Shown: positions 1 through 37,715 of the stretch, in pieces
How the letters are laid out: every line of letters begins with the position of its first letter
How positions within the stretch are numbered: position 1 is the stretch's first letter
Source of the DNA: a virus
Reading direction: 5' to 3' (one strand)
Length of the DNA stretch: 37,715 nt
Virus record (IMG/VR): IMGVR_UViG_3300020053_000894
Span: 1 to 37,715 of that record
The notes under the pieces: generated by a model
Seen by the model: the letters and a program-made list of their open reading frames with translations, nothing else
Databases searched by the model: none
What the model was told of the DNA's origin: nothing
Program-made: the position numbers and the translations under genes

Positions 1-452
1 TCATCGAAATCTTTCATCATTTCACCCAATTCCTCAGCATATCTTTCGATGATACTTAAATCAGCTCTTAACATACCAGGTTCATTGTCTTGGTGTCCCA
101 AATCAGTATCTTCAAAAACACCATCAAATGCTTTAGCATCTAACTCAGTATCTTTAGCCATCTGAGAAATATACTTCTCCTCCATATCTAACATTTGCGT
201 TAGATTCTTTTGTCTAGCGTTAATCTTCTTAGTTAAATCTCTAAGTACATTTAGGATTTTTTCTTTCTTTTTTGGGTCTTTTTCGGTTTTCCAAGGTTTT
301 ACAGCTTCTCTTCTTTCAGCCTCTAATCTTGCAATTTCCTTTTTGACAGCCTCTATCTTCAAAAACAACTTGGGGATTCCTTCACTTACTAATTGTTTCC
401 AAGTGAATTGTCCATCATAGTTTTCAACGATATACCTTTTTAACTTTTCCAT
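1..452 (-). CDS. Coiled-coil protein of unknown function, C-terminus outside window
   Basis: An open frame runs from an ATG at 450-452 to the left edge without a stop, giving at least 150 residues. It begins MEKLKRYIVENYDGQ. Residues about 31-95 are rich in Lys, Glu, Arg and Leu and look like a long helix or coiled coil; residues about 105-125 are acidic (D, E, G), and helix-like sequence resumes to the edge. No signal peptide, membrane segment or catalytic motif is visible. It follows a strong terminator, so it probably starts a separate transcription unit with its promoter in 453-504. I do not recognise the family; a structural or scaffold role is possible but nothing in the sequence proves it. 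Confidence 0.8.
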   Translation of the reverse strand, partial: MEKLKRYIVENYDGQFTWKQLVSEGIPKLFLKIEAVKKEIARLEAERREAVKPWKTEKDPKKKEKILNVLRDLTKKINARQKNLTQMLDMEEKYISQMAKDTELDAKAFDGVFEDTDLGHQDNEPGMLRADLSIIERYAEELGEMMKDFD

Positions 453-504
453 ATCAGTTACCTTTGTTATCTAAAGATAAATATAATCTATTTTGATTTA
501 AAGG

Positions 505-528
505 AAAAACAATACCCTCCGAAGAGGG
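505..528 (-). terminator. Rho-independent terminator with UUCG loop
   Basis: On the minus strand CCCTC, loop TTCG and GAGGG (515-528) form a hairpin with a hyperstable UUCG tetraloop, followed by TATTG and a run of five T (505-509). It lies just after the stop of the small membrane-protein gene ending at 537 and separates it from the gene starting at 452. Confidence 0.8.
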
Positions 529-536
529 GTTATGTT

Positions 537-764
537 TTATTCTTTCTTACCAAAGACTTTACCAACTTCAGCAATACCAAACGAACCAAGAGTGATGATT
601 ACGAATGAATTGTAAATGAATTCTTGGATAACTAAATCTTTACCGAAAAATCCAGTACCTATATCAGCGATTGCAAATAAACACATCATTGCGAATGATG
701 CAAACCCTACTACTGATTTTTCGTTGATGTCATTTTGGTCTTTGAACATATCTTTAAATGCCAT
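537..764 (-). CDS. Small two-helix membrane protein, holin-like
   Basis: This 75-residue protein has a polar N-terminus (MAFKDMFKDQND), two hydrophobic stretches at about residues 19-37 and 47-64 that can span the membrane, and a basic C-terminal tail ending GKKE. Size, two helices and charged tail fit a class II holin or another small phage membrane protein, but these features are not specific. It stands between the glycan cluster and a terminator, and no endolysin is visible nearby in the window. The ATG at 762-764 is preceded by an A/T-rich stretch with no Shine-Dalgarno site. The coding call is good; the holin idea is only a possibility. Confidence 0.75.
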   Translation of the reverse strand: MAFKDMFKDQNDINEKSVVGFASFAMMCLFAIADIGTGFFGKDLVIQEFIYNSFVIITLGSFGIAEVGKVFGKKE

Positions 765-826
765 AATAAATTTCTTTTAGATTAAATTTACTATAACCTA
801 TTAATGAAACTTATTTGGTATAAATA

Positions 827-1705
827 TCAGATTCTTTGTAAAAAGTTATCCATTTCTTTATCAAAGAGAGATTCTGCTTTTTTATAGAATTCATCTTTTT
901 TATTAAAAGAAGTAAAGTTATCGTTAAAGCTTGGGATTCTATGAGTATAATCTTCAGTTATATAGATACCATCTAATACATACTGTTTTATTGGGTATTG
1001 TTTACTTACAATAGCGTTATGGGATGCATACATAGCAAAAGTATCTTCAGGCCCATATCCACCAAATGATTCTGGTATTTTTATGAAATCCCAAAACTCC
1101 TTTGAATATAATGTGTGCATACCATTACCAAATTTAATTGGTGCAACCAGTCTTAAAGATAAATCGGTATATTTTTGTGTTAGTACATCTTTTATACATT
1201 CTTTCTCAAACGCTTCGCCAAATTCACCATTTAACCTATTTGATGATACCAATACATCCCATGTTTTATCCCACCATCTTGGTAATGCTGGTGATAGTAT
1301 GTACATACCATTTAATTGTTTAGCTGCATTTAATTGATGTTTTAATTGATGTTGATGTAAAACTATATCAGTATCACAAAAGATAAATTGGTCATAATCT
1401 AATTTTATAGCTTCTCTTTTTTGTTGGGTTGTTCCCCACAAAGAAGTATCGGTTATAATTTCTTTATCTAAATTGGATATATCATTTGTAACATCATTAA
1501 AAACACCGATAAATTCATCTTTAGGTACGTTTGTATTATCCCAATCCGTTAACTCAGGATTTAAGTTTAATGATATTTTTAGAGTAACATCATCACTATC
1601 ATCTAAATGTTTAAGAGATAATTTATAATTATTTATTAGTTGTATGAACATCTCTATCTCTTGAGGCATTACATGCATACATACTAAAGTTGATTTATTT
1701 TTCAT
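827..1705 (-). CDS. GT-A type glycosyltransferase
   Basis: The 292-residue product has a hydrophobic strand ending in a DXD motif (FIFCDTD, residues 107-113), the metal/nucleotide-sugar site of GT-A enzymes. A later GGYGPEDTF segment (215-223) resembles the G-x-G-x-ED motif near the acceptor site of galactosyltransferase-like enzymes. It should transfer a sugar from an activated donor; donor and acceptor cannot be read from sequence. It is the last gene of the long glycan cluster, sharing one base with the upstream glycosyltransferase. No membrane segment is seen, so it is probably cytosolic. Confidence 0.75.
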   Translation of the reverse strand: MKNKSTLVCMHVMPQEIEMFIQLINNYKLSLKHLDDSDDVTLKISLNLNPELTDWDNTNVPKDEFIGVFNDVTNDISNLDKEIITDTSLWGTTQQKREAIKLDYDQFIFCDTDIVLHQHQLKHQLNAAKQLNGMYILSPALPRWWDKTWDVLVSSNRLNGEFGEAFEKECIKDVLTQKYTDLSLRLVAPIKFGNGMHTLYSKEFWDFIKIPESFGGYGPEDTFAMYASHNAIVSKQYPIKQYVLDGIYITEDYTHRIPSFNDNFTSFNKKDEFYKKAESLFDKEMDNFLQRI

Positions 1706-2934
1706 TAAAATATATTTTTAAAATGTGGTTTAATCATATCAACTTCTTCTAAAGAGATAATATCTATTTGAAAGATATCCCAATTAAATGAACCAGTTTG
1801 ACCAGTTTCTTCAATGATGAATGGTAATTGTTTGATGAATTCAGTAAAGTGTTGATTTGTTAATTTACTTGCATCAAATGAAATCAATATGTGATTGTTC
1901 TTTTCATTATCATATGGTTTAACCGATTCCGATATATCATATTCAGATTTTTCGTTTTCAGCATCTACATATGCTTTGTAATCACAATCAACATAGATTG
2001 TATCACACCAAGGTTCTAAGATGGATAGAATTTGAGTATTACAATTTTTAACAATAAATCCAGTATCATATCTACTTGGAACGATTGGCATCATAAATTC
2101 ATCATGTAATACATCAGTATGCCACTTTCTCCACCATTCTCTAAATTTGTGTTGTCTTAGAATAGTGTACTCTTCGGAATCTTTTGGTTTGTACCAAATT
2201 GTGCCATCGGGTAGTGGAATTTCTTTTTCAATTTCAATTCCATCTTTGAACCTACTACCCCTACAAGTCATATGATATACAAATGCATCTCTACTTTGAA
2301 TCAACTCGTATCCATTTAGAAAAAATCTATTAAAGATATCAGAATCTTCTAACTCCATTGGTGCGAATAAGAAATCATGCCCACCAATATCAACAAAATC
2401 TTCTTTGTACATCATCCAAGGTGCAAATATACCATCAGTAACTTTACCCTCATTTTCTATTTCCTTTTGTGATACGAAGTTTAAAAAGTTTTCTTTTTGT
2501 TCTGAGAACTCATCTACTTCTAATCCAAAGTTTTGTACATACTTTTCAGGACCAGGTGGATGAAGTGGTGGTTCAATTCGAGTTGCTGAAACTACCTTTT
2601 TTACTTCTAAGTGTTTCAACATATTTTCCACATAGTTTGGTGTTACCACCATATCCGAGTGTAGAATTGATACTACTTCGGTTTTTGCTAAATCAAAACC
2701 AACATCATACAATACAGTGTGTCCAACTCTATCAGGTCCTTCGTTTCTATAAGCGATTATATTATCCCTACCTTCTGAGTATTCAGTAATCCAATTCCAA
2801 CTATTATCATCAGATGCATCATCTAAGATTACCACATCATGCGAATTACCATAGTGTTCTTCAATAGAACCTACGGCTTGTTGTAGATATGGTAGATTAC
2901 TTCTACAAGGTATTACAAATGTTATTCTTTTCAT
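1705..2934 (-). CDS. Family 2 glycosyltransferase with extra C-terminal domain
   Basis: The N-terminal half is a GT2 domain: it starts with a typical strand (ITFVIPCRSNLPYLQQAVGS), has VVILDDASDD (residues 34-43) for nucleotide binding and SILHSDMVV (89-97) in the DXD position. WMMYKEDFVDIGGHDFLF and an acidic MELEDSD segment follow, as in GT2 enzymes. Residues from about 265 to 409 form a separate region with no motif I recognise. The stop lies one base before the SAM methyltransferase-side gene start (2935) and the end overlaps the next gene by one base, so it is part of one tightly coupled operon. Donor and acceptor are unknown. Confidence 0.8.
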   Translation of the reverse strand: MKRITFVIPCRSNLPYLQQAVGSIEEHYGNSHDVVILDDASDDNSWNWITEYSEGRDNIIAYRNEGPDRVGHTVLYDVGFDLAKTEVVSILHSDMVVTPNYVENMLKHLEVKKVVSATRIEPPLHPPGPEKYVQNFGLEVDEFSEQKENFLNFVSQKEIENEGKVTDGIFAPWMMYKEDFVDIGGHDFLFAPMELEDSDIFNRFFLNGYELIQSRDAFVYHMTCRGSRFKDGIEIEKEIPLPDGTIWYKPKDSEEYTILRQHKFREWWRKWHTDVLHDEFMMPIVPSRYDTGFIVKNCNTQILSILEPWCDTIYVDCDYKAYVDAENEKSEYDISESVKPYDNEKNNHILISFDASKLTNQHFTEFIKQLPFIIEETGQTGSFNWDIFQIDIISLEEVDMIKPHFKNIF

Positions 2935-3624
2935 TTATTCTGGTTTATAAGCTTTTACATATATCCATTGAGGATGTCCATTATCTGAGAATGTATCTCT
3001 CACATATGTTTCTATATTGATAAATCCAATGTTTGTTAAATCTTCTATAATTTCAGATTCACTTTGTACCCTCACATCAGAATGTGAATTAGTTCCACCA
3101 GCATCATAATGGTTTGTGTGGTATGGATATCTATTTTCATTTGGTTTTATTTCCTGACCATATCCCATTTGGAATGAAAATATTCCACCTGGTTTCAAAG
3201 TTCTAAGTAAATCGGTTATTAGTGATTTTCTGATATCATATACTGGAATATGTTGTAGTGCGATGGTTGACATGATGAAATCATATTCGTTATTTTTCAA
3301 TTGAGATACATCAACTCCATTATTTACATACCAATCACTATCTTGTCCTTTATAATTTTCCTTACAATAAACAATGTTAGCTTCTGAGATATCAATACCA
3401 TCAATTCGTTTCCAATCGGATAAAGATAACATATTTGTTACATTTCTACCCTTACCACAAGCAAAATCTAAACCAACTTTATTTACCCAACTATCTCTAT
3501 CTTTTAAATCACCTAAAAGAATATTCCAATAATCGGGATTACCATTATGCTCAGGATGGTTAGAAGTTCCACTTCTATACGCACCCTTTTGCATTTTGGT
3601 ATATTTGTTATCACTACTTACCAT
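2935..3624 (-). CDS. Class I SAM-dependent methyltransferase
   Basis: The 229-residue protein has the class I methyltransferase core: motif I GLDFACGKGR (51-60), an acidic residue ending strand 2 (IDGIDIS, 74-80), then DFIMSTIALQHIP and LLRTLKPGGIFSFQMGYG, the usual LkPGG turn. It probably methylates a small molecule or sugar rather than DNA, since there is no DPPY/NPPY motif and all neighbours are glycan genes. It overlaps the upstream phosphatase-nucleotidyltransferase gene by 11 bases. A sugar O- or N-methyltransferase is the most likely role by context; the substrate is not visible. Confidence 0.8.
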   Translation of the reverse strand: MVSSDNKYTKMQKGAYRSGTSNHPEHNGNPDYWNILLGDLKDRDSWVNKVGLDFACGKGRNVTNMLSLSDWKRIDGIDISEANIVYCKENYKGQDSDWYVNNGVDVSQLKNNEYDFIMSTIALQHIPVYDIRKSLITDLLRTLKPGGIFSFQMGYGQEIKPNENRYPYHTNHYDAGGTNSHSDVRVQSESEIIEDLTNIGFINIETYVRDTFSDNGHPQWIYVKAYKPE

Positions 3625-4978
3625 AATTCTCTAAGTATCTATTCAAATCTTCAGGTGTTCCAAGTCCCCACATCTTTGGTACATCAAATGTTCTCACCTT
3701 TAATCCACCTTTAATTGCGTTGTTGTAAACAGGACAAACATAGAATTCATTGTTTACTCTAATATCCTGCTCAATCATTTCTTCAGCGTATTTCACAAAA
3801 TCAGAACCATGTTTCCAATAATAGAAACCCACTGTTGCTAAATCTGAGATTGGGTTTTTCTCTTGCACTTCGGTCACAAAACCATCTTCATCCAACTTAG
3901 CAAATGACCACTTTGGGTGAGTTGCTTTGAATGTTGGGATACCACCATCAGCATCGTTCTCATTCATTTTGTAGAAGAACTCATTTGAATCCCATTCTAC
4001 AAATTGGTCTGAGTTAGCGAAGAATAATGGATTATCGTTATCAATATGTTCTTTAGCCAAAAGTGCAGTACAAGCTGCTCCTTCGGTAATACCATCTACT
4101 TCTACAATCTTACAATTAGGAGTAATAAGATTAAGTAAGGTATCCAAATTGAATTTCTCCCTATGTGATTTCTGAACTACATAGATATAATTTGCTTCGA
4201 TGTTTAGATTTTCTACCACGACCTGAATCATAGGTTTACCTTCCACATCAATTAGTGGTTTTGGAAATGTGTATCCTGCTTGTTGGAATCTACTACCAGC
4301 TCCAGCCATTGGAATTAATACATTTAACTTATTATCCACCCATTTTGGTTTATCATTTGTTTGTCCCATTTCTATTTCAGTTAATTTTTTAAATATGTTT
4401 GTGTAGGTTACTTCTTGTGGATTTCTAACTCTCAACACATGAGCGTTAGAACGAGATGCTGCAAGTAACCCATAAGGTGAATCCTCTACGATTAGAGTTT
4501 CAGATGGTAAACATCCCATCTTTGAGATTGCTCTCCAATACATCTCAGGGTGTGGTTTAGAGTTTTGTACATCTTCGTTTGAGATGATGTAATCCATAAA
4601 CTCCATAATACCCAACTTTGAAAGTACAGTCAAAACTGTCTTTCTGATTGAATTGGAACAAACTGCTATTTTGTATCCATCCTCAACCAATGCGTTCATT
4701 ACCGATTGTAGAGTTTGGTTTGGTTTTAACTCTTTCAACTTTTGTAATGTCAATTTTTGTTTACCTTCCCAAATCTCTTTGTGTAGTTCGGTTGGTAATC
4801 CTTTTATCTCACTCAACATCTCCAACTTTTGATTGGTTTTTAATCCATCGTAAGTTGATAGGTGTTCAGCCCAACTAATTGCGTATTGTTCACCCAAAGC
4901 TTCATTGAGTGCATCATAGTGGATGTTTTTTGCTTCAACAAGAACACCATCCAAATCAAATATAACTAACTTAATCAT
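3614..4978 (-). CDS. HAD phosphatase fused to sugar-phosphate nucleotidyltransferase
   Basis: The N-terminal 200 residues are a HAD hydrolase of beta-phosphoglucomutase type: DLDGV (8-12), CSNS (107-110), K141 in SKPHPE and VEDSPYG (164-170) are motifs I-IV. From about residue 217 a nucleotidyltransferase follows, with NVLIPMAGAGSRF (219-231) and PKPL (239-242), and it ends with the WGLGTPEDLNRYL segment common in sugar-phosphate nucleotidyltransferases. One protein could therefore remove or move a sugar phosphate and then activate the sugar as an NDP-sugar. The fusion has no frameshift: the linker (about 200-217) is continuous. It overlaps the FkbM-like gene upstream by 8 bases. The exact sugar and nucleotide are unknown. 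Confidence 0.85.
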   Translation of the reverse strand: MIKLVIFDLDGVLVEAKNIHYDALNEALGEQYAISWAEHLSTYDGLKTNQKLEMLSEIKGLPTELHKEIWEGKQKLTLQKLKELKPNQTLQSVMNALVEDGYKIAVCSNSIRKTVLTVLSKLGIMEFMDYIISNEDVQNSKPHPEMYWRAISKMGCLPSETLIVEDSPYGLLAASRSNAHVLRVRNPQEVTYTNIFKKLTEIEMGQTNDKPKWVDNKLNVLIPMAGAGSRFQQAGYTFPKPLIDVEGKPMIQVVVENLNIEANYIYVVQKSHREKFNLDTLLNLITPNCKIVEVDGITEGAACTALLAKEHIDNDNPLFFANSDQFVEWDSNEFFYKMNENDADGGIPTFKATHPKWSFAKLDEDGFVTEVQEKNPISDLATVGFYYWKHGSDFVKYAEEMIEQDIRVNNEFYVCPVYNNAIKGGLKVRTFDVPKMWGLGTPEDLNRYLENYGK

Positions 4979-5579
4979 TTTTTATAAACCTTATATTAAC
5001 TTCGGCACCTACAACATCGTTAGGTGTTTCTTTTACAATCTTAAATCCATTCGATATTAAAAAATATCTTATGTATTCTATTCTATTGGTAGCTCCACTG
5101 TATAAATCAACTTTATCAGATGCTTCAACCACCCCTTCTTTAACTATTGATATTTTGTCTTTTAAACTCAATAGAACATTAAAATCATTACCCTGTGCAT
5201 CTATGTGTAACATATCAATCCTATCTATGTTATACAAATTACAAAAATCATATAAAGTTATTGTAGGAACTTCATAAGAATGAGTTTTTTTGAAATCGGG
5301 TCTGTTTGGCCATTTCTTCTCTATATCATCGGAAAACTCATATAAACTACTACAACCCCAATCTCTATTTGCAGAAATATTGAATGTTTGGAATGAGTTT
5401 TTAACATCAACCGCAAATGGTATAACTTTTATATTTGGATTCTGATTAGAAAGTGGCCAGAGATGATTCATTAATAATTCATGTGTTGGTTCAAATGCGT
5501 AAACAATAGAACCATCCGAAGCCATTCTTCTAGTATCACTTCCACTATTAGCACCAATATCAAATTTTATTTTATTCAT
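4971..5579 (-). CDS. FkbM-family methyltransferase
   Basis: The 202-residue product begins almost at motif I (FDIGANSGSDT, residues 6-16), followed by VYAFEPTHELL, which supplies the ribose-binding acidic residue, and IDMLHIDAQGNDFNVLLSL, the K/H-IDxqGxE-like signature of the FkbM family. FkbM enzymes O-methylate hydroxyls of sugars and related compounds. It is short but the SAM fold appears complete. Its start overlaps the end of the preceding gene by one base and its end overlaps the next, so it is translated within the glycan operon. Confidence 0.85.
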   Translation of the reverse strand: MNKIKFDIGANSGSDTRRMASDGSIVYAFEPTHELLMNHLWPLSNQNPNIKVIPFAVDVKNSFQTFNISANRDWGCSSLYEFSDDIEKKWPNRPDFKKTHSYEVPTITLYDFCNLYNIDRIDMLHIDAQGNDFNVLLSLKDKISIVKEGVVEASDKVDLYSGATNRIEYIRYFLISNGFKIVKETPNDVVGAEVNIRFIKND

Positions 5580-6277
5580 TATGAAATTCCTCTTTCAAAT
5601 GGTATAATACCATATTCATTAAATAATTTATCGAATTCAAATGAATATTCACCATAGTTCCACTTTCCTTTTGTAATAGCAGTTGCTATGTAAGGATATA
5701 TGATACTATCAGAGTGATATAATCCTCGTTTTTTCTCATCACCCAATCTTACCATATAGTGTTTTCCTTCAGCAGGAACTGCTAATTCAAAATCCCAAAT
5801 ATTTAAAGGTTCGGTTGAATCTAACAAAGATACGAAATTTTTTAATTTTATCAAAGTAGGTTGAATAGAAAATTTAGAATATGAATTAGAAATTAATGTA
5901 GAATCTAATTCAGATACCACATCGTTTTCTTGGACATAAATCAACTTAACACTATCAACCATCTCATTTTTAACATAATCTATGTACTTATCAAACAATT
6001 CAAATTTAGGTTCATTAAAAAGAACCATATCCTCATGCTGAAATAGAACCACATCTTCATTAATCTGAGAAAGACATTGTTTTAATCTATCAGTATAAAC
6101 TTTAGAATCATCGTAAACTATTGTAGTATAATTCGATGGTATTTCTTCTGCATTAGAATCACTTAAAACATATACTTTTTGATTTGGTAAGTATTTTTTT
6201 AACTGACCAAATAAAAGTTTCCACACATCTTTATAATCCGAATGTGTATAAATTATTAAAGGTACGTTTATTCCCAT
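5579..6277 (-). CDS. Unrecognised protein of glycan cluster, possible GT-A enzyme
   Basis: The 232-residue protein starts with a Rossmann-like strand (VPLIIYTHSDYKDVWK) and has a second strand, QKVYVLSDSN, then VVLFQHEDMVLF, where HED sits where a DXD motif would be in a GT-A fold. The C-terminal part includes LNIWDFELAVPAEG and a run of aromatic residues. Length and order of strands suggest a small GT-A-like glycosyltransferase, but no family signature is clear. It overlaps both neighbours (by 1 and 10 bases), which places it firmly in the glycan operon. Confidence 0.5.
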   Translation of the reverse strand: MGINVPLIIYTHSDYKDVWKLLFGQLKKYLPNQKVYVLSDSNAEEIPSNYTTIVYDDSKVYTDRLKQCLSQINEDVVLFQHEDMVLFNEPKFELFDKYIDYVKNEMVDSVKLIYVQENDVVSELDSTLISNSYSKFSIQPTLIKLKNFVSLLDSTEPLNIWDFELAVPAEGKHYMVRLGDEKKRGLYHSDSIIYPYIATAITKGKWNYGEYSFEFDKLFNEYGIIPFERGIS

Positions 6278-6993
6278 ATTGTATCTAATTTTATTTTTTT
6301 ATTCCATAATCCATTTCCTATCATCCACCATTTATAAAATGCAATAGCATTCGATAAATCATTTGGATTACCTTCTATTGATGTAGCGAATTGATGAAAC
6401 TCACCACCTAACTTCATATTTTTTTCTACCGATTTGTATAAAGTTGTGAAAGGATTCATTACTTTTGATGAACCATAAAACCACATATCAGCAGGTCCCA
6501 TATGAAAGTGTTGCCAATTCGCCATATAAATCTTATCTTTTTCAATATCAGTTTGAAAATTGATACATTGAACTGGATATGGATTACCTCTACCCGGCCC
6601 AGATGTTCTTCTATTAATTCTTCCTAAATCAAATCTTGCCTTAATGATAATATCATATTCAACCTCACTATTAAATGCCAACTTCATAGATTCAGTTACA
6701 CTATAAAGATGAGATAAAACACTAAATGGTGGTCTTGGTGGAGCTGATAATGTGTTTAATTTGTTTTTGTTTATTATATTAGTAAAATCTTTCTGTCCTT
6801 CAAATATGGAAGATTTTGGATTATATAATTTAGTAATCTCATCCATTTTTTCAATTTCCCAACTGTGTACAAATACATCGGTATCAACCACATCCAAAAT
6901 ATTTTTTTTGATATGATTATAACCATCCAATCCCTTTGAATTTTCATCTGTCAAAGAATCAAATAAGCCATGTAAACAAAGTGCTACTTTCAT
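6268..6993 (-). CDS. Probable glycosyltransferase-like protein (MKVALCLHG type)
   Basis: The 241-residue protein opens with MKVALCLHGLFDS and continues with KKNILDVVDTDVFVHSWE. This pattern (KVALCLSG...N-ll...-DVFiHtW) recurs in phage, giant-virus and bacterial surface-glycan loci, where the proteins are usually treated as glycosyltransferase-like. EYDIIIKARFDLG in the middle fits the place of an acidic metal-binding site with basic and acidic residues (R, D). The biochemical activity of this group is not established to my knowledge. It is separated from the sulfotransferase gene by only 4 bases. Confidence 0.5.
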   Translation of the reverse strand: MKVALCLHGLFDSLTDENSKGLDGYNHIKKNILDVVDTDVFVHSWEIEKMDEITKLYNPKSSIFEGQKDFTNIINKNKLNTLSAPPRPPFSVLSHLYSVTESMKLAFNSEVEYDIIIKARFDLGRINRRTSGPGRGNPYPVQCINFQTDIEKDKIYMANWQHFHMGPADMWFYGSSKVMNPFTTLYKSVEKNMKLGGEFHQFATSIEGNPNDLSNAIAFYKWWMIGNGLWNKKIKLDTIWE

Positions 6994-6997
6994 ATTT

Positions 6998-7618
6998 TTA
7001 ATAATCTAACTGATAATTTTGTTCTTCAAAAAAGTATTTATATTTTGTTTCAATAAATCTAATTTGCTCTTCGGTTAAATATTCTTTATATCCACCAATC
7101 TTACCACCATTGGTAATATGTTTTTTACTCATCTTTGTGGTTTCCCATAAAATAGCTTCTTCTTCAGTTTGTATAAAATCTTGGTGATGTGGAATATTCA
7201 TATCTTTTATATTTTCACAAGTATCTATAACCTGTTTTACTAAATCATATGATACATTCAATCCCAATTTACTAATAGCTGAGTAAGTGTGTTCATATGG
7301 ATTCGATTTATACTCTTCATATTTCCAAACAATATCTTTATTTACATCTTTCCAAGTATCATAGTACCACATCATTTGATACTTAGATGCTTCTTCAACA
7401 TCACCATTCCATCTTTCTGGGTCTTTCCTTAACATAGATGCAACAGTATCTCTTAAATCTCTAATCATAAAAATAGTTTTTCCCATAGTAGCTGCATGAT
7501 TATATTCATGTATCTTTATGACTTCATAATTCAATTCAGAGTTATCTCTTAAAACTCTAAATATATTATAACACAAAGTGCTACCACTCAACCCCATACC
7601 ACCTATGATTACTTTCAT
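6998..7618 (-). CDS. PAPS-dependent sulfotransferase
   Basis: The 206-residue protein has the two PAPS-binding elements of the sulfotransferase family: a 5'-phosphosulfate loop, IIGGMGLSGSTLCYNIF (4-20), and a 3'-phosphate element, FMIRDLRDTVASML, with the R-D...R-D..S pattern. Near the C-terminus, TNGGKIGGYKEYLTEEQ matches the GxGxxK-like region that closes over PAPS. It should transfer sulfate to a hydroxyl or amine, by context on a sugar. It is a little shorter than typical cytosolic members. It overlaps the aminotransferase gene by 4 bases. The call as a sulfotransferase is well supported; the acceptor is not known. Confidence 0.75.
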   Translation of the reverse strand: MKVIIGGMGLSGSTLCYNIFRVLRDNSELNYEVIKIHEYNHAATMGKTIFMIRDLRDTVASMLRKDPERWNGDVEEASKYQMMWYYDTWKDVNKDIVWKYEEYKSNPYEHTYSAISKLGLNVSYDLVKQVIDTCENIKDMNIPHHQDFIQTEEEAILWETTKMSKKHITNGGKIGGYKEYLTEEQIRFIETKYKYFFEEQNYQLDY

Positions 7619-8241
7619 TCGATTGTTCTATGATTTTTAAATACCGTAAATTCAGTTAAATCTCTATATCCGTTATCTTCACCCAAATCACTCATATGTT
7701 CAGGATAGTTTTGGAACATAGCCAATCCATGTGCAGCTTGTTGAGGTGTCATATACATATTCCATCCGTGGAATGTGATATCATCATCTTTATAGTACTT
7801 TTCACTTCTACCTTCATATCTTGCTTTCTTAAACCAATCTGCTGCTTCAGCGTTATCGGTTAGAATCATACCACCTTTCCAAATTGGAAGTAGTTTTTTG
7901 ATGTGGAAAGATAAACACATAAACTGCCCTTCTACATACATCCCACTTGTCAATCTTTTAGCTGCATCCCAAATTGGGTATGGTTTCAATTGATACATTC
8001 CGTTCCAATGATTTGTTTCTGCTCTTTTATCAAAGATAACCTCACCACCAGCGTGTGTGATTGATTGAGGAACTGATAAGTAAGTTTTAGATGGAATGGT
8101 AACTTCATTAACTCCCATCCACTTACAAACCAAAAATAGTGCGTTTGTACAACTATCTACTGAGATAGCATAGGGAGCACCTGTGTATTCAGCAATCTCC
8201 TCTTCAAACATTCTTACGATTTTATATGGATTATGTTTCAT
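7615..8241 (-). CDS. DegT/DnrJ/EryC1-like sugar aminotransferase, half length
   Basis: Residues 8-60 match the start of DegT/DnrJ/EryC1 enzymes (FEEEIAEYTGAPYAISVDSCTN is in that region; G-pYA-svdScTnAL). PIWDAAKRL (89-97) carries the PLP-pyridine Asp, and SFHIKKLLPIWKGGM (111-125) carries the Schiff-base Lys (K115 or K116). The family is usually about 370 residues; this protein has 208 and ends soon after the large domain, lacking most of the C-terminal small domain. Both ends overlap or abut neighbours (4-base overlap with the sulfotransferase), so it is a compact gene rather than a recent frameshift. It may aminate a keto-sugar, or have lost activity. Confidence 0.75.
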   Translation of the reverse strand: MKHNPYKIVRMFEEEIAEYTGAPYAISVDSCTNALFLVCKWMGVNEVTIPSKTYLSVPQSITHAGGEVIFDKRAETNHWNGMYQLKPYPIWDAAKRLTSGMYVEGQFMCLSFHIKKLLPIWKGGMILTDNAEAADWFKKARYEGRSEKYYKDDDITFHGWNMYMTPQQAAHGLAMFQNYPEHMSDLGEDNGYRDLTEFTVFKNHRTIE

Positions 8242-8242
8242 C

Positions 8243-8632
8243 TTAATCTTTTGTTAGTATATAAAATTTCTTTTTAAATCCACAACTTCTAAATAATCTC
8301 AAACTTGCTTCATTATCTATTTTTACTTTTGCAAATGCAGTTGGATATTCTTTCATAATTTCATTTATCATAAACTTACCAACTCCTTTACCTTGAAAGA
8401 AAGGGTCAGTGCATACTCTAATATCATCTTCGATAACACCCACATAACCAGCGGGCACTCCATCTACTAAAGCAATACGATAGTATTGTGAGTTTCCACT
8501 CATATACTTTTTTTGCATTTCTTCGGTGATAAAATTGTTGTGAATAAATCCACTTTGAACTCTTTCATCATTTCTAAGAACTCTTACGAATTCCCAATAT
8601 TCTTTACTACATTCTACTAATTCCATATGCAT
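8243..8632 (-). CDS. GNAT N-acetyltransferase
   Basis: The 129-residue protein is a GNAT domain: IALVDGVPAGYVGVIEDD for the central strands, DPFFQGKGVGKFMI (the Q/RxxGxG acetyl-CoA loop) and VKIDNEASLRLFRSCGFKKK, the typical final strand-helix-strand. The N-terminal RNDERVQSGF segment resembles sugar-amine acetyltransferases such as PseH-like enzymes. Next to an aminotransferase and an epimerase, acetylation of an amino-sugar is a sensible role. Two in-frame ATGs (8632 and 8626) are possible starts; both overlap the preceding gene by only 10-16 bases. Confidence 0.85.
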   Translation of the reverse strand: MHMELVECSKEYWEFVRVLRNDERVQSGFIHNNFITEEMQKKYMSGNSQYYRIALVDGVPAGYVGVIEDDIRVCTDPFFQGKGVGKFMINEIMKEYPTAFAKVKIDNEASLRLFRSCGFKKKFYILTKD

Positions 8633-9393
8633 ACTTTTTGAATATCTTGATTAGGTCTATAATTCCAAAAGGCTTGTAAATAACCCCTATGTGTTGGCAT
8701 ATCCATCATAGGAGTAAGACAAGTTCCAATATCAATATAGGTATTATTAGGAAACTCTCTGAACAACTGATATACTGCCAAGTTTGTAAATGTGGATGCT
8801 GAGAAAAGGAATACATGATTTTCAATGTTGTTTTCTTTAATCCACTCAGCCATTTCTTCAATTTTTCCATAATCATTAATCATTGCGTTGTAACCTACTC
8901 TAAAATCTTTCACAAAGAATGGTAATCTATCTAAGTTTGCATCTTCATGTCCAACGAATACACAATCTCTACTATAAAGGATTGGTAGAATGTGTGTAAT
9001 GAATAAAGGATAGTTTCCATTTACCCAAAGATTTGCCCAAGTTAGAGTTTCATCATCCCCACCAGCTAAATCAACTTGCCAATCAAATTGTTCCTTACCT
9101 ACACAACAACTACAACTAATTCCTCTATAATAGTTTGGTTGTTTGTACTGAAGTGATTCCACTAACTTTTGTTGGTAAAACGAATGTTCTTTTGGGTCAA
9201 AATGTTTGAAATCAGCAGGTTGATAAACACCACCTTGCTTCTCATCACCAATTTGAATCAACCCATTATCCAACACCAATTCTTTATTTTGTAGAATATA
9301 CATTTCACCATCAGAATAACGAGAGAATGCAAAGTGTTCTTGATTCTCTAATTTGGTTTTTAGTTTTACAAAATCTCCTCTAAAGTTCTTCAT
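8617..9393 (-). CDS. GT-D-like (DUF1792-type) glycosyltransferase
   Basis: The 258-residue protein has FAFSRYSDGEMYILQNK near the N-terminus, which resembles the R-x-x-DGE signature of GT-D glycosyltransferases (DUF1792), where the DGE residues bind metal and nucleotide-sugar. A cysteine-rich stretch (GISCSCCVG) follows, and later VFLFSASTFTNLAVYQLF and NTYIDIGTCLTPMMD, giving alternating strands and helices, and the closing IDIGtclD-like element common in the family. It overlaps the epimerase gene by 14 bases. The family call rests on the DGE motif and on fold order, so it is moderate. Confidence 0.6.
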   Translation of the reverse strand: MKNFRGDFVKLKTKLENQEHFAFSRYSDGEMYILQNKELVLDNGLIQIGDEKQGGVYQPADFKHFDPKEHSFYQQKLVESLQYKQPNYYRGISCSCCVGKEQFDWQVDLAGGDDETLTWANLWVNGNYPLFITHILPILYSRDCVFVGHEDANLDRLPFFVKDFRVGYNAMINDYGKIEEMAEWIKENNIENHVFLFSASTFTNLAVYQLFREFPNNTYIDIGTCLTPMMDMPTHRGYLQAFWNYRPNQDIQKVCIWN

Positions 9394-10381
9394 TTCTTAA
9401 TATTTCTAATACCGCTTGTGAAGTATATCCATCCCCATAAGGACAATTTTCACTAATATACGGATTTTCTATTAGTTTTCCAAATAATTCACCCAAATCT
9501 TCAGGAGAATCACACAAATGTAAATGACCTGTTTCTATACCTTCAGGTCTTTCGGTTGTTTTTCTACATACAATTACTTTCTTATTGAAGAATGAACCCT
9601 CTTCTTGCAAACCACCACTATCTGAAATGATTAGGTTTGATTTGATTAGAGTATTAATCATATGCGTATGTTCCATTGGTTCTACCACAGTTACATTCTT
9701 TAAAATGTGTCTATGTTTCTTTACATTTGGGTTTGGGTGAATTGGTAATACAAATGTATAATGTGGATATTCAACTGCAAGTTTTTCAATCTCCTCAAAC
9801 CATTTATCCATCCAATGGTGATTTTCTCTACGATGTAAAGTAATCAAAATAATATTTTCCATTGTAGGTTTTGGAAAATCTACTAAGTTATCTAATACTG
9901 AGTTTCCAACTGTGTAGATACTTCCATGTACTTTTTCATCTTTAAGATTTTGTGCCGATAATTCAGTTGGTGTAAAGTTTACATCAGCGATTCTTGCAAT
10001 CATCTGTCTATAACCTTCTTCAGGATATGGGTGTTGTAAATCACCACTCCTTAATCCTGCTTCCAAATAATAGATTCGGATTTGTCTATTAAATGCGGCT
10101 AATGCGCAACCAAATGCTGAACCGGTGTCTCCCTGTACCAATACACCTTTAAAATCTCCATTTGGAAATTGAATCATACAATCTGAAATGATAGAGTCCA
10201 ATCTATTGTTAGTTGTACTCATATTGATTTGATAATCAACTTCCACATCCTTCAACAAATCAGGGTGTTGACCTGTGAATAGAAGTTTATATTCACTTCT
10301 ATCCATAAGTTTAATCAATGGTTTAATTTTCAACCATTCGGGTCTTGTCCCAAAGCAGAGTAATATTGGTTTATTTTTCAT
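9380..10381 (-). CDS. wecB: UDP-GlcNAc 2-epimerase (WecB-like)
   Basis: The product interconverts UDP-GlcNAc and UDP-ManNAc. The 333 residues cover the usual two Rossmann domains: CFGTRPEWLKIKPL (9-22) with the conserved Arg and Lys, VQGDTGSAFGCALAA, YYLEAGLRSGD, HPYPEEGYRQMI, TLHRRENH with the catalytic-site His, and SDSGGLQEEGSF near the end with UDP-binding Ser/Glu. This is about 40 residues shorter than most WecB proteins, mainly between motifs, and nothing essential looks missing. It overlaps both neighbours by 11-14 bases. It provides a ManNAc-type precursor for the glycan made by the cluster. Confidence 0.9.
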   Translation of the reverse strand: MKNKPILLCFGTRPEWLKIKPLIKLMDRSEYKLLFTGQHPDLLKDVEVDYQINMSTTNNRLDSIISDCMIQFPNGDFKGVLVQGDTGSAFGCALAAFNRQIRIYYLEAGLRSGDLQHPYPEEGYRQMIARIADVNFTPTELSAQNLKDEKVHGSIYTVGNSVLDNLVDFPKPTMENIILITLHRRENHHWMDKWFEEIEKLAVEYPHYTFVLPIHPNPNVKKHRHILKNVTVVEPMEHTHMINTLIKSNLIISDSGGLQEEGSFFNKKVIVCRKTTERPEGIETGHLHLCDSPEDLGELFGKLIENPYISENCPYGDGYTSQAVLEILRNEEL

Positions 10382-11141
10382 TTACTAATTTCCAGCCTTT
10401 ATTTCTTTGTTCGTGAAAATATTGATTCATCAATTGTTTGAATGGTGTACCTTCTACATTTACTTGATTTGATTCCCAAAGAGAGTTAACATCTCCACCA
10501 TACTCACCACCCTTAATACTTCCCCAAAGTTCCATATCTGAACGAGGGTGTGGTGGTACAAATGTAGGAATATTAGCGTACTTTTGTAACATATAAGAGA
10601 AGTGCATATCCTCACCGCAAGTATTGTATTTTGGGTCAGGCAATTCTCTTACCATATGAGATAACCATTCTTTTTTGAAGAACCAACTATGTCCAACTAA
10701 ATCAACTTGAACAGTTCTATCATTGTTACCTAATTCTGGCCAGCCAAATCTGAGGTAGTGTTCATAATAAGAAGAATTTTGTGGTGGGAGAGGATTTGGA
10801 TAAAGTAATCCAACAGTACCTAATAAACCCTCCCTTTCATTCATTGTGTTCATACAATTTTCTAACCACTTTTTACCCGGAATTGTATCATCATCAAATA
10901 CCACTACATATGGATTTCTAGCGTTCATAGCAAAGTAGAATCTTGCCCAAACCCCAAAGTTGTAATTACAATAAGCTACTGGTATTTCACCACCAATATC
11001 ATAATTTAATAAATCATTATCACCTGGATTATTGTACCATAATAAAATCTCATCAGGTGGTAAGGTTTGATTTTTTAACGCTTCCAATTGTTCGTTGAGG
11101 TTATCTCCTCGTTTGTAACCATTTAGTACTGCTGTAATCAT
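10371..11141 (-). CDS. Family 2 glycosyltransferase
   Basis: The GT2 domain starts with ITAVLNGYKRGDNLNEQLEA and has PYVVVFDDDTIPG with DDD at 83-85 as the DXD motif. NTCGEDMHFSYMLQKY later supplies the acidic ED pair seen at the acceptor side of GT2 enzymes. The start was set at the ATG at 11139-11141, giving 256 residues and an ATGA overlap with the upstream gene; a longer reading would need a TTG start at 11168 and a 31-base overlap. The 3' end overlaps the epimerase gene by 11 bases. Confidence 0.85.
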   Translation of the reverse strand: MITAVLNGYKRGDNLNEQLEALKNQTLPPDEILLWYNNPGDNDLLNYDIGGEIPVAYCNYNFGVWARFYFAMNARNPYVVVFDDDTIPGKKWLENCMNTMNEREGLLGTVGLLYPNPLPPQNSSYYEHYLRFGWPELGNNDRTVQVDLVGHSWFFKKEWLSHMVRELPDPKYNTCGEDMHFSYMLQKYANIPTFVPPHPRSDMELWGSIKGGEYGGDVNSLWESNQVNVEGTPFKQLMNQYFHEQRNKGWKLVNEK

Positions 11142-12118
11142 ATTCTTTCTTTCATATAATTTAACCAAATTTCTTTGGTGTAATAACTTTGATATTGTTG
11201 TCTAGCCAACTTACTACATTGATTGTAGAAATCTTTATCATCTCTTAATTTCTGAGCTAATTCTCTAGCACCTTTCACATCATCAACTTCAACTGAAGTT
11301 AGTGGATGTAGTGTTTTTTGAGTATCTACTTTGATGTTACCAATTACAGGTATTCCAAAGTATGCACAATTAAGTGAGAATGTACCAGCTGCTACAGTTG
11401 GCATTAGATGAACCCCATATTTGAACTTAGATACTTCTTTCATCCAATCAATCCAAACCATTCTATCAAAGTGATTCAAATCTTCCATTGCTCCTTCGTT
11501 ACTTCGCTTAGCATGAGATTCTTGTCCCCAAATAGGAACACCAAATTCGGTTGCTACCATATAGGATTCGAATCCACCATACCACCTTGCAAAGTTACCA
11601 CCAATCAACACCTTATCTTCAGATTGTGATTTTATGTTTTTAATCAAATCTTCAATCATTAAGGTTCTAATCACTTTTATTTTTTTATTTGGTAACAATC
11701 CTTTATAGTAATTTACATCGGATTCATTGTGTGCAAAGATACCATCGGTTTTTGTTAAAAAATTATAGAACTGAATTTGGTCTACAATCTCATAATCATT
11801 CCACCACCAATGAGGTCCTTCTTGAATATAATATACTTTTTTGTTTACACTCTTTAAAGTATCTACTATTGGTTCATTTAGATATTGAGAAGCTGGATTG
11901 AATCCTTCTCCTATTTTAGAACCCTCTGCTGATAAAAATAGTTTACCTTTTGGGAAGATGATAAACACAACATCATATCCACTTACCGATTGGTATTTTG
12001 TTAATGGGTAATGAACCGCATCTAAAGCGTTCATCCAAGCAAACTCAGTTCTAGCGTTTGGATGTTCATTGGGAATAGTTCCCTCAAATCCCATTTCCGT
12101 TAGAAAAGCTACTTTCAT
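11138..12118 (-). CDS. GT-B fold glycosyltransferase
   Basis: The 326-residue protein looks like a GT-B glycosyltransferase with two Rossmann-like halves: KVAFLTEMGFEG and YDVVFIIFPKGK in the first, DGIFAHNESDVNYYKG between them, and VLIGGNFARWYGG, HLMPTVAAGTFSLNCAYFGIPVIG (the region equivalent to the donor-binding E-x7-E site, here without clear Glu pair) in the second. It joins its upstream and downstream genes by 4-base ATGA-type overlaps. The conserved Glu pair of GT4 is not obvious, so it may belong to another GT-B family. Confidence 0.65.
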   Translation of the reverse strand: MKVAFLTEMGFEGTIPNEHPNARTEFAWMNALDAVHYPLTKYQSVSGYDVVFIIFPKGKLFLSAEGSKIGEGFNPASQYLNEPIVDTLKSVNKKVYYIQEGPHWWWNDYEIVDQIQFYNFLTKTDGIFAHNESDVNYYKGLLPNKKIKVIRTLMIEDLIKNIKSQSEDKVLIGGNFARWYGGFESYMVATEFGVPIWGQESHAKRSNEGAMEDLNHFDRMVWIDWMKEVSKFKYGVHLMPTVAAGTFSLNCAYFGIPVIGNIKVDTQKTLHPLTSVEVDDVKGARELAQKLRDDKDFYNQCSKLARQQYQSYYTKEIWLNYMKERI

Positions 12119-12744
12119 ATAGTTTCGTATAATGCGTTTTGTTTTTCTTGTCTTTCTATATCCTTTGGATGATACAATGAGAAATCTTCTTCTAATGGTA
12201 AATAAGTCATTGTATTATAACCTTTGATTCTTTCATGTACTTTACCAACCCACTCAATTTCAGAAGTTCTTCTATATAAACGAGTTTGTACATCAGGCCA
12301 ATTCACCCATCCTTTTTCATTTACATTCCATCTCCATTTTTGGATATGTTCTGGTGTCAATCCTTCAACTGTGTTTACTCTTGGAACGAAGAATAAATCG
12401 ATATCTAAATTTGCATTTAATAAATCATGCATATTTGTAATCAAATATTCATTTGGTAATTCATCAGCATCGATTTGGAAGATGAAAATACCTTTAGCAT
12501 GATTCTTTAGATTGTTTTTGTAAGATGCAAAATCTTTATTTAGAGGGAATCCAATCACATTTACATTATCATGCAAATCATTTATGATTCTCAGATAACC
12601 CATAACATCATCAGTAACACCATCTTCATCATACTGAATCAAAATCTCATCATCTGATTGGATTCTTGGGTGAAGAAAGTTTATTAATTTTGTAATTTCA
12701 TTTATCTCATTACAAACTGTAATTGCATATGTAACATTAACCAT
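12115..12744 (-). CDS. Family 2 glycosyltransferase (WaaE/SunS-like)
   Basis: This short GT2 enzyme (209 residues) has YAITVCNEINEITKLI at the N-terminus, ILIQYDEDGVTDD for the nucleotide-binding strand, IFIFQIDADELPNEY with DAD at 92-94, and TRLYRRTSEIEWVGKVHERI, which resembles the R-x-x-R...G-x-vHE segment of WaaE/KdtX and SunS-type transferases. The C-terminal YHPKDIERQEKQNALYE is also typical (H...r..Rn). It overlaps the next gene by 4 bases and the previous by 8. Confidence 0.85.
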   Translation of the reverse strand: MVNVTYAITVCNEINEITKLINFLHPRIQSDDEILIQYDEDGVTDDVMGYLRIINDLHDNVNVIGFPLNKDFASYKNNLKNHAKGIFIFQIDADELPNEYLITNMHDLLNANLDIDLFFVPRVNTVEGLTPEHIQKWRWNVNEKGWVNWPDVQTRLYRRTSEIEWVGKVHERIKGYNTMTYLPLEEDFSLYHPKDIERQEKQNALYETI

Positions 12745-13201
12745 AATATCTTTCTAATATGTTTTTCTTTAAAAATACTTCAGTAGCGTATTGAATACCC
12801 TCTAACTTATAAGTTCTATAAGCTGCTCCTTTTGCTACAAAATCTTTATTGTTTCTGATGTATGAATCATAAATACGATTACCACCAATATCCATTGGAG
12901 TTTCTATTTCATATAAACCAATATATTGAGAATCGGATTCATTGTATTTATTATTAGCTATTCGTTTAAACCAATTTAAAAATTTAAGTGGTTGTATATT
13001 TGATAGTTTCAGTGCCGAAACTTTCTTTTGAAAAATACCCGTAACGAATATCAAAGTTTCATACTCACCCTTTAGACTCTGTCTACCTTCATCAACATAC
13101 TTATAGGTTGAAATTTTGTAAATTCCATATGGCTGTATACTGGATTTAGATACACGATTGCCATAATCTAAATACTGTCTATATTGTGAACTGTAATTCA
13201 T
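12737..13201 (-). CDS. Unrecognised 154-residue protein inside glycan cluster
   Basis: I do not recognise this protein. It is a mixed alpha/beta soluble sequence with a beta-rich first half (GIYKISTYKYVDEG, YETLIFVTGIFQKKVSALKL) and charged helices near IQPLKFLNWFKRI and at the C-terminus (YATEVFLKKNILERYYG). There is no signal peptide, membrane span or glycosyltransferase motif. It shares one base with the upstream glycosyltransferase and eight with the next. Sequence character (phage-like small basic-aromatic protein) differs from the enzymes around it, so it may be unrelated to glycan work. Confidence 0.7.
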   Translation of the reverse strand: MNYSSQYRQYLDYGNRVSKSSIQPYGIYKISTYKYVDEGRQSLKGEYETLIFVTGIFQKKVSALKLSNIQPLKFLNWFKRIANNKYNESDSQYIGLYEIETPMDIGGNRIYDSYIRNNKDFVAKGAAYRTYKLEGIQYATEVFLKKNILERYYG

Positions 13202-14502
13202 TATACTTTATTTAATTTAGGAATATTCATTTTATTTTTATTCAATTTGGGTAAATTAAATGGTTTTATTTGAGGAACCGATGATGTGTAATTTTCCATC
13301 ATTTCTTCAAAAACTTTATCCATTTTTTCCAAACTAAAATTATTGATAATATTTGTTTTTAATCCAGCTGATTGTTTTAAATAAGAATCATATTCATTAA
13401 AAACTTTATAAAATTTATTTGCTGCATCTGAGTAGTTTACACTAAACCATTTAGAATCTTTTAAGATAAATTTATCAGCTGCTGATTCATCTACCGGAGT
13501 TAATTGTCCATCTAAGAAAACAGTATGTTGTTCAGGTAAGAAATCAACTTGACCACTCCACCTTGAAACAATAATAGGTTTACCACTTAAAGCAAATTCT
13601 GCAAGTGGTCTACCGTATCCTTCACCTTTGGTAAATGATACCATTGCCTTTACTTTTGGATGATTATATAGTTGACCCATTTCTGTATCATCTAAATCAC
13701 CATGTAATATGTAAATTGGTGGAATATCCTTTTTATCCATACCATTAAGAATATTATCAACCTTTTCTCTAATATTTTCTCTATCAATTACAGAAAATCC
13801 AGCGTGAGATGTTTTAAGAATAAGACCAGGTCTTTTTTCCATTGGTAAAAATTTAAATACAGTAGCGAATGTTTTAATCATCATTCCAATATCTTTTCTA
13901 TCCTGCCCTAAATGCCCCTTTAACCAATGTCCTACAAATAAGAAGTTGAAATCAGTCTGAATACCTTCTAAGATATCAGTATCCGATTTTGGGTAGTTTA
14001 AGTATCTATCCAAATCAACACCTTCAAATAAAACTTCAACTGGTTTTGTAACTCTAATTTCTCGTACAATTTGACCTGTTTGTTGATTTTTTTCTTGATA
14101 TGCAGTTCCAATCATTAATTTTTTTGTAAATTCTGATGGTACTATTATTAAATCCATTTTATTAGAACCTTCAATAAATTCTTTTGGAAGTATTGTAGTT
14201 TCTACACCTGCAGTAATACCAATATTAAAGTTACCCTTTGGTTCAAATTCGTTTGCAACTGACATTTGCATAAAAATATCAGGTTTTCTATCTAATTGAG
14301 TTACAACATTTGATAACATCTTCTGACCAAATTCTGTAGAAGGGTCTGCTTGGTCTTGTGGGGTATTTCCCCACCTCATTGGTACAATTTTTACATCGTA
14401 CTTTTCCATTTTAAATAAGCTTCTAAGAATATCTCTCGAATGGTCTCCATAACCACTTCGAGTAAATACAGGAGCTTGAAATACTAATAAAGGTTTGTTC
14501 AT
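13201..14502 (-). CDS. GT4-type glycosyltransferase
   Basis: A 433-residue GT-B enzyme. The N-terminus has the glycine-containing first strand and loop (FQAPVFTRSGYGDHSRDILR), and the C-terminal domain has TKGEGYGRPLAEFALSGKPI, the E-x7-E donor-binding site of GT4 retaining enzymes. FNFLFVGHWLKGHLG marks the start of the second Rossmann domain. The last 20 residues contain the repeat PKLNKNKMNIPKLNK, a basic tail not needed for catalysis. It shares one base with the next gene and follows the NTF2-like gene by 6 bases. Confidence 0.85.
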   Translation of the reverse strand: MNKPLLVFQAPVFTRSGYGDHSRDILRSLFKMEKYDVKIVPMRWGNTPQDQADPSTEFGQKMLSNVVTQLDRKPDIFMQMSVANEFEPKGNFNIGITAGVETTILPKEFIEGSNKMDLIIVPSEFTKKLMIGTAYQEKNQQTGQIVREIRVTKPVEVLFEGVDLDRYLNYPKSDTDILEGIQTDFNFLFVGHWLKGHLGQDRKDIGMMIKTFATVFKFLPMEKRPGLILKTSHAGFSVIDRENIREKVDNILNGMDKKDIPPIYILHGDLDDTEMGQLYNHPKVKAMVSFTKGEGYGRPLAEFALSGKPIIVSRWSGQVDFLPEQHTVFLDGQLTPVDESAADKFILKDSKWFSVNYSDAANKFYKVFNEYDSYLKQSAGLKTNIINNFSLEKMDKVFEEMMENYTSSVPQIKPFNLPKLNKNKMNIPKLNKV

Positions 14503-14508
14503 AACTTC

Positions 14509-14865
14509 TTATCTTTTATATGCTGTAATACTTCTTATGCGTGATGAATTTTGTTCAAATACTAATTCATCAACTGCGTTTATAGTTTCTCCACCAATCT
14601 CAATAACAATATCATTTTTTGCAGTAACTAAGTGCATATCATTATCAAATCCCATAATTGTATTTTCAACTGTTAAAGTAAACTCATTTTCAAAAAACTT
14701 TTTATTTTCCAACAAAACATTATCTCTACCAACCCATTCACCAACCCAATCTTTTAATACAACATTTGGTGAATATACTTGAGATGCCAATACATCTAAA
14801 TTTTTTTCATTAAATGCTCTAAAGTATAGATTATTTATGTGATTACAATTGTTTACATCATTCAT
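14509..14865 (-). CDS. NTF2/SnoaL-like small protein
   Basis: Starting at the ATG at 14863-14865, two bases after the upstream stop, the product has 118 residues with the cone-like NTF2/SnoaL order: a helix with NLYFRAFNEKNLDVLASQVY, then VVLKDWVGEWVGRDNVLLEN, and three or four strands ending VDELVFEQNSSRIRSITAYKR. In the family this order forms a small pocket that can bind ligands or serve as isomerase/hydratase. An in-frame ATG at 14934 would add 23 residues, but these lie in the coding region of the upstream gene and look like its out-of-frame shadow. Its job in the glycan cluster is unknown. Confidence 0.7.
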   Translation of the reverse strand: MNDVNNCNHINNLYFRAFNEKNLDVLASQVYSPNVVLKDWVGEWVGRDNVLLENKKFFENEFTLTVENTIMGFDNDMHLVTAKNDIVIEIGGETINAVDELVFEQNSSRIRSITAYKR

Positions 14866-14866
14866 A

Positions 14867-16258
14867 TTACTTAATTTTAAATAATTCGTATTTTTTTCTT
14901 GGTTTCCAATTTTCAAATGTTCCTTCGATTCCATCTACTAAAGTTTGACACATATTTGTGTTTACTAACCCCATTTCACCTTTGAACATCTCTCTACCTT
15001 TTAAACCAGCTTCTTTCAGTTCTGATTTGGGTTTTTTGTACATTTCTTCCATAGCAGTTGCCACATCATATACATCAATCTTATCATCCCAAATATATGG
15101 GGTAGGAACTGACCCTGCCATAGTTTGGGCTCTACTCCAAACTGGTCTTGCCCATTCTCCCCAAGTTAGTTTATCTTCCCAATCTCTCCATTTGTGAAGT
15201 GAACCGATTTCTTTGTAATCTTCAGCAGTTAGAAGTTCTCCAGTATCTTTAAATCTGAATCCACATTGGTCTTGTAATCCACCTGTAACATTTACAATAA
15301 TAGGTGTACCACTCATTACCGATTCTGCAGTTGTTAACCCAAACCCTTCATTACCTGCAATGTTAATTGTACAATCTGCTATATTATAAAGATAATTCAG
15401 TTCAGCTACGCTTCTTCGTTTATCTGAAAATATTACATTACATTCGGGTGCTAATGTCTGATGAACTTTTGGTAAATCAGTACCATTTTGGTCAGTTGGT
15501 TGGGTATGCATTACTAATGCAACTTTCTTAGCTTTTTCTTCACCTATTCTATTACAAAAATCCTTAAATGCCATAATCACATCCGAAGGTTGTTTTCTAC
15601 GAATATTACGATTTGACCAGAAGAATACATAATCGTACTCATTTCCAGCTAATATTTCATCTCTAAATGGTTTAGGTACATCAATTGGTTTGTATTCATT
15701 TGGATTAATACCATGAGGAACATAAGATACCTGCCAATCTTTATGAGGTTTCCAAGTTGGTTTATCAGTTCTACTTGTCAAACGAGATACAATACCATAA
15801 GTTTGTCTTGAAATACAACCAATCCAATCACAACTCTCATAATAATTTCTATTGTAAAGTGGGTCTGGTAAATCATCCCAAATTGCATAGAATAAAATAG
15901 GAATGTTTTGCCTTAACTCATGTTCCATTTCATACAACCAAATCCAATATCTTGGGTCAGTAAAGTGAAGAATAGCATCAGGCCTTTCAGTATTTAGTAA
16001 TTGTCTAACCAAATCAGCGTTACCATATCCAGTCCACGGAAGTATTTTAACCGATGCATCTTCGACACCAGTTTGTTTTTGAATATCAGCCGATACATCT
16101 AAAATTTTACCTTTATCAGGGTGGTTAATTGCTGCACCTACTTGGAACCAATCGTATTTATCAACAGTTCCCATTACCAACGCTTTACTCATAGTGGCGA
16201 TACCACTCGCCATTCTTAAATCATCTGAAAGAAGAAGAATCTTTTTCTTTTTACTCAT
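14867..16258 (-). CDS. GT4-type glycosyltransferase
   Basis: A 463-residue GT-B protein: KKKILLLSDDLRMASGIATM for the N-terminal Rossmann domain, YDYVFFWSNRNIRRKQPSDV at the start of the C-terminal domain and GNEGFGLTTAESVMSGTPII as the E-x7-E donor site. The basic NIRRKQP element is typical of phage-coded GT4 enzymes. It is the first of the contiguous glycan genes, 22 bases downstream of the ribbon-helix-helix gene, and two bases before the NTF2-like gene. Donor and acceptor unknown; DNA, virion protein or polysaccharide are all possible acceptors. Confidence 0.85.
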   Translation of the reverse strand: MSKKKKILLLSDDLRMASGIATMSKALVMGTVDKYDWFQVGAAINHPDKGKILDVSADIQKQTGVEDASVKILPWTGYGNADLVRQLLNTERPDAILHFTDPRYWIWLYEMEHELRQNIPILFYAIWDDLPDPLYNRNYYESCDWIGCISRQTYGIVSRLTSRTDKPTWKPHKDWQVSYVPHGINPNEYKPIDVPKPFRDEILAGNEYDYVFFWSNRNIRRKQPSDVIMAFKDFCNRIGEEKAKKVALVMHTQPTDQNGTDLPKVHQTLAPECNVIFSDKRRSVAELNYLYNIADCTINIAGNEGFGLTTAESVMSGTPIIVNVTGGLQDQCGFRFKDTGELLTAEDYKEIGSLHKWRDWEDKLTWGEWARPVWSRAQTMAGSVPTPYIWDDKIDVYDVATAMEEMYKKPKSELKEAGLKGREMFKGEMGLVNTNMCQTLVDGIEGTFENWKPRKKYELFKIK

Positions 16259-16280
16259 AACTTATTTAAATAACTTTTTT

Positions 16281-16478
16281 TTAAAATTGTGAACCTGAAA
16301 TTTGGAGTTTAAGATATTCATTCATCTCTTCTCTAAATTGTTCATCGGTTACATATCGTTCAACTGTTCTGTTTACTAATTTTTGAAGTGTTACATCAGA
16401 TTCAAAAGAAACCCTTTTAAAGTTAGAATAAACACCCTTTATAATCTTTACAGTTGTTAGTTTAGTTTCTACACTCAT
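16281..16478 (-). CDS. Ribbon-helix-helix (CopG/Arc-like) regulator
   Basis: The 65-residue protein starts MSVETKLTTVKIIKG. The pattern of a short basic strand (TTVKII), a helix (VYSNFKRVSFESDVTLQ) and a second helix (LQKLVNRTVERYVTDEQF) is that of ribbon-helix-helix DNA-binding dimers. The chosen ATG is at 16476-16478; a TTG three codons earlier (16487) is less likely. It lies between the nuclease gene and the glycosylation cluster, so it could control that cluster or its own operon, and the palindromic promoters found elsewhere in the window are candidate sites. Confidence 0.6.
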   Translation of the reverse strand: MSVETKLTTVKIIKGVYSNFKRVSFESDVTLQKLVNRTVERYVTDEQFREEMNEYLKLQISGSQF

Positions 16479-16524
16479 AATATACAAATTATATGTTTAT
16501 ATATAAGTATATAGAAATATATTT

Positions 16525-17394
16525 TTACGATGGATTTCCATCACAAATTCCTCTTTGAAGGAATTCACAAAACTTACAATTCTTTTTCCGTTCACCCGGC
16601 ACCTTTGGATAAGGCAAATCGTTGAACTTACCTTCATCATCAAATACCTCATTAACGAATCCCATAAACTCATTATAAACTTTGTTTACAGTTGGTTTAC
16701 CATTAGCAGGTACATGCCTAGACATATAAGGAATTGGGAAAGGAGCATCCTCATAGAGTTTTCTCCTCATAATCTGATATTCAACTTTGATTTTATCTAA
16801 AGGAACATTGAATAGTTCTGAATAGTATTTCTTATAAAGAACAATCTGAGCGTTTTTGTATTTATCAGCTTTAGCGTATTTGTTCCAACCCATTGTTGAT
16901 GTTTTCAAATCAATAATGATGATTGAATTATCTGATAAATCTTTCATTACGATATCCACAAATCCGATGAAGTTTACACCTTCCTTTACTTTTGCGTTTA
17001 GGGGTAATTCAATACCTACCAATTCAAAACCAGTCTTTGTGTAAAACTTATCTAATTTCTTTTTAAACCATTCTAATATTCTTCTACCATCACCATAGAA
17101 CTCTTCTAACTCCAACTGAGTACATACACTCCCTTCCGTCAACTTTTCGTTCTCTTTGATGTATTCTTTTCGCATCCATTCTAACAACAACTTATCGGTA
17201 TCAATTTCCATAGCTTGTTTTTTCGAAACTCCATACATAACTGAAAGGAAATGTTGTATGGTTTCGTGGATAGCTGTTCCGAAGATTGTATAAATGTTAG
17301 CAGATGATTCACCCAACTTATCTATGTACCTCAGTTTATATGCACGAGGACAAGATGAATATAGTTGATATTGTGAAAAACTTACTTTTGCCAT
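16525..17394 (-). CDS. PD-(D/E)XK nuclease, RecB/Cas4-like with Fe-S cysteines
   Basis: The 289-residue protein has SFSQYQLYSSCPRAYKLRYI at the start, GTAIHE (39-44), GFVDIV with D147, IIDLKTS with D162 and K164, and Q183 in NAQIVLYKKYY: these are the ordered motifs of the RecB-family nuclease fold. C15 and the C-terminal triad C273, C276 and C284 match the four cysteines that hold a 4Fe-4S cluster in Cas4 and AddB. It likely acts on DNA ends in replication, recombination or host DNA breakdown. A dedicated host-type promoter precedes it. Confidence 0.85.
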   Translation of the reverse strand: MAKVSFSQYQLYSSCPRAYKLRYIDKLGESSANIYTIFGTAIHETIQHFLSVMYGVSKKQAMEIDTDKLLLEWMRKEYIKENEKLTEGSVCTQLELEEFYGDGRRILEWFKKKLDKFYTKTGFELVGIELPLNAKVKEGVNFIGFVDIVMKDLSDNSIIIIDLKTSTMGWNKYAKADKYKNAQIVLYKKYYSELFNVPLDKIKVEYQIMRRKLYEDAPFPIPYMSRHVPANGKPTVNKVYNEFMGFVNEVFDDEGKFNDLPYPKVPGERKKNCKFCEFLQRGICDGNPS

Positions 17395-17412
17395 AAACTT
17401 CTATTTGTTATA

Positions 17413-17444
17413 CAAATATACGAAAAAAGTTTGGGATTTCCAAA
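17413..17444 (-). promoter_or_regulatory. Bacteroidota-type promoter for nuclease/glycan operon
   Basis: On the minus strand TTTG (17441-17444), 20 bases, then TATATTTG (17413-17420) match the -33/-7 pattern of the primary sigma factor of Bacteroidota. The gene starts 18 bases downstream at 17394. The -33 element sits inside the stem of the terminator hairpin. Confidence 0.8.
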
Positions 17445-17449
17445 CTTTT
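17423..17449 (-). terminator. Terminator of the clamp/clamp-loader operon
   Basis: On the minus strand AAAAGTTTGG (17440-17449), loop AAATC, and CCAAACTTTT (17425-17434) form a perfect 10-bp hairpin that runs into further T residues. It begins 6 bases after the gp62 stop. The same bases overlap the next promoter. Confidence 0.75.
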
Positions 17450-17454
17450 CTCAA

Positions 17455-17904
17455 TTATATTTTTAATTTTAATTTCTTAATTATCTTTGGGTCAGTTCCA
17501 TAATCCTCTGATAATTGTTTGATTCTTTCCTTACCAGTTCTACTAGCATATAGAATCTTTAAGTAATCTTCTGCTTCTAACTTTGAGGTTTCATAATGTT
17601 TAGCTACCAACTCTACTAACCAACCTTCGTATTTATCGGCAGTTTTAGCTTTCATATACTTCATAAAGTGCCTACCCTTTGGAAGTAAATCAATCATAGC
17701 CAAATACATTGCTTTAGGAGGAACTTCCTGTAAATATGGTTGAACTGCTGCAATGGTTTCTACCCACTCATATTTCATAGATAGAAAACGAAGTACCATA
17801 TAGTTAGAAAATGTTTTCTTATCAGCTTCCTCTAACTTATCCCAATACTTAGGGTCTTGCTCATTGGTAATTGCTTTTATGTGGTCAAACAACGATTTAG
17901 GCAT
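17455..17904 (-). CDS. gp62: Clamp loader small subunit, gp62-like
   Basis: Works with gp44 to load the gp45 sliding clamp. The 149-residue sequence matches T4 gp62 in layout: SNYMVLRFLSMKYEWVETIA, then MAMIDLLPKGRHFMKYMK-like region (AMIDLLPKGRHFMKYMK corresponds to the T4 VPRGKRYGKW segment) and VELVAKHYETSKLEAEDYLK, matching T4 IKLLAKRYQVNTNDAINY. The start was set at the ATG at 17902-17904, overlapping the zinc-ribbon gene by 8 bases; a longer reading needs a TTG at 17928. It is about 40 residues shorter than T4 gp62. Confidence 0.85.
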   Translation of the reverse strand: MPKSLFDHIKAITNEQDPKYWDKLEEADKKTFSNYMVLRFLSMKYEWVETIAAVQPYLQEVPPKAMYLAMIDLLPKGRHFMKYMKAKTADKYEGWLVELVAKHYETSKLEAEDYLKILYASRTGKERIKQLSEDYGTDPKIIKKLKLKI

Positions 17905-18208
17905 TCTCCTCAGAATTTCTTTTATCAATTTCGTTTAATACTTTCATTTGTTCTGGTAGTAATTCTTCACAAATCTCACCACAATTACCACATAACATTA
18001 CTTCAATTGGTACAACTACATCTTGCGGAGTACCAGTGATTAGTTTTGAGATTTTTCTAAATTTAGCACCATCTACAAATACATCATATCCACAATGAGC
18101 ACAAACAACGGGAGTTGATTTACCTAAATCAATCTTTGGTGATTGTTGTGTACTTTGTTCTGATGCTTTTTGTGGTTTACTACCACCTTTACCAATTATA
18201 TTTGCCAT
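17897..18208 (-). CDS. Zinc-ribbon protein between clamp loader genes
   Basis: This 103-residue protein has a low-complexity N-terminus (GGSKPQKASEQSTQQSPK) and two CxxC pairs, VVCAHCGYDV and MLCGNCGEICEE, about 38 residues apart, forming a likely zinc ribbon, with a charged C-terminal helix. T4 has no gene between 44 and 62, so this is an insertion in a normally contiguous pair. The overlaps (8 bases with gp62, 1 with gp44) indicate coupled translation, so it may bind replication proteins or DNA/RNA, but the function is unknown. Confidence 0.75.
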   Translation of the reverse strand: MANIIGKGGSKPQKASEQSTQQSPKIDLGKSTPVVCAHCGYDVFVDGAKFRKISKLITGTPQDVVVPIEVMLCGNCGEICEELLPEQMKVLNEIDKRNSEENA

Positions 18209-19155
18209 TATATTAAGTTTAAAATTTCAATCAAAGTTGCTGCCATTGGTATCTCTTTATCAATAGCGTTGAAGTGTTTATTCTGTCCTTCAGAAAGAGC
18301 GATGATTACATTCGCTGTGTTTTGTGGAGCGTACTCATCTACCTTTTCATATAAGAGAGTAAATAATTCTGAGAAATCAGTTACTCTACTATCAATGATA
18401 GTTTGTCTCATATTCACATATTTGTTTCTCTTATCATCCGAAGATTTTAGGATATCCAAAACTTTCATTTTGTAATCATTCTCTAAAAGGTTTTGAGTAT
18501 CTACTTTCAACTCACCTTTGATTGAGTTTAATTGACAAGTATTGATAATCTTTCTAATATCAGGATATCCAGCATCAATAATTGGAACTAAATCTTTTGG
18601 TTCAAACTTTACTTCTTCATTTTTAAGAATCTTTGAGATTTGAACTGCTACATCCTTTTTAGTAGGAGGAATGATTTGGAAAGTTTGACATCTACTTTGG
18701 ATAGGGTCAATAACTTTCTCAACATAGTTACAAGTCAAAATGAATCTACAATGTTGTGAAAATGTTTCCATAAGATTTCTAAGAATCGCTTGTGCGTTCT
18801 GAGACATATAATCAAACTCATCTAAGATAATGATTTTATACTTTTTGAATCCCATCGATGATGCGAATCCTTTTACTTTATTTCTTACAGTTTCCACATT
18901 GTTCTCATCAGATGCGTTGATTACCATATAATCACAATCTAATGATTTTACAATCAATTTGGCAAGAGTTGTCTTACCAGTACCAGCTCTACCATAAAGA
19001 AGTAAGTGAGGTACATCACCTGTTTCTAAATAACCACTTACTTTTTCTTTTAAGTGTTCATTACCCACATAATTTTCTAAAGTAGTTGGGCGATATGATT
19101 CTACCCAAAGTGAGTTATCTACTTGTTCATTATTAGTTTCTTCAAAAAATCCCAT
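18208..19155 (-). CDS. gp44: Clamp loader large subunit, gp44-like AAA+ ATPase
   Basis: A 315-residue AAA+ protein of the RFC small-subunit/gp44 type: Walker A GRAGTGKT (55-62), Walker B IIILDEFD (108-115), sensor 1 FILTCNY and the SRC motif (QSRC, 153-156), which supplies the trans-acting arginine. A C-terminal helical collar follows. Length matches T4 gp44 (319). With gp62 it opens the clamp ring and places it on primer-template DNA for gp43. It shares one base with the zinc-ribbon gene. Confidence 0.95.
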   Translation of the reverse strand: MGFFEETNNEQVDNSLWVESYRPTTLENYVGNEHLKEKVSGYLETGDVPHLLLYGRAGTGKTTLAKLIVKSLDCDYMVINASDENNVETVRNKVKGFASSMGFKKYKIIILDEFDYMSQNAQAILRNLMETFSQHCRFILTCNYVEKVIDPIQSRCQTFQIIPPTKKDVAVQISKILKNEEVKFEPKDLVPIIDAGYPDIRKIINTCQLNSIKGELKVDTQNLLENDYKMKVLDILKSSDDKRNKYVNMRQTIIDSRVTDFSELFTLLYEKVDEYAPQNTANVIIALSEGQNKHFNAIDKEIPMAATLIEILNLI

Positions 19156-19165
19156 AATTTATATT

Positions 19166-20383
19166 TTATCTACCTACTTCTTTTAATCTTTCTGATTTGA
19201 AGGTTTCCCAATCTTTACCAATACCATCGATATAGAATAAATCTTCAGGTTTTAATCTACCTTCATCATGCAACTTAGAATATCGTTTGATTGCTTGTTT
19301 TTTCCACCAATTGTTGATGTAATCTACACCATCTTCAAACTTTTTCTTCATAACAAGTTCCGATTCTTCAATTTCTGAACGGAGGAACTCAGGTCCGTTT
19401 TCGTACATCATAGCAAGATATACACCTCTTTTAAATCCGTGATGATAATCAGATGCTTTGATACCACATTCTCTTAGAATCTGAGAAAGAATCTTTTGTT
19501 TGATACCACTTACAGGTCCACTAGCACCTTCACCAGTTCCCATATTTTTACCATTTCTGATTCTTTCGTTAGTGATTGCATTTTCGTACCAATCTGCTCT
19601 ATTTTCCTTCAACCATTGGTGCCAAGGGTCATAGAACTCATCATCAGGTTTGATTGCAATCTTACCAGCGGATTCTCCTAAAGTTTTAAAATGCGGAATA
19701 CCATTATATTGTGAATGAATTCCATAAAGGGAAGTTGTACCTACACCTATCAATGTTTGCCCATACTTTTCTTTCCAATAATTTCTAACTTCTGGAACTG
19801 TAGTCATCATTGCGGTGAGTTTACCACCTAAAAAGTTGTAACCTAAAGGTTGGGTACAAACGATGGTGGAAGCGATAGTTGTGTAGTTCAACTTTCCCTT
19901 TTTGAATTTATCTTCTTTAGTCCATCCGATGTAATCATCTCTTACTTTCATAGAAGTAACATCTGAGGCTAGTGATACCAAACCTAACAATTTACCACTC
20001 TTCTTATCTTTGATAAACAATTTCACATTTCGACCAGGATTAGCTGTCCAACTCATAGTGTGAATCATCTTTCTAAGATAAGTCCACTTTGTAGCTTCAG
20101 CTGAATCCTCTACAATTTCAACATAAGGTTCTAACTCTTCAATTTCTTTGATGGTTAGTTCTTTATTGTTGATATCAGTTGGTTTCCATTGAGTATCATA
20201 AAGAGTAGCGATTTGGGATTTATCTCTAAGCATTGAAGATTCTTGCAACTCTACCCACTTTTTGTATAGAGTTTGTTCTTCAACACTCATTGTCATTAGA
20301 TAATCCATATTCTCTTTGAGTTTTCTTTTTTCCTCCTCAAAGATGAATTCTGGCTTTGCTGGTTCAGTATCCCAAAAACTCAT
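19166..20383 (-). CDS. DUF4338/DruA-like protein
   Basis: The 405-residue protein contains a core at about residues 126-245 that resembles DUF4338, the family of DruA of the Druantia anti-phage system: KLLGLVSLASDVTSMKVRDD (131-150) with the D-x-x-IGW continuation, IASTIVCTQPLGYNFLGGKL, then LIGVGTTSLYGIHSQYNGIP and FKTLGES. Residues 1-120 are helical and charged; the C-terminal 130 residues include KRGVYLAMMYENG and a basic helical tail. DUF4338 biochemistry is not settled to my knowledge. It lies 2 bases after the clamp gene and 10 before gp44, so it is co-transcribed with replication genes, not in a defence island. Confidence 0.7.
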   Translation of the reverse strand: MSFWDTEPAKPEFIFEEEKRKLKENMDYLMTMSVEEQTLYKKWVELQESSMLRDKSQIATLYDTQWKPTDINNKELTIKEIEELEPYVEIVEDSAEATKWTYLRKMIHTMSWTANPGRNVKLFIKDKKSGKLLGLVSLASDVTSMKVRDDYIGWTKEDKFKKGKLNYTTIASTIVCTQPLGYNFLGGKLTAMMTTVPEVRNYWKEKYGQTLIGVGTTSLYGIHSQYNGIPHFKTLGESAGKIAIKPDDEFYDPWHQWLKENRADWYENAITNERIRNGKNMGTGEGASGPVSGIKQKILSQILRECGIKASDYHHGFKRGVYLAMMYENGPEFLRSEIEESELVMKKKFEDGVDYINNWWKKQAIKRYSKLHDEGRLKPEDLFYIDGIGKDWETFKSERLKEVGR

Positions 20384-20385
20384 AA

Positions 20386-21081
20386 TTACTTAATTTCTAC
20401 GAGATAGTAATTGCTGGTATAATCTCCATCAACAAAGTTTAGATGTGCCAAACCTTGTGATGAAATCTTCAATGAAGAAGAATTTGAACCTTTATTAGCC
20501 AATAGGATAGCTTTTAGATATTTCGCAGAGAATGCGATTGGTTCAACATCACCATCACAAGTACAATCAACTGAGATAGAAATTCTATTTGAATTGATTG
20601 AAGAATAACCTAAGATAATCTCTCCATTGTTATTTTTACAAGTGAATGTGAAAGTATCAGCATCTGCTAATGCTCCCTTAGATTTGATAAATTTGTTTAC
20701 GAACTCATCGTTTAGTGTTACTTCTACATTGAAGGGAGGAAGTGCTTTTAAATCAGGTACCGCTGGGATAACTGATGGTGCTGCTAACATATACTGCATC
20801 TTTGTTCCCTTATCAGAGAACTTTAGTGCTCCAGTTACTTCTTCTACTTCAATAGTGTTATCTAACACACTCAATAACCCTTTCAACTGAGATGTAGTAT
20901 AAATACCAAATTCCCCATTTGGGAAATCAGTATTAGCTGAAGTTACATCCCCTAAAAGAGTTTTGTCATCAGAAATCATTCTAACTGAAAGGTCAGAACC
21001 TTCTGATTTTACCATTACTGATTCAACCTCTCCACCGAGATTGTATCGATTGATGAAACCATCGAATTTTACTTTTTCCAT
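20386..21081 (-). CDS. gp45: Sliding clamp, gp45-like
   Basis: The 231-residue protein matches the T4 gp45 clamp in length (228) and layout: two similar beta-alpha halves, with LKGLLSVLDNTIEVEEVTGA and PFNVEVTLNDEFVNKFIKSK in order, and the final strands DGDYTSNYYLVEIK. In T4 this ring tethers gp43 and also activates late transcription through gp33 and gp55; those partners are not in the window. Its own promoter lies just upstream. The gene order clamp-(insert)-gp44-gp62 is the T4 order. Confidence 0.9.
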   Translation of the reverse strand: MEKVKFDGFINRYNLGGEVESVMVKSEGSDLSVRMISDDKTLLGDVTSANTDFPNGEFGIYTTSQLKGLLSVLDNTIEVEEVTGALKFSDKGTKMQYMLAAPSVIPAVPDLKALPPFNVEVTLNDEFVNKFIKSKGALADADTFTFTCKNNNGEIILGYSSINSNRISISVDCTCDGDVEPIAFSAKYLKAILLANKGSNSSSLKISSQGLAHLNFVDGDYTSNYYLVEIK

Positions 21082-21113
21082 AATTTACTTTTAAGATTTA
21101 TTTTTAAGTGTTA

Positions 21114-21145
21114 CAAATATACGAATAATTTTTTAATTATCCAAA
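21114..21145 (-). promoter_or_regulatory. Bacteroidota-type promoter for clamp operon
   Basis: TTTG (21142-21145), 20 bases, then TATATTTG (21114-21121) on the minus strand. The spacer contains the inverted repeat ATAATT-AAAA-AATTAT. The start of the clamp gene is 32 bases downstream of the -7 element. It overlaps a 24-base repeat shared with the promoter at 26629. Confidence 0.85.
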
Positions 21146-21146
21146 T
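21123..21146 (-). repeat. 24-base direct repeat copy 1 (promoter spacer)
   Basis: The 24 bases at 21123-21146 are identical to those at 26638-26661. Both cover the -33 TTTG element and most of the spacer, including an A/T palindrome, while the -7 elements and coding flanks differ. This points to shared regulation rather than a recent duplication of a gene. Confidence 0.85.
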
Positions 21147-23668
21147 TAAAATGAGAAAAATTTCTCAGCTGTTTTTGTTGAGGATAAAACTTCTCCCCAA
21201 TCTAATGCTCCGTAGAAATCTTCTAATTTTTTTAGAAGTTCTCTTTCGAAGATTTTATCGTGATTGATATAAGTGTTAATCAGTTCCATAATCTGAGGTG
21301 GGTCATTGTAACCATTCATAGCTACACCATCCAACCCATATGGATTTTGTTTTAGATAAACCCACTTAATCTTATCACCATCCTTTAGGGGTTCGTATTG
21401 ATTTTCCACCCCAAAGTGTTTTAGTAATTGATTATATGCAATTGCTGCTTTAACATGCGCCGGACAACCAGATGGAAATTGGAACATAGCTGTTTGATTC
21501 TTTTTCTTTGGCATATACTTTGATAAGTTTTTCACAGCTCCAGCTTTTGCAATCTTCACCACATCCATATTTGGTAGATTCTTTTTAAAATCATACACTT
21601 TATTCGTAAGTTGTTCTTCAGTATCACCTCTAAGGATTTCAATCAGAACCTCACTCATAAACTTTCTAAATGCTGCTGGATATGATGAACGAACAACATC
21701 TAATCCTTTTACATCCAACTTATCAACAGGTACACCATTATCGGAAATAATCCATTGTGCATATCGTTTCTTAGCAATCCAAATACCTGATTTAGAAACA
21801 TATTCTTTCTTAATCTCAAATCGATGTTTATCCTTATCTACATTGAATACTTTTTCAGCAAGAATATCATAAAAATCATTTAGATAATCTTGCATTTCAC
21901 CTGCAATATCATTTACGAATCCAGCAATAGTATCTTGCTCATTATCTTTCCAATTTGGAATCCTATGGTCTAAAAGTGGAGCTGCTGAGAAAAATACAGA
22001 ATCAGTATCAATGTATATATTAGAGTCAGCATTAGGAGTACCAAGCTCCTTATTGTATTTGATGTTAGCCATATCCGCAGTTGATTTAATAACTGTCTGT
22101 CCCGTTGTGGTAACAGCGGTAGCATTATCAACATCATAGAACCTAAAGGCAGGAAGGCCAAGCACACCATATAAAGAATTAAGTAGAATTTTCTGAACCA
22201 ACTGACGTTTCTTATACCATTCGTATTTTTCTTTTTCTCCACTGTTTCCATATTCTTTCATTTTGTTTTTGAACTCAACCCTCTGAGAGAACCACAAGTC
22301 CAAAATATCAGGAATACAACCCACTTTATCCGTTCTATAAAGAACACCATTTGATGCAACTGAAAACTTACTTCTTTCAAAAAACTTTTTTAGATTTTCT
22401 TGTGTGATTGTATCACCATTGATAACCCAACTATCCCTTTTATCTTTAACATAATCCTCAGCACTCCAATCTTCAATTTTACCCATCTTAGTTTCAGGTG
22501 AAATATTGATAGTCATAATAATAGATGGATATAGGGAAGTTAAATCCAAATCATATATCCAATCATATTTACCAACAATTGGTGCTTTTACATATGCTCC
22601 GATAAACTTCTCTTCTTTATTCTCTTTAAGAGCTTCCATTCGTTCTCTTCTATCAGCTGGTTTGTTAGGTGCAACAATACCCTTTCTTTTTAGGTAACAT
22701 AAAAGTGCTCCTTCCAAATACTTTGAAGAATAAACGAAATCTTCGTAAGGTACATGCCCAGCGTGACAAATACCTCGAGCGGTATCAATGAACTGAAGTT
22801 TGTTATCTAATTCTACTACAAGTTCAACATCCACTAAGTTATACTCTATAAACTTCTCAATATCATCTCTGAATAATTGGTCTAAGTTTCCATCATATTC
22901 AATCTTTTTTCTATTCAACTCTCTCATAGAAATGGAATCTAATCTATAAGAATCTAATTCCGAGTATGTGAAGTTTTTGTATAATGCTAAGTAATCTAAG
23001 TACGATACACCAGCCATAAAGAATCTTTTACGATAAGGAGACCAAAAACACTCACCAATAGGTGATAAGCGATTTGCGGCTCTTTTACCCAACAATCGTT
23101 TGATACGATTGTATAACATTGGTGTATCGAAGTAATCAATATTCCAACCAGTTACAATCGATGGATTAATCATCTCATATAACTCTAAAAACTTTAATAA
23201 CATTTGTTCTTCCTGCTTAAATGGAATCACAATTGCTTTATCAGTTTTTCTTTCCAACATATCACCACTTTTATCCATAACCAAAACCCAATATTGATTG
23301 GTTACTGAATCATGTAGTGCGATTGAAGTTAATTCATTCTCTGCTTCTTCTGGATTTGGTAAACCGCTCTCCATCTCACACTCAATATCATAAGTAAGAA
23401 TAGTGTGTCCTTCTGATGGTAAATCCGAATCAGTATAAGTATCTACCAAAACTCTCGTAGTTTCAGGTACATCTGATTCGAAAAGATTTGGGTCATCTTT
23501 TGTGAATTTGTAGATTTTGGTTACTTTATCTCCATAAAGAGTTGTAAACTCACCTCTATCAGCCTTTTCGTATGCGTATCGAGTATAAGGAAAATTGAAG
23601 TATCCTTTTTTATCATCCCAAATATGAACGAGATTCTTTTCTCTTTGGTAGTAGCAGTTTTGGTACAT
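21146..23668 (-). CDS. gp43: Family B DNA polymerase, gp43-like
   Basis: The replicative polymerase of a T4-like phage, 840 residues (T4: 898). Proofreading exonuclease motifs: YDIECE with D94 and E96, NIDYFDTPML (about 176-185) and YNLVDVELVVELD (276-288). Polymerase motifs: A, DLTSLYPS (375-382); B, KILLNSLYG (493-501); C, YIDTDSVFF (552-560) with the two catalytic Asp. The C-terminus is FFSF-like and may be the clamp-binding peptide. It overlaps the glycosyltransferase stop by a TAATG junction, implying coupled translation. Confidence 0.98.
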   Translation of the reverse strand: MYQNCYYQREKNLVHIWDDKKGYFNFPYTRYAYEKADRGEFTTLYGDKVTKIYKFTKDDPNLFESDVPETTRVLVDTYTDSDLPSEGHTILTYDIECEMESGLPNPEEAENELTSIALHDSVTNQYWVLVMDKSGDMLERKTDKAIVIPFKQEEQMLLKFLELYEMINPSIVTGWNIDYFDTPMLYNRIKRLLGKRAANRLSPIGECFWSPYRKRFFMAGVSYLDYLALYKNFTYSELDSYRLDSISMRELNRKKIEYDGNLDQLFRDDIEKFIEYNLVDVELVVELDNKLQFIDTARGICHAGHVPYEDFVYSSKYLEGALLCYLKRKGIVAPNKPADRRERMEALKENKEEKFIGAYVKAPIVGKYDWIYDLDLTSLYPSIIMTINISPETKMGKIEDWSAEDYVKDKRDSWVINGDTITQENLKKFFERSKFSVASNGVLYRTDKVGCIPDILDLWFSQRVEFKNKMKEYGNSGEKEKYEWYKKRQLVQKILLNSLYGVLGLPAFRFYDVDNATAVTTTGQTVIKSTADMANIKYNKELGTPNADSNIYIDTDSVFFSAAPLLDHRIPNWKDNEQDTIAGFVNDIAGEMQDYLNDFYDILAEKVFNVDKDKHRFEIKKEYVSKSGIWIAKKRYAQWIISDNGVPVDKLDVKGLDVVRSSYPAAFRKFMSEVLIEILRGDTEEQLTNKVYDFKKNLPNMDVVKIAKAGAVKNLSKYMPKKKNQTAMFQFPSGCPAHVKAAIAYNQLLKHFGVENQYEPLKDGDKIKWVYLKQNPYGLDGVAMNGYNDPPQIMELINTYINHDKIFERELLKKLEDFYGALDWGEVLSSTKTAEKFFSF

Positions 23669-24798
23669 TAATCGTTAAATTCTTTTCTTAGGTTACCAAT
23701 AAAATTTTTCTCAACATTCCAATATTTCTCAATTTGTGATTCCCATAGGAGAGATTGAGCAAGGTGAGTTACATCAGGTCTTGGAATATCACCATCTAAT
23801 AACTTTATTACCATTTCTTTAAATTCTTTCTTACCATTATAAAGAAGTGGATAATCATCACCTACCATTTCAGGATAACAAAAACCATTTGGTAGTAAAT
23901 ATGGTACACCTACTGAAAATCCATCAGTTGTACTCATACTCCAAGCTGAATAACCTTGGAAAGTACCAACACCAAAATGTGCTTTTGATAATTGACTTAG
24001 GTACACTTTTCTATCAGCTGCTCCAATATACTTTGTATAAGGTTTACCCATTTCTTTCAAAGTAGTATAAACTTTGAAATCCTGCCTTTCTTTCCACAAC
24101 TCATCCATAGTTTCAAAGAACCATTTAGAACCAGTATAAACACCTTCTCTATGATTGAATACGATTGTTTTATCATCATATCCATTTGAAGGAGTAGCTG
24201 TATCACATCCTAAATACCAAGGTTGAATAATCTTATCCAACTTTTCAACAATATGTGGTTGGAAATCTAAAGCTGCGTTTTTAAGAATAACACTTTTTTG
24301 ATATTCAGAGTTTACACCACAAACTTCCATTTGTAAAATACCTCTAATGTTTGTCCAAAATGAGTTTTCCGTTCTAGCACCATTTTCGGGTATTTCGCTC
24401 CAATGGCAGTAGCCAATTATAGGTTGTAATTTATTGTAGATTCTTGATATCTTAAATAAATTTGTCCACTCAGGTAAATGGCTCCAAACGAGATTAAATT
24501 TTCCTTCATATTTCTCAATAACCTTCTCAAAAAATTTGTGAGGATAATCAACCCTCATCTTAGCTGGAAAACAATCTATCGGGTCCATTTGTAACATCGT
24601 TACATTCGGATATTCGAAAGTGTTTATAATACCTGGATGATTGTGCATTCCACCACCTGGATATGGTAAGACCCACTCCCACTCCTTTCCAATTTGTGTG
24701 TTATCTAAAAAGGACTTGAATACCAATAGGAACGAATCCCTATTGATATCCTTTACTTGTCCAAAATTTGTATAATTAGGTATTACTAATACTCTCAT
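23668..24798 (-). CDS. GT-B glycosyltransferase coupled to DNA polymerase
   Basis: The 376-residue protein starts with MRVLVIPNYTNFGQVKDINR, a GT-B Rossmann opening. The C-terminal half has KTIVFNHREGVYTGSKWFFE and HFGVGTFQGYSAWSMSTTDG, followed by GVPYLLP and YPEMVGDDYPLLY, as in GT4-like enzymes at the donor site, although the usual Glu pair is replaced by other residues. It lies between an unrecognised 586-residue protein and gp43, away from the main glycan cluster and downstream of the Mom genes. DNA glycosylation, as in T4, is a possible but unproven role. Confidence 0.7.
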   Translation of the reverse strand: MRVLVIPNYTNFGQVKDINRDSFLLVFKSFLDNTQIGKEWEWVLPYPGGGMHNHPGIINTFEYPNVTMLQMDPIDCFPAKMRVDYPHKFFEKVIEKYEGKFNLVWSHLPEWTNLFKISRIYNKLQPIIGYCHWSEIPENGARTENSFWTNIRGILQMEVCGVNSEYQKSVILKNAALDFQPHIVEKLDKIIQPWYLGCDTATPSNGYDDKTIVFNHREGVYTGSKWFFETMDELWKERQDFKVYTTLKEMGKPYTKYIGAADRKVYLSQLSKAHFGVGTFQGYSAWSMSTTDGFSVGVPYLLPNGFCYPEMVGDDYPLLYNGKKEFKEMVIKLLDGDIPRPDVTHLAQSLLWESQIEKYWNVEKNFIGNLRKEFND

Positions 24799-24810
24799 AT
24801 TTTATTTTAA

Positions 24811-26571
24811 TTATTTCCAAACACTATTAACAAATTTACGAGTGTTTTGATATGCCTCTTGCCAATCATCATCCATCATTAAATCATGCGTATTCATAAA
24901 TTGTTTAATGGAGTTTAGATATTCCAAAGAGTATTCCGATGGAATAAAGTTTCGTTTGTTTGAATGAAATCTATTATCACCTGAAAATTGTAGGAAGAAA
25001 TTAGAAATATCTTTACCATCTTTTCCAGAGTTTTTATGTCCTTTATCAAACCCAACACCATTTGATATATTAATTGTTACTATTTTAAATTCAGATTTAG
25101 AACCATTATTACGGTCAATCATAGAAATATCACCATTTGGATTTAGTGAGGTATCTAATGATTGTTTAGCCATAGAAATCAAAGTACTCTTTACATCACT
25201 AATAGTTTCATAAGGTAATTTTTTAAGCTCTTCTTCCAATATTGAATAGAATTTGTTATATCTCCCATTGGCACCAGTACCAGCTTTAATTAAAGCGTTT
25301 TGTACTTTTGATTCCAATATTAAATCAGAAGCCATTTGTAACACATAACCAGTTACATTTAATACCGTTTCCTTCGTTGGATTGGATGATGATAATTTTA
25401 TATAATTATCAATCAAATGAGCTATCATTAGTGCAGAATCCACTTTAGTCATAGATAAATCATTGATGTTGGTAGTTGATGAACCATTATGCTTATTAAT
25501 AACCTGCTCTATGTTATTTTCAAATGTATTAATATCTACACATTCAGATATCCAATTAAGAAATTCTTTACCAACACTAGCTTCATTTTCAGCATCAGTT
25601 TTATTAGTAGCTATTACATAATCCTCATACTGCTTTATTCTTCTCTTTTCAGCTGAACAATCAAATCCACGATAAATATCCAAAATACCACCTGTTCTAG
25701 TTTTCCTAGAACTATTCCATAACATAATGATTTCTTCTTCAAATCGTTCCATCTTATCCCCTACTTTGTTATGGCGGCTAAACATAGTTTTTTCACCCTG
25801 AAATAGTTCATCTCCCTCTACCAGTGAATAGATAGTATCCATATAATCATTACCAACACCATATTTATCATCTAATTTTATCTCCGCTGATAACATTCCC
25901 TTTTGGTGAGTTGTCCAAGAATCCTCACTATTATTGATGCCCAATATTTCTCTACGATGCATTGCACGATTTGGATATACTTTTATTTGAATCGGAATAT
26001 TGGTATTTGATTGCTTCTTACATACCGATGATGGTATTACCTCAGATAAAGATAATTCAGTTATTTTTTTATCTTTTAATTTATTACTTAAATTTTCTGC
26101 AATCAATTTAGTGCTAGCTGTTCTATCATCTTCAGGTAGTTCAGAATCTAATTGTCTTTGTACTTTTTTCCATATTGATTTTGACCAAGACTTTTCATAG
26201 TGAAAGAACAATATAGTACCCTCATGCCCTCTATCTTCTGCTTGTAGAGCGATAGTATCATCTAACATACCCAATGGTAAGAAGTTGAAAGATGAATTAC
26301 CACCCATAATACGAAGTGCGTAAGATAATTTTTTAGGTAATTTTTTAGATGTATCTAATATAGATGGGTCTCTATTTGATTGAGAGTTTTGTATATCACC
26401 AACTTCCAATTCACCTTGATATTTTTTGGGATACATTTTTAAATCTCCCCATGTAATGGTACAACCATCAAAGTGTGTTTCGTTATTATGAACACACCAA
26501 TCCAAATAGGTATCTCTAATATTTGATATCAATTCTTTAAATTGTTTTTTAGTAACTTTTGGAAAATCCAT
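24811..26571 (-). CDS. Large protein of unknown function (586 residues)
   Basis: I do not recognise this protein. It begins MDFPKVTKKQFKELISN, is soluble, and has no signal peptide, membrane span, Walker motif or clear catalytic signature. A possible core at residues 85-135 alternates strands and turns (ALRIMGGNSSFNFLPLGML, GTILFFHYEKS). A long helical and polar middle carries Asp, Glu and Lys clusters, and residues 470-540 are rich in Ser, Asn, Gly and Lys. It has its own promoter and a 5' leader hairpin, and it leads the operon with a glycosyltransferase and DNA polymerase. A role linked to DNA synthesis or modification is inference from position only. Confidence 0.75.
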   Translation of the reverse strand: MDFPKVTKKQFKELISNIRDTYLDWCVHNNETHFDGCTITWGDLKMYPKKYQGELEVGDIQNSQSNRDPSILDTSKKLPKKLSYALRIMGGNSSFNFLPLGMLDDTIALQAEDRGHEGTILFFHYEKSWSKSIWKKVQRQLDSELPEDDRTASTKLIAENLSNKLKDKKITELSLSEVIPSSVCKKQSNTNIPIQIKVYPNRAMHRREILGINNSEDSWTTHQKGMLSAEIKLDDKYGVGNDYMDTIYSLVEGDELFQGEKTMFSRHNKVGDKMERFEEEIIMLWNSSRKTRTGGILDIYRGFDCSAEKRRIKQYEDYVIATNKTDAENEASVGKEFLNWISECVDINTFENNIEQVINKHNGSSTTNINDLSMTKVDSALMIAHLIDNYIKLSSSNPTKETVLNVTGYVLQMASDLILESKVQNALIKAGTGANGRYNKFYSILEEELKKLPYETISDVKSTLISMAKQSLDTSLNPNGDISMIDRNNGSKSEFKIVTINISNGVGFDKGHKNSGKDGKDISNFFLQFSGDNRFHSNKRNFIPSEYSLEYLNSIKQFMNTHDLMMDDDWQEAYQNTRKFVNSVWK

Positions 26572-26599
26572 AACTTATTGTTTTAGGGTTTTAACATTT

Positions 26600-26612
26600 G
26601 GGGAACATCCCC
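26600..26612 (-). promoter_or_regulatory. Short hairpin in leader of the 586-residue gene
   Basis: GGGGA-TGT-TCCCC on the minus strand forms a G/C-rich stem with a 3-base loop between the promoter and the ATG at 26571, in an otherwise very A/T-rich region. No T-run follows, so a terminator is unlikely. It could be an mRNA-stability or translational control element, or an operator. Confidence 0.5.
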
Positions 26613-26628
26613 GCTCAATTTTATGATA

Positions 26629-26660
26629 CTAATATAAGAATAATTTTTTAATTATCCAAA
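26629..26660 (-). promoter_or_regulatory. Bacteroidota-type promoter for 586-residue gene, glycosyltransferase and polymerase
   Basis: TTTG (26657-26660), 20 bases, then TATATTAG (26629-26636) on the minus strand; the -7 element differs from TATATTTG by one base. The spacer has the same A/T palindrome as the clamp promoter. Confidence 0.75.
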
Positions 26661-26661
26661 T
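26638..26661 (-). repeat. 24-base direct repeat copy 2 (promoter spacer)
   Basis: Identical to bases 21123-21146, covering the -33 element and the palindromic spacer of this promoter. Confidence 0.85.
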
Positions 26662-26677
26662 ATTTTTTCACTTTTTT

Positions 26678-27484
26678 TTACCAAAAATTTATTTCGTTAC
26701 TTTCCTCTGGTGGATAGGTTAAATGATGTACTACTTCAGTATTATAATCATTCAACTCTTTTGGATAAGGTCGAATCTCATGCTTCAACCTTTTCATCAA
26801 ATCCTTTTTCTCTTTTTTATTTTGAGCAAGAATCTGAATGTATCTATGTTTTGGAGGTTCTTCTCTTCTCCAAAATTCTTTATATCCCTCTTTTCCGATT
26901 TCTTTTTTGAGATGTTCTAAGTTACCACTTCCCCAATTGTTGAATACAGTTCGAGAGTGAATCCAATCGTATGGGTCATTAGATAGTGAAATACCCCAAT
27001 TTGGCATCAGAGCGATATCAGTATTCAATCCCTGATAAATCCAATTGGTTGCTTTGTAAATCCCACCTAAGTGCCCTTGTCCATTATTAGCATAAGATAG
27101 AAGAACTTTGATGTTGGTATCGTTATCCTTTAACCATTGGAAGGTTTTACCTAATGCACAACTCTCAATGTTTGAACCATACCCATCATCAACATACAAT
27201 CGAGTAAGTTCTAAGATGTTATCTTTTGTTAATCCCTCACAAACTGAGGTGGATGCTTTTGCTCCTACTGGGAATCCATATACAGCTACTCCTACCAACT
27301 TTTTATCATTACCAAAGATATCTTTTTCATCCATTTGATGATAGATACCTAAAGCGTACCTACATGCAGTCCAAGCATGAGTGTAATGCTTTTTGATAAT
27401 CATATCTTTAGCGATAGATTTAGCTATTGGTGCAATACTTACTTTACTAGCATCACAATATTTCTTTCCTTCTACTTTACCCAT
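26678..27484 (-). CDS. Mom-like DNA adenine modification protein, second paralog
   Basis: A 268-residue Mom-family protein. Phage Mu Mom converts adenine to a methylcarbamoyl form that blocks restriction. Visible elements: IIKKHYTHAW near residue 33, KLVGVAVYGFPVG (62-74), ILELTRLYVDDGYGSNIES (90-108) and SYANNGQGHLGGIYKATNWI (130-149). Compared with its neighbour, the SYxDP Asp-Pro is replaced by Asn-Asn. The C-terminal HRYIQILAQNKKEKKDL...PYPKE segment is shared with the first paralog. The start is an ATG overlapping a 52-residue ORF. Confidence 0.8.
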   Translation of the reverse strand: MGKVEGKKYCDASKVSIAPIAKSIAKDMIIKKHYTHAWTACRYALGIYHQMDEKDIFGNDKKLVGVAVYGFPVGAKASTSVCEGLTKDNILELTRLYVDDGYGSNIESCALGKTFQWLKDNDTNIKVLLSYANNGQGHLGGIYKATNWIYQGLNTDIALMPNWGISLSNDPYDWIHSRTVFNNWGSGNLEHLKKEIGKEGYKEFWRREEPPKHRYIQILAQNKKEKKDLMKRLKHEIRPYPKELNDYNTEVVHHLTYPPEESNEINFW

Positions 27485-27630
27485 TCGTTGAAAGCTTGTT
27501 GGTATGCATCTACTTTTCTCATTTTGGGATTACTTCCCATAATTTCAGAAGCAGTTTTCATTACTTCTATTCTTAATCCATAAGATGATGATTCCATTAA
27601 GATTTCTTCAATTTCTTCTGATTCAGTCAT
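27472..27630 (-). CDS. Small helical protein of 52 residues
   Basis: A short frame starts at the ATG at 27628-27630 and ends with TAG at 27472-27474, overlapping the Mom paralog start by 13 bases. The product begins MTESEEIEEILMESSSYGLR and continues to VDAYQQAFNEWVK, with two amphipathic helices and the A-Y-x-x-A-[FY] pattern seen in small phage proteins. A promoter lies 18 bases upstream, so it is the first gene of that unit. The function is unknown; the short ATG-to-stop frame, promoter and overlap make it likely to be real. Confidence 0.7.
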   Translation of the reverse strand: MTESEEIEEILMESSSYGLRIEVMKTASEIMGSNPKMRKVDAYQQAFNEWVK

Positions 27631-27647
27631 AATACTACTAATTTTTA

Positions 27648-27679
27648 CAAATATACTAAATTATTTTGTAATTTCCAAA
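27648..27679 (-). promoter_or_regulatory. Bacteroidota-type promoter before second Mom unit
   Basis: TTTG (27676-27679), 20 bases, then TATATTTG (27648-27655) on the minus strand. The upstream part lies inside the 3' end of the first Mom gene. TTACAAA in the spacer pairs with TTTGTAA at the -7 element to form an inverted repeat. Confidence 0.8.
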
Positions 27680-28428
27680 TTTATCGGGTCCATTCTATGA
27701 ATTTCTTCCACAAATTGTTCATTTTCTTTAGGATAGGGGAATGATGGATGTTTAATATTGTTTAACAACTTCCTTCTTTCACCACCTTTGGCTAAAATGT
27801 ACACATATCTATGTTTTCTTGGATTTTTCTTTATCCAAAAAGTAGATGATATCATTTTTTGTATTTCTTTGGGGTCATTTGTTCCAAATTTCACATAAGA
27901 AGTTCTTCCGTGGTGCCAATCACCACCTGCTTCCCATCTGAAATCCCAACTATCATTGAATCTTAGTTTGTTACCTTGATACAACCAATTAGTTGCTTGG
28001 TAAATTGTACCACAATGCCCTTCTTTAGGGTCTGAATATGAAATAAGTGCTTTTATTTGTGGTACATTCTCTCTTAACCAATCAAAAGTTTGACCTAAGA
28101 ACCAACTCTCTATATTAGAACCATATCCATCGAATACGAATAATCGAGTTAGTTCTAATACTTCAGTTCTTTCCAATAAAGGGGATATTGATTGTCCAGC
28201 ACTTCTACCAATTGGGTCTCCATAACAAGCTACTCCAATTAGTTTATCTTCTACATTATCAAAAAAAGGATGTTCTTCTACATCAGAGGTAAATAAACCA
28301 ATTGCGTAAGATACCTTTGTCCACAATCCACTATAATGGTTGTTAACAATGATATCCTTCGCTACCGATTTGGTTATAAGACGAATGGAAAGTTTAGAAG
28401 TATCACAATATGTTTTCTCCTCTTTCAT
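27661..28428 (-). CDS. mom: Mom-like DNA adenine modification protein, first paralog
   Basis: The 255-residue protein has the Mom motifs: VNNHYSGLW (28-36), KLIGVACYGDPIG (62-74), VLELTRLFVFDGYGSNIES (90-108) and SYSDPKEGHCGTIYQATNWL (130-149). In Mu, Mom modifies adenine in the phage genome to a methylcarbamoyl derivative and so protects DNA from many restriction enzymes. It shares an ATGA overlap with the small HTH gene upstream. The conserved SYxDP is intact here, unlike the second paralog, so this copy is the likelier active form. It sits after NrdA and thioredoxin. Confidence 0.85.
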   Translation of the reverse strand: MKEEKTYCDTSKLSIRLITKSVAKDIIVNNHYSGLWTKVSYAIGLFTSDVEEHPFFDNVEDKLIGVACYGDPIGRSAGQSISPLLERTEVLELTRLFVFDGYGSNIESWFLGQTFDWLRENVPQIKALISYSDPKEGHCGTIYQATNWLYQGNKLRFNDSWDFRWEAGGDWHHGRTSYVKFGTNDPKEIQKMISSTFWIKKNPRKHRYVYILAKGGERRKLLNNIKHPSFPYPKENEQFVEEIHRMDPINLEITK

Positions 28429-28628
28429 AAACTACCAGACCAAAATTCATTTAGGTGTGTCCAAGTTTTATTTTTGACAATCTTAATGATATTGGCTGGG
28501 GATACCTTATTGTTTCGAGCTATCACTCTTACATTTCGGTGTCCCATTTTCCATAACCTTCTTATTTGTATAACCTGCTCATCCGTTAATTTTGCAGAAG
28601 GATGAGTCTGTCCTCTTAGTATTGGCAT
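28425..28628 (-). CDS. Small helix-turn-helix protein
   Basis: The 67-residue protein starts MPILRGQTHPSAKLTDEQVI and contains a helix-turn-helix of the type seen at the end of HNH homing endonucleases (AKLTDEQVIQIRRLW, then IARNNKVSPANIIKIVKNKT, with TW at the end of the repeat). No HNH nuclease domain precedes it, so it is a free-standing DNA-binding module or a remnant of a homing endonuclease. It overlaps Mom by four bases (ATGA) and could regulate the Mom genes. Confidence 0.65.
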   Translation of the reverse strand: MPILRGQTHPSAKLTDEQVIQIRRLWKMGHRNVRVIARNNKVSPANIIKIVKNKTWTHLNEFWSGSL

Positions 28629-28631
28629 TCC

Positions 28632-28895
28632 TTATAAAACTTCGTTTAGCGCATTCTTATATGCTAACTCCGATTGTGCACCTGTAAATCTTTCTACCAA
28701 TTCTCCGTTTTTTTCAATAACAACGGTTGGAATTGAACGAACTGAATACTTAGCTGCTTCATCTTGGTTTTCATCCACGTTAATATACGAAAATTTTACG
28801 GAATTTCCAAATGATTCTTCTAATTTTTCAAATGTTGGTTTTAACATCCTACAAGGACCACACCAATCTGCTTCGAATTTTTTAATTTCTATCAT
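28632..28895 (-). CDS. Thioredoxin
   Basis: An 87-residue minimal thioredoxin with WCGPC active site at residues 11-15 and the cis-Pro region RSIPTVVIEKNG. The first strand is shortened, so the protein is about 20 residues shorter than typical thioredoxins. It lies between NrdA and the HTH/Mom genes and is the natural electron donor for the phage ribonucleotide reductase, whose C-terminal CxxC needs re-reduction. Confidence 0.9.
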   Translation of the reverse strand: MIEIKKFEADWCGPCRMLKPTFEKLEESFGNSVKFSYINVDENQDEAAKYSVRSIPTVVIEKNGELVERFTGAQSELAYKNALNEVL

Positions 28896-28920
28896 AGCTT
28901 TTATAATTTAATGTTTAATA

Positions 28921-30627
28921 TTATCCCTCACAAGCAACACAATGTAAATCATTCAATCCAAGTTTCTTTCTAGCGAAAGCTTGTGCTGAATTCATTGAGT
29001 GTTGGTAGTAAAGTGTTTTAACTCCTAACTTCCATGCATCAATAAGGAGTTTGTTTACATCCTTAGTTGGCATATCAGGTGCAATCATTAGATTCAAAGA
29101 TTGTGATTGGTCAATGTAATCCTGTCTGATTGCTGCTTGGTTAATAATAGTAGATTGATTGATTTCAGCAAAAGTTCTGAATACCTCTTTTTGTATAGGA
29201 GTTAAGAACTCTAAATGCTGAACCGAACCATCATTTTGTTTAATACTATTCCAAGTTTCTTTATCATTTTTACCCAACTCCTCAAGTAATTTTTCTAAGA
29301 TTGGGTTTTTGATTGTTACTTTCATTTTAGCAACATCTTTTACATAACAATTTGACCAAATTGGTTCAATTGATTGTGATACCTGTCCTAAGATAAATGC
29401 TGAAGATGTGGTAGGTGCAATAGCGTTCAAAGTTACATTTCTTCTACCATATCCTTTGAGGTATTCAGGTTCACCATATTTTTCAGCCATCTCTTCGGAT
29501 GCTTTATATGATTTTTCTTTGATTAGTTTAAATACTTCAACATTTAATCTTGCCGCATCTCTACTATCAAATGGTAATCCTTTTGATTGAATAAATGAGT
29601 GCCATCCTAAAACACCTAAACCTAATGCTCTTTGTCTTTTAGCGAAGTTGTATGCTTTTTCTAAGTAGAAGAATGCTCTTTTACCTTCAATTGTACCATT
29701 ATCTCTAATAGCTTCAATCTTAGTAAGGAATTCGGTTACAACCGCATCTAAGAAGTAAGTCATCGTTTCAACTGCATCAGTATCCTTCCACTCATCATAG
29801 TGTAGAACATTCATAGATGAAAGTACACAAACAAATGATTCTTCCTCTGAGTTATGAAGAGCGATTTCAGAACATAGATTAGAGTTATAGATTTTAGCGT
29901 TTTTATCTTTATAAACATCCACAGTATTTTTGTTCATCGTATCTGAGAACATAATATATGGATATCCGATTTCACCTCTTCGTTGGATTACTTTTGCCCA
30001 AGCAGCTCTTTTTTCAGTATCACCAGCAATCATTTCTTCCATAAACTCATCAGAAACAGTTACCGCATGTGTAAGGTCTTGGATAGTTGCACCTTCAGTT
30101 CCAATTTCTAAGAACTCCATAATATCTGGATGTTCGATTGGTAAGTATGGTGAGAATCTACCTCTACGAGTTGAACCTTGTGAAATATTATCTACTACAC
30201 TTTGAAAGAGATTCATAAAGTGAACAGCGCCAGGTGCATGTCCATTATCAGTAATTTCAGCACCTCTACCTCTGATGTTACCAAAGTAACCAGAAGTTCC
30301 GCCTCCCATTTTACTCATTTCACCAACTTCAGCTTGAGTATATAGAATTGATTCAATGTTATCACCAATATTAGAACCAAAACAAGAAACTGGTAAACCT
30401 CTTTTCTTACCAAAGTTTGCCCATACAGGTGATGAAAGTGAATACCACCCTCTACCCATATAATCAATAAACTTATCAGCAAATCCTTCGATTTCTAATA
30501 GTTTTTCTGCATGGTTTGCAATTGTTTTAATTCTATCTAAAGGTTCTTCACCTTCACTTAAATACCCCCTTCTTAAAAAGGTAACGGATTCTTCGTTAAT
30601 CCAATCAAATAATTTTCTATCGCTCAT
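28921..30627 (-). CDS. nrdA: Ribonucleotide reductase large subunit (class I), no ATP-cone
   Basis: 568 residues. Active-site parts are present: redox C82 (PVSCFG) and C267 (FVCVLSS), the N250-x-C252-x-E254 triad (NLCSE), the paired YY at about 540 for radical transfer, and a C-terminal CVAC (563-566) for thioredoxin-like reduction. It starts directly in the catalytic N-terminal region and lacks the ~90-residue ATP-cone that usually provides activity regulation. The cone is found on NrdB instead. It reduces NDPs to dNDPs for phage replication, in an operon with thioredoxin and MazG. Confidence 0.95.
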   Translation of the reverse strand: MSDRKLFDWINEESVTFLRRGYLSEGEEPLDRIKTIANHAEKLLEIEGFADKFIDYMGRGWYSLSSPVWANFGKKRGLPVSCFGSNIGDNIESILYTQAEVGEMSKMGGGTSGYFGNIRGRGAEITDNGHAPGAVHFMNLFQSVVDNISQGSTRRGRFSPYLPIEHPDIMEFLEIGTEGATIQDLTHAVTVSDEFMEEMIAGDTEKRAAWAKVIQRRGEIGYPYIMFSDTMNKNTVDVYKDKNAKIYNSNLCSEIALHNSEEESFVCVLSSMNVLHYDEWKDTDAVETMTYFLDAVVTEFLTKIEAIRDNGTIEGKRAFFYLEKAYNFAKRQRALGLGVLGWHSFIQSKGLPFDSRDAARLNVEVFKLIKEKSYKASEEMAEKYGEPEYLKGYGRRNVTLNAIAPTTSSAFILGQVSQSIEPIWSNCYVKDVAKMKVTIKNPILEKLLEELGKNDKETWNSIKQNDGSVQHLEFLTPIQKEVFRTFAEINQSTIINQAAIRQDYIDQSQSLNLMIAPDMPTKDVNKLLIDAWKLGVKTLYYQHSMNSAQAFARKKLGLNDLHCVACEG

Positions 30628-30639
30628 AATTGTAACTTC

Positions 30640-31920
30640 TTAAAATAAATCGTCTTCTGTAATCGATTTTTGTTTTTTACTATAATTTATACTTCTTTTG
30701 TTAAAGAAATCGGTATGTTTTGTGGTAAGGATTTCATCATCAAACCACTCAGTTGTTTCTAATAAAGATTCATCAATACTGAAAACACTATCGATACCAA
30801 TTGATTTTAATGACCTGTTGAATCTATCTTTAATAAATTCTAAGGTTTGTTCTTTGGTTAGGAAATCTAAATCTCCTTTTTCAAACATCCAATCTACGAT
30901 TTCAGCCTCAGCATCGTATGCATCTAAAGTTGCATCAATAATATCTTCAACTAAATCATCAGTCCACCAATCAGGATTCTCAGCTTTGATTGTGTTAACC
31001 AAATCAAATCCAAATTCAGCATGAATGTTTTCTTCTTTTGATGTTGCTTCAACAGCGTTACTAATACCTTTCAATACATTCTTATGTTTGTTGAAAGATA
31101 ACATCACTAAGAATTGTGAAAATAGTGATACATTCTCAATAAACATAGAGAAAAGTATTACTGATTCAAAGTAATCTCTATTTTCAATAGAACGAGCTCC
31201 ACTAATAGATTTCTCTAAATATTTGATTCTTCTACGAATCGCAGGTACTTCCATTAAGTTTTCAAACTCATTGTTTAATCCTAAAACCTGAATTAGGTTT
31301 GAATATGCATCAGCATGTCTAACTTCCGATTCAGCGAAAGTTGCTCCAACATTTCCAATCTCAGGTTTTGGCATTTTTTTGTAGATATCTCCCCAAAAGG
31401 TTTTTACAGCGATTTCAATTTGGGATATTGCTAACATAGCTCTTTCTACTGCGGTTCTTTCCTTTTCACTCAGATGTACTTTAAAGTCTTGGATATCTGA
31501 TGTGAAGTTGAACTCAGTATGAACCCAATAAGAGTGTCTAATAGCATCAACATACTCCACTAATTGTGGATATTCGTAAGGTTTAAGATTTACTCTTTTC
31601 TTAAAGATGTTTGGTTTGTTTTTTGAGCGATATAGAATGTATTCTTTTGCTACATTGTTTAATCCAACATCCATAAGTTTGTTTTCTACAACATCACCAA
31701 TTTCATCTACTGTTACAGTAGTGATGTGTTCGTATTTAAACAAACTTCTTTCCACAGTTCTTGCAACCTTTTCTGCTACTTCCTCATCTACCCTATCAAT
31801 GGATTCCATTGCCTTTAGGATAGAATTTTGAATTTTTTCTAATTTAAAACTCTCTTTTTCTCCACCTCGTTTAGTTACGAAGTGAACATCTTCCGCTGTA
31901 GTATCTACAAATATACTCAT
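30640..31920 (-). CDS. nrdB: Ribonucleotide reductase small subunit with N-terminal ATP-cone
   Basis: Residues 12-103 form an ATP-cone (VTKRGGEKESFKLEKIQNSI, ... EYILYRSKNK), normally found on NrdA. From about residue 130 the di-iron domain follows: D142, E199, H202 with radical Y206 (EVRHADAY), then FIENVSLF and EENIHAEFG with the remaining Glu and His ligands. This arrangement was described in the flavobacterium Leeuwenhoekiella blandensis, where dATP acts through the radical subunit. It overlaps MazG by 4 bases. Confidence 0.95.
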   Translation of the reverse strand: MSIFVDTTAEDVHFVTKRGGEKESFKLEKIQNSILKAMESIDRVDEEVAEKVARTVERSLFKYEHITTVTVDEIGDVVENKLMDVGLNNVAKEYILYRSKNKPNIFKKRVNLKPYEYPQLVEYVDAIRHSYWVHTEFNFTSDIQDFKVHLSEKERTAVERAMLAISQIEIAVKTFWGDIYKKMPKPEIGNVGATFAESEVRHADAYSNLIQVLGLNNEFENLMEVPAIRRRIKYLEKSISGARSIENRDYFESVILFSMFIENVSLFSQFLVMLSFNKHKNVLKGISNAVEATSKEENIHAEFGFDLVNTIKAENPDWWTDDLVEDIIDATLDAYDAEAEIVDWMFEKGDLDFLTKEQTLEFIKDRFNRSLKSIGIDSVFSIDESLLETTEWFDDEILTTKHTDFFNKRSINYSKKQKSITEDDLF

Positions 31921-32228
31921 AGTTCTTCTTCTTTGATAAATGTACCATTTACGGTCTTTCCCTTCCTATCTTTGATTTCATTCCAAGCTGATTCCAAACA
32001 TTCGGTAGGTTCTAAACCTAATTGTTTTGCTAAAATAATAACTGTAACTAATATATCACCGATACCATCGATAACTTCATCAGTCTTTTTTCCTTTTAGG
32101 ATTGCTCCCATTGTTTCACCTAACTCCTCCATAATCTTCATAGATTGTTTTGGAGCATTATCAGGAACAAGTATCCCCTTGTCATCAGCCCATTGGGTGA
32201 TGTTTTCAATCAATTCATCAAATGTCAT
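31917..32228 (-). CDS. MazG-like nucleoside triphosphate pyrophosphohydrolase
   Basis: The 103-residue protein has the MazG helices: SMKIMEELGETMGAILKGKK supplies the EExxE metal site and DEVIDGIGDILVTVIILAKQ the second acidic motif (E/D-x-x-D). MazG-type enzymes hydrolyse NTPs or (p)ppGpp-like or non-standard nucleotides; phage copies are thought to tune the host nucleotide or stress state. One domain only, shorter than bacterial MazG (about 260). It lies in the nucleotide-metabolism operon and overlaps SET and NrdB by 4 bases each. Confidence 0.85.
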   Translation of the reverse strand: MTFDELIENITQWADDKGILVPDNAPKQSMKIMEELGETMGAILKGKKTDEVIDGIGDILVTVIILAKQLGLEPTECLESAWNEIKDRKGKTVNGTFIKEEEL

Positions 32229-32635
32229 TTTAATATTGTATCGTTTAAATTGTAGGTTCCTAAAATTTCTTCACCAACTTTGATTGGCTTGATAACTTTT
32301 TTAGTGATTGAATCGAAGTTACCATTTTTTTCGGCTGTGTTTGTATGCATTATTGGATTAGCCAAATTCCAATAACAATCGTTAAATAATCTAAACCAAT
32401 AAACTGGGTATTCGGGTTTATTAAGATACCCTTTTAAGATTAATTTTTTAGTGTAGTGGGGTAATTCCTCAAATTTATCCCTTTCAATGGTATAAATTCG
32501 AGTATCACCTTTCCACACTTCAAAAAGAGATTCACCAACTTCAATATCTCTTAAAGCGAATGTACCAATTCCATGTATTGGAGAAGGTGCTATATCGGTT
32601 TTGACACAATGTTGGAGATACTCAATTACATCCAT
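32225..32635 (-). CDS. SET-domain protein lysine methyltransferase
   Basis: The 136-residue protein is a bare SET domain. The N-terminal SET motif is SPIHGIGTFALRDIEVGES (18-36), with G-x-G for SAM binding; residues 93-105 NPIMHTNTAEKNG correspond to the N-H-S...N region, and GEEILGTYN (121-129) to GEE-x-x-x-Y-N with the catalytic Tyr. It resembles the small SET domain of chlorovirus vSET and of free-standing bacterial SET proteins. It begins 5 bases after the stop of the histone H1-like gene, overlaps MazG by 4 bases, and may methylate that histone-like protein. The substrate is inferred only. Confidence 0.8.
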   Translation of the reverse strand: MDVIEYLQHCVKTDIAPSPIHGIGTFALRDIEVGESLFEVWKGDTRIYTIERDKFEELPHYTKKLILKGYLNKPEYPVYWFRLFNDCYWNLANPIMHTNTAEKNGNFDSITKKVIKPIKVGEEILGTYNLNDTILK

Positions 32636-32640
32636 TACGA

Positions 32641-32811
32641 TTATTTATTTTCTTCAACAGAAGCTTTTCTGTAATCGGTTACTAATTTTTTAATTTCACC
32701 AATTGCCTTTCTAGCTCTTGATTTACCTGCTTTAGTAGTTGCAGTGTGATTTTCTTCAAACTCAACGAAGAGTTCTTTGATTTGTTCGAATAATTCTTGT
32801 GATGTTGCCAT
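32641..32811 (-). CDS. Histone H1-like DNA-binding protein (Hc1 type)
   Basis: A 56-residue frame runs from the ATG at 32809-32811 to TAA at 32641. It begins MATSQELFEQIKELFVEFEE and contains TTKAGKSRARKAIGEIKKLV (25-44), the K-A-x-x-x-R-x-RK core of Bacteroidota/Chlamydia Hc1 (histone H1-like) proteins, followed by a lysine-containing tail (YRKASVEENK). Two helices, the second basic, should bind DNA without sequence specificity, possibly compacting phage or host DNA. It is immediately upstream of SET and downstream of a terminator with its own promoter candidate. Confidence 0.75.
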   Translation of the reverse strand: MATSQELFEQIKELFVEFEENHTATTKAGKSRARKAIGEIKKLVTDYRKASVEENK

Positions 32812-32819
32812 AGATAATA

Positions 32820-32827
32820 TATTTATA
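32820..32827 (-). promoter_or_regulatory. Possible T4-late-type promoter before Hc1 gene
   Basis: TATAAATA on the minus strand, the T4 late -10 consensus, lies 8 bases before the Hc1 ATG. No Bacteroidota -33/-7 pair is visible here. The match is exact but short and the region is A/T-rich, so chance is possible. Confidence 0.35.
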
Positions 32828-32840
32828 AATTAATTAAATT

Positions 32841-32872
32841 AAAAAACCGAACACCTTCGATTGCTGCTCGGT
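32841..32872 (-). terminator. Rho-independent terminator after helicase
   Basis: On the minus strand ACCGAGCA (32865-32872) pairs with TGTTCGGT (32846-32853; one G-U pair) across an 11-base loop, followed by a T-run (32841-32845) and more A/T. It lies about 95 bases after the helicase stop and ends that operon before the Hc1 gene. The rest of the 155-base gap (32873-32966) is A/T-rich and shows no other gene. Confidence 0.75.
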
Positions 32873-32966
32873 GATTATAACTATTGTATATATTGAAAAA
32901 AAATTAAGTTCCAATATTAAATTTCTTACTTTTTTGTTTTTTGATATTTTGTACAAATTTTGATAG

Positions 32967-34325
32967 TTACCCAAAGTTTTCAACATACTTTTTATGAAGT
33001 AACTTTTTCTCCATTTGTTCTCCATTTGCAGATTCTTTTTGTGTAATAATTCCATCTGATGAATTGCCATCATAAACCTCAATGAATCCAGTATTGGTAT
33101 CCATCTTAGATGGGAAAGTAATTCCATCGGGTCCAAATCGGTTTTTCATAATATGGAATCTTGCAGTATTGTTCAATTTATCCTTACTCTTTCTACTGAT
33201 ACTCATAATGAAATCAGCGTTCATTACCTTAGCGTAGGAATCTGCTACCTTATCCGCTTCAATAACTTCAGAATCAATTGCTGAACGATTGGTTTGGGAT
33301 GCTGTCCAAATAGGAATACCCAATTCACCACTAATACCTCTCAACTCAATGTAAACACCACCTTGCTCACCATAGGTTGAATCGGATTTATTAGTGTGAG
33401 ATAATAACAAATCAGCATAATCAATAATTATCAAATCAGGTTTATTTCCTGCTGCTGTCATCTTCTCAATATGGGATTCTAATTTTTTAGCAGATATACC
33501 TTTTGGTGGGAAATACTTAATAAGAAGTTTTCCACTCAATCTATTGATTTTCTCTTTTACTTCTTCTTTCTTATCTTTCACATCTGCTGATGGGATTTGT
33601 GTAAATACAGTATCGTATCTCTGTCCCACATAATGTTCTGATAATTCCAAAGAGTAATGTACTACATTTAATCCTCTCTTAACAGCTGCTGCTCCGATTG
33701 CACATAGTACCCAAGTTTTACCAACACCAGAAGGTGCTACTGCTACTCCTAATTCGCCAGGTCCCAAACCACCATCCATCAATTCATTAATACAATCCCA
33801 ACCAGTTGGAACTGTACTTCTATCAACTTCGTTAGTTCTTTCTTCAAAATCTAAAAGGTAATCGTGTCCCATATCTGAATCCACTCCTACCTTCATTGCT
33901 TTATCTACTAAATCTTTGATTCTATCATAGTTACCAGCTTTTAGTAAATCAACTGAACTAACAATAGCTTGTTTTAGGTTTTGGTTGATGCAAAATGAAG
34001 AAAACTCTTTCTTTACATAATCCAAATCAGAATCACCAACTTTGGTAAAAACTAATTTTAATTGCTCTACTACACTTTTCTGAAACCCTCTATCATCTAA
34101 CTTCGAAACTTCGGATTTAAAAACGTCTAATGTTGGAGATTTCTTAAATTCATCGTAATATGAAACAATCTCCTCTGCTATCCATTTATTAGCCTCAGCT
34201 TCAAAAAACTTTGGATGTATAATCTCACTAAGAGTATCCAATAAACGAACATCCGTAATCAAAGAAGAAAGTACCTTCGTTTGAAAGGATTGTCCGTATT
34301 TTGAAAGAGTATCTATATTTTGCAT
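32967..34325 (-). CDS. gp41: Replicative DNA helicase, gp41/DnaB-like
   Basis: 452 residues (T4 gp41: 475). The N-terminal helical domain (1-150) is followed by the RecA-like ATPase: APSGVGKT (197-204) Walker A, PDLIIIDYADLL as Walker B, and SQTNRSAID with a sensor-type Gln. It forms a hexamer that unwinds the lagging-strand template at the fork, normally with the gp61 primase, which is not in this window. It has its own promoter and a 95-base 3' region ending in a terminator. Confidence 0.95.
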   Translation of the reverse strand: MQNIDTLSKYGQSFQTKVLSSLITDVRLLDTLSEIIHPKFFEAEANKWIAEEIVSYYDEFKKSPTLDVFKSEVSKLDDRGFQKSVVEQLKLVFTKVGDSDLDYVKKEFSSFCINQNLKQAIVSSVDLLKAGNYDRIKDLVDKAMKVGVDSDMGHDYLLDFEERTNEVDRSTVPTGWDCINELMDGGLGPGELGVAVAPSGVGKTWVLCAIGAAAVKRGLNVVHYSLELSEHYVGQRYDTVFTQIPSADVKDKKEEVKEKINRLSGKLLIKYFPPKGISAKKLESHIEKMTAAGNKPDLIIIDYADLLLSHTNKSDSTYGEQGGVYIELRGISGELGIPIWTASQTNRSAIDSEVIEADKVADSYAKVMNADFIMSISRKSKDKLNNTARFHIMKNRFGPDGITFPSKMDTNTGFIEVYDGNSSDGIITQKESANGEQMEKKLLHKKYVENFG

Positions 34326-34350
34326 TTACCTATAACCTAATTTGATTTCA

Positions 34351-34381
34351 CAAATATAAGAAAAATTTGTGATATATCAAA
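34351..34381 (-). promoter_or_regulatory. Bacteroidota-type promoter for helicase
   Basis: TTTG (34378-34381), 19 bases, then TATATTTG (34351-34358) on the minus strand. TCACAAAT in the spacer and ATTTGTGA covering the -7 element make a perfect 8-base inverted repeat, a candidate operator. Confidence 0.8.
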
Positions 34382-34382
34382 A

Positions 34383-35429
34383 TTATTTTGTAATAATATT
34401 TTGAAAGGTTGAATGTAACCAATCATTTATATCTCTCCAATTTTGGAGAATTTTGTATTTTTGTCCAACTCTAAGAAAATCTAATTTCTTAAATTCAACA
34501 TCATCTTCATTAAATCTATCTAAGATTTTTAACTTCTGATTTGTTGGGATATGGGGTTCATCTAACTCCATTAACCTCTTATTCATAAGAAGTTGGTCTT
34601 TTGCTTTTAAGATATCATCATATAATTTGATTTTACCTTGCTTATCTTCACACAATTGGAAGAACTCCTCATGTGTTATCAATCTATCCTCAGAAAGTTC
34701 AGGAAACCTCTTTAAAAGAGTTTTAATACCACATCCTTTGATGCCTGGTATGTTATCTGATTTATCACCATCCAATGTTCTATATAATAAAAGATTCTCA
34801 GGCCAAATTCCATACTCATCAAACACCATCTGTCTATCGTATAATTTCTTTTTAGTAGGTGAAAATACTTTTACTTTATCAGAAACTAACTGAAGAAAAT
34901 CTTTATCAGTTGAAACAATAACAACTTCATTACCTAAATCCGATTCATTGTGTTTAGTTAGATATGCTATTGTATCATCTGCTTCAATTCCATCATAAAT
35001 CATAGTCTGAACAGGTAGATAATCTAAAATATCATTTAACCAAATGAATTGTTGTTTCATAGATAATCTTTCCTCTTCCTCATCCATCATACCTTGATAT
35101 TGACGGTTTACTCTAAATCGGTTCTTTTCTCTACCAGCTTTATATCCTTCGTGGATTTTCTTTCTGGATTGAGAACCATCTTTACCATCAAAGGTTACGA
35201 TACATCGGGTTGGATTAAATTCTCTAATTTGGTATCCAATAGATTTGAGGGAGCCAATCACCCCACCCGTATGGTCACCATCCTCATTCATTGTGGGGTT
35301 GGTTGTCCAACTTCGGATGAAGGTGTTTAGTCCATCAATAATCAGAACTCTACTATTTCTCTCACGAAGGTGATTCGTTTCTCGTTCCTGCTCAACTTCG
35401 TTTAGAATGTTTTTATAGAGGTCTTTCAT
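34383..35429 (-). CDS. 5'-3' exonuclease (FEN/T4 RNase H-like)
   Basis: 348 residues of the FEN fold: D32 in LIIDGLNTF, TFDGKDG with D81, EADDTIAYL with E149, D151 and D152, STDKDFLQL with D175 and D177, and DGDKSDNIPGIKGCGIKT with D220 and D222 and the helix-hairpin-helix. These Asp/Glu bind the two metals. T4 RNase H of this family removes RNA primers from Okazaki fragments. The first 25 residues are a helical extension. It shares one base with the small gene upstream and precedes the helicase promoter. Confidence 0.9.
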   Translation of the reverse strand: MKDLYKNILNEVEQERETNHLRERNSRVLIIDGLNTFIRSWTTNPTMNEDGDHTGGVIGSLKSIGYQIREFNPTRCIVTFDGKDGSQSRKKIHEGYKAGREKNRFRVNRQYQGMMDEEEERLSMKQQFIWLNDILDYLPVQTMIYDGIEADDTIAYLTKHNESDLGNEVVIVSTDKDFLQLVSDKVKVFSPTKKKLYDRQMVFDEYGIWPENLLLYRTLDGDKSDNIPGIKGCGIKTLLKRFPELSEDRLITHEEFFQLCEDKQGKIKLYDDILKAKDQLLMNKRLMELDEPHIPTNQKLKILDRFNEDDVEFKKLDFLRVGQKYKILQNWRDINDWLHSTFQNIITK

Positions 35430-35674
35430 TATGTAGTTGTTGTTGAATCAGAAAAATAATTGTGAATACCTTCACCGAAATAATTATCGATAGTTTGTAA
35501 TCTATCTTCTGCATCACATAGTTTGGATAATGCCTCTTCTGCGTTTTTATAAAAATCCTCAGTTGAGTGGTCTCCAATACCCACTGCTTTGTTCTCCAAC
35601 AACTCCAAAGTAAGGAGTGCTTTAGCTCTATCTGCTTTCGCAGATGCTTGTAACATTTCTTTTAATTTACTCAT
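35429..35674 (-). CDS. Small helical protein between UvsX and exonuclease
   Basis: An 81-residue protein of unknown function, MSKLKEMLQASAKADRAKAL to the end DSTTTT. Three amphipathic helices are likely; residues 1-30 are Lys/Ala-rich. It is translated with the exonuclease (1-base overlap) and follows UvsX by 16 bases. In T4 the UvsX partner UvsY (137 residues) is also small and helical, but the sequence is not recognisably UvsY, so no function is given. Confidence 0.75.
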   Translation of the reverse strand: MSKLKEMLQASAKADRAKALLTLELLENKAVGIGDHSTEDFYKNAEEALSKLCDAEDRLQTIDNYFGEGIHNYFSDSTTTT

Positions 35675-35690
35675 AACTTATTATTACTTT

Positions 35691-36809
35691 TTATTCTACC
35701 ACCTCAGCTCCCTCAGTATCTAACTCATGTGCTTCGATATCTTTAGAATCTGATTTGTATTGTAAGATAGTTGCTTCGCAAATCTTTTTGTAGATTTGTT
35801 CTTTAACATCTTCTCTTTCTTCCATCAAATCAATGAAATCTTTGGATTGGAATTTAATTTCCTCTCCAGTTTCCGTATCAATGTAAGTGTACCATGCACC
35901 AGCCTGCTTCACCAACTTATTTTCCTTCATTACTCCTAACCAAGAACCGAAGTTATCGATTCCTCTATCAAAGAATATTTCGAAATCAGCTGCTCGAAGT
36001 GGTGGTCCCATTCGGTTTTTGATAACCTGACATCTAACTTTCATACCAATGGTTTTATCTTGCCCATTGACTTTTTGTTTGATTTGTCCCATATTCTTCA
36101 AACGAAGTCTAACTGATGCATGGAATGCAAGAGCTTTTCCTCCAGAAGTAGTCCACGGGTCACCAAACATAGCGTTCATTTTCTGTCTTAATTGATTAGT
36201 GAATACTAAGGTGATTTTTTGCCTACCAATTAAATTGGTAATTTTTCTCATCGCCTTTGAGATAATAATAGCTTTATCAGTAGCGTATCCATCTTTACCA
36301 TAATCAGCTGCCAACTCATTCTTAGTTGAAGCTGCAGCAACTGAATCTACTACGATTGTTACTAACTTATCCTTTTGTGTGGTTCTTACCTTTTCAATGA
36401 TTGTTTCAGTAAATTCGAAAATTTGTTCTACTGAATCAGCTGATACATAAAGTAGTTTTGCTACATCTACACCAATTGCTTCTAAGAATTCTCTACTTAC
36501 CGCAGTTTCAGTATCAATTAGAACCGCAACACCACCTTGCCTTTGTGTTTCAGCAAGGAGGTGTGCAGATACTAATGATTTTCCACTTTGTTCTAAACCA
36601 GTTACTTCGGTAATTCTACCAACAGGAAGTCCACCATAAGGGCGATTCGAAATGGCAACATCTAACATAGCACAGCCAGTTGATATCCATCCATCCACAT
36701 TTGTGGGTGCATCATCCTCTCCTAAGAAGAAGGCAACCTTCTGGTCTTTGTTTGTTTTGTTTAGCTCGGAAGCTAGTTCCGCCGCTAAGTCCATTTCTTT
36801 TTTTGCCAT
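35691..36809 (-). CDS. uvsX: RecA/UvsX-like recombinase
   Basis: 372 residues. Walker A is GLEQSGKS (71-78), close to RecA GPESSGKT; VTIVVDSVAAA is Walker B, and TNQLRQKMNAMFGDPWTTSG with GGKALAFHASVR is loop L2 and the following RecA core. It therefore looks more RecA-like than T4 UvsX (GPSKSFKS). The C-terminus is acidic (EAHELDTEGAEVVE), as in RecA and UvsX, where it regulates filament formation. It lies between SSB and exonuclease, the recombination-dependent replication set. Confidence 0.93.
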   Translation of the reverse strand: MAKKEMDLAAELASELNKTNKDQKVAFFLGEDDAPTNVDGWISTGCAMLDVAISNRPYGGLPVGRITEVTGLEQSGKSLVSAHLLAETQRQGGVAVLIDTETAVSREFLEAIGVDVAKLLYVSADSVEQIFEFTETIIEKVRTTQKDKLVTIVVDSVAAASTKNELAADYGKDGYATDKAIIISKAMRKITNLIGRQKITLVFTNQLRQKMNAMFGDPWTTSGGKALAFHASVRLRLKNMGQIKQKVNGQDKTIGMKVRCQVIKNRMGPPLRAADFEIFFDRGIDNFGSWLGVMKENKLVKQAGAWYTYIDTETGEEIKFQSKDFIDLMEEREDVKEQIYKKICEATILQYKSDSKDIEAHELDTEGAEVVE

Positions 36810-36819
36810 TTAGTGTAAA

Positions 36820-37644
36820 TTATCCGTTAAATAAATCATCAAATGCTGATGCAACATCATCCATTTTCTTTTTCTCTTCAGTAGTTACCTCATTTGAAGG
36901 TGCTGCAGCTGGTGCCGTAGTAGCTTCAGTTTTAGGTGCTGATGGAGTTGATAGAGTTTGTTGAGAAACACTCTCTTCACCTTCTTCAGCAGTTGGATTT
37001 AACCAACCTTCTAATACTGATTTTAATTCATCATAAGATAACTCTGAATAGATATCAGTAATGTTACTTTGAGATTCCATAAAGTTTTGGATGTTAGTAT
37101 CACCCTCTGCCAATGGAGTTACATTTGGTTTAACACGGATAGTAGTTACAGGATAAGAAGTTCCTGCATCTTCAGCTGATACATACTCAATAGTAATATC
37201 TCTACCATTATTAGGGTCAGTAATATCACCATAGTCTGGGTCAGCAATGTAACCTAAGATTTCCTGATAAACAGTTTTGCCGAATCCCCAAAACTTAACA
37301 CCTTCTGATTCCTCTCCTCTTACGAGTACAGGTACAAAAGTTCTTAATTTTGGCTCCATTTTCTTCGCTGCTTTCCAATCTTCTTTATCACCCATTCTTT
37401 TCAACTTTTCAGCAAACTCAACGATTGGGTCTGGTCTACCAAATGAACTTGGAGACAAGTACGTTTTGTTGTTGATGTTGTAATGGAAGAATAGTTCAAT
37501 GAAAGGATTTTCAGGAGAAAATTTGTAAGGAACGATTCTGACTTGATGTTTACCCGGTGTGGGTTTCCACAGATTTGATGTTCTGTTTGAAGTGTTTTGT
37601 AGTTTGTTCAGTCTACCTCTGATTGCGCTTAAATCTAGTGCCAT
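36820..37644 (-). CDS. gp32: Single-stranded DNA-binding protein, gp32-like
   Basis: 274 residues. The N-terminal basic region (MALDLSAIRGRLNKLQN) is the cooperativity segment of gp32, WKPTPGKHQVRIVPYKF opens the OB fold, and the tail is a Ser/Thr/Ala/Glu-rich linker (TEATTAPAAAPSNEVTTEEK) ending in VASAFDDLFNG, the acidic partner-binding tip typical of gp32. No cysteine is present, so the T4 zinc site (three Cys, one His) is absent. It coats ssDNA at forks and during UvsX recombination. Confidence 0.93.
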   Translation of the reverse strand: MALDLSAIRGRLNKLQNTSNRTSNLWKPTPGKHQVRIVPYKFSPENPFIELFFHYNINNKTYLSPSSFGRPDPIVEFAEKLKRMGDKEDWKAAKKMEPKLRTFVPVLVRGEESEGVKFWGFGKTVYQEILGYIADPDYGDITDPNNGRDITIEYVSAEDAGTSYPVTTIRVKPNVTPLAEGDTNIQNFMESQSNITDIYSELSYDELKSVLEGWLNPTAEEGEESVSQQTLSTPSAPKTEATTAPAAAPSNEVTTEEKKKMDDVASAFDDLFNG

Positions 37645-37689
37645 AATTTTTAAATTTTAAAGTTTTAATTGTTTTATTGGTTTTATTAT

Positions 37690-37706
37690 GGTGTCTTTCC
37701 TACACC
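37690..37706 (-). promoter_or_regulatory. Small hairpin upstream of gp32 gene
   Basis: GGTGT-AGGAAAG-ACACC on the minus strand forms a 5-bp stem about 46 bases before the gp32 ATG. There is no T-run after it. It could be a leader element for gp32 mRNA (T4 gp32 has a translational pseudoknot) or the end of the upstream gene outside the window. Weak evidence. Confidence 0.3.
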
Positions 37707-37715
37707 TTATATAAA

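Follow-up and report, generated by a model that had tools for sequence, protein, structure and literature searches.

Hc1-like and SET-domain genes at a phage ribonucleotide reductase locus: a shared neighbourhood more than a partnership

The genes for a small histone H1-like (Hc1) protein and a small SET-domain protein, which adjoin one another in the viral DNA analyzed here, share a neighbourhood more than a partnership, and in related phages the pairing is not constant and the two genes are mostly not next to each other. From sequence comparison we lean slightly towards the SET protein being an accessory and exchangeable protein-modifying enzyme, which would have another or a broader protein target and not specifically Hc1.

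The analysis was done on a stretch of 37,715 nucleotides (IMG/VR record IMGVR_UViG_3300020053_000894, positions 1 to 37,715), called the window below. A sequence-only reading had described a 56-residue Hc1-type protein followed after 5 bases by a bare SET domain, and both genes and the gap between them were confirmed on the minus strand. The same reading had proposed a dedicated two-gene system for chromatin writing, and this proposal was not supported: the SET gene moves, fuses and is replaced, its co-occurrence with Hc1 is inconsistent, no Hc1 lysine is specific to the presence of SET and the phage Hc1 is a hairpin only.

The locus and its two proteins

The features of the locus, all on the minus strand, are given below.

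32967..34325, minus: DnaB/gp41-type replicative helicase, upstream of Hc1 (PF03796 68.1 bits; phrog_19 268 bits)
32876..32894, minus: conserved 19-base AT-rich block AATATATACAATAGTTATA, found upstream of Hc1 with or without SET
32846..32872, minus: predicted hairpin and then a T run, just after the block (RNAfold -12.5 kcal/mol on the near-identical locus L002)
32641..32811, minus: Hc1-like gene, 56 aa, ATG start (PF07432)
32225..32635, minus: SET gene, 136 aa, ATG start (PF00856)
31917..32228, minus: MazG-like nucleotide pyrophosphohydrolase (PF03819 23.9 bits against a cut-off of 22; PF12643 27.0 against 27)
30640..31920, minus: NrdB with ATP cone, ribonucleotide reductase small subunit (PF00268 196.2 bits; PF03477 70.2 bits)
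28921..30627, minus: NrdA, ribonucleotide reductase large subunit (PF02867 329.5 bits)

The Hc1 and SET genes stand at the head of an operon with the order Hc1-SET-MazG-NrdB-NrdA, in which the SET stop and the MazG start share 4 bases and the NrdB gene overlaps the MazG stop. Genes of the gp32, RecA/UvsX, 5'-3' exonuclease and DnaB/gp41 types were recognised upstream of Hc1 by profile searches, so that T4-like replication genes lie on one side of the pair and those for ribonucleotide reductase on the other. Over 11.5 kb (positions 26228-37715) the window shares 99.97% identity with a segment of a viral record of 252,603 bases, which points to a jumbo phage, and the locus belongs to a group of T4-like, probably jumbo, phages.

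Elsewhere in the window two adjoining Mom-family DNA-modification genes are found on the minus strand (26678-27484 and 27661-28428; PF25680 155.2 and 149.6 bits), and a 586-aa ORF at 24811-26571 (minus) has no Pfam match above cut-off. An FkbM-type methyltransferase (4971-5579, minus, 62.4 bits) lies inside a run of minus-strand ORFs from 827 to 16258; it alone was searched, and its neighbours resemble glycosyltransferase or sugar genes by eye.

The AT-rich block upstream of Hc1 is near-invariant as AATATATACWATARTTATA (window 32876-32894, minus), with TTTT before it and CAC after it. Within 3 mismatches it was found in 54 of 56 distinct cassette upstreams against 0.47 expected by shuffling, in none of 8 upstreams of Hc1 in other contexts and at a single place in the window, where 0.39 matches are expected by chance. 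Each of five large records had a single exact match, placed some 0.1 kb upstream of where Hc1 matched. A longer form of the block, searched exactly, gave 93 matches, with Hc1 less than 200 bases downstream in every one of the 80 loci examined. The block is unexplained and may be an operator, an origin or a special promoter. The hairpin predicted just after it is variable in sequence among relatives, 3 of 14 sampled upstreams have no structure, and a terminator scan found no standard terminator and left this hairpin uncalled. The T4-type late promoter motif TATAAATA lies upstream of Hc1 in the window but was rejected as the signal there: of 65 distinct upstreams just 2 carry it in the nearest 60 bases, and 4 copies were counted in the whole window against 7.4 expected.

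Both family assignments made in the sequence-only reading were supported by profile search. The Hc1-like protein matches PF07432 with E 1.9e-9 and 37.7 bits (cut-off 23.5) over profile positions 2-56 of 57, and the SET protein matches PF00856 with E 9.6e-5 and 23.2 bits (cut-off 22.4) over positions 1-105 of 105; neither has an NCBIfam match or a convincing PHROG match. The Hc1-like protein is a confidently predicted two-helix hairpin (helices 4-21 and 27-55; AlphaFold2 pLDDT 96.0), and the SET model (pLDDT 83.9) has two weak parts, residues 91-110 and the C-terminus.

The composition of the Hc1-like protein is 8 Lys, 3 Arg and 10 acidic residues, with a net charge of +1 and a pI of about 8.0, and 55 distinct relatives have net charges from 0 to +6 with a median of +1. 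The search by sequence for a related solved structure gave nothing convincing, with one match at E 0.61. Chlamydial Hc1 is described as having an N-terminal dimerisation part and a lysine-rich C-terminal DNA-binding domain (PMC2848022), and the phage protein ends with the hairpin, the lysine-rich tail being absent. On the predicted model it looks like a near-neutral helical hairpin that resembles the dimerisation part at the N-terminus of chlamydial Hc1, and its likely role would be in the structure of the nucleoid or of replication, either by itself or together with partners that bind DNA. It also looks like a component separate from SET, with its own conserved upstream element. This element and the missing DNA-binding tail argue against a plain transfer of the chlamydial compaction model to the phage protein.

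In the SET protein, G22/G24 (GxG), the motif asparagine N99 and the catalytic-type tyrosine Y128 are invariant in 27 of 27 aligned relatives, all of which match PF00856 at E<=1. In SET domains the GxG binds SAM, the Asn belongs to the conserved motif and the Tyr is catalytic. The canonical NHSxxPN, present in the 5 aligned canonical phage SET sequences, is absent from the window protein, and most of its subfamily in the 27-sequence alignment has NT...GN. By the NG86 method dN/dS was 0.13-0.30 in 8 pairs of SET genes, well under 1 in every pair, and 0.06-0.46 in 4 pairs of Hc1 genes; both genes look to be under purifying selection. The nearest solved structures to the SET model are SET proteins, with TM of about 0.3-0.4 and poor superposition, the first being vSET (3kma; Foldseek rank 1, TM 0.32, VIA Z 6.8 over 55 residues). 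The poor superposition leaves the fold weakly confirmed by the model, and the sequence evidence for it is better.

The window SET is probably, judging from its conserved residues, an active small SET-fold protein lysine methyltransferase; we infer its methyltransferase activity, the timing of its expression and its target. It seems very improbable that it is a SET-like protein without methyltransferase activity, such as a pseudo-enzyme or a binding module: the weak Pfam score, the change of NHS to NT and the weak superposition would suit such a role, but the residues invariant in all 27 relatives and the dN/dS values of all 8 pairs argue against it.

vSET of the chlorella virus PBCV-1 is likewise a stand-alone, virus-encoded SET domain of similar size, and it acts on host histone H3. 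It differs in being a protein of a eukaryotic virus, with which only 55 residues of the model align, and in that the phage form is without NHS. Canonical small SETs are also known from the phages P-SSM7, P-RSM6 and Pelagibacter phage Kolga (PF00856 42.0, 44.9 and 40.1 bits); they carry NHSxxPN and form a subfamily other than that of the window SET. A tblastn search with the window SET matched no phage record, and two short patterns of its subfamily found none in bacterial genomes, which is a weak negative. The PHROG of the P-SSM7 SET is phrog_28741, listed as of unknown function; it matches the proteins at L205:2498-2797 (212.3 bits) and L187:1459-1809 (73.6 bits), which also match PF00856, and this shows an annotation gap for phrog_28741. 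The second of these (minus strand, NHSETPN) is a second, canonical SET beside a gene resembling thymidylate synthase by eye, and its record is that of L164, which also has a window-type SET.

Co-occurrence of Hc1 and SET among relatives

The pairing was surveyed in three samples of viral contigs, in which many loci are near-identical assemblies. The first was anchored on Hc1 and took the best 80 of 424 relatives in viral contigs, with 50 intervals complete from Hc1 to nrdA, 22 cut off and 8 in another context. SET was present in 30 of the 50 complete intervals and stood directly after Hc1 in 16; thinning left 32 complete intervals, 19 of them with SET and 10 with SET directly after Hc1.

The second sample was anchored on SET and kept 80 of 81 relatives. 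Hc1 was the nearest recognised upstream gene in 22 of these, confirming that the pair is found elsewhere, and was within 2.5 kb in 68. The remaining 12 loci had no Hc1 nearby (7 with room for it, 5 cut short), and a search of their whole records, which are 4-105 kb long and may be fragments, gave Hc1 in 0/12 against 9/9 positive controls. By a count from the locus table, mazG, nrdB or nrdA was the nearest recognised neighbour on at least one side in 70 of the 80.

The third sample was anchored on the non-coding element upstream of Hc1 (80 of 93 exact matches, 52 complete intervals, Hc1 less than 200 bases away in 80/80). As it is independent of the similarity of either protein to the window, it is the fairest for SET, though the element was defined on these cassettes. 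Here SET was present in 23 of 52 complete intervals, adjoined Hc1 in 6 and was missing from 29. Absence of the pairing from related phages, named as a refutation in the sequence-only reading, applies half-way, and the consistent co-occurrence expected of a dedicated Hc1-SET system was not found.

In the records tested from outside the group, Hc1 and SET are seldom found together. The canonical phage SETs (NHSxxPN) have at least 592 relatives in viral contigs, and in the flanks of the best 80, up to 4 kb, nrd genes were recognised in none, thyA in one and Hc1 in one. This last locus, L218, has a canonical SET (3956-4339) and a divergent Hc1-like ORF (5835-6050, 31.7 bits with a profile built for this analysis), separated by 1.5 kb and surrounded by unrelated genes. 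In the phage collection, 6 of 12 matched records, which have canonical SETs or weaker relatives, were searched for Hc1 (P-RSM6, Kolga, P-SSM7, MW202744, MH319765 and LR756501; the other 6 include three apparent duplicates), and it was found in 0/6. Conversely, 27 records with Hc1 and no SET close by (23 viral contigs, Flavobacterium phage immuto, LR745206, Lak-A1 and S-SRM01) gave SET above cut-off in 0/27 against 2/2 positive controls; Lak-A1 has a match below cut-off (19.7 bits, one TAG inside), far from Hc1.

A scan of genome contigs with phage-derived patterns gave at least 13 Hc1 relatives (51-67% in the best segment). Among the matches listed, 10 are titled Neomarinimicrobiota or Marinimicrobia, 2 simply "bacterium" and 1 Deltaproteobacteria (L190, a 3.9-kb contig); the patterns being phage-derived and only listed matches being counted, this says little about which phyla carry Hc1. 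In the 12 bacterial genomes checked for both genes, with L190 left out, Hc1 was present in 12/12, as a single copy in 11 and as two copies in the remaining one, and SET was present in 0/12. Two Hc1-like ORFs also occur in the locus L078 (2062-2263 and 4977-5168, about 2.7 kb apart), the second copy being weak (30 bits).

PF07432 histone H1-like proteins in aquatic jumbo phages have already been published (PMC12619734). The Moraphages of that paper are large aquatic phages, for most of which Bacteroidota hosts are predicted, and their four genomes with terminal repeats encode PF07432 proteins; a term search of its main text gave 0 occurrences of 'methyltransferase' and 0 of 'PF00856'. The main text of a paper on jumbo phages (PMC7824862) holds no 'SET domain', 'histone' or 'Hc1', and among the best-ranked papers of the literature search, which largely excluded subscription journals, none was found on an Hc1-SET pair in phages.

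Mobility of SET and its candidate targets

The SET gene occupies different positions within the cassette. The orders with SET are Hc1-SET-mazG-nrdB-nrdA, Hc1-nrdB-SET-mazG-nrdA, Hc1-nrdB-SET-nrdA, Hc1-nrdB-mazG-SET-nrdA and Hc1-nrdB-methyltransferase-SET-nrdA, and several cassettes have no SET. For the gp41 tree on which these states were placed, 128 rows, in which the same contig appears more than once, were thinned to 40; all rows were chosen to bear Hc1, so the tree has no bearing on Hc1 loss, and at least one row (L082) was labelled from a contig cut after SET. The Hc1-SET arrangement takes 2 changes on this tree and the SET-less state 7, at least 4 of them forced by well-supported branches, and all six labels together take 14 changes against 24.9 when shuffled.

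Fusions and domain exchange were also found. In L150, L163 and L176 the SET is the C-terminal part of an ORF with an N-terminal class I methyltransferase (by Pfam in L150 and L163), and the stand-alone methyltransferase of L167 matches guanidinoacetate methyltransferase (GAMT) with E 9.3e-7. L290-L294 carry this methyltransferase in that nrdB-nrdA slot too, with a 2OG-Fe(II) oxygenase-like domain as its fusion partner (by Pfam in L290, L292 and L293); taken alone, this domain passes the Pfam cut-off in one of three cases (27.1 against 27; the others 21.9 and 22.6), and its search by sequence gave no solved relative. In L143-L148 the SET lies in one ORF of the 420-aa type with DUF6065, on records where Hc1 was absent; L143, the only one scanned with Pfam, gave 237.7 bits for DUF6065 and 22.0 for SET against a cut-off of 22.4, and L144-L148 have the same ORF span. 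The DUF6065 part had one solved match by sequence, at E 0.29. In L147 the DUF6065-SET ORF follows a gene resembling, by eye, the DNA polymerase of the window. The L147 locus also has a Mom gene (129 bits).

That one methyltransferase is fused to either SET or an oxygenase-like domain suggests more strongly than anything else that modifying enzymes gather at this locus, and the Hc1 neighbour is not necessarily their target. These enzymes (SET, the GAMT-like guanidino methyltransferase, the 2OG-oxygenase-like hydroxylase and the DUF6065 fusion), which mostly lie at the Hc1-ribonucleotide reductase locus, might even be interchangeable writers of protein side chains with one target in common, for instance the Hc1-like protein or a nucleoid or replication protein of the host. 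We consider this improbable; if true, phages would encode a bacterial equivalent of histone-code writing. Another proposal is that the substrate of SET and the fused methyltransferase is a peptide or a small molecule and not a folded protein. GAMT is a small-molecule enzyme and the alternative partner is 2OG-oxygenase-like, which would agree with this, but most SET domains whose function is known methylate lysines of proteins, and we hold it to be very unlikely.

Methylation of the phage Hc1-like protein by SET, which would tune its effect on the host nucleoid or the phage DNA, is unlikely in our judgement, though several observations favour it. The two genes are only 5 bases apart in the window, and the proximity of Hc1 in most SET-anchored loci together with the L218 pair, in another context, keeps a link to Hc1 conceivable. 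The lysines were counted in distinct 56-residue Hc1 proteins only, 32 from SET-bearing and 14 from SET-less cassettes. K27, K35, K41, K42, K49 and K56 are present in 32/32 and 14/14, Lys 12 is commoner without SET (12/14 against 19/32) and Lys 30 occurs in 14/14 SET-less against 29/32 SET-bearing proteins; among these 46 proteins no lysine is kept only where SET is present. One identical Hc1 protein occurs in both SET-bearing and SET-less cassettes. An always-conserved lysine may possibly be methylated, but the absence of a SET-specific lysine, the identical protein in both states, the missing lysine-rich tail, the frequency of Hc1 without SET and the existence of SET without Hc1 all argue against Hc1 as the specific target.

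The chlamydial precedent, taken as established in the sequence-only reading, is itself divided. cpnSET of C. pneumoniae is reported to bind and methylate Hc1 (PMC3980110), whereas NUE of C. trachomatis gave no methylation of full-length Hc1 at the concentrations tested and preferred mammalian histones (PMC2904774); according to its authors, Hc1 in molar excess could not be tested and earlier work had used truncated Hc1 fragments. As in the phage, a SET protein and an Hc1-family protein are encoded in one genome of Chlamydia (PMC3980110). The phage differs in that Hc1 and SET share an operon and in that its Hc1 is a 56-aa hairpin without the lysine-rich C-terminus.

The other products of the operon were considered as targets also. 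SET might modify NrdA, NrdB or MazG and so raise the supply of dNTPs, in line with the frequency of mazG, nrdB or nrdA as nearest neighbours and the overlap of the SET and MazG genes in the window. In Prochlorococcus phage P-SSM7, moreover, the canonical SET stands one small ORF after nrdA-nrdB, and another canonical SET stands beside a thyA-like gene (by eye, in L187). A general link of phage SETs to nucleotide-metabolism genes, hinted at by these two cases, failed in the 80 canonical SET loci, and we regard a target within nucleotide metabolism as quite improbable.

The reading of SET as an accessory, exchangeable enzyme draws on its conserved residues and purifying selection, its changed presence and position, the fusions, the replacement by an oxygenase-like domain, the mostly failed co-occurrence and the SET-independent lysines of Hc1. 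SET would ride in the replication and dNTP-synthesis operon of T4-like phages, and its place there would bring about expression together with Hc1, MazG and NrdB/NrdA; the target of SET would probably be a host or phage protein present during replication. Against this accessory role stand the closeness of Hc1 in 68 of 80 SET-anchored loci and in L218, the richness of Hc1 in conserved lysines, the SET score barely over the Pfam cut-off, the weak parts of the SET model and the oxygenase assignment, which reaches the cut-off in one domain of three.

The locus offers natural versions of itself (SET alone, SET with the GAMT-like methyltransferase, the oxygenase-like domain instead, or nothing), through which the target can be sought by like-for-like comparison. 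SET proteins are common in viral contigs, yet phrog_28741 is still listed without a function. If these proteins are active, protein lysine methylation is a means by which many phages take over their hosts during infection, one that is seemingly little studied.
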